From: Crambe crambe
Lineage: Eukaryota > Porifera > Demospongiae > Poecilosclerida > Crambeidae
DNA length: 64,000 nt
Direction of reading: 5' to 3'
NCBI GenBank assembly: GCA_963924555.1
Contig: OZ004583.1
Location: forward strand, 7,020,582 to 7,084,581
Part shown: positions 1-64,000 of the stretch, piece after piece
How positions within the stretch are numbered: the stretch's first letter is position 1
Layout of the letters: each line of letters opens with the position of its first letter
Notes under the pieces: generated by a model
The model's database searches: none
Seen by the model: only the letters and a program-made list of their open reading frames with translations
Told to the model about the DNA's origin: nothing
Made by a program: the position numbers and the translations under genes

Positions 1-3000
1 CCACAACACAAGAGATACAAATGTAACAACAAATCCTGTTATAGAGAGACTCAGAGATAGCCATGGTCCTAGAGGAGAAAATAAAACAAAGTCTTAGCTA
101 GCTTGTGAATGATAGAATGATACCTTTCTTAAATACCATCACAGTAATGATCACTCCAAGTACAATGGCCACACTTAATAGTATCACACCCACAACCAGC
201 AGACCTTGATTTGCTGATGTCAACCGTGCACCTACACGCACCAACATGAATGTTATTGTACTTCAAGAAACATACTAATTCACCTTCACTGGAAGTGAAA
301 TTTCCTCTGACCCGAAAGTTGAGGGAAGAAGTGTTGATAGTCACCTGATAATAATAGATTGTAGCAGCATCTGAGACAGTTAATTGGAAAGGGGAATTGA
401 GGGAGGTAGATGATGAAGGGCTCAGGTCCTGGTAAGAGGAGTCACGGCCATATTGGAAGAAGCAGTCTCCTTCTCTCATAGGGTAGGAACAGAGGACAGA
501 GGTCACACAACCCTCAGAGGAGAAAGAAACATCAAAGGAAGATGGAAAAGAAGTGTCTAAATCAATAGTTAATAAGGGAACATAATAGACTATGAATCAA
601 CTCACTTAGAGATGTGGAGGTGCTAGTTGACCCAAAGGCTCCTGTAACATTAACACTGACAAAATATCTTTGGTCTGGTGAGGAGAGGGGGAAGGATATG
701 GAGCAGAGATTATTACTGCAGTTGTTAGAGTTGATCATCCTCTGATCCACCCTCTCCCTTGTGCTGTCCTCCAGGACCACTGTGTAGTTCAGGAGTTGGT
801 TAAAAGAACATACCTCAGATAAAGATTGAATCTGGAAGACAAAAATTATTGATGAGTTGCCATTAAAGTAAGTTAGTTTCACAGTAACTTGTTGCATCCA
901 CTGAACTGTCAGTTGTGATAGTTGGTTGTTCTGATCATACACTGGAAAAACTGTAATTTCAGGAGTTCTGGGAACTTCATGATTTAAAAATGTCAATAAT
1001 TATTTTACTATTAGGGAATTGTTATTACTTTGTGGTTGAATAGTGAAGGTGCCTCTGGTTCCTTCTTGGTTCCCACAGTTGATGGCACTGACATTGAAGG
1101 AGTAGCGTGTCCCCAGGACCAGTCCAGAGCAGTTGTAATCCTCGCTGGGACTCACCAGTTGGTCACTGGAACAGGAGGAGGGAGTGGGGCTCAGTACTAC
1201 ACGATAGTTTGTCACATTATTCCCAGAGGAAAAGGAGTCAAAAAGTACCGTTACATCTCCAGGAGAGAAGACAAGGGAACATTCCTGTAAAGGACGTGTG
1301 GGAGGAGCTGTACAACAAGGGAACATGCAATGTAAGGGGGAGAAGCTATAAAGATTATAATTATAGACTCGACATAATAAGGATGTTAAATACAACCCAG
1401 AAAGTTGGTCAGGGTGATCACCCTGTTTTATGATAACAATACCCAAATAAGGTTATAAATAGGTTATACCACAACCACTTAGGCTGTATGGTTTATATTG
1501 TGCGGGCTCAGCATACAGCCTTCGTGATTATGGAATAACCTATACGTACATCCTTATCATCACCACACCCTTAATTCATACACCAAAAGGTTCCCACCAA
1601 TGGTTCCTGACCTATGCATAAATACAGTAACCCTTATTCCACTTTTTGCATGAAGGGTGTGTCATATGTGAGTGTAGGGAGCAGTTTAGTACCAATGATA
1701 TCAATGCGATAGTCAGTGCTATTCATATCAGCTCCATCAGCACACTGGATGGTAGCTCCATCTACAAGTGTTGCAGTAGTAGTCAATGTAGATTCAATAT
1801 TTATAAGATTTTGGCTGCTGCTGCTTTGAGATGCATTGATGACTAACACCTCAATGCCAGGCAGGGAAGGGATGCTTCTTGGGAAATTATGTGACGGATT
1901 AAAGGCATACCCACGAAGATCAGTGTCATTCACTCTCCATATAAGTGTATTGGGTATATCAGTTCCCACACAAGTGAACTGGATTGGTCCTGGACAGTTC
2001 AATGAAGTGTTGGGCATCAAAACAATCCCTGTATGAAGAAAACGGCCTAGCTACATTGCAGTGAAGTTTCCCTGCAACCTAGCTAGATATATCTTACTAT
2101 AGCTTATTACTACAGATCATGTTCTAGCTTAAGCTGTAACTAACTATTGAGCTATACAGCCTAGCTAGCTACTCAGCCTACTTAAGGGGAGCCTGTACCA
2201 TAAAAAGTAAAACGCTTAATACATCCATATCTTCATTATGCTAAGCTTGAAAGAGAGCTCTCTTTGAGAGCTTTCCAATAGTGTACTTAGTTACAACTTT
2301 ATACCCCCCATAAATTATATGGAAGACCTGACATGACCTCAGAAATTAAAAAAATTCTTTAAAATTACCACATACTTAGGAGGCCTTTGATACTCCTATC
2401 ATAGCTTCTATGGGCCTAGCTGCTTTGAATGAGCGATGGGATTTCAAGGGGAGGGTATGGTTCCAAACATATGAAGGGAGATGTAAAAACAAGTGTCTTT
2501 TTCCTTCTTTTTTTTTTGGAACCATACCCTCCCCTTGAAATCCCATCGCTCATTCAAAGCAGCTAGGCCCATAGAAGCTATGATAGGAGTATCAAAGGCC
2601 TCCTAAGTATGTGGTAATTTTTTTATTTTCTGAGGTCATGTCAGGTCTTCCATATATGGGGGGTGTAAAGTTGTAACTATAATTGGAAAGCTCTCCTCTT
2701 TTGAGACCTAAATCAAGCTTATAGGGGGTAGATATGGACGTTTTTAAGCGTTTTACTTTTTATGGTACAGGCTCCCCTTAACATATCTACCGAGTCTTGA
2801 CTATATTGTCTGAGTTTACTCCAGCTCTAACTAGAACTCTATAGCTAACCTCCTAAAGTGATCACTGGTGTCCATGATATCCAACATCCTAATAGAAGAA
2901 AGAACATGCAATTCATGATTTGGGTCAATCTCTATGTATCGATCAAAAGTGCGAACTGAATGGGTCCAGGACAAATGGAGAGAGGAGAGGAAGATAGGGA

Positions 3001-3022
3001 GCAGCTGGAAATATAATGCCAT
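1..3022 (-). CDS. Receptor copy A: Ig + three FN3-like domains + membrane segments (3' end beyond window)
   Basis: Minus-strand multi-exon gene, read from high to low coordinates. Exons with consistent phases: Ig-like 2028-1693 (TSLNCPGPIQFTC ... GATIQCADG), FN3-1 1307-1029, FN3-2 split as 974-889 and 831-606, FN3-3 556-284, TM1 231-124 (LLVVGVILLSVAIVLGVIIT), TM2 from 68 running off the window. All borders are GT/AG and every exon from Ig to TM1 fits the same reading frame. A candidate signal-peptide exon starts at ATG 3022 (MALYFQLLPIFLSSLHLS), but its best donor near 2850 is in phase 2 while the Ig exon expects phase 1, so that join is not settled. Many N-x-S/T sites suggest an extracellular glycoprotein. 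The intron between FN3-2a and 2b is only about 57 bp and has no in-frame stop. The family resembles Ig/FN3 cell-surface receptors; the ligand is unknown. The cytoplasmic tail is not in the window. Confidence 0.68.
2186..2777. mobile_element. Foldback element with TTAA target duplication
   Basis: Two arms (about 2186-2509 and 2516-2777) are near-perfect inverted copies. The outer ends are GGGGAGCCTGTACCAT and its complement, flanked on both sides by TTAA (2182-2185 and 2778-2781). A TTAA duplication is typical of the piggyBac superfamily. No coding capacity is seen, so this is a non-autonomous, MITE-like element. It lies between the signal-exon candidate and the Ig exon of receptor copy A. The related stretch in copy D (near 38,485) lacks it, which acts as an approximate empty site. 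Confidence 0.8.
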
Positions 3023-3418
3023 AAGTGAGTGAGGATATACACACTAAGAACTACCAGTATGTATGTATACTTCCCTGAATTATCCTAAATTGATCAATAT
3101 ACATGCAGTGGAATTGATAAAGGACCCTCCAAATGAAGGCATGATAGAAATAACAACTTTCAATGTACTAAAATAAAGTCATATAGCACTCAAGCTTCTA
3201 GTTCTTTATCTCTGAATAGAGGATAACCTCTCCATAATAACAATAATATTGTGCTTATTTACAGAACCTCATAAACTTTCCAAATCATGATGACCTGGAA
3301 CAGTTAATATAGGACTCACTAGCTATCAGCTATGTTAGTGAGATGGTTATATAATGTGCTGTACACTTACACTCTATATTCCTTATCAGCAAAATACAGC
3401 AAGTGAAAAGAATGCTCT

Positions 3419-3695
3419 AAAGAAGAAGAAGAAAAAGAAGAAGGAGGAGGAGAAGAAGAAAAAGAAGAGAAGAAGAAAAAGAAGAGGAGAAGAAAAAGGA
3501 GGGGAAGAAAAAGAAGAGAAGAAGAAAAAAAAGAGGAGAAGAAGAAAAAGAAGAAGAAGGAGAAGAGAAGAAGAAAAAGAAGAGGAGAAGAAGAAAAAGA
3601 AGAAGAAGGAGGAGAAGAAGAAAAAGAAGAAGAAGGAGAAGAAAAAGAAAAAGAAGGAGAAGGAGAAGAAGAAGAAGGAGGAGAAGAAAAGAAAA
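3419..3695. repeat. 277-bp uninterrupted purine tract (GAA/GAAAAG-rich)
   Basis: Every base from 3419 to 3695 on the + strand is A or G, in irregular GAA, GAAA and GGA units. The Lys/Glu-rich and Ser/Phe-rich open frames across it are by-products of composition. The homologous place in the duplicated copy D flank (near 38,862) has only a short AAAGAAGAAGAAAAA-like seed, so the tract appears to have expanded here. Confidence 0.9.
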
Positions 3696-3699
3696 TATA

Positions 3700-4665
3700 T
3701 ATCAACAAACCAGAAGAAAATGGAAATAAGTAAATTAATAGCAAATATTTAACTAATTCAGAGCATGGCTACATGATTATGTCCAGTACTGCATAATAAC
3801 CACATTAGAGTATGTTCCGGCTATTATGCTTTGGCCATGTAAGCTAGGTAGGTTGTTATGCAGTAAGAATACTGTAAGATACCAGCTCTTGTTCCTGATC
3901 GTAAGTATATAATTTTATTGCATTAGCATGTCAGATACAATAAATCTCAAGCCGGCCAGCTAGCTAGCTAGTGCGGCATGGTATAAAATCAAACAATGTT
4001 TAATCTCCATGGAGATAAGAAAGCACGGCTGCTAAAGCGTCAAGGTAAAGTTACTTTACTGTAGTTAGCCTAGTCTATACTCAACTTATAAAATAGTAAG
4101 AACACGGATGTCACGGCTTTTATGGACCCTTGGCCTTGGGACTCGGGTTGTTTATAATCCATAAAACCCTGGCACCCATGTTCTAACTATTACTAGTGCT
4201 GAATTGATAATTATTGCAAATCAGCAGTGTTAGCTACCAAGTCTGGCATGACATGAACTAGCTTCCCTTGTCCTGGTGGAGTAACACCCATGCATCTCAC
4301 ATGTCATAACAATGCTAGAAATCCAAAAGGATGTTTCTCACACTCGGAGATATTATCATAGTGCCCCTACCACGTCATTCCTAGGAATATTGATGATTTT
4401 CCTTACGGATTCACAAGCTATGGCATAGCTACTATTCAATAGACCTGACAAGAATTAAAGAGCAGTGTGATTGAAACAACAAGGGCTGAAGGTAATGATA
4501 CTTTACCTTCTTAGGATTAGCTTTAACTTATTCCTCATAGTATGCGAGAAGAGGGAAAAGAGAAGTGGAGGGAGAGGGGAGAGAGAAGGAGGCAGAAGAA
4601 GAGAGAAAAGGTGTCACTGGAATTTATCCAAAATCAACCTCTCTCCTCCCTCATTGGCTAACTAG
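3700..4665. other. No gene recognised; 5' part duplicated near 38.9 kb
   Basis: No convincing exon was found. The stretch around 3750-3830 (GAGCATGGCTACATGATTAT) reappears near 38,925, showing that the segmental duplication joining copies A and D extends upstream of the receptor. The rest is AT-rich with TAGCTAGC runs. Confidence 0.5.
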
Positions 4666-4754
4666 TCTCGCGTAGCCAGACCTGATTCTTTCCTTTTTTG
4701 GAAAGAATCGGGTTCTTTCCTTTTTCAGAAAGAATCGGGTCTGGCTACTTGAGA
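4666..4754. mobile_element. Short MITE-like hairpin (GTAGCCAGAC ends)
   Basis: An 89-bp unit bounded by CTCGCGTAGCCAGACC and GGGTCTGGCTACTTGAG (imperfect inverted repeats). Inside, the GATTCTTTCC/GGAAAGAATC motif is repeated about three times. It has no coding capacity. Confidence 0.6.
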
Positions 4755-5588
4755 TTATTAGCTAACTGCTTAACACTATAATGTTCTCCAATTCTAGATC
4801 AAAAGATCTAGAGCAACAGGAAGAAGCGATAAATGTAAGGCCTTTACATGCACTCATCTAATCAAGAGGGGCGTGACTTATGGTGCTGCACAAATCACGC
4901 TGTATATTAATAACTACTGTACCTGTGCGGAGCAGGAGCAGAACATCTAGTCTCGCTCCTTTTCCCCTCACTATCTCGCTCACTATACTTTCACCATACA
5001 CGTACGTGAAAGTTTGAGGGCGTCGCGACGTACATCTAATCATAACAGGTAAAGGTCGTTATCAAAAGTTTAACGACCTTTTCCAATTCCTAGCTAAGCT
5101 AGCTATGCTTCAACCGACGACCTTTTCCTAAGCTAAGCAGTGAACTATAATAATGACAACAACACAATAGCCCACTTATATACAACAATATAACTCCATG
5201 CAAAATGATCTATACTTATAATTGAGTGACAGTTTATCCTTGCTTCTTTTTGGTAGTAGGTTGGCCACCTCCCCCTTCCTAAATCAGAAGAGAGAAAAAC
5301 TGTCTAAGAGATTAGTATAATAATTATATTCCTAGCTACTTTCACAGTTCAAAATGGGAATTATTACAGAGCCATGGGGAGTACTGTAGTTTCAACAGCA
5401 CTACCAACGAAGCTGTGGGACTCATCGACTCATCGTTAAAAGATATAACAGAATGTTGTATGTTTATTTATACTACACAACTGCATACACTATTACAGTG
5501 CATAGGTGGGGGTTCATGCAGGCAAAATGAATCATTTGCCCTTGGAATCTTGGACTTTCCTGGTTTGGGGGCCATGGCCCCTATTCCT

Positions 5589-5737
5589 ACACCTATGCAG
5601 TGGACCTCCGATATTAAAAGGACACTCCAAAAGAGGATAAACCTCTCAACAAAGAAGTAGCTAAATAATCCAAGAGTGGACAACCCTCTCTACAAAGGAC
5701 TAAAGGCTGGGTCCCATTATTCAGAGGTCCCACTGTA
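5589..5737. repeat. Dispersed MITE-like repeat (related copy at 25,858-26,040)
   Basis: Ends CAGTGGACCTC and GAGGTCCCACTG are inverted repeats. The internal sequence (AGAGGATAAACCTCTCAAC, CTCTACAAAGGAC) is shared in reverse orientation with 25,858-26,040 inside a KDM7 intron. This indicates a dispersed non-autonomous element. Confidence 0.6.
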
Positions 5738-5791
5738 TAGCTAACTAGTTATTGTTGAGTTATGTATGTAGATATCAACTGCATTCTATAC

Positions 5792-5962
5792 CTGATTTTT
5801 GTTAAGAGAGCTGTATTCTCCTCCACTTCCCTTCTGGGTACTGGATGGCTGCTCTGTACATCCACTTCTGTCTCCCTTCCCATGGTCCAGTGGAAGGTAG
5901 TGCTCACCTTCCTCTTTACATGCTTGGGAAGGTGAAGGTTTTGCTGGTTTCCTACCACTCTC
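5792..5962 (-). other. Phase-0 tail-module exon with paired tyrosine motifs (copy B)
   Basis: This exon encodes ESGRKPAKPSPSQ ... GEHYLPLDHGKGDRSG ... SGGEYSSLNKNQ. It starts after ATGCAG and ends at GTATAG, both phase 0, so it can be duplicated or skipped without changing frame. Sister modules lie at 6153-6327, 9056-9208, 9246-9280, 10658-10792, 10842-10984, 35736-35872, 36839-37006 and 37065-37150. The two YxxL motifs make it a candidate phosphorylation or trafficking module of the receptor tail. Confidence 0.7.
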
Positions 5963-6449
5963 CTGCATGGATGATATGATGTACAATGACATTATCATTA
6001 TCATTATTCTCCCCTACTTCCAACCTGGGTACTGGATGGCTTATCCTTACTTCCAGCCCCTTTCTTGTGGTCTAGTTGCACTTGGGCAACACTTGCCTGA
6101 GTACATACATGCTTTTCCTCATGGTGATTTCCACATCCTGTGCATCACTTACTTTGCCACTATTGAGAGCACTGTATTCCTCTCCTCCTCCTCCACTTTC
6201 TCTTGCTGGTTTGTCCTTATGTCCATGTCCTCTGCCTCCACTCCATGTCCCAGGCTTCTACTCTTGGTTGGTGCTGAATACTATTTGATAAACTTCTATG
6301 CAAACATTTCTGCCATAAACTCATTTGCTGCAGTCAATAATAATTATATAACATAGCAGCTTCAGAGATAAGGAATTTGTGCATGATTATAGCTAATACA
6401 TGTAAATAGTTACCTCACTGCTCCTCTTTTTGTGGTTGGGTAAACCTGT

Positions 6450-8180
6450 ACATAGAGAAAGAGATTGTTGAGTTTGAGGCTTGGGCGTGAAGCACCATGC
6501 AAGAGTCAAGAGCTTTAATTATTATGGATGCTCCCCTAGTACAAGGGACACTATTTTTGAGTACCTGCCTGGTAATGAAGTCAATGTGGGTTGTTGGAAG
6601 GCAATGGTAATAAGGCCAGTGTGATTAAACTCATTGCTTCCTGTCTACCACCTGCTAATTTGGCCACCACCTACTGGTCTATTATTAAGTGTAGCAATCA
6701 GTTGTATGGTGGTTTATCTAAGTGCTAAGTGCTTTTTGGTATGTAGCTGCTTGGTTGGAACACAGATATACTAGACAGGATTGGAAACAGGTCACGTGTG
6801 CCCATAACAACAATAATTATAAATGATCCGTGTAGCTGGTAGGTAGCTGTTCGTGCTAAAGTACCGCAAACAAACAAGGGAGGAGAAGTAGAGTGCCAAA
6901 TTTCTGCTAAACTATAGCCAATTGGTAAGTTTAAAGAATGCAAAGAGTGGGGTAGTACAGTGCATAGTTCTTAAAAAGGCTGGTTTCTCAAGTGTTAGAG
7001 GGTATAATTGCGAGTAACAATGGTAGTTCGACTTTGTGGACCTCTGGAGCTTGGATCTTAAAAGTATAGTCTCTTTTTTCCTCCACTAATTTATTAGGTA
7101 GTGATCATTCATATGTATGCACATAATGTACTTTTTAAAGGTGCCTGTAAAAAAATCATGTCAATGTTACTGTTTCTTCAGATTACCCATGGCCGGCTGT
7201 CAAGAAAAGCTGAAGGATACTATAATGTAGCAACTAATACTTACACATATTTTCTTTCATGTTATAATAACAAAATGATAATAACAAGTACTGATAGGGT
7301 GCTGTTGAACATCCAATTCATCAAGAGATTTGTTGTGATATATATACTTGTTTTGGGGAATCAAGATGAAGAGTAAAGCTCCCCCAGTGTATCCTTTCCT
7401 GCCCTTGATACAAGAAGGTATCATCTCCTCACATAAATTAATTTTCAAATAATAACATAGTGTAAATGGCTTCTTACACCATCGATGAGCAAATGGCACG
7501 CCATCTCCAGCCCTCCACAAAATAATTGAGTACATATGGTCAACTAGTATCTTTCATTTTAAACCAAAAGTAAGGCAGCTAGACTTCTCTTTAAGTACTG
7601 AGAGTACCACAAAATTTTTCCACATTTTTCTTCCATAGCAACAGTAAATAGACTAAACTGACATGATAAACAACTACAGTTATAAGTCATTGAGCCTTTT
7701 CACTTATAATCATAATTATTGTTGTGCTAAATACCTTATCTTTCACCCTCTCTTTTAGATTTCTCTGTTCGCCAGGTACCTAAACGGATGTTCTATAGAT
7801 TAGCTATACGCGTGTATATGAACCTCCAACAGCAAGAAGTTGGAGTCTATCAGCTCTAAAAGCTCACTTGCCGTCAAATACTGCACATTGCCCCAGTATA
7901 ATAAAATTAATAATAAAAAATAGCCTTCCTCCCTCCCTCATCCAATTTGAGCAAATGAAGGACAGGAAACAAGGTATTAAGTCACATTGGCCTAATCTCT
8001 GTTGCATTCCAATCAAATCACGAATTAGCCCCAACAAACTCATTAGTTAGCTGTGGAGGTCAAGACCCAAGATAAGAATACTCTATACACTATCATTCAA
8101 GTGAATGGTTCTTTGTACTTAGCTAGTAAGTACATTTCATAGCACATCTATTCATTAGCTATTCCTTAAAATCCAGCTCT
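6450..8180. other. Copy B intron, no further gene recognised
   Basis: This lies between the TM3 and GLPN exons of copy B. Several short open frames exist, but none has a recognisable domain or well-placed splice sites. A block near 6770-6850 (GGATTGGAAAC, CACGTG) resembles 39,068-39,090, so part of it is a dispersed or duplicated sequence. Confidence 0.4.
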
Positions 8181-8957
8181 TACTGATGTAATCCACAGCA
8201 AAATATATTCCAGCAGCCACAAATATTAGGATATTAACGTATGAGAATACATGTGCTGAGATGATGAGACCATCTCTAGAAGATTGCCAAGTAGAATCAC
8301 ATGTATCTGCATGTACACAATGTACACAAAAATAGAATTAATTAAGAATTAATGCCGCTTACTTTTTTGCAGTCCAACATGAAATCCCACTGCCACCCAC
8401 AACACAAGAGATACAAATGACATAATAAATCCTGTCATAGAGAGACCCAGAGATACCCATGGTCCTAGAGGAAAAACAAATATTAATGACCAAAAATTTC
8501 TAAGCCAATTATGATATATACCTTTCCTAAACACCATCCAAGTAATGATCACTCCAAGTACAACAGCAACACTTAATAGTATCACACCCATAACCAGCAG
8601 ACCAGATGTCAACCGTGCACCTACACACACCAACATAATGTGCACTTAAAAGAAACACACTGACTCACCCTCATCGGATGTGAAGTTTCCTCTGACCTGA
8701 AGGTTAAGGGAAGAACTGTTGATGATTGCCTGATAATAATGAATTGTAGCAGCGTCTGAGACAGTTATTTGGAGAGGGTTATAGCAATTAAATCGAACTG
8801 TAGCCAAGATTCATGCTGTGAGGAATACTATAATGAATAACAAAAATGCTAGTGACATGATCCAATGGAAAGCAAAAGGAATTGTAGCATTTAGCATTGA
8901 CCTCACTGGCTTGGTCTATAAATTTTATCCCAGTGTATTTGATGGTGAGATGAGAGA

Positions 8958-9280
8958 TTAGCTAGTGCCAGGCCTTTTGCTAGTGGGTTGGCGACTTCCC
9001 TAAAATAAAATAAAATAAAAATCCTCTAATATTGACTCATAGCTGCTATACGTACCTCATTATCACTGTGTTCTCCTCCACTTCTCTTCTGGGTACTGGA
9101 TGGGTTGTCCTTATGTCCACTTCTGTCTCCCTTCCCATGATCAAGTTGATTGTAGTGTTCACCTCCTTCCTCATATGCTTGTGAAGGTGAAGGTTTCCTA
9201 CCACTCTCCTGCATTAGCTACTATTATTGTAACCTTTTCCCTTACCTTGCTGTCACCCGGGGCCAGAGTACTGTATTCTC
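8958..9280 (-). pseudogene. Receptor copy B2: isolated tail fragment
   Basis: Three minus-strand exons of the receptor tail without any upstream receptor exons: a partial module 9280-9246 (EYSTLAPGDSK), a full module 9208-9056 (ESGRKPSPSQ ... HYNQLDHGKGDRSG ... SGGEHSDNE), and a last exon 8999-8958 (GSRQPTSKRPGTS, then TAA). In the full module the second tyrosine motif is changed to HSDN, so that YxxL is lost. The fragment lies directly upstream of truncated copy B. It may be the remnant of a further tandem copy, or extra tail exons left by unequal recombination. Confidence 0.6.
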
Positions 9281-9299
9281 CTAAGTGATCAATCATCAA

Positions 9300-10250
9300 T
9301 TACCGGACACTTTTTCTGACATCTGGTTTATACCAGTACCTACGATTTAGGTATCAAAAGATAGCCCATTGAAAACTGATTCAGAATCGAAGCAAACAAG
9401 AACCTGAGTTGGCTTTCGATCCCCATGGCTGTGCAGACTCTGGTTTTGTTACAACTATCCAACTTTGGCCATGGTAAATAAATTACTTGTTTCTCAGGCA
9501 AAAAACTGTCAAAAATTTGAGTAGGTAGGGAGGCAATTTTAAATAATGATAAGGGGATGTTCCCAAATTTATATTAAGGCCATGGTGATTTAATTCCTTG
9601 TTTCTCAGACGAAAACTGTCCACAAATTGAAGGGAGGTATAAATAAATTAAAAGGGTGTAGTCAAAATTAATGCCTAACTTTGACCCTAATATTTTTTCT
9701 TGGTCACATAGTCATTATTTTAAGCCAGCCACTAAAACCATTAATTTTAAAAAGATGTGCAAGAAAATAAATGTTCTATTAGGCCACAGTAATTTTTTCT
9801 CAGGCTTATGGGGTTGGGGGAGGGGGCAGAACCATAAACAATGACGTTAAAAAATAGTTTGGAGACACCCCCTAAGGTACACACTGCAAGTATTGTAGTA
9901 TTGTGACATTGATAGACTGAATCTATGTTAGCTATTATTGCATGCCCTCGAATTCCTGCAAATCCAATTGAATGGATTAATCTTATGAATGGATGTAGCT
10001 AAACGCCCACAATCGACTTCATCTCATCATTATTAGGGAGGCTTACCGAGATTTATGATGTCGTACATCACGCTATACTTACCAAGTTCAAGCGGATAGC
10101 CATAACAATGCTTACCTGCACTGTAGTAGACATTATAGCACGATGGCAGAGGTACTGTACTCACATCTCATATATTAAACAGTGAGCACAAACGAATAAT
10201 TTTTTTTTTAATACATAAAAAGTTTCTTCCATGCAAATGGTCTGTAAACT
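9300..10250. other. Intergenic, duplicated flank
   Basis: No exon recognised. The part around 9,985-10,250 (AAACGCCCACA, CGACTTCATCTCATCATTA) is repeated at 35,095-35,340 next to copy D, and more loosely near 4,870-5,220 next to copy B. It therefore marks the 3' flank carried along with each receptor duplicate. Confidence 0.5.
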
Positions 10251-10281
10251 TATAGCTAATGAGTGATAGTTTGTCCTCTGC

Positions 10282-13200
10282 CTAGCCAGTGCCATTGGAA
10301 CCTCTTTCATCCTAAATCAGAAGAACAAGAGATTGGTTAGAAACATACATAGTTATACTCATCCACTTTCACAATTCAAACTAACACCACATAGAGCTGT
10401 AAGAAGGAGTAGCTAATGCTATGAGCATAACTTTGTGGGATTACACAATGGCAATATGGTAGGGTTTTTCCTTACACTGTGTCTACTGCACCATACGGAA
10501 GTTTTGCAATACCGGCTGGACACTAGCCCCTAGCCGCTACTTTTTAAACATTATTATACAATACATAGGCCAGCTTTGTTGGCCTATGTAGTTATATTGT
10601 CATGCCGGTACTGCAAGAGTTAAAACTTCCGGTCCAGTAGACACTGCGTTTCCTTACCTTATTGTTACTCAGAGCACTGTATTCTCCTCTGGATGGTTTG
10701 TCTTTATGTCCACTTCTGTCTCCTTTCCCATGATCCAGTGGAAGGTAATGCTCACTCTCCACTTTAGGTGCTTGGGAAGGTGCTGGTTTCTCCTGCATGG
10801 ATGATATGAAATTACTACTACATGGTTGGGTTTTTCCTTACCTTACTGTTACCCAGAACACTGTATTCTTCCCCACTTCTACCCTGGGTACCAGATGGCT
10901 TGTCCTTATTTCCAACCCCCTTGCCTCCCATCTTGTGGTCCAGTGGGAGGTAGTGTTGATCTTTCTCCTTATTTGGTCCACCAGCTGGTTCCTCTCCTTT
11001 AGACTACATGATGAAAGAGTGGGGCTAGCTACACTGTCACTACAAATGACTCCACATACTCCATCAGTTGGAAGTTCATCCTTGTATTCCTTATAATATC
11101 TTTCTTGTGTCTCCAGTTTAGCTTCCATATATGGTTGTCCTGGTTTTCTGAATTCATTTGCATTGAGATCTTCCAATTCCTTTATTCTCCCTCCTTCACC
11201 AACCTCCAACTCTTCTATTTTTTTATCTTTCTGTTAGAATATAGTCATAACAGAGGAATAATCAATTGACAGAACTAATAGATAAGAATTCATATTGGTG
11301 GGAGTTTTATTTGGCATTTGTACCAAGGAAGGCCTTTGGTGGACATTATTATTGGCAGTGGTGCATTACTATTTAAAAAAAAAATTTTTTTGGCTGATAG
11401 TTTGCTCGGTCCTCTTCACTTCACGATCTATCTCTTTTTGACTAAGCTTCTGTCAAGGAAACACCCCCTTCTTCGTTCTTCAAAGAGCCTTTACGATCGC
11501 AAAACAGCAGGAAACGGAACTAGCTAGCCAATCATGTAGTCTTGATCTTCCACATGCAGCTCATTGTTCACTGTGTGTGTGTGATACACTTGAGCCCCAC
11601 CTTCCATAGCTATAGATATTGGCGGACATTCGGTTCCAAGACAGACCACCATACCGTCAAATTTAATACAACACCAAATTTAACTCATATACAGTAGCTA
11701 CTTACCAAATTATGTTTCCATCCTTCCTCTCTTTGTTGGGCCTGAATACTATTTGACAAACTTCTATGCAAACATTTCTGCCAGAAACTCATTTGCTGCA
11801 GTCAATATAGTACATAATTAATACCATAATCCTGATGACAGCATAAGAATGGATGAAAGAGTAAAATGCAGCTTGCAATCCATACCTCACTACTCCTCTT
11901 TTTGTAGTTGGGTAAACCTGTGTAAGTACAAAGAGAATGAGATGAGTGATCCAGAAGCCTTCTATTCATATCATCTGGTATAAGCAATAGCTATACACAT
12001 GTATGTATCCTATCCCTTACTAATGTAATCCACAGCAAAATATATTCCAGCAGCTGCAAAGATTAGGAGACTGTAGTCTGAGAAAACATGTGCTGAAATT
12101 ATGAGACCATCTCTAGAAGACTGCCATGTAGGATCACATGTACCTGCATGTACACAAATATAATAAAGCTAACCTGAGAGAATGAGAATGCTTACTTTTT
12201 TGAAGTCCAACATGAAATCCCACTACCACCCACAGCACAAGAGATGCAAATGTCAGGACAAATCCTGTCACAGAGAGACCCAGAGATAGCCATGGTCCTA
12301 GAGGAGAAAAAAATTAATGATGAAAAAACAAAACAAAAAAAAACAAACAAACAAAAAACAAACAAACAACAAAACAAACAAATAACAAAAAAAAAACTAT
12401 ATTATTGCCAAGTACCTTAGCATGAGGTAATCATGCAGTGAAGGGATAGCATTCACTTGGCAAGCACATGTAGACCAAAATTTAGACAGCATGCGCAAGG
12501 CTGCCTATGCTGATGAGTTATGTAATATGCATGTCATACCTTTCTTAAATACATTCAAGGTAATGATCACTCCAAGTACAATGGCCATACTTAATAGTAT
12601 CACACCTACAACCAGCAGACCTTGATTTGAAGATGTTAATCGTGCACCTACACACACCAACATGACGTCATTATGTACACGTCAAGAAATATACTAACTT
12701 ACCTTCACCAGAAGTGAAGTTTCCTCTAACTTGAAGGTTAAGGGAAGAAGTGTTGATGGTCACCTGATAATAATGAATTGTAGCAGCATCTAAGACAGTT
12801 ATTTGGAGAGGGGAATTGAGGGAGGTAGACAATGAAGGGCTCAGGTCCTGGTAAGAGGAGTCACGGACATATTGGAATAAACAGTCTCCTTCTCTCATAG
12901 GGTAGGAACAGATGACAGACGTCACACAGCCCTCAGAGGAGAATGAAACATTAAAGGAAGATGGAATAGAAGTGTCTGAATAACCAAAAAAATGTCAATA
13001 AAAAAAATACTAGCTAACCAACTCACTTAAATATGTGGAAGTGCTAGTTGATCCAAAAGCTCCTGTAACATTAACAGTGACAAAATAACTTTGATCTGTT
13101 TGATCTGACAAAGAGAGGGGGAAGGATATGGAGCAAAGGTTATTACTGCAGTTGTTAGAGTTGACCATCCTCTGATCCACCCTCTCCCTTGTGCTGTCAC

Positions 13201-16200
13201 CCAGGACCACTGTGTAGCTTAGGAGATGGTTAAAAGAGCATTTGTCAGAAAAAGATTGCGTCTGAAGGAAGGGAATTGTCATCATACAATATGTATACAT
13301 ACACAGTATGGATAACCTGTTGCATCCACTGCACTGTCAGCTGATTTAATCGTCCATTCTGATTATACACAGGCAAGACTGTAACGTCAGGAGCTGCATG
13401 CATAATAAGTAATTTCATAGCTCACCTCTCTCTGTATAGTCATGCACGGTATACAAAATATCAGTGAGTATGATAGTACTCTAAGTAGGGATGGCACAGA
13501 TTACCCCCATAGGACTAATACTTAGTATTTTCTTTGAATACTTCCCTCCTACAGTCAGCAACTTTAGAAAGTCTACCAGTAGATGGATTGGTGAATCTAA
13601 AATCCCCAAGTTGATACAGTAGTCTATGATCATTATCTAGAGCTAGCTAGCTAGAGATAGCTGAGTAATAATTTCGAATAATTGGATATCAAATACATGC
13701 GCATGCGTATTATCAGTATGCCGTATTTCTGAAACAGTAAGCTCCCTGGTCCTAAAACTTGGTATGCACATTGTAGTAGGCTCTAGTAGGCTGGATAATC
13801 ATTCACAGTAGCTTTTGTTAGGTCTAAGTGGGGGAACTAGAATTTCACTTTTGTATTAGTATATAGGTGGTGCGTGCAGCAGTCTGTGTCATCCCCACAC
13901 AGAGAGAGCTACTGCTCTCTCTGATAATTTCAAAATTGGATATCAAATACATATGCATGTGTATTAACAGCTTCCAATAATAATTAGTACTGTGGTTTGT
14001 AGTGTCTCCTTTTATATCGACTATACAAAAGATCATAGTTGGTACAATTTGGAGTGGATTTATTCAGAAATCATAGCTATAACTTGAGTGGTTCGGGAGA
14101 TATAACAACAACAGCAATAGAGAAGAAGAAGAATCCAGCGATTTACCTGCTTGCCGTATTTCTAAAACGGTAAGCTCCCTGGTCCTGAAACTTGCCCTTT
14201 GTAGTAGGCTCTAGTAGGCTAGATAATCATTCATAATACTTAGCTTTCGTGGATGTTTGACAGCCATAACTCCTGACTGCTTCATCCTATATCTACGATC
14301 TTGGTACCATCTTGAAGCTCTACACCCGAGGTAAGGAATGGTATTGTTCAAATTGAACCAAAGCTCAAGTCCTAACTATAAATTGCTGTCCAAGTGCCTT
14401 CGTGGTCCTGGATGACTCAAATTTTTGAATGCTTCGTAGACAGCACAGTTAGTTTGTAGATGCTACGTATACAATACTAGAATGCTAGAACGCTTCATAG
14501 ACACAGTTAGTTTATACACTGTATATCCAACTGTTGTGGTGGGCGTGGTAAGCTTATTTGGTAAAGGGTCATTTTTGACATCATTTAAGGCTTGAAAAAA
14601 AGTGTGCAAACAAATGAGAGGAAAAATATCTTGAAAGAGTGATTAGGCTTGAGTACATGACTATAAAAAGTACAGAAACAAGGTGGGATACCTTGCTGGC
14701 TATGTACTGCATTTGCCCTGCTAACTGTCACAGAATTGACAAACCCTTTACATCGCTGCATGGACTGCATTAATTTTGTGCTCTGCTAACTGTCATAAAA
14801 TTGACATAAACCCTACATCGCTGCAAGGTGTAGCCAAAAAGGATAATATGGCAGCAGCAATGTAGGGTTTATGTCAATTTTAGCAGAGCATAAAATTAAT
14901 GCAGTCCATGCAGCAATATCAATTCTGTGACAGTAGCCAGCAAGCTATCCCACCTTGTTTCCGTACTTTTTATAGTCATGTACTCAAGCCTACATCACTC
15001 TTTCATTTAGAAGAAATGTTTTCCTCTCATGAGCATTAAACTTTCCAGATCAGATTCATTTCGGCTCATACAATTATGACGAAACCTCCATAGCTACAAC
15101 ACGTGAACTTTAACTTGGATAGCAGGATCACAGCATCCAGTTGCCTATAACAAAAAAGGTGATGAAAAAACAAAGATCAGGTCACCACATGTCTCACAGT
15201 AAAGCTCTCATTCTTTATCTTCATGATCGAAACAGTTAGCAATGACCTTCTAGTAAAGGAAAAAAAATTTTTTTCTAGGAAAGTAGGGATGGCTGTGTGC
15301 AGTTCAAAAAAGGTTTAGCAACAAGAGAGTAAACTTCAGTCAAGTAACCCCTTACCCATCACCAATATTATCTACGCGCTAACTATTCCTACTCCACTCC
15401 CTTATCTCATCTTGGCCTGTCATGGGAGTTAAGTAGAAATAGTTAGCTTGTAGTTTGGTAATATTGGTGATGGGTAAGGGGTTACTTGACTGAAGTTCAC
15501 TCTCTTGTTGCTGAACTTTTTTTAATCGCACACAGCCATCCCTATTTTCCTTTTTTAATTTATTTTTCCTTTACTTAACTTCAGTCATCCTGAGCTTATA
15601 AATGCTACCCAACCCTAATTCTAAGCTCAACGAGGTAAAAAAAGAAAAACAAAAGTGCATGCAAACTACTATGTACAACTATTCTTTGAACTCCATTACT
15701 CTCCTCTCATACCTCGCAGTTGGATCATAATACTGTCTCTTCCCCCTTCTTGGTTCCCACAGTTGATGGCACTGACACTGAAGGAGTAGAGTGTCCCCAG
15801 GACCAGTCCGCACCTGAAACTCTCACTGGGTCTCTATGATGATAATACTCAAACACATAATGGCTACATACGTAGCTACTAAAATTTCATGCAGTATAAC
15901 TATGCATGTATACCTAAAAAAGAAATTTATTCTACTAGAGGGATATAGGGCAACCCTTATGACATAATGTGCTCTGGGTACTATGGTATGATTTTGTGCA
16001 TGTGTTTCTGTTAGCACTCTATGTAGGGACGGCAGGTCAAAGGTCATAAGACTGTATATAATAGCCTTGAGTGACTGGCTAATCGGGTGAGTCCACATAA
16101 AAGTACATGATATGAGCATGCCCAGCCTTGGAAACGGGTAAGAGGTCGATCAGTCCTTGGATTCTACAGTCATTCTTTTTGCCAGTCAATTCTGTTAAAT

Positions 16201-17696
16201 ATACTAACCAGCAAAGTTGAAACGAGGTCAGTGTTGATAAAAGCAGAGCTAGGTCAAGGTTATTCTTATCTCACCCAAGAACTGAGTAGAAACTTGTCGG
16301 TGTAACGTTGAACTCTGGTGGGTACGGCTCCTATCATTGTCATGCACTAGTGCACACACACCAGACAGCCACACAAAATTGTTATACAAACCATAGCGCT
16401 AGTATAGCCCGCCAATCAGGTGGAATAGTTATAGTACAGTTGCCTTGGAAATTATGACTATGAATAGCCTTGACAATCCCAGAATGAAATTAGATACATA
16501 GGTTCGCTGAAATATAGCTTAGAAAATAGTCTGACCATTGTATAGAAAAATGAAGGAAGCCTAGAATATTCATTGAAAATGAAACAGGATACCTGCGACA
16601 TAGGTACATACAATATTATAGGGGGCCCACACAAAGGAGCTAGGCAGTTCTCATAATAGGTCCTATATCTGTATTCATTATGCTTTGCATTCCCCTAGTG
16701 CTAATAAAGTGATCCTTTCTCTGATCCAATTTATCATGGAAAGGTTGCCTTAGAGTATTATCAACATATCCACAAGCAAAACAGACTCACTATCATCTCA
16801 CTGGGACAAGAAGTGGTGGCAGGGTTCACTACCACATGATACATCTCCACGTTATACTGAGAGGTGAAGGAGGGGGACCACTGGATGGAGACCTCTGGAC
16901 CTCCAGTAGTGTTAACAAGAGAACAGGTAGCAGAAGAAGGTGAAGGAGGAGGGTCTATTGATAGAATATTTACTTGTTTAATATACGTACATGTACACTA
17001 GATAGCTATACCTACCTCTGATATCTGTGATACTTATTGTGTTACTCCTAAATGGAATACGTCTACACTCTATGATCGACCCTCTTAGAAGAGATGCATC
17101 ACCAATCAATGTGGAAGATACGTTGTAAGAGAGATTGTTTTCATCAGGATTAACACTGTTAACCTGCACTCGCACACCAGGTGTAAGATGGTTTGGATTA
17201 ATAAGGGTCAGATTCAGTGGTAAAGGTTGCATAGGATCATAGTCTGAGAATACTGCAAAATCACTGCCATTAATTGCCCAAGTCAGACTAGGTGTTTCAA
17301 TGCCATGACAAGTGAGTGTGACTCTTCCAGGACAGAAAGTTCCATTAGAAGGAGCAGATAAGGAAAACATTGGAAGAGCTAGAGAGGGAGGGAGAGGGAG
17401 GGGTTGAGTTAATAGTGTGCTTTGACACTAAGTCTATGCTTTATGGAAGAGTTACAGGGAGGAGAAATCACAGAAATATTAAAAGCTATGATTGTGACTG
17501 GTCAGTGTTTAATAGGTCTAAGGGTATTACTAAGATTTACAATATATACAATAACACACCCTTCATATATAGATGATTAGTGTACTCTTCAGTAGACAAT
17601 AAGCAATAGCTACAGCTGTAAGGTGGTTTTAACAAACTCACAGTTCACAGTCTCAGTCAACATGAAGACAATGATGACATGTGTAGCAGAGACCAT
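10282..17696 (-). CDS. Receptor copy C: Ig + FN3 + three membrane segments + tyrosine-module tail (probably decaying)
   Basis: Exons on the minus strand: signal 17696-17642 (MVSATHVIIVFMLTETVN), Ig 17378-17016, FN3-1a 16954-16791, FN3-1b 15834-15713, FN3-2a 13393-13317, FN3-2b 13261-13027, FN3-3 12975-12703, TM1 12647-12540, TM2 12297-12196, TM3 12143-12021, GLPNYKKRSSE 11917-11886, QMSFWQKC 11795-11706, coiled-coil exon from 11230 to about 10985, tyrosine modules about 10984-10842 and 10792-10658, last exon 10311-10282 (DERGSNGTG, TAG). Splice phases agree except at two places. FN3-1b carries one extra base (near 15,780-15,781) relative to copy A, which shifts the frame. The coiled-coil to first-module join is also out of frame unless a short intron is removed. 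FN3-1 is additionally split by 956 bp (15835-16790). It is either a real gene with an assembly error or, more likely, a young pseudogene. Confidence 0.58.
10483..10650. mobile_element. Foldback element in copy C tail intron
   Basis: Imperfect inverted ends (GTCTACTGCACCATACGGAA and TTCCGGTCCAGTAGAC) enclose an inner palindrome centred on GGCCAGCTTTGTTGGCC. It is non-coding and lies between the last tyrosine module and the terminal exon of copy C. Confidence 0.6.
13590..14270. repeat. Dispersed repeat R1, partly duplicated in tandem (second copy at 28,780-29,350)
   Basis: The block contains GATACAGTAGTCTATGATCA, ACATGCGCATGCGTATTA and a segment CGTATTTCTGAAAC ... GCTCCCTGGTCCT ... CTAGTAGGCTGGATAATCAT. 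The same order occurs at 28,780-29,350 inside a KDM7 intron. The CTCCCTGGTCCTGAAACTTG segment occurs a second time here, at about 14,150-14,240. No open frame is conserved, so it is a non-coding dispersed element. Confidence 0.7.
14611..15032. mobile_element. Foldback element in a copy C intron
   Basis: Two arms of about 190 bp (14611-14830 and 14845-15032) are inverted copies of each other; for example TAGGCTTGAGTACATGACTA pairs with its complement near 14,975. It has no coding capacity. It lies in the intron between FN3-1b and FN3-2a. Confidence 0.75.
15252..15575. mobile_element. Foldback element, TAGGGATGGC type
   Basis: Ends AGTAAAGGAAAAA and TTTTTCCTTTACT. The arms contain TAGGGATGGCTGTGTGC and CAAGTAACCCCTTACCCATC and their complements. 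A diverged fragment (GGGTAAGGGGTTACTTGACT-like) occurs near 31,545 in the KDM7 3' region. Confidence 0.75.
15835..16790 (-). other. 956-bp interruption of the FN3-1 exon in copy C
   Basis: In copies A and E the FN3-1 domain is one exon. In copy C it breaks after SCPSEMI (minus-strand GTGAGT at 16790) and resumes at RPSESF (after ATCATCATAG at 15835). The edges look like a good intron with phase 0 on both sides. No open frame or clear terminal repeat was seen inside. It may be a gained intron or an insertion into a decaying exon. Confidence 0.6.
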
Positions 17697-17699
17697 TAT

Positions 17700-18147
17700 G
17701 CAACTCAATTTTAGGTAACTGCAATGGGATGATATCATGAAGTTTGTTTAGAGCTTGATCAGATAACAAGCTGAAATACATAATGGTCATATCCAGGCCA
17801 AACTATAAATGGGGTCATTATAGAGGGAGCTCCAGGATGCTATGATGCTTATTTATACAGAATGTACACGACATCCCTTTAATAGCTAGCAGTAGCTGCA
17901 GTTTCACATACTGATGGCCTCAAACTACGTTAACTCACATCTGTAATATCCTAACGAGCTAGTATCCTAACGAGCTAGAACTTTGAATTGATTATTCTCA
18001 GGGTCCCACCCTTCTCTAGCTAGCTCTAGCGCGATCGATCACGTACGTACGTACGTCACATACACGTGCAAGATCCACCCATTCATGTTCACATGATAAT
18101 TATGATTTTATAACTCACGCGCGCGTGCGTCTAGATAGCTTGCATGC
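17700..18147. other. Shared upstream region of divergent copies C and E
   Basis: No exon recognised. This lies between the copy C signal exon (ATG at 17696) and copy E. It contains short palindromic runs (ACGTACGTACGTACGT near 18,042 and GCGCGCG near 18,120) and may hold a bidirectional promoter. No specific promoter motif was confirmed. Confidence 0.35.
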
Positions 18148-18456
18148 TAGCTAGTAGGGACTGGCACATTCTGCCAGCATAGATTTGGGAATAATAGGTC
18201 TATCAAAGCAGGAAGCATAATGCTGGCATAATAGGCTATCGAAAGCTAAATCATGTGTGCCTAAACAGTAGCTAGCCTAGCTGATCAAAAGTGAGATTGC
18301 AAATAGCTATTTACGTAGTCTTTCAATGCTTATGATATCAGGTATGAGCATAATAAAGAATTAAAAAAAGAATAGTGACTTTAGCTATAAAGCTGGAATT
18401 AAAGAATAGAATAACAGGGAAGCAAAAAAGCATAATGTGCCAGTCCCTACTAGCTA
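18148..18456. mobile_element. MITE with TAGGGACTGGCACATT ends
   Basis: Perfect 23-bp terminal inverted repeats (18148-18170 and 18434-18456) enclose about 260 bp of AT-rich non-coding sequence. It sits between the divergent receptor copies C and E, just upstream of E. Confidence 0.75.
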
Positions 18457-18706
18457 GCTAGCTGCGCTGATAAAATTGCATCGTGTTGTTGCTAGAGCTA
18501 TTGTCTTCTGAAGAGCTAAACAATGGTATGTATCAGTGTGGTATACACAATAGTTTATTTTTAATATATCAGGTCCCTTCGCCTTTTCACCTATTATATT
18601 CCAGTCCAATTTTCATCTTTTTTGTGACAGAAATTGTGGATTGTAAGTTTTGGTTAGCTAGATTATCTGCATGCAGTCACTCATGCTATGTCTCTCATAT
18701 CTCCAG

Positions 18707-21345
18707 CTCTTCCCATGCTTTTCCTTTTTGCTCCTTCAAATGGAACTTTCTGTCCTGGAAGAGTCACACTCACTTGTCATGGCATTGAAACACCTAGTCT
18801 GACTTGGGCAATTAATGGCAGTGATTTTGCAGTATTCTCTGACTATAATCCTATGCAACCTTTACCACTGAATCTGACCCTTATTAATCCGAGCCATCTT
18901 ACATCTGGTGTGCAAGTGCAGGTTAACAGTGTTAATCCTGATGAAAACAATCTCTCTTATAACGTATCTTCCACATTGATTGGTGATGCATCTCTTCTAA
19001 GAGGGTCGATCATAGACTGTAGACGTCTTCCATTTAAGAGTAACACAATAAGTATTGCTAATGTCAGAGGTAGGTATAGCTATGCAGCTGCTGTTGGAGC
19101 AATGACATTATGTAGCTAGCTATAATGATTATTTGCTTGGCTCAATGGACTCAACAATTCCATATCCAACTCCATGAAGTGTATGTGTCATTCTATTTAT
19201 TGCAGATTCCCCTGTTTCACCTTTTTACACTAACTGCTCTGATCTTTTTGGAGGCATGATATGTCTCGGATGGTCCCCTGCCTTCACTTCTCTACATGCT
19301 GTAGAACTTTATCATGTAGTAGTGAGCCCCACCCCCTCCTCCTGTCTCAGTGACCAGCAAGTGAGACCCAGTGAGAACTACACCTGCTCTGGGCTGGTCC
19401 CAGGTGTATGCTACACCTTCATGATAAGTGCTGTAAATTGTGGAAACCAGGAAGGGGGAAGATCAACTTTCAGAACATCAGTTGCACATAGTAAGACAGA
19501 TAATTTTTCGTTTAATGCCCAATAAATTAAACTGTAGTAATGAATTCACTGTTCATGCAACTGAAAGCATGGGAATGAACGGTGGCATTATTGCTAAATT
19601 TAATATTATACATGTGTTTCGCTGTGCTTTTCATCTTTTGGAATTTTGCATAGCTAACTATAATTTTGATATTGTTGCAGTTTTTGGGGAAAAAAATAAT
19701 AATTATGATAGCTAGGATTTGTAGCTATAGGCCTTAAATGGAAAATGTAGCTAGCTATAATGAATTGTAAAACTTCCTGCAGGATCTCCTATTACTAGCA
19801 TCACTGCAATATATGATGAGGACTCCATCCTTAGTGAAATTGAAGTTAAATGGAATAGTAGTATACTGGTAAGCTGCGCTACATGATAGCTACGTGCAGA
19901 AGCTATCGTTTCATGATGACATTGTTATATACTATAGGAAGATATCATGAATGACCCCTGTTTAGATGGTGCGTTAATCAACTACACATTAGTAATTATC
20001 ACAGAAGATTCATCAGGTGGGAGACTTGACATCCCAGTGGAACCAAGCAACTGTAATGTAGCCATGCTCTGTTCCACATCCTTTCTCCTACCATCGCAAC
20101 AAGTCAACTTTTATAACATCCACTTCAATATCAACAATGACACACAAATCTTACAATCTTTCTCCTACCAGCATACATTGTGTGAGTAATTAGGTGGAGG
20201 AACCATGGAATCAAGGGCGTATCAAGCTGCGAAGCGGCGAGAGGGTATGCAACTAGTGTAGACAGCGAAATGTAAATTGTAAAGTGTTACTATATTTAGC
20301 TACAGTTTGCTGCAGTAAACAGACATATGTGGGCAGAGTTAGAGCCGGCCTACCATATGCTAGGCTATTTTTAGTAACATTTTACACTATGCCGTCTATG
20401 TATAGAGCATTGGCAGTTGCATGCCCTCTTGCCGCTTCACAGCTCGACCTTGATGGAATGTATGTGACATTGTGACAGTAGGTTTTAGATAAGGTTGAGC
20501 GGCTGCATAAAGAGTTTTAATATAGCTAGCTAAGTAATGTTGTTGTCCTTTAGCTAGCTAAATTTTGTCGTTGATGATTGTATGTTGTGGCTGTTTTACA
20601 GCTGGCTTCTCTTATCAAGCACTGAATTACTCGATATCTTTCATCAGTGATAGGATAATATATGTCTTTTGCACTTCACCTTTTGAAAGTATCGAAAACT
20701 GCTTCATTCAATTCAGCCTCCATCCTGATTACACAAATCTGAGTTCACCTATTAGAGTACCACAGTCCACTCACTTTCTCATTACAAATGCCACGGTATC
20801 TTTAATGGATACATTGTACTATCAAGCCTCAATAACAAACTCTTCACTGAAGATTATCGTGAGATCAAGTTATGTGTATGCAACAGTTAAAACTGATAAC
20901 ACTGCGGGGAATGTAACAGACACACTGATCACAACTATCACTTCTGAAATTCCCAAATCTGGTGATTTTGTAACTTTGAAAAGTTATCAATTGGGACTAC
21001 TGGTGGCTGTACTACTGGGTCTAGCAACAGTTTTCCTCATGATAATTATTGTATTACTTTGTAAAGGTAATTCTTAAGTGTGTCGTAATAATTTCCCCCT
21101 TTTGACAATTGTTATTGTTAGTTGGTAGGTCCAAGAAATACACTCCTGAAAATCAGCTCCCTCTTCAGAAAGATTTGGATCAAGACACTCCTAACATAAC
21201 TAAAGTTGAAAAGTGTGTCATTGATTCAGACTCAGCAATGTATGAAGAAATCAATCAGAGCAGACCCACAAGGAATGTGAATGAAGATTTCGAACTGACT
21301 TCAAATTATGCCTATCAAGAATCAAAGTTGAAGTCGTCAAACTGA
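18707..21345 (+). CDS. Receptor copy E: single-pass Ig/FN3 receptor with YEEI tail
   Basis: Intact plus-strand paralog in divergent orientation to copy C. Exons with fully consistent phases: Ig 18707-19069 (NGTFCPGRVTLTCHG), FN3-1 19206-19490, FN3-2a 19783-19868, FN3-2b 19938-20181, FN3-3 plus one membrane helix 20602-21066 (LGLLVAVLLGLATVFLMIII), tail 21122-21345 ending in TGA. The signal-peptide exon was not identified; an exon ending at a GTATGT donor near 18,523 is one candidate. The tail of about 70 residues has AMYEEINQ and NYAYQE. YEEI is the classic Src-family SH2-binding consensus when phosphorylated, so a role in tyrosine-kinase signalling is inferred. Unlike copies A-D there are no TM2/TM3 or YSxL modules. 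The stop lies only 180 bp before the KDM7 start codon. Confidence 0.75.
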
Positions 21346-21524
21346 ACCAAAAAAAAAAAAGATGCACATAGCTAGCTAGTGTGTTGTTTTAGATCAACTT
21401 CTGTAACTTGGCATAATATTAAGCTAGCAGCAGTATTAGCTACTTGATTATGATGTCACGCGGTTCATTAAGATTGACCTTTGCCCTCTAGGCATAAGCT
21501 GTTTGTCGGCCAAGCAAGGGCGCT

Positions 21525-30856
<9,332 letters not shown>

Positions 30857-30860
<4 letters not shown>

Positions 30861-32496
30861 ACTAATGATTCTGGTGAGAAAGTTGCACTGAAGCTTTCAG
30901 TGCCTGAGGCTAAGATTGTGTCCTCATCTATAACGGAAGAGGAGGATAGATAGAAGAAGAGAGATTGCACAGGTGTGTGTGTTTTAATTTGTATTACATG
31001 TATACCTTCGAAGTGGAAAAGTTCTACTCTGTATCATCTTAACAGATACTCTTTAGTATACTGTAATTGGGAAATTTTCGATATTATGTGGTCATGTTCA
31101 ACAACCGAAAGTTAATTTACATGAAAAAATTAATTACCTTGTAAAAAAAATAATAATAATTAACATGAAATTGTAAACATGAATTATGTAAGGAAAATTT
31201 CCCAATCCAGCTGTACAAACTCTGTATTTCGTGTGTTTCATTTCCAGCTCCAGTTCTGAAGGTAGCAATGACAAGACCATACCTCCTCCTATGCATGGGC
31301 ATGACACTAAACTGGGCAGTCGTAGATACAGAGATCTGGAAGGAGTACAAGATGGAGAATATGGTAGGAATATCTGTTAGTGCCAGGCACCTTTAGTTAG
31401 CCACAAGCACTTGGGTTTTGTTCTTGCAAAGGTCAATTGTATACAGTAAGTAGCTAGGGCTGGCTAAGAACAATAGGGCTATGAAAATATTTTATTGTTC
31501 CCCAGCCACAAATACGTATGACAAATGTTATTAAAATTAGGGTACGGGTAAGGGGTTACTTGACTCACTTGACTCACTTGTTGCTGAAGGGGGAGTGAAG
31601 TAGGGATTTAAGTTGGGTGATATAAGTGTGGTTATTGAAATTAGGAGGGCTAGGAGCTAAATTTTATGGCTATCCCTACTTCACTTTTTATTTAGAAGAA
31701 ATTTTTTGCGCTCACTTGTGTAAGATTAGGATACACTATACAACATCAAAGAACATGCAATGTAATAGTCCAAGGCAGAAATCTATCAGTTTTCTAATAG
31801 CCTTGGGGCTCAAATTGATGTGGAGATAGTCCAATCATAATAACATAACACATGATAGAAGTTTGGGACAATTCTAATTATAATCATAATAAGCCAGTGT
31901 GCTTTGATGGAATTGTCCCAAACTTCTATCTTGTGGATGAAAATGATGACGTGAGAGGTGGGAGTGGCAGAGTGGTGGGACATAGTGTCAAAAAGAGATC
32001 CTGTAGTAGTGACGAGGATACTCTCTGGAAACCAGATGGTTGGTCATGCTATTCTAGCTAAATGCATGGTTTGGTACTAAATCTGTTTGCGCTCAATAAG
32101 AATTCAGGAATCTTGAAGAGTTCAATAATTATTATATAACAAAGTCCCAATCTGGACACAATGCAACTATGCTAAATATATATTCCTGTGTATTGTGTTA
32201 GTTTATTTTAGAACCACAAAGATCACCTTACTGGTGTATGTGGCTCTATGGTTCATGGAATAGATAAATGACTTAGGTTTCTGGGAGTGATAGAATCTTA
32301 GTTCCACATAATAAAGGTCATCTCGCTAAATGCTATTGTTACAGGACCAGTACATGTACATCTGATGAAAGCCTCTATTGCTAGCTCCTCCCAAGAGATG
32401 AGAAATGCGAAGAAGAGGTCGTTTGAGCAATGCATGTCAGCAACAGCAGTAAAGATTCTTAAAATGGAGCAAGAAAGAGGGCATGAAGATGATGAG
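30857..32496 (+). other. Candidate 3' coding exons of the KDM7 gene
   Basis: Beyond the apparent stop, three blocks look coding. 30862-30954 reads NDSGEKVALKLSVPEAK and is acidic at its end. 31248-31363 reads SSSEGSNDKTIPPPMHGHD and lies between CCAG and GTAGGA. 32344-32496 reads KKRSFEQCMSATAVKILKM and ends at GTAATG. A frame at about 31,930-32,061 ends FYLVDENDD ... SSDEDTLWKPDGW, faintly like the acidic-to-SDDxPWSP region of PHF8-type tails. The phase of exon 14 does not connect to the first block without hitting TGA, so these may belong to an alternative transcript or be decayed exons. Confidence 0.4.
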
Positions 32497-32839
32497 GTAA
32501 TGTTATCACTGGTCCATGCAGACTTGACATGGGTCAGGATAGCATAGAATGGAGAATAATGTTCCACTTCCCTCACTGATATTATAAACTCTGTAGTACA
32601 ATATACAAACTCCATACTACAGGATGTGAAAACAGCTGGTTTCCCCACAAAAGATGTTTGCAACAGATAGTAGCACCTACGTATAATAATTATAAAGAAA
32701 ACAAAAATCAATTTTAGTTTTTGAACATTCTCCTCTCTTCTTTGTATATGTGATAATTCACTGTAGCCTTCTGAGAACCTGTAGAGTAAGGATAGAAGAG
32801 AAAGAAGAGTTTTAGTTTATACACGACCTTTGACTTGCC

Positions 32840-33080
32840 ATCCCTACTTAGAGAGTGCTAACGCACTCTCGATAAAGAAACAGAACAAAAGTCAATTTTA
32901 GATATCGTTTTTTTCTTACGTTAGCGAATGAATTTTTGGTTTTTGAACCTTCTTTGTAGATGTAATAATTCACTGTAGCCTTCTGAGAACCTGTAGAGTA
33001 AGGATAGAAGAGAAGAGTTTTTAGTTTATACGGTCTTATGACCTTTGACCCGCCATCCCTACTTAGAGAGTGCCTCGATA
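32840..33080. repeat. Tandemly duplicated segment with AGAGAGTGC hairpin
   Basis: CACTGTAGCCTTCTGAGAAC and CCATCCCTACTTAGAGAGTG each occur twice (about 32,760-32,880 and 32,970-33,080). This is a direct duplication of about 210 bp. CATCCCTAC is shared with the foldback families at 15.3 and 28.3 kb. Confidence 0.6.
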
Positions 33081-33139
33081 CAGTCTAATCGCCTTACGTA
33101 AATCCTATTTTTTGCTCACATGATTTTCCGCAGAATTTT

Positions 33140-33900
33140 CTGGGCCTGCTGCCATTTCGAGTGTGGCGAATGTGGAGGCTCTTTTTGGACAAGTGCTGGG
33201 TATGGAAGTAGATTTTAGGCGCTACAGTGAATCTAAAGTGGCTACTCTTCATCTTGGGATTCCAATTTCCTGAAGATCTGGCGTTTTTGGAGGTTTTTTT
33301 CCGAGTGACCAAAATTCTCTGCTCAACTTTAGTGGCCTCAAGTTTTGCAGTTACAAATTTTTGTATGGAGTTAGCTCTGGGCATATGAAAATAGGAAAGA
33401 TGACCTATTTGTGTGTACCTGCTATGTCCCGAAATAAATCAACTGAATATCCATAGTGTAGGAATTTTCCTTGTCTATATTAATGGCTATAGCATATTCA
33501 CACGGCTTGATTATGATAACTAGATGCTGAGTGTTGTATTTATTTGAACTTCATCTGTGTCTGTCATTAGTTTTTTGTTGTTGTTGTTGTTGTTTTTTTT
33601 GTTGTTGTTTTTTTTGGGGGGGGGGGGGTTGGTTTTTTTAGTGAACGTGGAGGCTATTTTTGACAAATTCTGTGTGTTGATATGAATCTAAGGCTATTCT
33701 TCATTTCAATTTTCTGAAAATCTCACTAAACAGTTATTCTAGGGTGGTATTTACCAAGCAACTCATTTTAGAGACGAATTACTCTGAATACTCTCTCTAC
33801 TTTGAGGCAAGTTACCATAGTTTGGTTGAAGTTAGCTTTTGGGCATATTGAAATGGGTAAGTGTATAGTGAATGCTATGTCTCAAATTAAACTATGATGT
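33140..33900. repeat. Diverged direct duplication with T/G-rich core; no gene recognised
   Basis: A segment (AATGTGGAGGCTCTTTTTGG ... CTACTCTTCATC ... GGGCATATGAAAATAGG) at 33,160-33,440 is repeated in worn form at 33,640-33,895. Between them is a low-complexity GTTGTT/T/G run (about 33,580-33,640). The minus-strand open frame at 33094-33384 shows no domain. Confidence 0.5.
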
Positions 33901-35090
33901 CCATATAGCTGTAGGGAATTGAATCGGTTAGCTACCAGCTAACTGAGTTGTCTTTAGATATAATAATTGGGTGAAATATTATATTGTCATGGTGTCATCT
34001 CGTAGTGGAGATCCTATAGTCAAGTTTACAAGAATGGAGGAATGATCAGGGTTCTCAGAGATGTGCAACACCACTCTGATGGGGCCCATTATTCTTCATG
34101 TTGTTAACAATGTAATTTAAGAGCCACAAAAATATCTAAATCCTTTAATGTGATATTTAAGCACTGCTTTGATCAATTTCACTGGGGAGAACCCTGCTAT
34201 TAAACATAAAAAGTCTCCGTCCACTTCTGTCATAATATTCAACTTCGTCTCATTTTTATTTATAGCTATGTGTTGCATAACAGATTGCCCTCATCATGGT
34301 CTGAAGTGCTGCATTGGCTATTTGAGGTGCATTAAATAGAAAGTGTTCCATTTAAATGGTATGCATTTACTAATTTGAATCTCCTAATGGGCTCTGGTCC
34401 CAAGCTATTCAAATTATGAGGGTCCACTGACTGTACAGTACCACTCTAGATACACCACTGACCTGGTCATACACTTTCTTGTAGTGCCCTTCGCAGAGAC
34501 TAATGTGTAGATGTTTGAGTGTCAGTCCTAACTTCCAATCCTAGTAATTTGGACACACTGTTGTTTTTTATTGTTGTTTTTTTTTTTAAATTCTGGCAAC
34601 CTTGAAGGTGTTGCTGAATGCAACCATCTGTTTTCCATATTTATATCCTTCTCACGCTTTCTACATAATATACACTTATTGATGTCATTTTCCTCAGTTT
34701 TATTCTCAATAGCTACCTCTTCCCAGGTTACTAAATGGCTGTAGTACATGGAGTTCAAAGGAGGCAAGGACCACATTCCTAACCTGGTTCCTACGGACAT
34801 TATTAACTTATTCAATGCCATTTACTTGTTTACAATTACTGTGGTTATGAAGAATTTTGCAGTTACAGTTCTTAAATGCTGTGTACTATAAGTGTTCTTT
34901 ATTTTGTAATACATTTTATGTATGTACATACCTAGCAAATGGAATGTCCTGAAATTAAAGTAATTCTGTGAGCTGTGCACTTTCTGATGCTGACCTGTTT
35001 CAACTTTAATTTCAACTACATGGACTGGTACACATCTTACAGCAAAATTATAGCGCTTCTACAGGCTGAATAGACTTGTTAGCTTAGAAT
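33900..35090. other. Intergenic, nothing recognised
   Basis: AT-rich sequence without convincing exons on either strand. The open frame at 34528-34821 (minus) contains a poly-Asn/Lys run, lacks splice context and is not conserved with anything else in the window. Confidence 0.4.
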
Positions 35091-35384
35091 GGATGTAAAC
35101 GCCCACATATTCGACTTCATCTCATCATTAAGGGATTTGTGCACATCACGAGAGGAGAGCTATAATAATGCTTACCTGCACTACAGTAGACATCATAACC
35201 CGTACTCACATAACAGGTAAAGGATCGCTCTTTAAAATGTTTTAATGACTTACACCAACGACGACCCTTTCCTAAACTAAGCATAAACAAGCAATCACAA
35301 ATAATTTTAATGCATAAAAAGTTTCCTCCATGCAAATGGTCTAGCTATAAAATTATAGCGAATGAGTGATAGTTTGTCCTCTGC

Positions 35385-38300
35385 CTAGCCAGTGCCATTG
35401 GAACCTCTTCCATCCTGAATCAGAAGAAAGAATAACCAAGAGAAACATAGTCCTAGATATTATAGTTATACTCATTCACTTTCACAGTTCAAAATTAACA
35501 CCATATAGAGCTGTGGGAAGGACTTACAGATTGGTAGCTAGGAAGTTTGCGTGTGCATAACTTTGTGGGATTCATTATTGTCCCAATTAAAAAAGAGTGT
35601 TGTATCATCTGTATGTTACTTACCTCCTTTTTAAGTGGTTGGGAAGATGAAGGTTTGCTGGTTTCCTACCACTCTCCTGCATAGATAATAATATGACTAT
35701 ACAATGGCATTATCATTGTTCGGGTTCTTCCTTACCTTATATTACTGTTACCCAGAGCACTGTATTCTCCTCTAGATGGCTTGCTTATGTTTCCCTTCCC
35801 ATGGTCCAGTGGAAGGTAGTGCTCACCCTCCTCTTTACATATTGAAGGTTTTGCTGGTTTCCTACCACTCACCTGCATGGATGATATGACTACAGTAAAC
35901 GGGACACTCCCATGCAACAGCCTAATAATGGACATTGCTTCATGCACCAACTGAAATCCATATCCTACAATGTATTAGCAACATCTGAAGAGCGGACACC
36001 TCCCAGTTCTAGACAACAGACGGTGGAGCTTGCGCCAAATGATCTAGCTCTATATAAAATCTATCCTGAATAACGGAGGGTGGGAGGGGCTTTCCAAAAA
36101 TACCTCATTTGAATATTGACAATGAATTATCAGTGGCGGCTGAGGGTGGGGGCGAGAGGGGCTAGAGCCCCCCCCCCCCCCCCCCCCCCCCCCCCACACT
36201 TTTTGGGGTCCTCAGCCACCCCTGATTATATATACAATGATAATGTGTTTTAATCTTAGTCTAGAGCAGTTCACAGTCTACCAGCGATTGTATGATCTCC
36301 AGGAGTCTTGTAATATACTCCTGAGGCCCATAGAGTTTATAAGTGCACGGAACTTCCGGCTCCACGATTAATACAATTGCCAATTACTTTGGCAAAACCT
36401 TTATTTCTGTCTCTCTTGAGAAAGTTTGATAGCAGAGAGCTAGCTAATATTATAAGGAACATGTCCAACTATATCAGTTTACTTCATAATCGCTACAGCT
36501 GATTTGTCCTTTATATTATGCGTGGTTCGCATCTTAGAAGCAGTACTTCTCCAATCTCTGGAGTCCAAATGTCTTTATAAACATGGTAACCTCTAATGTA
36601 AGAGTTAAACTCTGCAACTTCCAGGCCAGAACTTTGAGATGGCTAAGAGGCCATTGGCATTGGCGGCAAGCAGCTATTTGTTGAGTCCACGTGACAGTCC
36701 ACATGGACATACGTACATACACATGGCAATAACTCCCCAATAAAGGACATACCCTGAATAGCAGACAGAGGCCTGTGTCCCAAAGTGTCTGCAATTTGGA
36801 GAGTCTACTGTATACGATGTGGTTGGGTTCTTCCTTACCTTACTGTTATCCAGAGCACTGTATTCTTCCTCACTTCCGTCCTGAGTACTGGATGGCTTAT
36901 CCTTACTTCCAGCCCCTTTACCTCCCTTCTTGTGGTCCAGTGGGAGGTAGTGTTGATCTTTCTCCTCATTGTGATGTACTTGAGAAAGTGAAGGTCCACC
37001 ACTTACCTGGAGTAATAATAATTACAATACCATGGTGATCTAGTTACTTTCATCAGCCACTTACTCTGAGAGCACTGTATTCCTCTCCTCCTCCATTTCC
37101 TCTCGCTGGTTTCTCCTTATATCCACGTCCACTGCCTCCATTCCCATGGTCTAGGGGACGGTAATGAGAGTCCTTTCCTTTTGACTAAATGATGAAAGAG
37201 TGGGACTAACAACAATTTCTTTAGAAATGACTCTACATACTCCACCAGTTTCACACTTGGCAGTGTATTTCCGATAATATTCTTCTTGTTTCTCCAATAT
37301 ATGATTGTCCTGGTTTTCTGAATTCTCCAATAGTAAGATCTTCCAACTCCTTGACTCTCCCTCCTGTACCAACCTCCAACTCTTCTAGTTTTCGAATCTG
37401 TTAAGTCACAACAGAGGAATATATATTACTGACATAACTAATACAATACTTGCTGGTATATTTGCTTCCCAGGGTTCCTCTCTTGGTTGGTGGTGAATAC
37501 TTCTATGCAAACATTTCTGCCAGAAACTCATTTGCTGCAGTAAATAATTATATTATAAATAGAGATACTATAGGTAAGGGATTGGTGCATATGATGATTT
37601 AACATGTAAATAGTTACCTCACTGCTCCTCTTTTTGTAGTTGGGTAAACCTGTATGTGTGATGATAGAGAAAGAGATTGTTGAGTTTGAGGCTTGGGCGT
37701 GAAGCACCAAAAATAAATATTTTCATAGCATATCTATTCAATAACTACGTATTCCTTACATCTAGATAGCTCTTACAGATGTAATCCACAGCATAATATA
37801 CTCCAGCAGCCACAAATTAGGATGTTAACGTATGAGAGTACATGTGCTGAGATGATGAGACCATCTCTAGAAGATTGCCAAGTACGTAGGATCCACATCT
37901 ATTCATTATCCCTTACTGGAGCAATCATGGGCTAAATATATTCCAGCAACCACAAATATTAGGAGAAAGACGTCTGAGAAAACATGGGCTGAAATTATAA
38001 GACCATCTCTAGAAAACTGCCAAGTAAGATCACATGTATCTGCATGTACGTACAAAATCGTAAAGGGATTAATAATTGACGACTAACACCTCAACACCAG
38101 CCAAGGAAGGATTTAGAGGGATGCTTCTTGGAAAAATATGTGATAGTTGATCTCGAAAGGCATATTCTCCACGATGATCAGTGTCATTCACTCTCCATAT
38201 AAGTGTATTGGGTATATCAGTTCCCACACAAGTGAACTGGATTGGTCCTGGACAGTTCAATGAAGTGTTGGGCATCAAAGCAATCCCTGTATGAAGAAAA

Positions 38301-38545
38301 AGGCCTGCAGTGAAGTCTTCCTGCAACCTTATCTTACTATAGCTTATTACTACTGATTCTAGCTTAAGTTATGTAACTAATCGAGCTAGCTATACATCAG
38401 ATCTTACTTACCCTTTGCATAGGTATAACACCTATTCTAGCTAGCTATGTAGCTAACTATTGAGCTAGCTATAGTTACTCAGCCTACTTATGGAGAGAGG
38501 AGAGGAAGATAGGGAAGGCTCCGGAGCAGCTAGAAATATAATGCC
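35385..38545 (-). pseudogene. Receptor copy D: decayed paralog
   Basis: Minus-strand remnants: a signal exon relic 38538-38489 (ATG GCA TTA TAT TTC then TAG where copy A has CAG), Ig exon 38286 to about 38075 cut after VEVLVVN, two TM3-like exons (about 38036-37913 and 37885-37777, the second with a 2-base deletion), GLPNYKKRSSE 37649-37618, QMSFWQKC from 37534, coiled-coil exon from 37397 with a deletion that shifts the frame in its middle, tyrosine modules 37150-37065, 37006-36839 and 35872-35736 (the last with about 5 extra bases before the donor), a worn module 35676-35624, and a terminal exon 35414-35385 (DGRGSNGTG, TAG). FN3-1 to FN3-3, TM1 and TM2 are missing. It is closest to copy A, from which it was probably duplicated. 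Confidence 0.7.
36131..36224. mobile_element. 94-bp hAT-like miniature element with poly-C core
   Basis: Ends CAGTGGCGGCTGAGG and CCTCAGCCACCCCTG are inverted repeats with two mismatches, of the CAGNGGCGG type frequent in hAT elements. Flanking direct repeats are ATTAT (5 bp). The centre is an uninterrupted run of about 27 C. Confidence 0.65.
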
Positions 38546-39780
38546 ATAAGTGAATGAGCATATACTATCTACATATGTATACTCCACTGAATTATCCTGA
38601 ATTGATGAATCTTTGGCAAATGAAGGCATGATAGAAACAACTTTTCAATGCACTAAAAATAAAGTCATAGCACTCTTCTAGTTCTTTATCTCTGAATAGA
38701 GGATAACCTCTCCATAATAACTATATTGTGCTTTATTTACAGAACCTCAAATCATGATGACCTGAAACAGTTAGCTAATAATATAGGACTCGCTATATAT
38801 GTTATTGTATACATGACTTATCAGCAAAATACAGCAAGTGAAAAGAATGTACGTATGCTCTAAAGAAGAAGAAAAATCATCAACCCAGTAAGGAAGTAAA
38901 TAATAGTGAACAAAGGTATCTAGAGCATGGCTACATGATTATGTTCAGTACTGCATAACAGCCATAATTAATGCCCATCGTCCATGGAAATGAAGTTTTT
39001 AAATCTCCATGGAGACAAGAAAGCGTGGCTAGCTACAGTAAAGTAGCTTTACCTTAACCATAGGTTTACGGGATTGGAAACGGATCACGTGCTCTCGTTA
39101 GCAACTAACAACCGAGGCGCGTTGACAGCTGAATGACATAGCACTTTTGTCAAAGTTGCTGTTCTGACAAGATCCGTGAGGTAAGACTTATGCCAATGAT
39201 ACTATAATACACTAGGGCATAGATTTACTGTATGAAATAAATTTCAGCTCAGATTTTCAAGTTTATTCCTACAAATACTACTGTAGTGGTTAATGGGACT
39301 GTAATCCCTCTCACGCTTGATGGAATCAATTGCTGTTGCCCATTTTCTGATCAAAAGGCATGTAAACTTTAGCTACATGGAATAGTAATGTTGGTTTTTG
39401 TATTAGCTGACATATAATTGTCTCTAGCATTTGCAAGTGGTGTTAAAACTGTAATCCCTCTCCCAAGAAATAAATTAACAATATTGAAACTGTATTAGTT
39501 ATTTCAGGGAAAGGATAGAACAGTAAATGGAATTGGTGCATTCGTTTTCTATACAATAGTCATCCTATGGAGATGGCAAGCTTACTATATTTCCCCCCTA
39601 ATATCCATAGGGTCCACAGGACAGCTGACTGAGCCGAATTCTTGAGGTGGATGGTGTCAAAACCCAACAGCCAAAAGCTGGAAGTATTGCAATAATGTTG
39701 ATGAGGGAGAACTGAGCAGAAACTGGCGGATAACTTTGGGGCAAAATTATCTAGCTATAATAATAATGAATTTATGTCTA
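38400..39780. other. Duplicated flank of copies A and D, then unassigned sequence
   Basis: 38,490-38,960 is homologous to 2,960-3,790 upstream of copy A but lacks the long purine tract. 39,060-39,780 has no assigned gene. A possible exon at 39,249-39,360 reads IFKFIPTNTTVVVNGTVIPL after an AATTTCAG acceptor, but nothing connects to it. Confidence 0.4.
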
Positions 39781-39789
39781 ATTTTAATA

Positions 39790-41106
39790 GCGTAGATCAA
39801 CGTATTATCACCACTTTTTGTCCATACTCAATATTACTTTCACAAATATGAATTATTCATAGATTTTGTACAGCTCACTATTTAGATATTCTAGAAGCCT
39901 GTCCTAATTAAATGAAAATATTCACTCATTACTCAGTGAATTGTACACCACTGTATTGCAATATTTCAAATGGTGATAATAGGTTCAAGTGAACCTATTA
40001 TCACCACATCCTATTTCAATGGGAAAAAAATATGAAAAAGGAGTTAAAAGGTATATAAATAAAGTTAAAATAAATACAGACATAAAATGAGTTTAATCCT
40101 GACAGTCTTCACAGATTAGTCAACTTTTGGTGTAATTTTTTCCATAGATACAAAATACATGAAACCATCGGTCGCATACTTTACAGTCTATCCAGAACAC
40201 ATTTCTCTCATTACAACCATCTGGCTCCCGTTTCAAACACTTCTCACAAACAGTATCTGATTCATTGCCATCTGAAGATTCCACAGTGTCATCACTTCTC
40301 TTGAATCTTGCTGGGAGACGGACTTTTCTTTCAGGGTGGCGCTTACAAAATCGTGTGAACCAGTTCTTGCTTAGTCCTTCGTCTGGAAACCGGTCAGCCT
40401 TGCCTGATCTTATGGGAATGGCCCATCCAAAGGCAGTGGTCATTCTAGGAGTGAGTGGGAAGCCTTGCTTTGCCATATGAACAAGATATGCCACTAAAGC
40501 ATCCTCTTCCTCTTTCGATAGTACTGTTGAAGGTCCAGGGCTTTTGCCATGCCAAACCCGGCCTTTTATTCTATCATCCAATTGGAAGATAGATCCTAGC
40601 CATAGAAGTGATTGTTCCTTTGCCCTCTTTTACTGCATTCATTGCAGCTACCATGTCAGAGTCCTGCCACTGCTTTCTCCTTACTTTGGCCATACTGTAA
40701 TGTTATAGATAACCATCCGTATGTGAGCAAGTTAGTTATTTGCTTCATTTAGAAGCTAAAATGAGGTCTAAATAGCTAGCTTGCTGTCTGGACCTACAAC
40801 AACAACCCCTCCACCTACTCAACCCCAGCAAAGCTTACTTAGAAAGCTTTTAGAGAGCTCTTGTGCCATGGACTAAACATTCCTCGAAAGAAAAAATACT
40901 GTCACCAAGCTAGCTTTAAAAGAAAGGCTGTTTCTAGAACTCACCTTTCGATAATACCGTCGATGCAGATATCAAAGTGGACCATGTGCTCTGGAGAATT
41001 TACTGGCAGTGTGCAAATCTCAGTAAACTATTCAATCTTGCACTTTTGACCCACATGGTGATAATAGGGTCCAAACTTGTGGTGGTGATAATACGTGGAT
41101 CTACGC
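39790..41106. mobile_element. Pogo-like DNA transposon, internally deleted, TA target duplication
   Basis: Terminal inverted repeats GCGTAGATCAACGTATTATC (39790 onward) and the near-perfect complement ending at 41106 (one mismatch over about 25 bp) are flanked by TA at 39788-39789 and 41107-41108. Sub-terminal GGTGATAATAGG-type motifs recur inside both ends. The element is 1,317 bp and holds the remnant of a CENP-B-type transposase, so it is an internally deleted copy of a Tc1/mariner-pogo superfamily element. Confidence 0.8.
40120..40693 (-). pseudogene. Pogo-type transposase remnant: HTH region joined to C-terminal zinc finger
   Basis: The N-terminus (MAKVRRKQWQDSDMVAAMN ... SMARIYLP, start at 40693) continues in another frame after a one-base shift near 40,580 into LDDRIKGRVWHGKSPGPST and EEDALVAYLVHMAKQGFPLT, then WFTRFCKRHPE. 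This is a CENP-B/Tc5-type DNA-binding helix-turn-helix. It runs directly into CEKCLKREPDGC ... WIDCKVCDRWFHVFC, a PHD-like zinc finger typical of the C-terminus of some pogo-family transposases. The central DDE catalytic domain is missing, so the protein could not transpose. It could still bind element ends in principle. Confidence 0.75.
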
Positions 41107-41384
41107 TACCAAAAGTCATTCTGGCCTTTCTTTCAAATCAATCACATAAAATTAATGTATAATGAGCAATGATAGGTACTCATAGTTATAATTACAAGGA
41201 AAAAAGTTATGAATAATTAATAACTTCTGTAGCGTGCTGAAATGGCTCAGTGCCAGAATGGCTGATTTAACCCCTAGAGACACGACAGCGGAAATGCGTA
41301 TTTCTAAATAACGCACACCTATATATAAACATGCGCGCGCTTATTGAGCTTGCATTTAGCTATTGTAGGCATCATAGATAATCT

Positions 41385-44300
41385 ATGCTGGCATGCAGTT
41401 TATGTCATTGTGGACTTTAGCTACAGTAAGCCATTCTGGCATGCATTTACTGCTTAGATATTATTGTAGACTTAAGCCGTAGCTTGTCAGCCATTCTGGC
41501 GCTGTGCAGTATAGACTTTATCTATACAGATGAGCTATATTGCATGTGGCACACAGTTATAGCTACAGCTAGTATGCCATGCATTGATTATTGTAGGCTT
41601 TAGTGAGTCATTCTGGCACACTCAAATCTTATTGTAGATTAGCTATAGCTAATTATATTCTTGCACTATGATGCAGTTATTATTGTAGCTAGATTTTTAG
41701 CTAGCTATTCCGACATGCATTTATTAAACTACAGTTACGTGAGCCATTCTGGTATGCCTTTAAAGAGCTATAGCTAGCTATATAGGGGACGCAGCTACTA
41801 TTAACTCTATATAATAGTGATCCATTCTGGCACACAGTTATCATTATCATATAGTGAGCCATTCTACATGCAGTTAATTAGATTCTTATAGTGAGATAAT
41901 CTGGAACACAGTATAGACTCTTAATATAGTGAGCCGAGCCATGCACAGTAGTTATTATTATAGACTCTATAATAGTGAGCCATTCTGGCATGCAGTTATT
42001 AATATAGACTCTATAGAGTGAGCCATTCTGGCATGCAGTTATCATTATAGACTCTATAGAGTGAGCCATTCTGGCATGCAGTTATCATTATAGACTCTAC
42101 AGCTATAGCGAGCCATTCTGGCATGCAGTTATTAATATAGACTCTATAGAGTGAGCCATTCGGGCATGCAGTTATTATTATGGACTCTATATAGTGAGCC
42201 ATTCTGGCATGCAGTTATTAATATAGACTCTATAGAGTGAGCCATTCTGGCACGCAGTTATTATATAGATTCTATCGAGTGAGCCATTCTGGCATGCAGT
42301 TATTATTATAGACTCTATAGAGTGAGACATTCTGGCATGCAGTTATTAATATAGACTCTGTATAGTGAGCCATTCTGGCATGCAGTTATTAATATAGACT
42401 CTATATAGAGAGCCATTCTGGCATGCATTTATCATTATAGACTCTATAGAGTGAGCCATTCTGGCATGCAGTTATTAATATAGACTCTATAGAGTGAGCC
42501 ATTCTGGCACGCAGTTATTATATAGATTCTATTGAGTGAGCCATTCTGGCATGCAGTTATTATTATAGACTCTATAGAGAGACATTCTGGCATGCAGTTA
42601 TTAATATAGACTCTATATAGAGAGCCATTCTGGCATGCAGTTATCATTATAGACTCTATAGAGTGAGCCATTCTGGCATGCAGTTATCATTATAGACTCT
42701 ATAGAGTGAGCCATTCTGGCATGCAGTTATCATTATAGACTCTATAGAGTGAGCCATTCTGGCATGCAGTTATCATTATGGACTCTATAGAGTGAGCCAT
42801 TCGGGCATGCAGTTATTAATATAGACTCTATAGAGTAAGCCATTCTGGCACGCAGTTATCATTATAGACTCTATAGAGTGAGCCATTCGGGCATGCAGTT
42901 ATTAATATAGACTCTATCGAGTGAGACATTCTGGCATGCAGTTATTATTATAGACTCTATAGAGTGAGACATTCTGGCATGCAGTTATTATAGACTCTGT
43001 ATAGTGAGGCATTCTGGCACGCAGTTATTCTATATAGAGAGCCATTCTGGCATGCAGTTATTGATATAGACTCTATAGAGTGAGCCATTCTGGCATGCAG
43101 TTATTAATATAGACTCTATATAGAGAGCCATTCTGGCATGCAGTTATCATTATAGACTCTATAGAGTGAGCCATTCTGGCATGCAGTTATCATTATGGAC
43201 TCTATAGAGTGAGCCATTCGGGCATGCAGTTATTATTATAGACTCTATATAGAGAGCCATTCTGGCACGCAGTTATTAATATAGACTCTATAGAGTGAGC
43301 CATTCTGGCATGCAGTTATTAATATAGACTCTATAGAGTAAGCCATTCTGGCACGCAGTTATCATTATAGACTCTATAGAGTGAGCCATTCGGGCATGCA
43401 GTTATTAATATAGACTCTATAGAGTGAGCCATTCTGGCACGCAGTTATTATAGACTCTATAGAGTGAGACATTCTGGCATGCAGTTATTAATATAGACTC
43501 TATAGAGTGAGCCATTCTGGCATGCAGTTATTAATATAGACTCTATATAGAGAGCCATTCTGGCATGCATTTATCATTATAGACTCTATAGAGTGAGACA
43601 TTCTGGCATGCAGTTATTAATATAGACTCTGTATAGTGAGCCATTCTGGCATGCAGTTATTAATATAGACTCTATATAGAGAGCCATTCTGGCATGCATT
43701 TATCATTATAGACTCTATAGAGTGAGCCATTCTGGCATGCAGTTATTAATATAGACTCTATATAGAGAGCCATTCTGGCATGCATTTATCATTATAGACT
43801 CTATAGAGTGAGCCATTCTGGCACGCAGTTATTATTATAGACTCTATAGAGTGAGACATTCTGGCATGCAGTTATTAATATAGACTCTATAGAGTGAGCC
43901 ATTCTGGCATGCAGTTATTAATATAGACTCTATATAGAGAGCCATTCTGGCATGCATTTATCATTATAGACTCTATAGAGTGAGCCATTCTGGCATGCAG
44001 TTATTAATATAGACTCTATAGAGTGAGCCATTCTGGCACGCAGTTATTATATAGATTCTATTGAGTGAGCCATTCTGGTATGCAGTTATTATTATAGACT
44101 CTATAGAGTGAGACATTCTGGCATGCAGTTATCATTATAGACTCTATAGAGTGAGCCATTCTGGCATGCAGTTATCATTATAGACTCTATAGAGTGAGCC
44201 ATTCTGGCATGCAGTTATTATTATAGACTCTATCGAGTGAGACATTCTGGCATGCAGTTATTAATATAGACTCTGTATAGTGAGGCATTCTGGCACGCAG

Positions 44301-47300
44301 TTATTATATATAGAGAGCCATTCTGGCATGCAGTTATTGATATAGACTCTATAGAGTGAGCCATTCTGGCATGCAGTTATTAATATAGACTCTATATAGA
44401 GAGCCATTCTGGCATGCAGTTATCATTATAGACTCTATAGAGTGAGCCATTCTGGCATGCAGTTATCATTATAGACTCTATAGAGTGAGCCATTCTGGCA
44501 TGCAGTTATCATTATAGACTCTATAGAGTGAGCCATTCTGGCATGCAGTTATCATTATGGACTCTATAGAATGAGCCATTCGGGCATGCAGTTATTATTA
44601 TAGACTCTATAGAGTGAGCCATTCTGGCATGCAGTTATTATTATAGACTCTATATAGAGAGCCATTCTGGCACGCAGTTATTAATATAGACTCTATAGAG
44701 TGAGCCATTCTGGCATGCAGTTATTAATATAGACTCTATAGAGTAAGCCATTCTGGCACGCAGTTATCATTATAGACTCTATAGAGTAAGCCATTCTGGC
44801 ACGCAGTTATCATTATAGACTCTATATAGAGAGCCATTCTGGCACGCAGTTATTAATATAGACTCTATAGAGTGAGCCATTCTGGCACGCAGTTATTATT
44901 ATCGACTCTATATAGAGAGCCATTCTGGCACGCAGTTATTAATATAGACTCTATAGAGTGAGCCATTCTGGCATGCAGTTATTAATATAGACTCTATAGA
45001 GTGAGCCATTCTGGCATGCAGTTATTAATATAGACTCTATAGAGTAAGCCATTCTGGCACGCAGTTATCATTATAGACTCTATAGAGTAAGCCATTCTGG
45101 CACGCAGTTATCATTATAGACTCTATATAGAGAGCCATTCTGGCACGCAGTTATTAATATAGACTCTATAGAGTGAGCCATTCTGGCATGCAGTTATAGA
45201 CTCTATAGAGTGAGCCATTCTGGCACGCAGTTATTATTATCGACTCTATATAGAGAGCCATTCTGGCACGCAGTTATTAATATAGACTCTATAGAGTGAG
45301 CCATTCTGGCATGCAGTTATAGACTCTATAGAGTGAGCCATTCTGGCACGCAGTTATTATTATCGACTCTATATAGAGAGCCATTCTGGCACGCAGTTAT
45401 TAATATAGACTCTATAGAGTGAGCCATTCTGGCATGCAGTTATTATCATAGACTCTATAGAGTGAGCCATTCTGGCATGCAGTTATTATTATCGACTCTA
45501 TATAGAGAGCCATTCTGGCACGCAGTTATTAATATAGACTCTATAGAGTGAGCCATTCTGGCATGCAGTTATAGACTCTATATAGAGAGCCATTCTGGCA
45601 TGCAGATATCATTATAGACTCTCCATTCTGGCATGCAGTTATTAATATAGACTCTATATAGAGAGCCATTCTGGCATGCAGTTATCATTATAGACTCTAT
45701 AGAGTGAGCCATTCTGGCATGCAGTTATCATTATAGACTCTATAGAGTGAGCCATTCGGGCATGCAGTTATTATTATAGACTCTATCGAGTGAGCCATTC
45801 TGGCATGCAGTTATTAATATAGACTCTATAGAGTGAGACATTCTGGCATGCAGTTATTAATATAGACTCTGTATAGTGAGGCATTCTGGCACGCAGTTAT
45901 TCTATATAGAGAGCCATTCTGGCTTGCAGTTATTGATATAGACTCTATAGAGTGAGCCATTCTGGCATGCAGTTATTAATATAGACTCTATATAGAGAGC
46001 CATTCTGGCATGCAGTTATCATTATAGACTCTATAGAGTGAGCCATTCTGGCATGCAGTTATCATTATAGACTCTATAGAGTGAGCCATTCTGGCATGCA
46101 GTTATCATTATAGACTCTATAGAGTGAGCCATTCGGGCATGCAGTTATCATTATGGACTCTATAGAGTGAGCCATTCTGGCACGCAGTTATTAATATAGA
46201 CTCTATAGAGTGAGCCATTCTGGCATGCAGTTATTAATATAGACTCTATATAGAGAGCCATTCTGGCACGCAGTTATTAATATAGACTCTATAGAGTGAG
46301 CCATTCTGGCACGCAGTTATTAATATAGACTCTATATAGAGAGCCATTCTGGCACGCAGTTATTAATATAGACTCTATAGAGTGAGCCATTCTGGCACGC
46401 AGTTATTAATATAGACTCTATAGAGTGAGCCATTCTGGCATGCAGTTATTAATATAGACTCTATAGAGTAAGCCATTCTGGCACGCAGTTATCATTATAG
46501 ACTCTATAGAGTGAGCCATTCTGGCATGCAGTTATTAATATAGACTCTATAGAGTAAGCCATTCTGGCACGCAGTTATCATTATAGACTCTATAGAGTAA
46601 GCCATTCTGGCACGCAGTTATCATTATAGACTCTATATAGAGAGCCATTCTGGCACGCAGTTATTAATATAGACTCTATAGAGTGAGCCATTCTGGCACG
46701 CAGTTATTATTATCGACTCTATATAGAGAGCCATTCTGGCACGCAGTTATTAATATAGACTCTATAGAGTGAGCCATTCTGGCATGCAGTTATAGACTCT
46801 ATATAGAGAGCCATTCTGGCATGCAGTTATTATTATAGACTCTATAGAGTGAGCCATTCTGGCATGCAGTTATTAATATAGACTCTATAGAGTGAGCCAT
46901 TCTGGCATGCAGTTATTAATATAGACTCTATAGAGTAAGCCATTCTGGCACGCAGTTATCATTATAGACTCTATAGAGTGAGCCATTCTGGCATGCAGTT
47001 ATCATTATAGACTCTATAGAGTGAGCCGTTCGGGCATGCAGTTATTATTATAGACTCTATAGAGTGAGCCATTCTGGCACGCAGTTATTATTATCGACTC
47101 TATATAGAGAGCCATTCTGGCACGCAGTTATTAATATAGACTCTATAGAGTGAGCCATTCTGGCATGCAGTTATAGACTCTATATAGAGAGCCATTCTGG
47201 CATGCAGTTATTATCATAGACTCTATAGAGTGAGCCATTCTGGCATGCAGTTATTATTATCGACTCTATATAGAGAGCCATTCTGGCACGCAGTTATTAA

Positions 47301-49665
47301 TATAGACTCTATAGAGTGAGCCATTCTGGCATGCAGTTATAGACTCTATATAGAGAGCCATTCTGGCATGCAGTTATTAATATAGACTCTATAGAGTAAG
47401 CCATTCTGGCACGCAGTTATCATTATAGACTCTATAGAGTGAGCCATTCTGGCATGCAGTTATCATTATAGACTCTATAGAGTGAGCCATTCTGGCATGC
47501 AGTTATCATTATAGACTCTATAGAGTGAGCCATTCGGGCATGCAGTTATTATTAAAGACTCTATAGAGTGAGCCATTCTGGCACGCAGTTATTATTATCG
47601 ACTCTATATAGAGAGCCATTCTGGCACGCAGTTATTAATATAGACTCTATAGAGTGAGCCATTCTGGCATGCAGTTATAGACTCTATATAGAGAGCCATT
47701 CTGGCATGCAGTTATTATCATAGACTCTATAGAGTGAGCCATTCTGGCATGCAGTTATTATTATCGACTCTATATAGAGAGCCATTCTGGCACGCAGTTA
47801 TTAATATAGACTCTATAGAGTGAGCCATTCTGGCATGCAGTTATAGACTCTATATAGAGAGCCATTCTGGCATGCAGTTATCATTATAGACTCTATAGAG
47901 TGAGCCATTCTGGCATGCAGTTATTAATATAGACTCTATATAGAGAGCCATTCTGGCATGCAGTTATCATTATAGACTCTATAGAGTGAGCCATTTTGGC
48001 ACGCAGTTATTATTATCGACTCTATATAAAGAGCCATTCTGGCACGCAGTTATTAATATAGACTCTATAGAGTGAGCCATTCTGGCATGCAGTTATAGAC
48101 TCTATATAGAGAGCCATTCTGGCACACAGTTATTATTATGGACTCTATAGAGTGAGCCATTCTGGCATGCAGTTATAGACTCTATATAGAGAGCCATTCT
48201 GGCATGCAGTTATTAATATAGACTCTGTAGAGTGAGCCATTCTGGCATGCAGTTATAGACTCTATATAGAGAGCCATTCTGGCATGCAGTTATTAATATA
48301 GACTCTATATAGAGAGCCATTCTGGCATGCAGTTATTATTATGGACTCTATAGAGTGAGCCATTCTGGCATGCAGTTATTATTATAGACTCTATATAGAG
48401 TGAGCCATTCTGGCATGCAGTTATAGACTCTATATAGAGAGCCATTCTGGCATGCAGTTATTAATATAGACTCTATATAGAGAGCCATTCTGGCATGCAG
48501 TTATTATTATGGACTCTATAGAGTGAGCCATTCTGGCATGCAGTTATTATTATAGACTCTATAGAGTGAGCCATTCTGGCATGCAGTTATAGACTCTATA
48601 TAGAGAGCCATTCTGGCATGCAGTTATTAATATAGACTCTATATAGAGAGCCATTCTGGCATGCAGTTATTATTATGGACTCTATAGAGTGAGCCATTCT
48701 GGCATGCAGTTATTATTATAGACTCTATAGAGTGAGCCATTCTGGCATGCAGTTATAGACTCTATATAGAGAGCCATTCTGGCATGCAGTTATTAATATA
48801 GACTCTATATAGAGAGCCATTCTGGCATGCAGTTATTATTATGGACTCTATAGAGTGAGCCATTCTGGCATGCAGTTATAGACTCTATATAGAGAGCCAT
48901 TCTGGCATGCAGTTATTAATATAGACTCTGTAGAGTGAGCCATTCTGGCATGCAGTTATAGACTCTATATAGAGAGCCATTCTGGCATGCAGTTATTAAT
49001 ATAGACTCTATATAGAGAGCCATTCTGGCATGCAGTTATTATTATGGACTCTATAGAGTGAGCCATTCTGGCATGCAGTTATAGACTCTATATAGAGAGC
49101 CATTCTGGCATGCAGTTATTATTATGGACTCTATAGAGTGAGCCATTCTGGCATGCAGTTATTATTATAGACTCTATAGAGTGAGCCATTCTGGCATGCA
49201 GTTATAGACTCTATATAGAGAGCCATTCTGGCATGCAGTTATTAATATAGACTCTATATAGAGAGCCATTCTGGCATGCAGTTATAGACTCTATATAGAG
49301 AGCCATTCTGGCATGCAGTTATTAATATAGACTCTATATAGAGAGCCATTCTGGCATGCAGTTATTATTATGGACTCTATAGAGTGAGCCATTCTGGCAT
49401 GCAGTTATTATTATAGACTCTATAGAGTGAGCCATTCTGGCATGCAGTTATAGACTCTATATAGAGAGCCATTCTGGCATGCAGTTATTAATATAGACTC
49501 TATATAGAGAGCCATTCTGGCATGCAGTTATAGACTCTATATAGAGAGCCATTCTGGCATGCAGTTATTAATATAGACTCTATATAGAGAGCCATTCTGG
49601 CATGCAGTTATTATTATGGACTCTATAGAGTGAGCCATTCTGGCACGCAGTTATTATTATAGACT
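41385..49665. repeat. Satellite array, about 43-bp monomers (left block)
   Basis: Head-to-tail units of the form GAGCCATTCTGGCATGCAGT + TATTAATATAGACTCTATAG + AGT, 43 bp. A 37-bp variant lacks six bases of the TATTAA part, and rarer variants are about 31-41 bp. Units carry the 12-bp palindrome ACTCTATAGAGT and GCATGC. Variant positions (CATGC/CACGC, TTAATA/TCATTA, AGAGTGA/ATAGAGA) recur in blocks, which indicates higher-order organisation. Monomers from 41,385 to about 41,950 are strongly degenerate, as expected for an array edge. Open frames reading MAHSIESIMITACQNG on the minus strand are satellite translations. Confidence 0.95.
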
Positions 49666-52404
49666 CAGTGGAGTAGGAATAGAAAATTTATTGGGGGGGC
49701 AGGAACAATAAGTTAATCACAGTAATAATTATAGCTAATAGCAACAAATATCTAAAAATGTCCAAATTTAATCAATCCTCCTGTCATTACATTGAATAAA
49801 TTCTTTGGCAATATCACATAAATTAAGATTTTCGGTTTTTTCTTTGTGAATATGGAGTAACATGCAGTGATTAAGTCGTGACTGAGTCATTGAATTTCTT
49901 AAGTATGTTTTGATACGTTTGAGTGCTGAAAAATTACGCTCTGCACTAGCAGTGGTAACAGGAATTGTCATATATATTTTCAGTAACTTATGAACCTCTG
50001 TAATAAGACTCTTGAGAGCTGGCTGCTTATTGAAGATATCACATATGGTTCGAATTCTTGTAACTTCTTTTATAGGAATTCCATCCAAAGGAACAGAATT
50101 AATTGCATCAGGGAGAAGCTTTAGATGGAGCTTTAACTTTTCCATATCAATATCATTTTTGTACATCTCCTCAGATAAGACTACTGACTTACCATTGGCA
50201 CTATTGATCAAAAGAGCCTCAACACTTCTTACAAATAAAAAATTTGCTTGTGTAAACCTCTTTTCCAGATCTCCAATTATATTGTCAATTACTTCAAAGA
50301 AGTCCTTTCTGTAGAGCTCTTCGATAGATTGAAAAATATGCTCAGCTACACCATCATTTAGTCTGCTAGGAAGATGTCTTTGTCTGGGTAACACTGGTGG
50401 ATCACATCTGTCTTTGGCCTCTTCCTTCACCGACTCAAAAAATTCTTTGAATTTTTCATCCTTTCTGAGTTTTGTAAGGGCCTAAACAGTGACTTTGACA
50501 GCAACATAACAATCATCAACATTGGTATTCACTCCTTGGAGTGTTACTGATAACTGCTCTGTTATACTAAAGATCAAGAAAGCAAGTTTCAACCCAAAAT
50601 ATGTGTGAAACTTGTCCATTAGAGCCAATAGACCACAAGCTCTCCTGGAGCAATCATCAGAGCCATGTGAAGATTCTTCTAGTGTGATATGAAGTGATTC
50701 ATAATTATCAAGGATAGCTCGTATTGCCCCAGTCCGGACAGTCCACCTTGTTGGGCAAAATGTACGAATCCCTGATTTAGATGAATCATCAAGCTCTTTT
50801 TGGACCCTTTCAAAAACCACTTGTCTCTTCGGTGAATATTTTATTAACTGAACAACCTCCATAGCAAAATTCAAAGCTTCTTTCATACTTTTGCTATCCC
50901 TAGCTATGTCTTGTAGACACAAATTCACACAGTGTGCAAGACAATGTACGGTAATGGCAGCATGATTACCATTTTCAAATCTTTTACCAACTCCACTTAC
51001 ATGACCCTGGAAATTTCGTGCCCCGTCATACCCTTGTCCCCGGCAATGATCAAAAGGAATGCCTAAAGAAATCAAGCAATTTTTGAGTGATGAATAGATG
51101 CATTCAGCTGTAGTTGCATCAAGCTCAACTAAGCCAAAGAAATCTTCATATATTTCATAACTTTCTGATACCCATCTCAGAGTTACAACAAGTTGTTCAC
51201 GATTGGAAATATCTCTAGTTTCATCTGCTAGGAGTGAAAACCATCTTTGTGAAAGCAAAGCATTAACTAGGGATCGTAATACTTTGAGAGCCATTAACTT
51301 GATCATTTCATTAATTATCTCTGGAGACTGATACTCGTTGGTCTCTACCCAGGCAACTTCATCAAGTACTTGCTGTAGCATTATGGTTAAATTAGAACCA
51401 CCAGCGTGGTCATTTCTAATAGAGAGACCTTGCCGCAGTAAATATCGTAATGCTTTAAGCTGTTTCATCAGACTATTTCTTCTGGAAACTTGAATGCCAT
51501 TAAATTGACTTTGTAGCATTCTACTTACTGGGATTGAAGTTGCAGATACATGGGCTGATATTGCATCCCTGTGTGCTTGAGAAAGCTCATGTTCTTTGAA
51601 TCGCAGAGTGGCCTTTTTCCAATTAGAAAAGCCAGTGGTGACAAAAGCTGGTTCAGATTTCGTGCTCATGACTGTAACATGCAATTTGTTTGCTTTTTTA
51701 CAGTAGAAGCAGTATGCCTTCAAATTTTTTGAGCAAAAATGAACCCAAGGGAATAATTTATACCAGGATGGCATGAAGTGCCTCCTTTGTTTATTTTTTC
51801 CCGTCCCAAATACTTTTGTCGACCTTTTTAGCTAGTAAGGCCAAATCAGTTGGTTGATTGATCACTCCTTTAGTACAACATAATCCATCACAAATCTCAA
51901 GCTCGGTACTACTTGGAGGGGTATTAGAAACACCACCATCATTATCACTTTTTTCTTCTAGTGAGGCTTTACTGTGAGATTCTTCATTTCCTAGAATAAG
52001 TATTAAGAACTAAGTCCTACGTATGACTGCTAGGCCCTTTAGTAAAAAAAAAAAAGAAAAAAAAAAAAGCTATTCATATGAACCATATATAAGTTACCTT
52101 GAGATGGCACTAAAGTGAAGTAAGTCTTGATGCTTTGGCTACTGTTAATTTTTCTCTTCTTCACTGCAGAATTCATGTCTCTTGACAGAATCTTGAGCAC
52201 ATGCATTAGATAGCCAAGCAGCAGTAAAATTGCTGACATCACACTGCAATGACAGCATTCATGCATGTAATTGCTTGGTGCTATATTTTTACTTTCAATA
52301 TACTCAAGTTAGCTGTTCATATTATTATTGGGGGGCAGTGCCCCTCCATCTATAGTATTGGGGGGCAGTGGCCCCCCCTGCCCCCCCCTATTCCTACTCC
52401 ACTG
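49666..52404. mobile_element. hAT transposon inserted in the satellite
   Basis: Perfect 17-bp terminal inverted repeats: CAGTGGAGTAGGAATAG at 49666-49682 and CTATTCCTACTCCACTG at 52388-52404. The 2,739-bp element carries a hAT-type transposase on the minus strand. Left flank TATAGACT plus right flank CTATAGAG rebuild an uninterrupted satellite monomer with no 8-bp target duplication, which is unusual for hAT. Confidence 0.88.
49768..52176 (-). pseudogene. hAT transposase (ZMYM1-like), broken
   Basis: Exon 1 52176-52098 (MNSAVKKRKINSSQSIKTYF) and the main exon from 51990 to 49768. Recognisable parts are a TTF-type zinc-finger region (MPSWYKLFPW ... CSKNLKAYCFYCKKA ... HELSQAHRDA), the RNase H-like core (SLLADETRDISNREQL, DHCRGQGYDGARNFQG, HCLAHCVNLCLQD) and the C-terminal hAT dimerisation region (IPVTTASAERNFSALKRIKT). 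There are two lesions: a one-base shift in an A-run near 51,802, and a single in-frame TAG at 50482-50484 (after VAVKVTV). The remainder is open and similar to intact relatives, so the element is fairly young. Confidence 0.85.
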
Positions 52405-54190
52405 CTATAGAGTGAGACATTCTGGCATGCAGTTATTAATATAGACTCTGTATAGTGAGGCATTCTGGCACGCAGTTATTCTATATAGAGAGCCATTCTG
52501 GCATGCAGTTATTGATATAGACTCTATAGAGTGAGCCATTCTGGCATGCAGTTATTAATATAGACTCTATATAGAGAGCCATTCTGGCATGCAGTTATCA
52601 TTATAGACTCTATAGAGTGAGCCATTCTGGCATGCAGTTATCATTATAGACTCTATAGAGTGAGCCATTCTGGCATGCAGTTATCATTATAGACTCTATA
52701 GAGTGAGCCATTCGGGCATGCAGTTATCATTATAGACTCTATAGAGTGAGCCATTCGGGCATGCAGTTATCATTATAGACTCTATAGAGTGAGCCATTCG
52801 GGCATGCAGTTATCATTATAGACTCTATAGAGTGAGCCATTCTGGCATGCAGTTATTAATATAGACTCTATAGAGTGAGCCATTCTGGCATGCAGTTATC
52901 ATTATAGACTCTATAGAGTGAGCCATTCTTGCATGCAGTTATCATTATAGACTCTATAGAGTGAGCCATTCTGGCATGCAGTTATCATTATAGACTCTAT
53001 AGAGTGAGCCATTCTGGCATGCAGTTATCATTATAGACTCTATAGAGTGAGCCATTCTGGCATGCAGTTATCATTATAGACTCTATAGAGTGAGCCATTC
53101 GGGCATGCAGTTATCATTATAGACTCTATAGAGTGAGCCATTCGGGCATGCAGTTATTATTATAGACTCTATCGAGTGAGCCATTCTGGCATGCAGTTAT
53201 TAATATAGACTCTATAGAGTGAGCCATTCTGGCATGCAGTTATTAATATAGACTCTATAGAGTGAGCCATTCTGGCATGCAGTTATAGACTCTATATAGA
53301 GAGCCATTCTGGCACGCAGTTATTAATATAGACTCTATAGAGTGAGCCATTCTGGCATGCAGTTATAGACTCTATATAGAGAGCCATTCTGGCATGCAGT
53401 TATTATCATAGCTAGACTCTATAGAGTGAGCCATTCTGGCATGCAGTTATTAATATAGACTCTATAGAGTGAGCCATTCTGGCATGTAGTTATTATTATA
53501 GACTCTATATAGAGAGCCATTCTGGCACGCAGTTATTATTATGGACTCTATAGAGTGAGCCATTCTGGCACGCAGTTATTATATAGATTCTATTGAGTGA
53601 GCCATTCTGGCATGCAGTTATTATTATAGACTCTATAGAGTGAGACATTCTGGCATGTAGTTATTAATATAGACTCTGTATAGTGAGGCATTCTGGCACG
53701 CAGTTATTCTATATAGAGAGCCATTCTGGCATGCAGTTATTGATATAGACTCTATAGAGTGAGCCATTCTGGCATGCAGTTATTAATATAGACTCTATAT
53801 AGAGAGCCATTCTGGCATGCAGTTATTATTATATACTCTATAGAGTGAGACATTCTGGCATGTAGTTATTAATATAGACTCTGTATAGTGAGGCATTCTG
53901 GCACGCAGTTATTCTATATAGAGAGCCATTCTGGCATGCAGTTATTGATATAGACTCTATAGAGTGAGACATTCTGGCATGTAGTTATTAATATAGACTC
54001 TGTATAGTGAGGCATTCTGGCACGCAGTTATTCTATATAGAGAGCCATTCTGGCATGCAGTTATTAATATAGACTCTATATAGAGAGCCATTCTGGCATG
54101 CAGTTATTATGGCATGCAGTTATTGACTCCATATAGTGAGCATGCAGTTACTATTAGAGACTCTATATAGAGTGAGCCATTCTGGTATGC
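52405..54190. repeat. Satellite array, about 43-bp monomers (right block)
   Basis: Same monomer as the left block. A rare variant block (GTATAGTGAGGCATTCTGG followed by a short unit CGCAGTTATTCTATATAGAG) recurs near 52,450, 53,680, 53,880 and 54,000. It is also in the left block near 42,995, 44,275 and 45,870. The array becomes irregular after 54,100 and ends near 54,190. Confidence 0.95.
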
Positions 54191-54648
54191 AAAACAAATA
54201 GTTCATATTAAATCTAGTATACTTTGCAAAACACTCACAGGGTTGGGTGTAATCTAAAGTAAATTGTGCACTATGCTAAGTTCAAATTTTCATTGCTACT
54301 CATTTGGCTGAAGAACCCTCACTATAGCTGCAATAATAGCTGTCCACATATGTCACATGCATGCACAGTTATCAAGCCCAATTACTTTTCTCTGGCCTGC
54401 TGCATGCAGATTAGCTATAAAAATTATACTATCTCACATGTTTAATTAATATTTATTTTTATTACGCATCATGTTTTAGGTTATACAAATGGGACCGATA
54501 TGCTATGCTAGCTATTGGAAGAATGGAACAAGCAGTGATTCTATAACTTAACATTATTTTTAGTTATCAATTAATTATAATAGCTAAGATTTCATCTAAT
54601 ATATTGCAAATAAAAGCAAATATTTAAATCTTTAGAGAGGGAGGGAGA

Positions 54649-54733
<85 letters not shown>

Positions 54734-55320
54734 AATGAGCTAATGAATACTTCAGAGTATATCTTAATGTCAAACAACTCTTGCGTAACATGGAGATACA
54801 ATTATGAGCAAAAATTCAAATAGTTATTAGTATCATATTAAATCTGAAATCTGCATGGTGTTATACTTAATTGAATTTTACATCTCAATGATCTCATTGT
54901 GCATAATATGTGAAAAAAAAATTGCAATATTTTTTTCAAGTCATTTTGAGCACATGTGTATGTAGCAAGACCTTGAAAAATGGCTACAAGCTCTAGTGTA
55001 TCTCCACACAGTCCAGATGAGTCCAAAGGTATTCTATAGATATCAATTCAAATTAGGTAGAAGGAACAAGTTTTGCATGTGCTAGCCATGCAGTCAGAAG
55101 ATAATGGGCCTACTTGGCTAGCTAATGAATTTAGCACTGCATGCATACTTGTTATAATGTTTGTGCTGCAACTCTCTTGTAGTATGAATAATAATTTTTT
55201 CCAGAATCCGTTATAAATTTGTATGTTTGTATGTATATTGGGGTGGTTTTCAGGTAGTATACTGAAGAAAACATACTAGCAGGATATATATAGCTAGTGT
55301 AAAGAAAGACTGATTGTATA
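54191..55320. other. Intergenic, with (GA)n microsatellite
   Basis: No gene recognised. 54,634-54,730 is a nearly perfect GA dinucleotide run of about 95 bp. The surrounding sequence is AT-rich without plausible exons. Confidence 0.6.
54634..54730. repeat. (GA)n microsatellite
   Basis: More than 40 GA units, preceded by a few GGGA variants. The minus-strand SLSLSL open frame across it is a composition artefact. Confidence 0.95.
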
Positions 55321-55502
55321 CAGTGGTGGATCCAGGATTTTCAAAAAGGGGGGGCACACAGGCTGAAATTTTTTTTTACCCGGCTTTGGCTAACCAGCTA
55401 ACTTGCAAACTGTCATGCATCACTGTAATTCTTATAAGTGGCCACACCAAAAAGGGGGGGGGGGGCATGTGCCTGAAATGCCCACTCCTAGATCCACCAC
55501 TG
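55321..55502. mobile_element. 182-bp hAT-like miniature element
   Basis: Ends CAGTGGTGGATCCAGG and CCTAGATCCACCACTG are inverted repeats with one mismatch. The element has no coding capacity and contains AAAGGGGGGG-type runs near both ends. Flanking direct repeats are GTATA (5 bp); a typical hAT would give 8 bp. Confidence 0.75.
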
Positions 55503-55554
55503 GTATATTGCCAGATTACCTCTATGTAACAGATTGAGCTGTCCTGTAGCATGC

Positions 55555-55765
55555 ATCATAATTGGAGTGATCCTGGCATGCATATAAGTATTGTAACATT
55601 ATCGAGTCATGCATCAGTCATCTCTATTAATTATTATGCAGCCATCCTGGCATGCATATGATTACATGAGCCAGGCAGTCTAGCATGCATCATAATAGAG
55701 AGCCATCCTAATTAAATCCAGCCAGCCATCCTGGCACATAATAATTACTCTGGCATATATGGTCA
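55555..55765. repeat. Diverged satellite-related monomers outside the array
   Basis: Repeated CCATCCTGGCATGCATATGA-like units with irregular spacing resemble the GCCATTCTGGCATGC core of the main satellite. This suggests old monomers beyond the present array edge, separated from it by about 1.3 kb. Confidence 0.55.
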
Positions 55766-56157
55766 TGCCAAATTCCATTATGGCATGAAACTAACACTAT
55801 ATTACAGATTCAGCAGTTTAATTTTGTCAGAGTGACAGTGATTTGTGGGTAATTAGTGGTTTCATTTTTGTTTAGCTGTTAGTCTTTTTGTGCTTGGTTT
55901 TTCCTGCTGCCTTCTCTTGTGCCTGTTTTTTTCCTGCATGTGTCATTTAGAGAATTCTATTGTATTGTAGTTTGCTAACTACATTTTCGGCTACATTAGA
56001 GTATGGTGTCAGTAGTATAGATAGGCTTGGCATCAAGTTCCATACTACAAAAAGTCAGAACAATTAGCTCCTAGAATGTTCTCAGAGATAATTCACACAT
56101 ATATATGCTTAAAAGGGGAGAATATATTTAAAAAATGACTGTCACACACATTCATAC

Positions 56158-58672
56158 ATGTTAATTGGAACTCAAAAGAAGTGCTACTTAATATATTCCA
56201 CTTCACTGCAAACTCATTATGCATTCATGTGCTACTATGCTACGTATCACACAAAAAATGTGTCGACTTTCTTAATTACTTATACAGAAGATGATTGGAT
56301 GACAAATGAAGTCTATGCTGCAATTGTTAACTCTTTGAAATATCCAAACCATGAATCAAGCATTGCATTTACAAAAGCAAACAGGAAAAAATTGTTTAAA
56401 GGGGGATGCTCTTCCTTTCCTTTCTATATGATTGGGCAGAAAAACAACAAGGATGTGCTATACCGTATAATTTATGCAAGAAATGAGAGCATAACTAAAA
56501 TAGCACTAACACATGAGGAGGCAAAGAAAGTAATACAAGAGTTGCATTGTAAAGATAATGAAGCATGTAAGCCAGGAGGCATTAACAGCCTTGTGAGTTT
56601 ATTCACAATGGAATATTACTATAAAGGGATCAGAATGTTAGTGAGTGATATTCTCTCAAAGTGTAAAGGTTCATGCAAAATGATGAAATGTTTAAAAACT
56701 ATGCCTATGCCTCCCAAGCCAATCAGAACCTCTTATGTTATGGAAGAAATTCAGTGTGATCTAATATATATTACTACAAATAAGGGGTTGCCTCATTCAC
56801 AAAGTCATGATTATAAGTATGTCCTTACTGTGAAAGATTGCTTCAGTAAATTTTGTTGGCTGATTCCACTGAAATCAAAAGAAGCACTGCCTATTTCTAA
56901 ACATTTAAAGTATATATTTGATGAATATGGAGCACCGAGATTCCTTCATACAGATAATGGGAAAGAGTTTTTAAATAGTAATATGAACGAATTGTGTGCA
57001 CAAAAAGGTATAACCATGAAAAAGGGACGCCCGTACCATCCATAATCCCAAGGTCAAGTAGAAAATCTTAACAGAAGAGTTTAATTAACTTTGGCCCATT
57101 ACTTGCTAAATTACAGAGAATCTGATCGAAGTGATATCTGGCCGTTTATCTTGAAGACTGTATCCAATCATATCAATAACACATGGCATCATACAATTCA
57201 AAATACTCCATTTAATGTCTTTATGGCAAGACAAGGTTCTGTTCAAACTCCATCACTGCCTGAAGACTTTTGTATCCCTGAAGACTACATGTACATGTTT
57301 GCATCTCCAGAGGATGATTTCTCATTGGAAATTGATTCAATTGAAAAACTAAAACTTCACACCAACTCCAATAATTTATCATATATCAGTGATAAAGAAA
57401 AGCTTGCTTTGGCTGAAAATTTTTCAATCAGTGTGAGACTTAAGGCTTATAATGCCACTGAAAAAATGATTTTTAAGAATCAAAGGGCTCGCATGAAGAA
57501 AATCATTATCCCTAAATTAAATAAAGGGGATGAAGTAATGTTCAGAAACCCTTTCCACGTGTCGTCCCTCTCAACAACCCTTAATGTGTGTGGTACAGTG
57601 AAAAAAGCACTAAGCCGAAATGTTTATGAAGTCGAGTTTGATGGAAGGAAAATTATGCTATTTGGATCTGAGCTGGTCCTACGGAATAAATCTGCTGCAA
57701 TATCACTTCCTCCAAAGTCTTCTAACAGTGAAGATAATCTGATATTATCCAAGTCATACTTATTACAACAGCTGACAGAATTTGTGGATAAGTTCCGAAG
57801 TAACAATGTTGATATTGATGACGAAACAAAAGGTTTTCAATCCACAATAGAGATTGAAGATGTGCTGAAAGAAGCCAATATAACTCTTAATGAAGCCACC
57901 TTGCAGACAGATCTACTCAATCTCTTTTACTTTTATTTGGATTGCCTGTTTCTTTCTAATATTGTGGGAGCACAGCACTCATCAATCAAGACACGTTGCA
58001 TGGAGTATGCTGTAGTCTGTGATCGTGCTTTCTGCCGATTTAACTTTTCATATAAAATTAGTGGTATCCACTTCTGGGAAGCTTTGAGGTCGAACTCGTT
58101 AGAGGCCTTTGCGGACTCCATAAAGGAAAATCAATGGCCAGTTCCAGCATTGCACACATGCAGTGAATGCATAAGCAATGGATGTCATCATGCTTGCTGC
58201 AGAAGATGGTATGTCAGAATAGGTCTTTCAAATGATCTCCTTCAAAAAGATGAAAAGGGTAGTCTCATTATAAGTGAGAGCATGCAAGCTGCATGTATGA
58301 GTGATTCAAGTGACTCATCAGACACCAAGAAAAATGAACCCGTCAAGAAAGAGCTGGAAAGATTGAAGAGGAAGAGAACCACCATTAGCTCTGAGACTGC
58401 CAAAGAGTTGAAAAAAATGAAGTGGAAATTGAAATATCAAGCTGCTTGTATGAGTGGCTCAAACACCAAATCCAACGAAAAAACAGAACCCACCAAAAAA
58501 GAAATAATTGAGCTTGAGAGATTGAAGAGGAAGAGAATCACCATCAGTTCTGAGCCTGCCAAAGAGATGAAAAAATTGAAGTGCAAAACAAAGTACAACG
58601 AGGATGACTCTCTATTAACAAATTTACACTTGCTAGCTTCTGTTGCTGTATCACCTACTATCATTGAAACTG
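56158..58672 (+). pseudogene. Retrovirus-type DD35E integrase exon of composite gene, two in-frame stops
   Basis: One long frame from ATG 56158. The N-terminal zinc-binding region is atypical (H130 ... CKDNEACKPGG ... CKGSC). The catalytic core has D201 (EEIQCDLIYI), D266 (FLHTDNGKEF) and E302 (GQVENLNR), an exact D-x35-E spacing. Two TAA stops in the same frame, at 57043-57045 and 57082-57084, bracket the glutamate. The C-terminal part (KLNKGDEVMF ... GTVKKAL ... VYEVEFDGRK) resembles the GPY/F chromodomain-like end of such integrases. After it follow about 300 residues with a Cys-rich patch and two Lys-rich direct repeats (ELERLKRKRTTISSE and ELERLKRKRITISSE), up to a phase-1 donor at 58673. 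Related to Ginger/KRBA2-type integrases. Confidence 0.75.
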
Positions 58673-58749
58673 GTAGGTAGCTAGCTACTTTATTTATGAG
58701 CTGGTATACATTTTGATTCTATGTGTACTGTTGATGCATTATAATGCAG

Positions 58750-60986
58750 AAAAAAGCATGCCAGATAAAGAAGTGATGGAAGTGACAATTTCGTCTACCA
58801 GCAAGAAAAACAAGGTAAAATTAATCATTGTGCTCATTAATTGATTTTTAATTAATTAAGCCATTTATTTTTCACGCAGTTACTGAACCTTAAATCAATC
58901 CCTGGTGGAATACGTAACAAAAATAACAATTGTTGGCTTATTTCTATAATACAAATGATAAATACAACCAACTTGCATCAATTACTCAGTGGTAAGTTTC
59001 ATAGTTATAGCTATTAGTATGTTATTCATTCTTCTTGATAACCAGGACTGAGGTGTACAAATGAGATCCAGAATCAGTACTGCCTCATTCAAAAGTCATT
59101 ACAACAAAAGAGACCAGTGGACATCAAGATCTTGAAGGTAAATAGCAAGATATATACACTTCAATGAAATTATTATATCAATCAATCTTTATGTGCATTT
59201 TCTCAGTATCACCTAGGAAAAGTTCGAGGATGCTTGGCTGCTGACACTCAACAGGATGCAGCTGAAGGACTATTGCATTTGATGAACAGTTTACTAGAAA
59301 ATTTACCAGTGAGTATCTAGCAATAGATAGCTATGTGTGTCTAAAATTTCACTATAATTATGTAGGAATCCAAGAAAGATGACATATGGACATTTAGCTA
59401 CTCCTCTCAAGTTTATTGCGGCTTATGCAAAAATAATGGAACTGGCAAGGTATATCTTAATTGGTGGGGTAATTTACCTCATAATCACTTAATTATGACA
59501 CTGACATGAGTTTGTCATCCACTTATTAATTTTTTTAAGATGCATATTAACATATTATAGTTCAGGGATGCTCAAACAATGAAGCTTTCCATTGCTTACT
59601 GTCATCTTGGAAGTAGTCGCTCAGAGATAAAATTGGATGACCTATTAATGTCAAGTCACGAAATTGGATGCATATCAAAGGCTCCAAAGGAGAGGTATAC
59701 CATTGCATTTGCAGTATGATGATGTCAATAATGATTATATGAATACATTCATTCCCAATAGATTATGTACTTACTGTAATAAAGCTGGTGAAGTCCACAT
59801 AACATCCAATGTGCTGTCAGCACCCAAATACCTATTTATTGGATGCAATCGTGAAGTGTTGCACAAAAGAATGTCAGGTCGTACAGCAAGACGATCAAGT
59901 AGACCTGTCATTTTGCAAAGGTGCAATTACATTGCAATTATATTCATCAATTAAAAATAATGATTAATTTATTTCAAATTTAGGAATATTCATATCAATA
60001 TACATGATGGAGATACCATTAACTACAAACTACATGCTTTCATTGTAAATTCATTAATGCTCTTACAGGGGCGCCGGAACCGGCCCGGCAGACCCGGCAG
60101 CTGCCGGACCAATATTGAAAAAAAAAATCAGTTACTAAAGACTAAAGTAATCTTATAATGTTGTAAATCTGAGCTAAGTCGCAGTGTCGCAGCTTGGATC
60201 CAGTTCTACAGTACAGCGCTTAATTCAGAGCGATCTCTAATTAACGCACACCAATTCGCTGCCACGCCCATAATGATTGAAAATAGGGCTGAAAAGAAAA
60301 GGAAAAAAAGGACAGTGGATTTAGCTAGCTAGCTAACTAAAAAATAAAAGCTTAGCTAAGCAGGCAAAATCATGCTTCTTAGGCCATAGCTACAGTGGAA
60401 TAAGTTACAACGTATATACCATTGGACAGGCACAATTGAACCATTTTTATGACTCTATAAACATTTTTACAAGAATAAAGCAGGACTTTAATGTAGAGTG
60501 GGGATGAGCACCGAATGATTAATCAGCATTGCAAAAAAAATTGTTTTCAGGCTTCAAATAATATGGCTTGCAATAAAATCTCTAGCTAACTCATGCATGG
60601 TTTTTGCCTGACCAATCAAAATTTGCTTCCTCCACCTCTGTCTTAAACTTATGCTTAGCTTCATGTATATAACATACTAGGTGCATCATGGGAGTACAGT
60701 ATCACATGGACATTGTAAGAAATAATTAAAAAATATAATTATAATAATTATAATGAATTCTCTGCATGCAGATAGTATGTATGCACTCTATCAGAATGAC
60801 ATTCTGGTCCATTTTAATGATGACCTAGTATGTCAAGTTGATATGGACACAATAGATACTGCTTATACCCACGTAAGTTCTAAATTAAGCTGATGCAGGT
60901 ACACTGCTATACTTCATATAATATAACTTTACTTCTGTAAACAGAGAAATGTGGTACTAATTCTGTACAAAACCTCACAAATCCCA
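58750..60986 (+). CDS. Ubiquitin-specific-protease-like (C19) domain exons of composite gene
   Basis: Exons 58750-58814, 58880-58991, 59046-59137, 59207-59308, 59366-59449, 59561-59920, 59984 to about 60065, 60772-60872, 60945-60986. The Cys box reads GGIRNKNNNCWLISIIQMI, matching the G-x-x-N-x-x-N-x-C pattern of USPs with the nucleophile Cys. The QQDAAEGLLHLMNSL box follows. A CxxC pair (LCTYCNKAGE) fits the USP zinc ribbon, and VHFNDDLVCQV ... LILYKT fits the C-terminal box. Two breaks are seen: a one-base frame change inside 59561-59920 (between SSHEIGC and LQYDDVNNDY), and loss of the expected catalytic-His box, where the exon from 59984 runs into transposon-like sequence at 60066. The domain is thus recognisable but may be inactive. 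It would act on ubiquitin or a related modifier. Confidence 0.7.
60066..60130. mobile_element. hAT-type terminus (CAGGGGCGCCGGAACCGG) inside the USP-like region
   Basis: CAGGGGCGCCGGAACCGGCC is a typical hAT end and interrupts the coding frame right after NSLMLL. The opposite terminus was not found before the next exon at 60772, so the extent of the insertion is unknown. Confidence 0.55.
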
Positions 60987-61039
60987 GTAAGTAGAGCTAT
61001 AATTTTTATATTAATTTTTAGTAACAATAAATTGTTCAG

Positions 61040-62841
61040 GTATATGCTTTGGAACCAGCTGATAAGCATAATCAGGTATGAATTGAATTAATTATGATTA
61101 GTATTATATACACAATACACATTATTTCTAGGTGTACAGAGGACTGAAGTTACCACAAAACCTCAAGGCAAGTTAATTATAAAGCAAATTTTATTTGATA
61201 ATTATTATAGAATAATATTGTTAGATCGGCAACCAAGCAGTAGTGTCTGAAAGGCTGAATTCTAGCTTGCAGTATCTTGATCCCAATCAATGGCTCAATG
61301 ATATAGTAATCATGATCATGATAGTTACCATTGTGCACTACTGTGTTATTATTCACAGATTATCAATGAATACTTCGAACTGATAGCCAGAAACAGTGAC
61401 AGTGTAAGTTAATCTCAGTCAATGGACAGATTCTCAAAATGTAATCTGTAATTCTCGAAATGTACAGATCGCAATTGCAAACTCATACTTTTCAACATCA
61501 CTCACTTATAAAGGGTGTAATGAAGCCAAAAAATATTGTCATGTGGTATATAGCTAATTAGATATTTTGGTGTAGTTATAACTATTATGAATCTAATCTC
61601 TAGAAAAATTTTTTTCAACAAAATGCAATACTTATACCATGGAACATTACTGATTCCCACTGGATGCTGATGGTAAAAGCTATTAGATATAATAATTTAT
61701 TATATCAGCTAATAATTATGATTAAGGTCATAAAACCAAAAGAGAAAGTAATTATGTGTTTGGATTCATGCCCCTCATATTATGATGAAATTGAGAATAT
61801 GCTATGGTGAGATAGCTATTAGCTGACATCTTGATGATTATAATAGTAATACTATCCATATATAGGCATTACATTGTTGAGTATGGGAGGGATATCCATT
61901 TCTCTATCAGCCAAGCCCAGTGGAAGAGAGTGAATTCACAGGTATTTCATTATTATAGCATTAAAGCAACATACCAAACATTTTTTTTTAGATGCCATTG
62001 CAGACAAATTCCAATGACTGTGGTGTATTTACATGCATAGTAAGAAAGCAAAATTGGTTGTAACTTATAAATAAAAAATAATCATTATTAAAAAGGCTGC
62101 TAGGTACATTGCATCTGAAAGTGACATAGCTTTTTGTCAGGTATGTATTAGTCAGCTATTATTAGCCAATTAATAGTTTATTTTACTTGAAGGCTGATAT
62201 TCCATATCTGAGAAGAGTAATGAAATTTGAGCTATCAAATATGGAACTTTTGCCGATGGAACAGTCACATAATAATGAAAGATCAAGTGCAGGTATACTG
62301 TCTTATTGTTGCTTCTTAAAAGTACTTGTATTTGTATTCGCATTCACTTGATTACTTGATCGTTTACTATAATAATCTGCTTTCACTTCCATGAAATTAA
62401 GCACCAGCAGAGACCTGATCACCCACTGGTTTTAAGATTTCAAAAGTTTTAGCAATAATGATCAAGGTATCAAGTGAATGCAAATAGAGTACTACAGCTA
62501 GCTACGTATTGTATAATTTAGGTATGAAAAACACACCTTCACACTGCCAGATGTAAATGAACAGGAAAAGGAGACTGCTAGTATGTATTTTTTATTGAAA
62601 CTGAATCAGATGTAAAAAATTTCATTCATGTACGTACGTAGATGAAACTTGTGCTGATGGCAAACAGAGTGATAAAGGAAACCGGCTGGATGATGATTAT
62701 CTACTTCCGGACTTTAGCGAACAGAGTAAAATTTGTTTAGTGGATAAGGATGACATTTTCACTTTCGACAGGAGGAGCATTGAAAAAATATGGATGGACT
62801 ATGTGAAATCATACAGTCATTCTTGTAAAAGGAAAGAGTGA
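61040..62841 (+). CDS. Ulp1/SENP-like (C48) cysteine protease exons of composite gene
   Basis: Continues the USP-like exons with short, mostly phase-0 exons: 61040-61075, 61132-61167 (GC donor), 61225-61305, 61359-61403, 61468-61545, 61604-61672, 61727-61806, 61866-61941, 61992-62039, 62096-62140, 62193-62292, then 62522-62579 and 62642-62841 (TGA). Recognisable parts: substrate-side motif QYLDPNQWLNDI, catalytic His in DSHWMLMVI, Asp in CLDSCPSYY, and Gln plus Cys in PLQTNSNDCGVFTC, which is the full C48 set in the usual order. No stop interrupts this part. The last two exons are joined with less certainty because a small inverted-repeat element (62,319-62,494) lies between them and phases disagree. 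Such proteases cleave SUMO- or ubiquitin-like modifiers and also occur in several large DNA transposons. Confidence 0.75.
62319..62494. mobile_element. MITE-like inverted repeat in composite gene
   Basis: AGTACTTGTATTTGTATTCG and TTCACTTGAT at the left pair with ATCAAGTGAATGCAAATAGA and GTACT at the right. It is non-coding, and its position explains the unclear splice join between the last exons. Confidence 0.6.
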
Positions 62842-63333
62842 GTGCTGCTAAGGAGATTTAGCACCTTATTACTATAGCAATACTTCTTATATCAAGAAAC
62901 GTGATCTTCCCCAGAAAATTTGTAAGAGCTGTGTTAAAGTCAAGAGAGGTACACAGTTAAAAATGGGGTGTCACTTTTACACCTTTTTTGGTGCTATAAT
63001 TGACATTAAGCCTAAGCACCACAGTGGGTGTAACATGCCACCTCATGGGTGTTAAGTTAAAGGTGTTCCAGAACACTAAAGCATGTTAATATAAACTAGA
63101 AAAGGAGTATCCAAAACACCTCAAGATAATGCTAAAATTAAGGTGCACCTGTGGTATGTACTGATAACATTCCTCCATATAACATCATTACCATGGAAAT
63201 ATGAAGGTATACAAGACAATAAGTAACATTGCAATGTTCAATAATAAGGTATGTACACAAAAGATAGAAATGACACATAATTATGTACATACATAAAAGA
63301 TAGAAGTTACACATATGTACGTAATGGCAATGT
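62842..63333. other. Region between convergent genes, no exon recognised
   Basis: Contains short repeated GGTGT/ACACC motifs around 62,960-63,170 and a direct repeat of TACATACATAAAAGATAGAA-like sequence near 63,250-63,310. No open frame of interest. Confidence 0.4.
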
Positions 63334-64000
63334 TCATTTCAAGTTAGTGATTAACTTTGAAGTTGGGAAAGGAACAGACTGACCATCTTTCAAATCGAAC
63401 ACAAAGTGTTGAAAAAAGATTAAAACTGGTGTTAAAGGTTTGGGATATACAATATCGAAGACATAGTAAGTCGCTATTAAGTCAATAATACTATCCTTGA
63501 ATGTTTTCGATTCGATGTAAATTTCTCCTTCGCAAGCAATTAAGTACTGCGATGTTACTGTCCCTGGTTTTCCAAATGCCACTATATAGGGGGCTTTCTG
63601 CCCGATGCTGGCAATCTTGCTATCAATATCAATGTCTGAGTCCTATATAATACAGAAAATATATAATTCTCAGCAAAACGTGAGCACGAGTGACAATACA
63701 CACCTCAATATTAACAATGAATGAGTAGCCTTTAGTTATCCCCCTCGTATGAAGTAGCTTCAATAGTATAGCCACTATCTTTGCACATCTGAAATCTGTT
63801 CACAATGAAACGTTTAAACATAAAAAATAGCTAGCTAATAATTATTGGAGCTTGCCTGGAATATCTACAATGCTTTCATCTTCATTTTTCTCCAGATCAT
63901 CAAGAAGATCTTTTATAATTCGCCTAGTTTGAGATTCAATTCTTGCAAACTTAATTATCTTCGCCTCCCATGTAGGCCAAGAATCCATCAAGGAATTGGC
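63334..64000 (-). CDS. 3' end of an uncharacterised gene (SAMD3-like C-terminal region)
   Basis: Minus-strand exons 64000-63856 (open at the window edge; LMDSWPTWEAKIIKFARIES), 63795-63704 (CAKIVAILLKLLHTRGIT) and 63642-63334, ending TAA after PFPTSKLITNLK. The phases join cleanly, giving about 181 residues. The first intron uses a GC donor (CCAG|GCAAGC). The motif TYYVFDIVYPKPLTPVLIFF resembles a C-terminal region common in unnamed animal proteins annotated as SAMD3-like; I recall this from general knowledge and it is not a verified match. Function unknown. It is convergent with the composite integrase/protease gene. Confidence 0.65.

Follow-up and report, generated by a model that had tools for sequence, protein, structure and literature searches.

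Architecture of the locus and its gene

The window, a stretch of 64,000 nucleotides from the sponge Crambe crambe (contig OZ004583.1), holds a plus-strand, many-exon gene that is preceded by a long satellite array and a terminal inverted repeat (TIR; Table 1). Between 56158 and 62841 the gene can be modelled as 26 exons (4470 nt) with GT-AG introns plus one GC-AG. A second copy of the gene, on contig 13 (C13), has 29 exons and 28 introns (again GT-AG, with one GC-AG), and its 4827 nt are open over 1608 codons.

Table 1. Features of the window copy
Feature	Position	Strand	Details
Left TIR	41228..41345	+	starts TGTAGCGTGCTG; 94% to C13 TIRs
43-bp satellite array, subterminal	41428..49654	+	187 motif hits
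Presumed hAT-transposase-like ORFs (labelled by eye)	49768..51831	-	237 and 449 aa; element interrupting the satellite
Remainder of satellite array	52414..54123	+	same 43-bp consensus
Exon 1	56158..58672	+	N-terminal and Zn-finger-like region, DDE integrase core, SH3-like end, HxC..C..CxHxCC domain, basic linker
Exon 2, linker	58750..58814	+	gene model
Exons 3-12, USP (peptidase C19) domain	58880..60986	+	PF00443, E=3.3e-25; gene model
575-bp repeat within intron 9, not gene	60066..60640	.	TCTTA on either side; absent from C13; copies elsewhere
Exons 13-23, Ulp1 (peptidase C48) domain	61040..62292	+	PF02902, E=4.3e-19; SENP2, E=1e-20
C-terminal exon	62522..62580	+	one base less than C13: frameshift of the window copy
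C-terminal exon	62642..62837	+	ends at GT donor
Last exon left in window	62915..62948	+	C13 has three further exons
Last base common to C13 and C18	62951	.	right satellite and right TIR absent here

Two elements of the window model were rejected. The apparent stop at 62839-62841 overlaps a GT splice donor (62838-62839), and the C13 frame runs through four more exons, one of which the window keeps, to reach 1608 aa. A 16-nt exon at 62413-62428 is spurious, as it only offsets the missing base of the 62522-62580 exon: that exon is one base shorter than in C13, and around it C18 aligns to C13 without a gap over 90 bases. The limits originally given to the gene, 56158 to 62841, are right in so far as the 26-exon model fits them, and wrong at their end, which is a splice donor, and in admitting the 16-nt exon. 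The element as a whole begins at 41228, well outside those coordinates.

Three enzymatic domains are predicted. The integrase core (Pfam profile PF00665, E=1.1e-14; PFV integrase in the PDB, E=3.3e-17) has D201, D266 and E302 in C13, with 35 residues between the last two: the D-x35-E triad of the original prediction is thus present in the open C13 frame. It is interrupted in the window copy: two TAA codons, at 57043 and 57082, lie in frame in exon 1, and E302 (57061) falls past the first of them. The UCH/USP match extends over profile positions 2-246 of 254, matches of this domain to the PDB being weak (best E=4.7e-5); in C13 it contains Cys878, QQD from 943, His1119 and Asn1135-Asp1136, and the Cys box (exon 3), QQD box (exon 5) and His box (exons 10-11) stand in order. 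The Ulp1 domain contributes His1278, Asp1295, Gln1338 and Cys1344, and we therefore recover both the USP-type Cys and QQD boxes and the complete Ulp1 set that had been read from the window. The catalytic roles that we give to all of these residues are assumed from family knowledge. Pfam scans of parts of the gene gave no OTU domain. The His and Cys residues of the HxC..C..CxHxCC domain are invariant across 11 aligned sequences. A match to PF09337 (H2C2 zinc finger) is below the cut-off (E=0.081), and by eye one of its His positions is Cys in aligned relatives. At the SH3-like end, N-V-Y is aligned to the G-x-Y of relatives, and YPYY was not recognised by eye.

We infer that all of the exons form one transcript, on the basis of the open C13 frame over 29 exons and the single predicted proteins of relatives. 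One could instead envisage two adjacent genes in a single transposon, one for the integrase and a separate one for USP-Ulp1, bearing in mind that exon 1 by itself stays open over a long stretch, 855 codons in C13, and that a 77-bp intron links the two halves. We consider this improbable: the frame crosses that junction with GT-AG sites in both the window copy and C13, and single predicted proteins of relatives span integrase, Josephin-like box and Ulp1.

The window copy is broken: it has the two integrase stops, the one-base shift, insertions, and no homology to the right of 62951. Its intron 9 measures 636 bp because the 575-bp repeat is inserted there.

Termini, target duplications and satellite

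The C13 copy is a complete DNA transposon of 18,733 bp, with mutually identical TIRs of 113 bp (TGTAG...CTACA) and CCCTC at either flank, that is, a 5-bp target duplication. The left TIR of the window copy has 30 matches across the genome, including five nearby inverted pairs; target duplications of 5 bp accompany four of these pairs (CCCTC, CAAGT, CCACT and CCTGT), and the fifth has one of 6 bp (TACGTG). At one miniature locus with these termini the flanks are unclear. There are also shorter elements with the same termini, of which the C6 one contains a 379-bp piece of the gene. No right TIR was found in the remainder of the window or in the next 7.4 kb beyond it.

Because the complete C13 copy has TIRs and a target duplication, and a second lineage (see below) has the same domain order, we conclude from sequence comparison that the three domains belong to one transposon gene rather than to a host fusion. 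Both readings had been offered originally. The further copies with shared termini that had been proposed as a check do exist, with target duplications, and the domains recur at C13 and at two C18 loci, which supports the reading as a new transposon lineage that carries two deconjugating enzymes. A host gene, in which a captured integrase was fused to USP and Ulp1 and spread as a few segmental duplicates, would fit the small number of full copies and the 28 introns of C13, compared with 0-4 described for Ginger1 (PMC2836005); it is nevertheless very improbable in the face of inverted termini with target duplications, of shorter elements that share those termini (one with a piece of the gene), and of other three-domain loci, among them copies in decay and a second, diverged lineage.

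The satellite arrays of this transposon are long and inverted between the element's ends ('+' at the left, '-' at the right). For 100 of the 539 genomic places of a 37-bp satellite pattern, 91 are near a TIR match, 2 are beside a C18 TIR and 7 are near neither. Satellite and TIR have a 13-bp motif in common, a length reached in none of 5000 shuffles.

An ORF listing between the C13 TIRs yields five open frames of at least 80 codons (genes with short exons could escape it): the integrase exon, a USP exon, a frame in the last two exons that has no Pfam match, and two minus-strand frames, one in the satellite and the other antisense to exon 1. No long ORF for polymerase B or capsid is among them. 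A fragment of a Maverick/Polinton or of an LTR retroelement could supply an integrase core and a Ulp1-like protease; given the content of these five frames and, for Maverick/Polinton, duplications of 5 bp in four of five pairs and 6 bp in one, we regard such an origin as extremely improbable. Of the kin first named for the gene, Maverick/Polinton is thus unsupported, and Ginger1 is the closest described.

Copies in the genome and constraint on the gene

Three loci besides the window combine all three domains, one on C13 and two on C18; the absence of any such locus, which had been named originally as part of what would refute the prediction, is therefore not the case. The window and C13 are colinear at 99.7% and 99.3% identity, the C18 values being mostly 89-93%. 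Window and C13 differ by 16 substitutions over 6095 bases, and by this measure of divergence the copies are recent. The second lineage, on C18, is 50-60% identical and decayed, and it keeps the domain order: integrase first, then the Cys and His boxes of USP, then pieces of Ulp1. Its TIRs were sought and not found, the inverted matches lying about 9 and about 5 kb outside its satellites. Only one of the four loci examined, C13, has an open frame; C18B has lost exons and has three stop codons among the compared codons. When the genome was searched with the Ulp1 profile, eight matches came back, all of them outside this element, whose short exons presumably hide it from such a search.

Between C13 and C18B, mismatches are fewer in exons than in introns (exon 1, p=1.4e-4; USP, p=0.015; Ulp1, p=3.7e-4, a comparison that includes 16 bases of the spurious exon among those of Ulp1). 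For the same pair, dN/dS is 0.34 overall, 0.15 in the integrase core and 0.23 in Ulp1, the spurious exon touching the last two compared codons. The ratio shows no constraint on the N-terminal part (0.83) or on USP (0.86, from 4 synonymous and 12 nonsynonymous changes, with 103 of 310 codons gapped).

Relatives and probable exchange of the deubiquitinase

In six relatives (P0026, P0028, P0029 and P0045-47) a single predicted protein combines the integrase with a Josephin-like box and, after it, Ulp1; on these predictions, the possession of two deconjugating domains is not unique to our element. The relatives P0001-3 and P0006 have an integrase identity of 42-50% (other relatives are lower), and in the predicted proteins of these closest Josephin relatives Ulp1 was not seen. 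Most of the Josephin-bearing relatives have the HxC..C..CxHxCC domain, and a Josephin-like box stands where our element has USP. In an integrase tree that was built without Ginger1/2 reference sequences, the element is in a group of eight (support 98/99), four of which carry Josephin. Because the tree groups it with Josephin-bearing elements, USP has probably taken over the place at which relatives carry a Josephin-type deubiquitinase. The genome itself gave three matches to the Josephin profile, all on C21.

Only a single genome yielded the integrase plus USP form. No other integrase plus UCH protein emerged when 5.8 billion proteins were searched, the full-length search scoring the 7999 candidates that shared most words, and a search for USP plus Ulp1 relatives returned two proteins, both with Ulp1 only. 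Among the literature matches listed, titles and abstract openings mention no transposase with integrase plus USP, integrase plus Josephin, or deubiquitinase plus Ulp1.

Could USP and Ulp1 be passengers, or decaying cargo, that play no part in transposition? The USP dN/dS ratio would agree with that, as would the variation in the protease carried among relatives, some matches showing none. We think it unlikely, since C13 retains the catalytic residues and the second lineage retains the Cys and His boxes of USP, since six relatives pair a Josephin-like box with Ulp1, and since USP and Ulp1 both show the contrast between exon and intron mismatches.

A probable composite transposase with a proposed detagging module

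We are therefore confident that the window holds a damaged copy of a large, Ginger1-related TIR DNA transposon, with one many-exon gene for a composite transposase that has integrase, His/Cys, USP-type and Ulp1-type domains, USP having presumably replaced Josephin. The integrase part would bind the terminal repeats, and perhaps also the satellite units with the same 13-bp motif, and would cut and paste the element with a 5-bp stagger. Fusion would bring both proteases to the transposition complex, where they could remove ubiquitin and SUMO tags either from the transposase or from nearby chromatin and repair factors; the complex might thereby escape SUMO-dependent silencing and SUMO-targeted ubiquitination.

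More tentatively, and with rather more doubt than conviction, we propose a superfamily-level lineage of integrase-type transposons. Its fused, two-enzyme 'detagging' module would consist of Ulp1 and a deubiquitinase of exchangeable class (Josephin or USP) and would act at the transposition complex against SUMO-dependent silencing and SUMO-targeted ubiquitination, and its satellite arrays would act as extra binding sites for the transposase. Why transposons carry enzymes that remove ubiquitin or SUMO is a question raised in the cited passages for Ginger1 in 2010 (PMC2836005) and for Helitrons in 2022 (PMC9741609). Our observations hint that such elements may gain by removing host protein tags when they move. 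They also suggest that deubiquitinase and SUMO-protease activities may be needed together, because one domain of each kind is fused to the transposase, and the deubiquitinase has apparently been swapped between unrelated classes while its place stayed constant. The recent copies offer a compact system in which single active-site mutations could test the need for both activities, and the 13-bp motif, present in TIRs and in kilobases of satellite, allows a direct test of transposons seeding satellite DNA.

Comparison with known systems

Fusions of a transposition protein with a deubiquitinase domain are described in Trichomonas (a Transposase_11 plus peptidase C19 protein; PMC2836005) and in Helitrons, which have VTD and/or OTU, with deubiquitinase classes beside or instead of each other (PMC9741609); these resemble our element in the fusion, whereas their transposases are unrelated and no Ulp1 partner is seen in the cited passages. 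The foldback-like transposons Galileo and Tetris likewise carry long inverted ends that contain tandem repeats or several binding sites (PMC3688188, PMC4079207), and their transposases, as described there, are of other superfamilies.

Ginger2/TDD elements share with ours a DDE integrase, TGTNR termini and duplication length (4 or 5 bp in PMC10045372; 5 bp in four of our five pairs). They are described as being without GPY/F and YPYY and as having 6-bp AT-rich targets (RTATAY; PMC2836005), unlike the flanks of our five TIR pairs, and a protease pair of the USP plus Ulp1 type is not seen in those descriptions.

As far as the cited descriptions extend, the closest group is Ginger1 (Bao et al. 2010, PMC2836005), which uses a Gypsy-type integrase as transposase, has TGTNR termini, TIRs of about 40-270 bp and, in some families, a C-terminal Ulp1, and includes one reported GC-AG intron. 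Our element agrees in its Gypsy-type DDE integrase core, TGTAG termini, 113-bp TIRs, Ulp1, and introns with one GC-AG. Ginger1 is described there as about 2.6-7 kb long with few introns, with 4-bp target duplications (CCGG or CCGT/ACGG), and with OTU or Ulp1 'but not both', and without USP or Josephin. Our element is set apart by its mostly 5-bp duplications of other sequence, its 18.7 kb with inverted satellites, its 28 introns, and a protease pair in which Ulp1, with no OTU in the Pfam scans of the parts, is joined by USP, a protease of another class.

A predicted composite gene and its open copy

Pfam profile searches located an integrase core (PF00665, E=1.1e-14) inside the plus-strand frame that starts at 56113 and is closed by a TAA at 57043; a second TAA follows at 57082, and the frame is open again from 57085. 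By joining short downstream exons in a splice model, we could obtain a frame of 4470 nt ending at 62841, in which a UCH/USP domain (PF00443, E=3.3e-25) forms the spliced middle part and a Ulp1 domain (PF02902, E=4.3e-19) directly follows. The model's introns are GT-AG (one is GC-AG) and 50–120 bp long, except for intron 9, which measures 636 bp because an insert sits there. The best PDB matches are PFV integrase for the integrase (3.3e-17) and SENP2 for Ulp1 (1e-20); those of the USP domain, to USP5/USP36/USP12, are weak (best 4.7e-5).

The window occupies 7020582–7084581 of contig C5 in a genome of 143 Mb and 119 contigs. DNA searches located the unit again on contig C13, colinear and with identities of 99.7% (4469 bp) and 99.3% (2312 bp), and in decayed pieces on C18, mostly 89–93% identical. 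Within 56158–62841, 16 substitutions separate the window and C13 copies across 6095 aligned bases. The C13 gene comprises 29 exons and 4827 nt, with 1608 codons that contain no stop. It encodes integrase residues D201, D266 and E302 (35 residues separate the last two), USP residues C878, H1119 and N1135/D1136, and Ulp1 residues H1278, D1295, Q1338 and C1344: the integrase triad and spacing, the USP-like domain and the Ulp1-type His/Asp/Gln/Cys set of the original prediction are all present in an open copy. The predicted span, 56158–62841, was reproduced by the joined frame, but we rejected 62841 as the gene's true stop: it overlaps a splice donor, and a further exon (62915–62948) is retained in the window. 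A 16-nt exon of our first model was also dropped, being unnecessary once C13 and C18 were compared.

In the window, exon 62522–62580 lacks one base relative to C13 (the C18/C13 alignment is gapless at this place), and the final three C13 exons are missing. As judged from its sequence, this copy is inactive: its frame is interrupted by two stops and a frameshift, its 3' end is gone, and it carries the 575-bp intron-9 insert and other insertions. The C-terminal tail belongs to no clear family, an RTC4-like Pfam match (E=0.081) being below cut-off. A 105-aa ORF (L012:656–970) spans the last two exons of the C13 gene and their intervening intron and has no Pfam match.

A second lineage adjoins the first-lineage C18 copy, at C18:3925–3941 kb (L013–L014). 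Its integrase pieces are 52–55% identical, and it retains a USP Cys box (NKSNDCWLIAVVQMI), a USP His box (VHHGSTVSHGH) and a Ulp1 start (QWLND) in unchanged order. The three domains are therefore combined at other loci too, on C13 and twice on C18. The locus is decayed, with stops and gaps, and has its own inverted satellites; terminal repeats were sought there and not found. Relics lie on C5 and C16. Among 128 listed genome matches to the integrase ORF, the first ten belong to these loci, and the remainder have E-values of 4e-10 or worse.

Termini, satellites and insertions

The C13 unit is bounded by 113-bp inverted repeats (TIRs) that are 100% identical (TGTAGCGTGCTG...CAGCACGCTACA). Further elements share these termini: the window's terminal repeat has 30 genome matches, among them five nearby inverted pairs with duplications (Table). 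Two of three miniature loci inspected represent one insertion in inverted duplicates, with ACCTC; the flanks of the third are ambiguous. The window copy's left terminus is at 41228; no right terminus was found through the window end and 7.4 kb beyond. Homology to C13 and C18 stops at 62951, past which these two still match each other, and the C18 copy has its right terminus (84%).

Table. Termini, satellite and inserted or neighbouring features
Feature	Location	Size	Sequence on both flanks
TIR pair	C13	18,733 bp	CCCTC
TIR pair	C6	8.4 kb	TACGTG
TIR pair	C1	8.8 kb	CAAGT
TIR pair	C5 at 3.24 Mb	8.7 kb	CCACT
TIR pair	C9	4.0 kb	CCTGT
43-bp satellite of transposon	41428–54123	~10 kb	
Repeat in intron 9	60066–60640	575 bp	TCTTA
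Element with 17-bp inverted ends	55321–55502	182 bp	
ORFs, hAT-type transposase-like by eye	49768–51831, minus strand	237 and 449 aa	
ORFs, Ig/FN3-like by eye	129–2050 and 16978–21077, minus and plus strand		

Inside the termini are kilobase arrays of a 43-bp unit ('+' left and '-' right in C13), with an identical consensus in the two arms of C13 and the two arrays of the window. A 37-bp satellite pattern has 327 forward and 212 reverse occurrences genome-wide (control, 0 and 0); among 100 places listed of these 539, 91 are near a TIR match, two are beside the C18 TIR, and seven are near no TIR that we found (C6 at 6.72 Mb, C14, C2, and C18 at 3938 kb). The unit and the TIR have 13 bp in common, in inverted sense (TGCCAGAATGGCT; 0 of 5000 shuffles match), and a transposon-borne satellite with this TIR motif may show how transposons can give rise to satellite DNA.

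The 575-bp repeat, absent from C13, is a non-autonomous element, presumably hAT-like by its ends; it occurs at 36 other places (79–99% identity) among the 40 of 84 candidates scored. The hAT-type ORFs lie inside the satellite array. At the site of the 182-bp element (ends CAGTGGTGGATC) the C18 copy is uninterrupted. The Ig/FN3-like ORFs, perhaps a receptor family, contain mutual repeats (16978–17427 and 18658–19119 repeat each other).

Related proteins and probable origin of the USP

Three protein searches yielded 67 proteins (P0001–P0067; P0010 is the window's own). By precomputed Pfam domains none of the 67 contains UCH, in a collection where intron-containing genes are easily missed. Pfam was run on 21, and residue patterns on all 67, ten rows of alignment A1 being read gapped. 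A Josephin-type Cys box is present in 12, six of which (P0026, P0028, P0029, P0045, P0046, P0047) also have a downstream Ulp1 Cys motif. Pfam places Josephin above cut-off in P0028, below it in P0047 and nowhere in the other four, in which the call combines the Cys box with His and Asp judged by eye; for Ulp1, all of the six but P0047 exceed the Pfam cut-off. The Josephin-like box of these six sits between the HxC..C..CxHxCC domain and Ulp1, which is the place of the USP in our element. That HxC..C..CxHxCC domain is invariant in 11 aligned sequences, and its pattern is matched in 26/67, many non-matching proteins being short.

A tree built from 31 integrase cores unites the C13 element with P0001–3 and P0005–8 (support 98/99) and places it beside P0005–8 (90/83); P0001, P0002, P0003 and P0006 carry Josephin, and the other three members are short proteins. 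The Josephin+Ulp1 proteins fall in a separate 16-row group (99/99). On this tree the label 'Josephin' needs two changes and 'Josephin+Ulp1' three, so a single origin of either is not demonstrated. The simplest reading of these sequences is that a USP replaced Josephin in the element's lineage. No Ulp1 is seen in the predicted proteins P0001–3 and P0006; it may be missing or be encoded by exons further downstream.

Sequence constraint

We compared one pair, the open C13 copy and C18B (the decayed first-lineage copy on C18). Mismatches number 90/2421 in exon 1 versus 61/867 in introns 1–23 (p=1.4e-4), 16/626 in USP exons versus 21/373 in introns (p=0.015), and 17/581 in Ulp1 exons versus 37/470 in introns (p=3.7e-4). 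The dN/dS is 0.34 overall, 0.15 for the integrase core, 0.28 for the middle part, 0.31 for the linker, 0.23 for Ulp1 and 0.83 for the N-terminal part; the USP value (0.86, from few changes, with 103 of 310 codons gapped) gives no support for constraint in this pair. Constraint on the USP is supported by its exons having fewer mismatches than the introns and by the retention of its boxes in the second lineage.

Proposed mechanism and comparison with known elements

We hypothesize that cleavage by the integrase at the TIRs is followed by insertion with a 5-bp stagger, and that the satellite may supply extra binding sites; Galileo reportedly has long TIRs with multiple binding sites. The fused USP and Ulp1 might act on ubiquitinated or sumoylated targets at the transposition complex. 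Joint removal of ubiquitin and SUMO by the two domains would oppose SUMO-targeted ubiquitination. Bao et al. propose an active role for Ulp1/OTU through repair pathways (PMC2836005), and the paper on VTD, a deubiquitinase class found in Helitrons, argues that Helitrons gain from deubiquitinase activity, suppliable by different classes (PMC9741609).

A transposase combining integrase with USP or another deubiquitinase plus Ulp1 did not appear in the titles and abstract openings of the literature searched. Ginger1, as described in PMC2836005, carries OTU or Ulp1, never both, spans about 2.6–7 kb and makes 4-bp CCGG-type duplications; for Ginger2, PMC10045372 gives duplications of 4 or 5 bp. The duplications of our element, in contrast to those of Ginger1, are not of the 4-bp CCGG type, so we do not assign it to that group; its mode of action looks similar.
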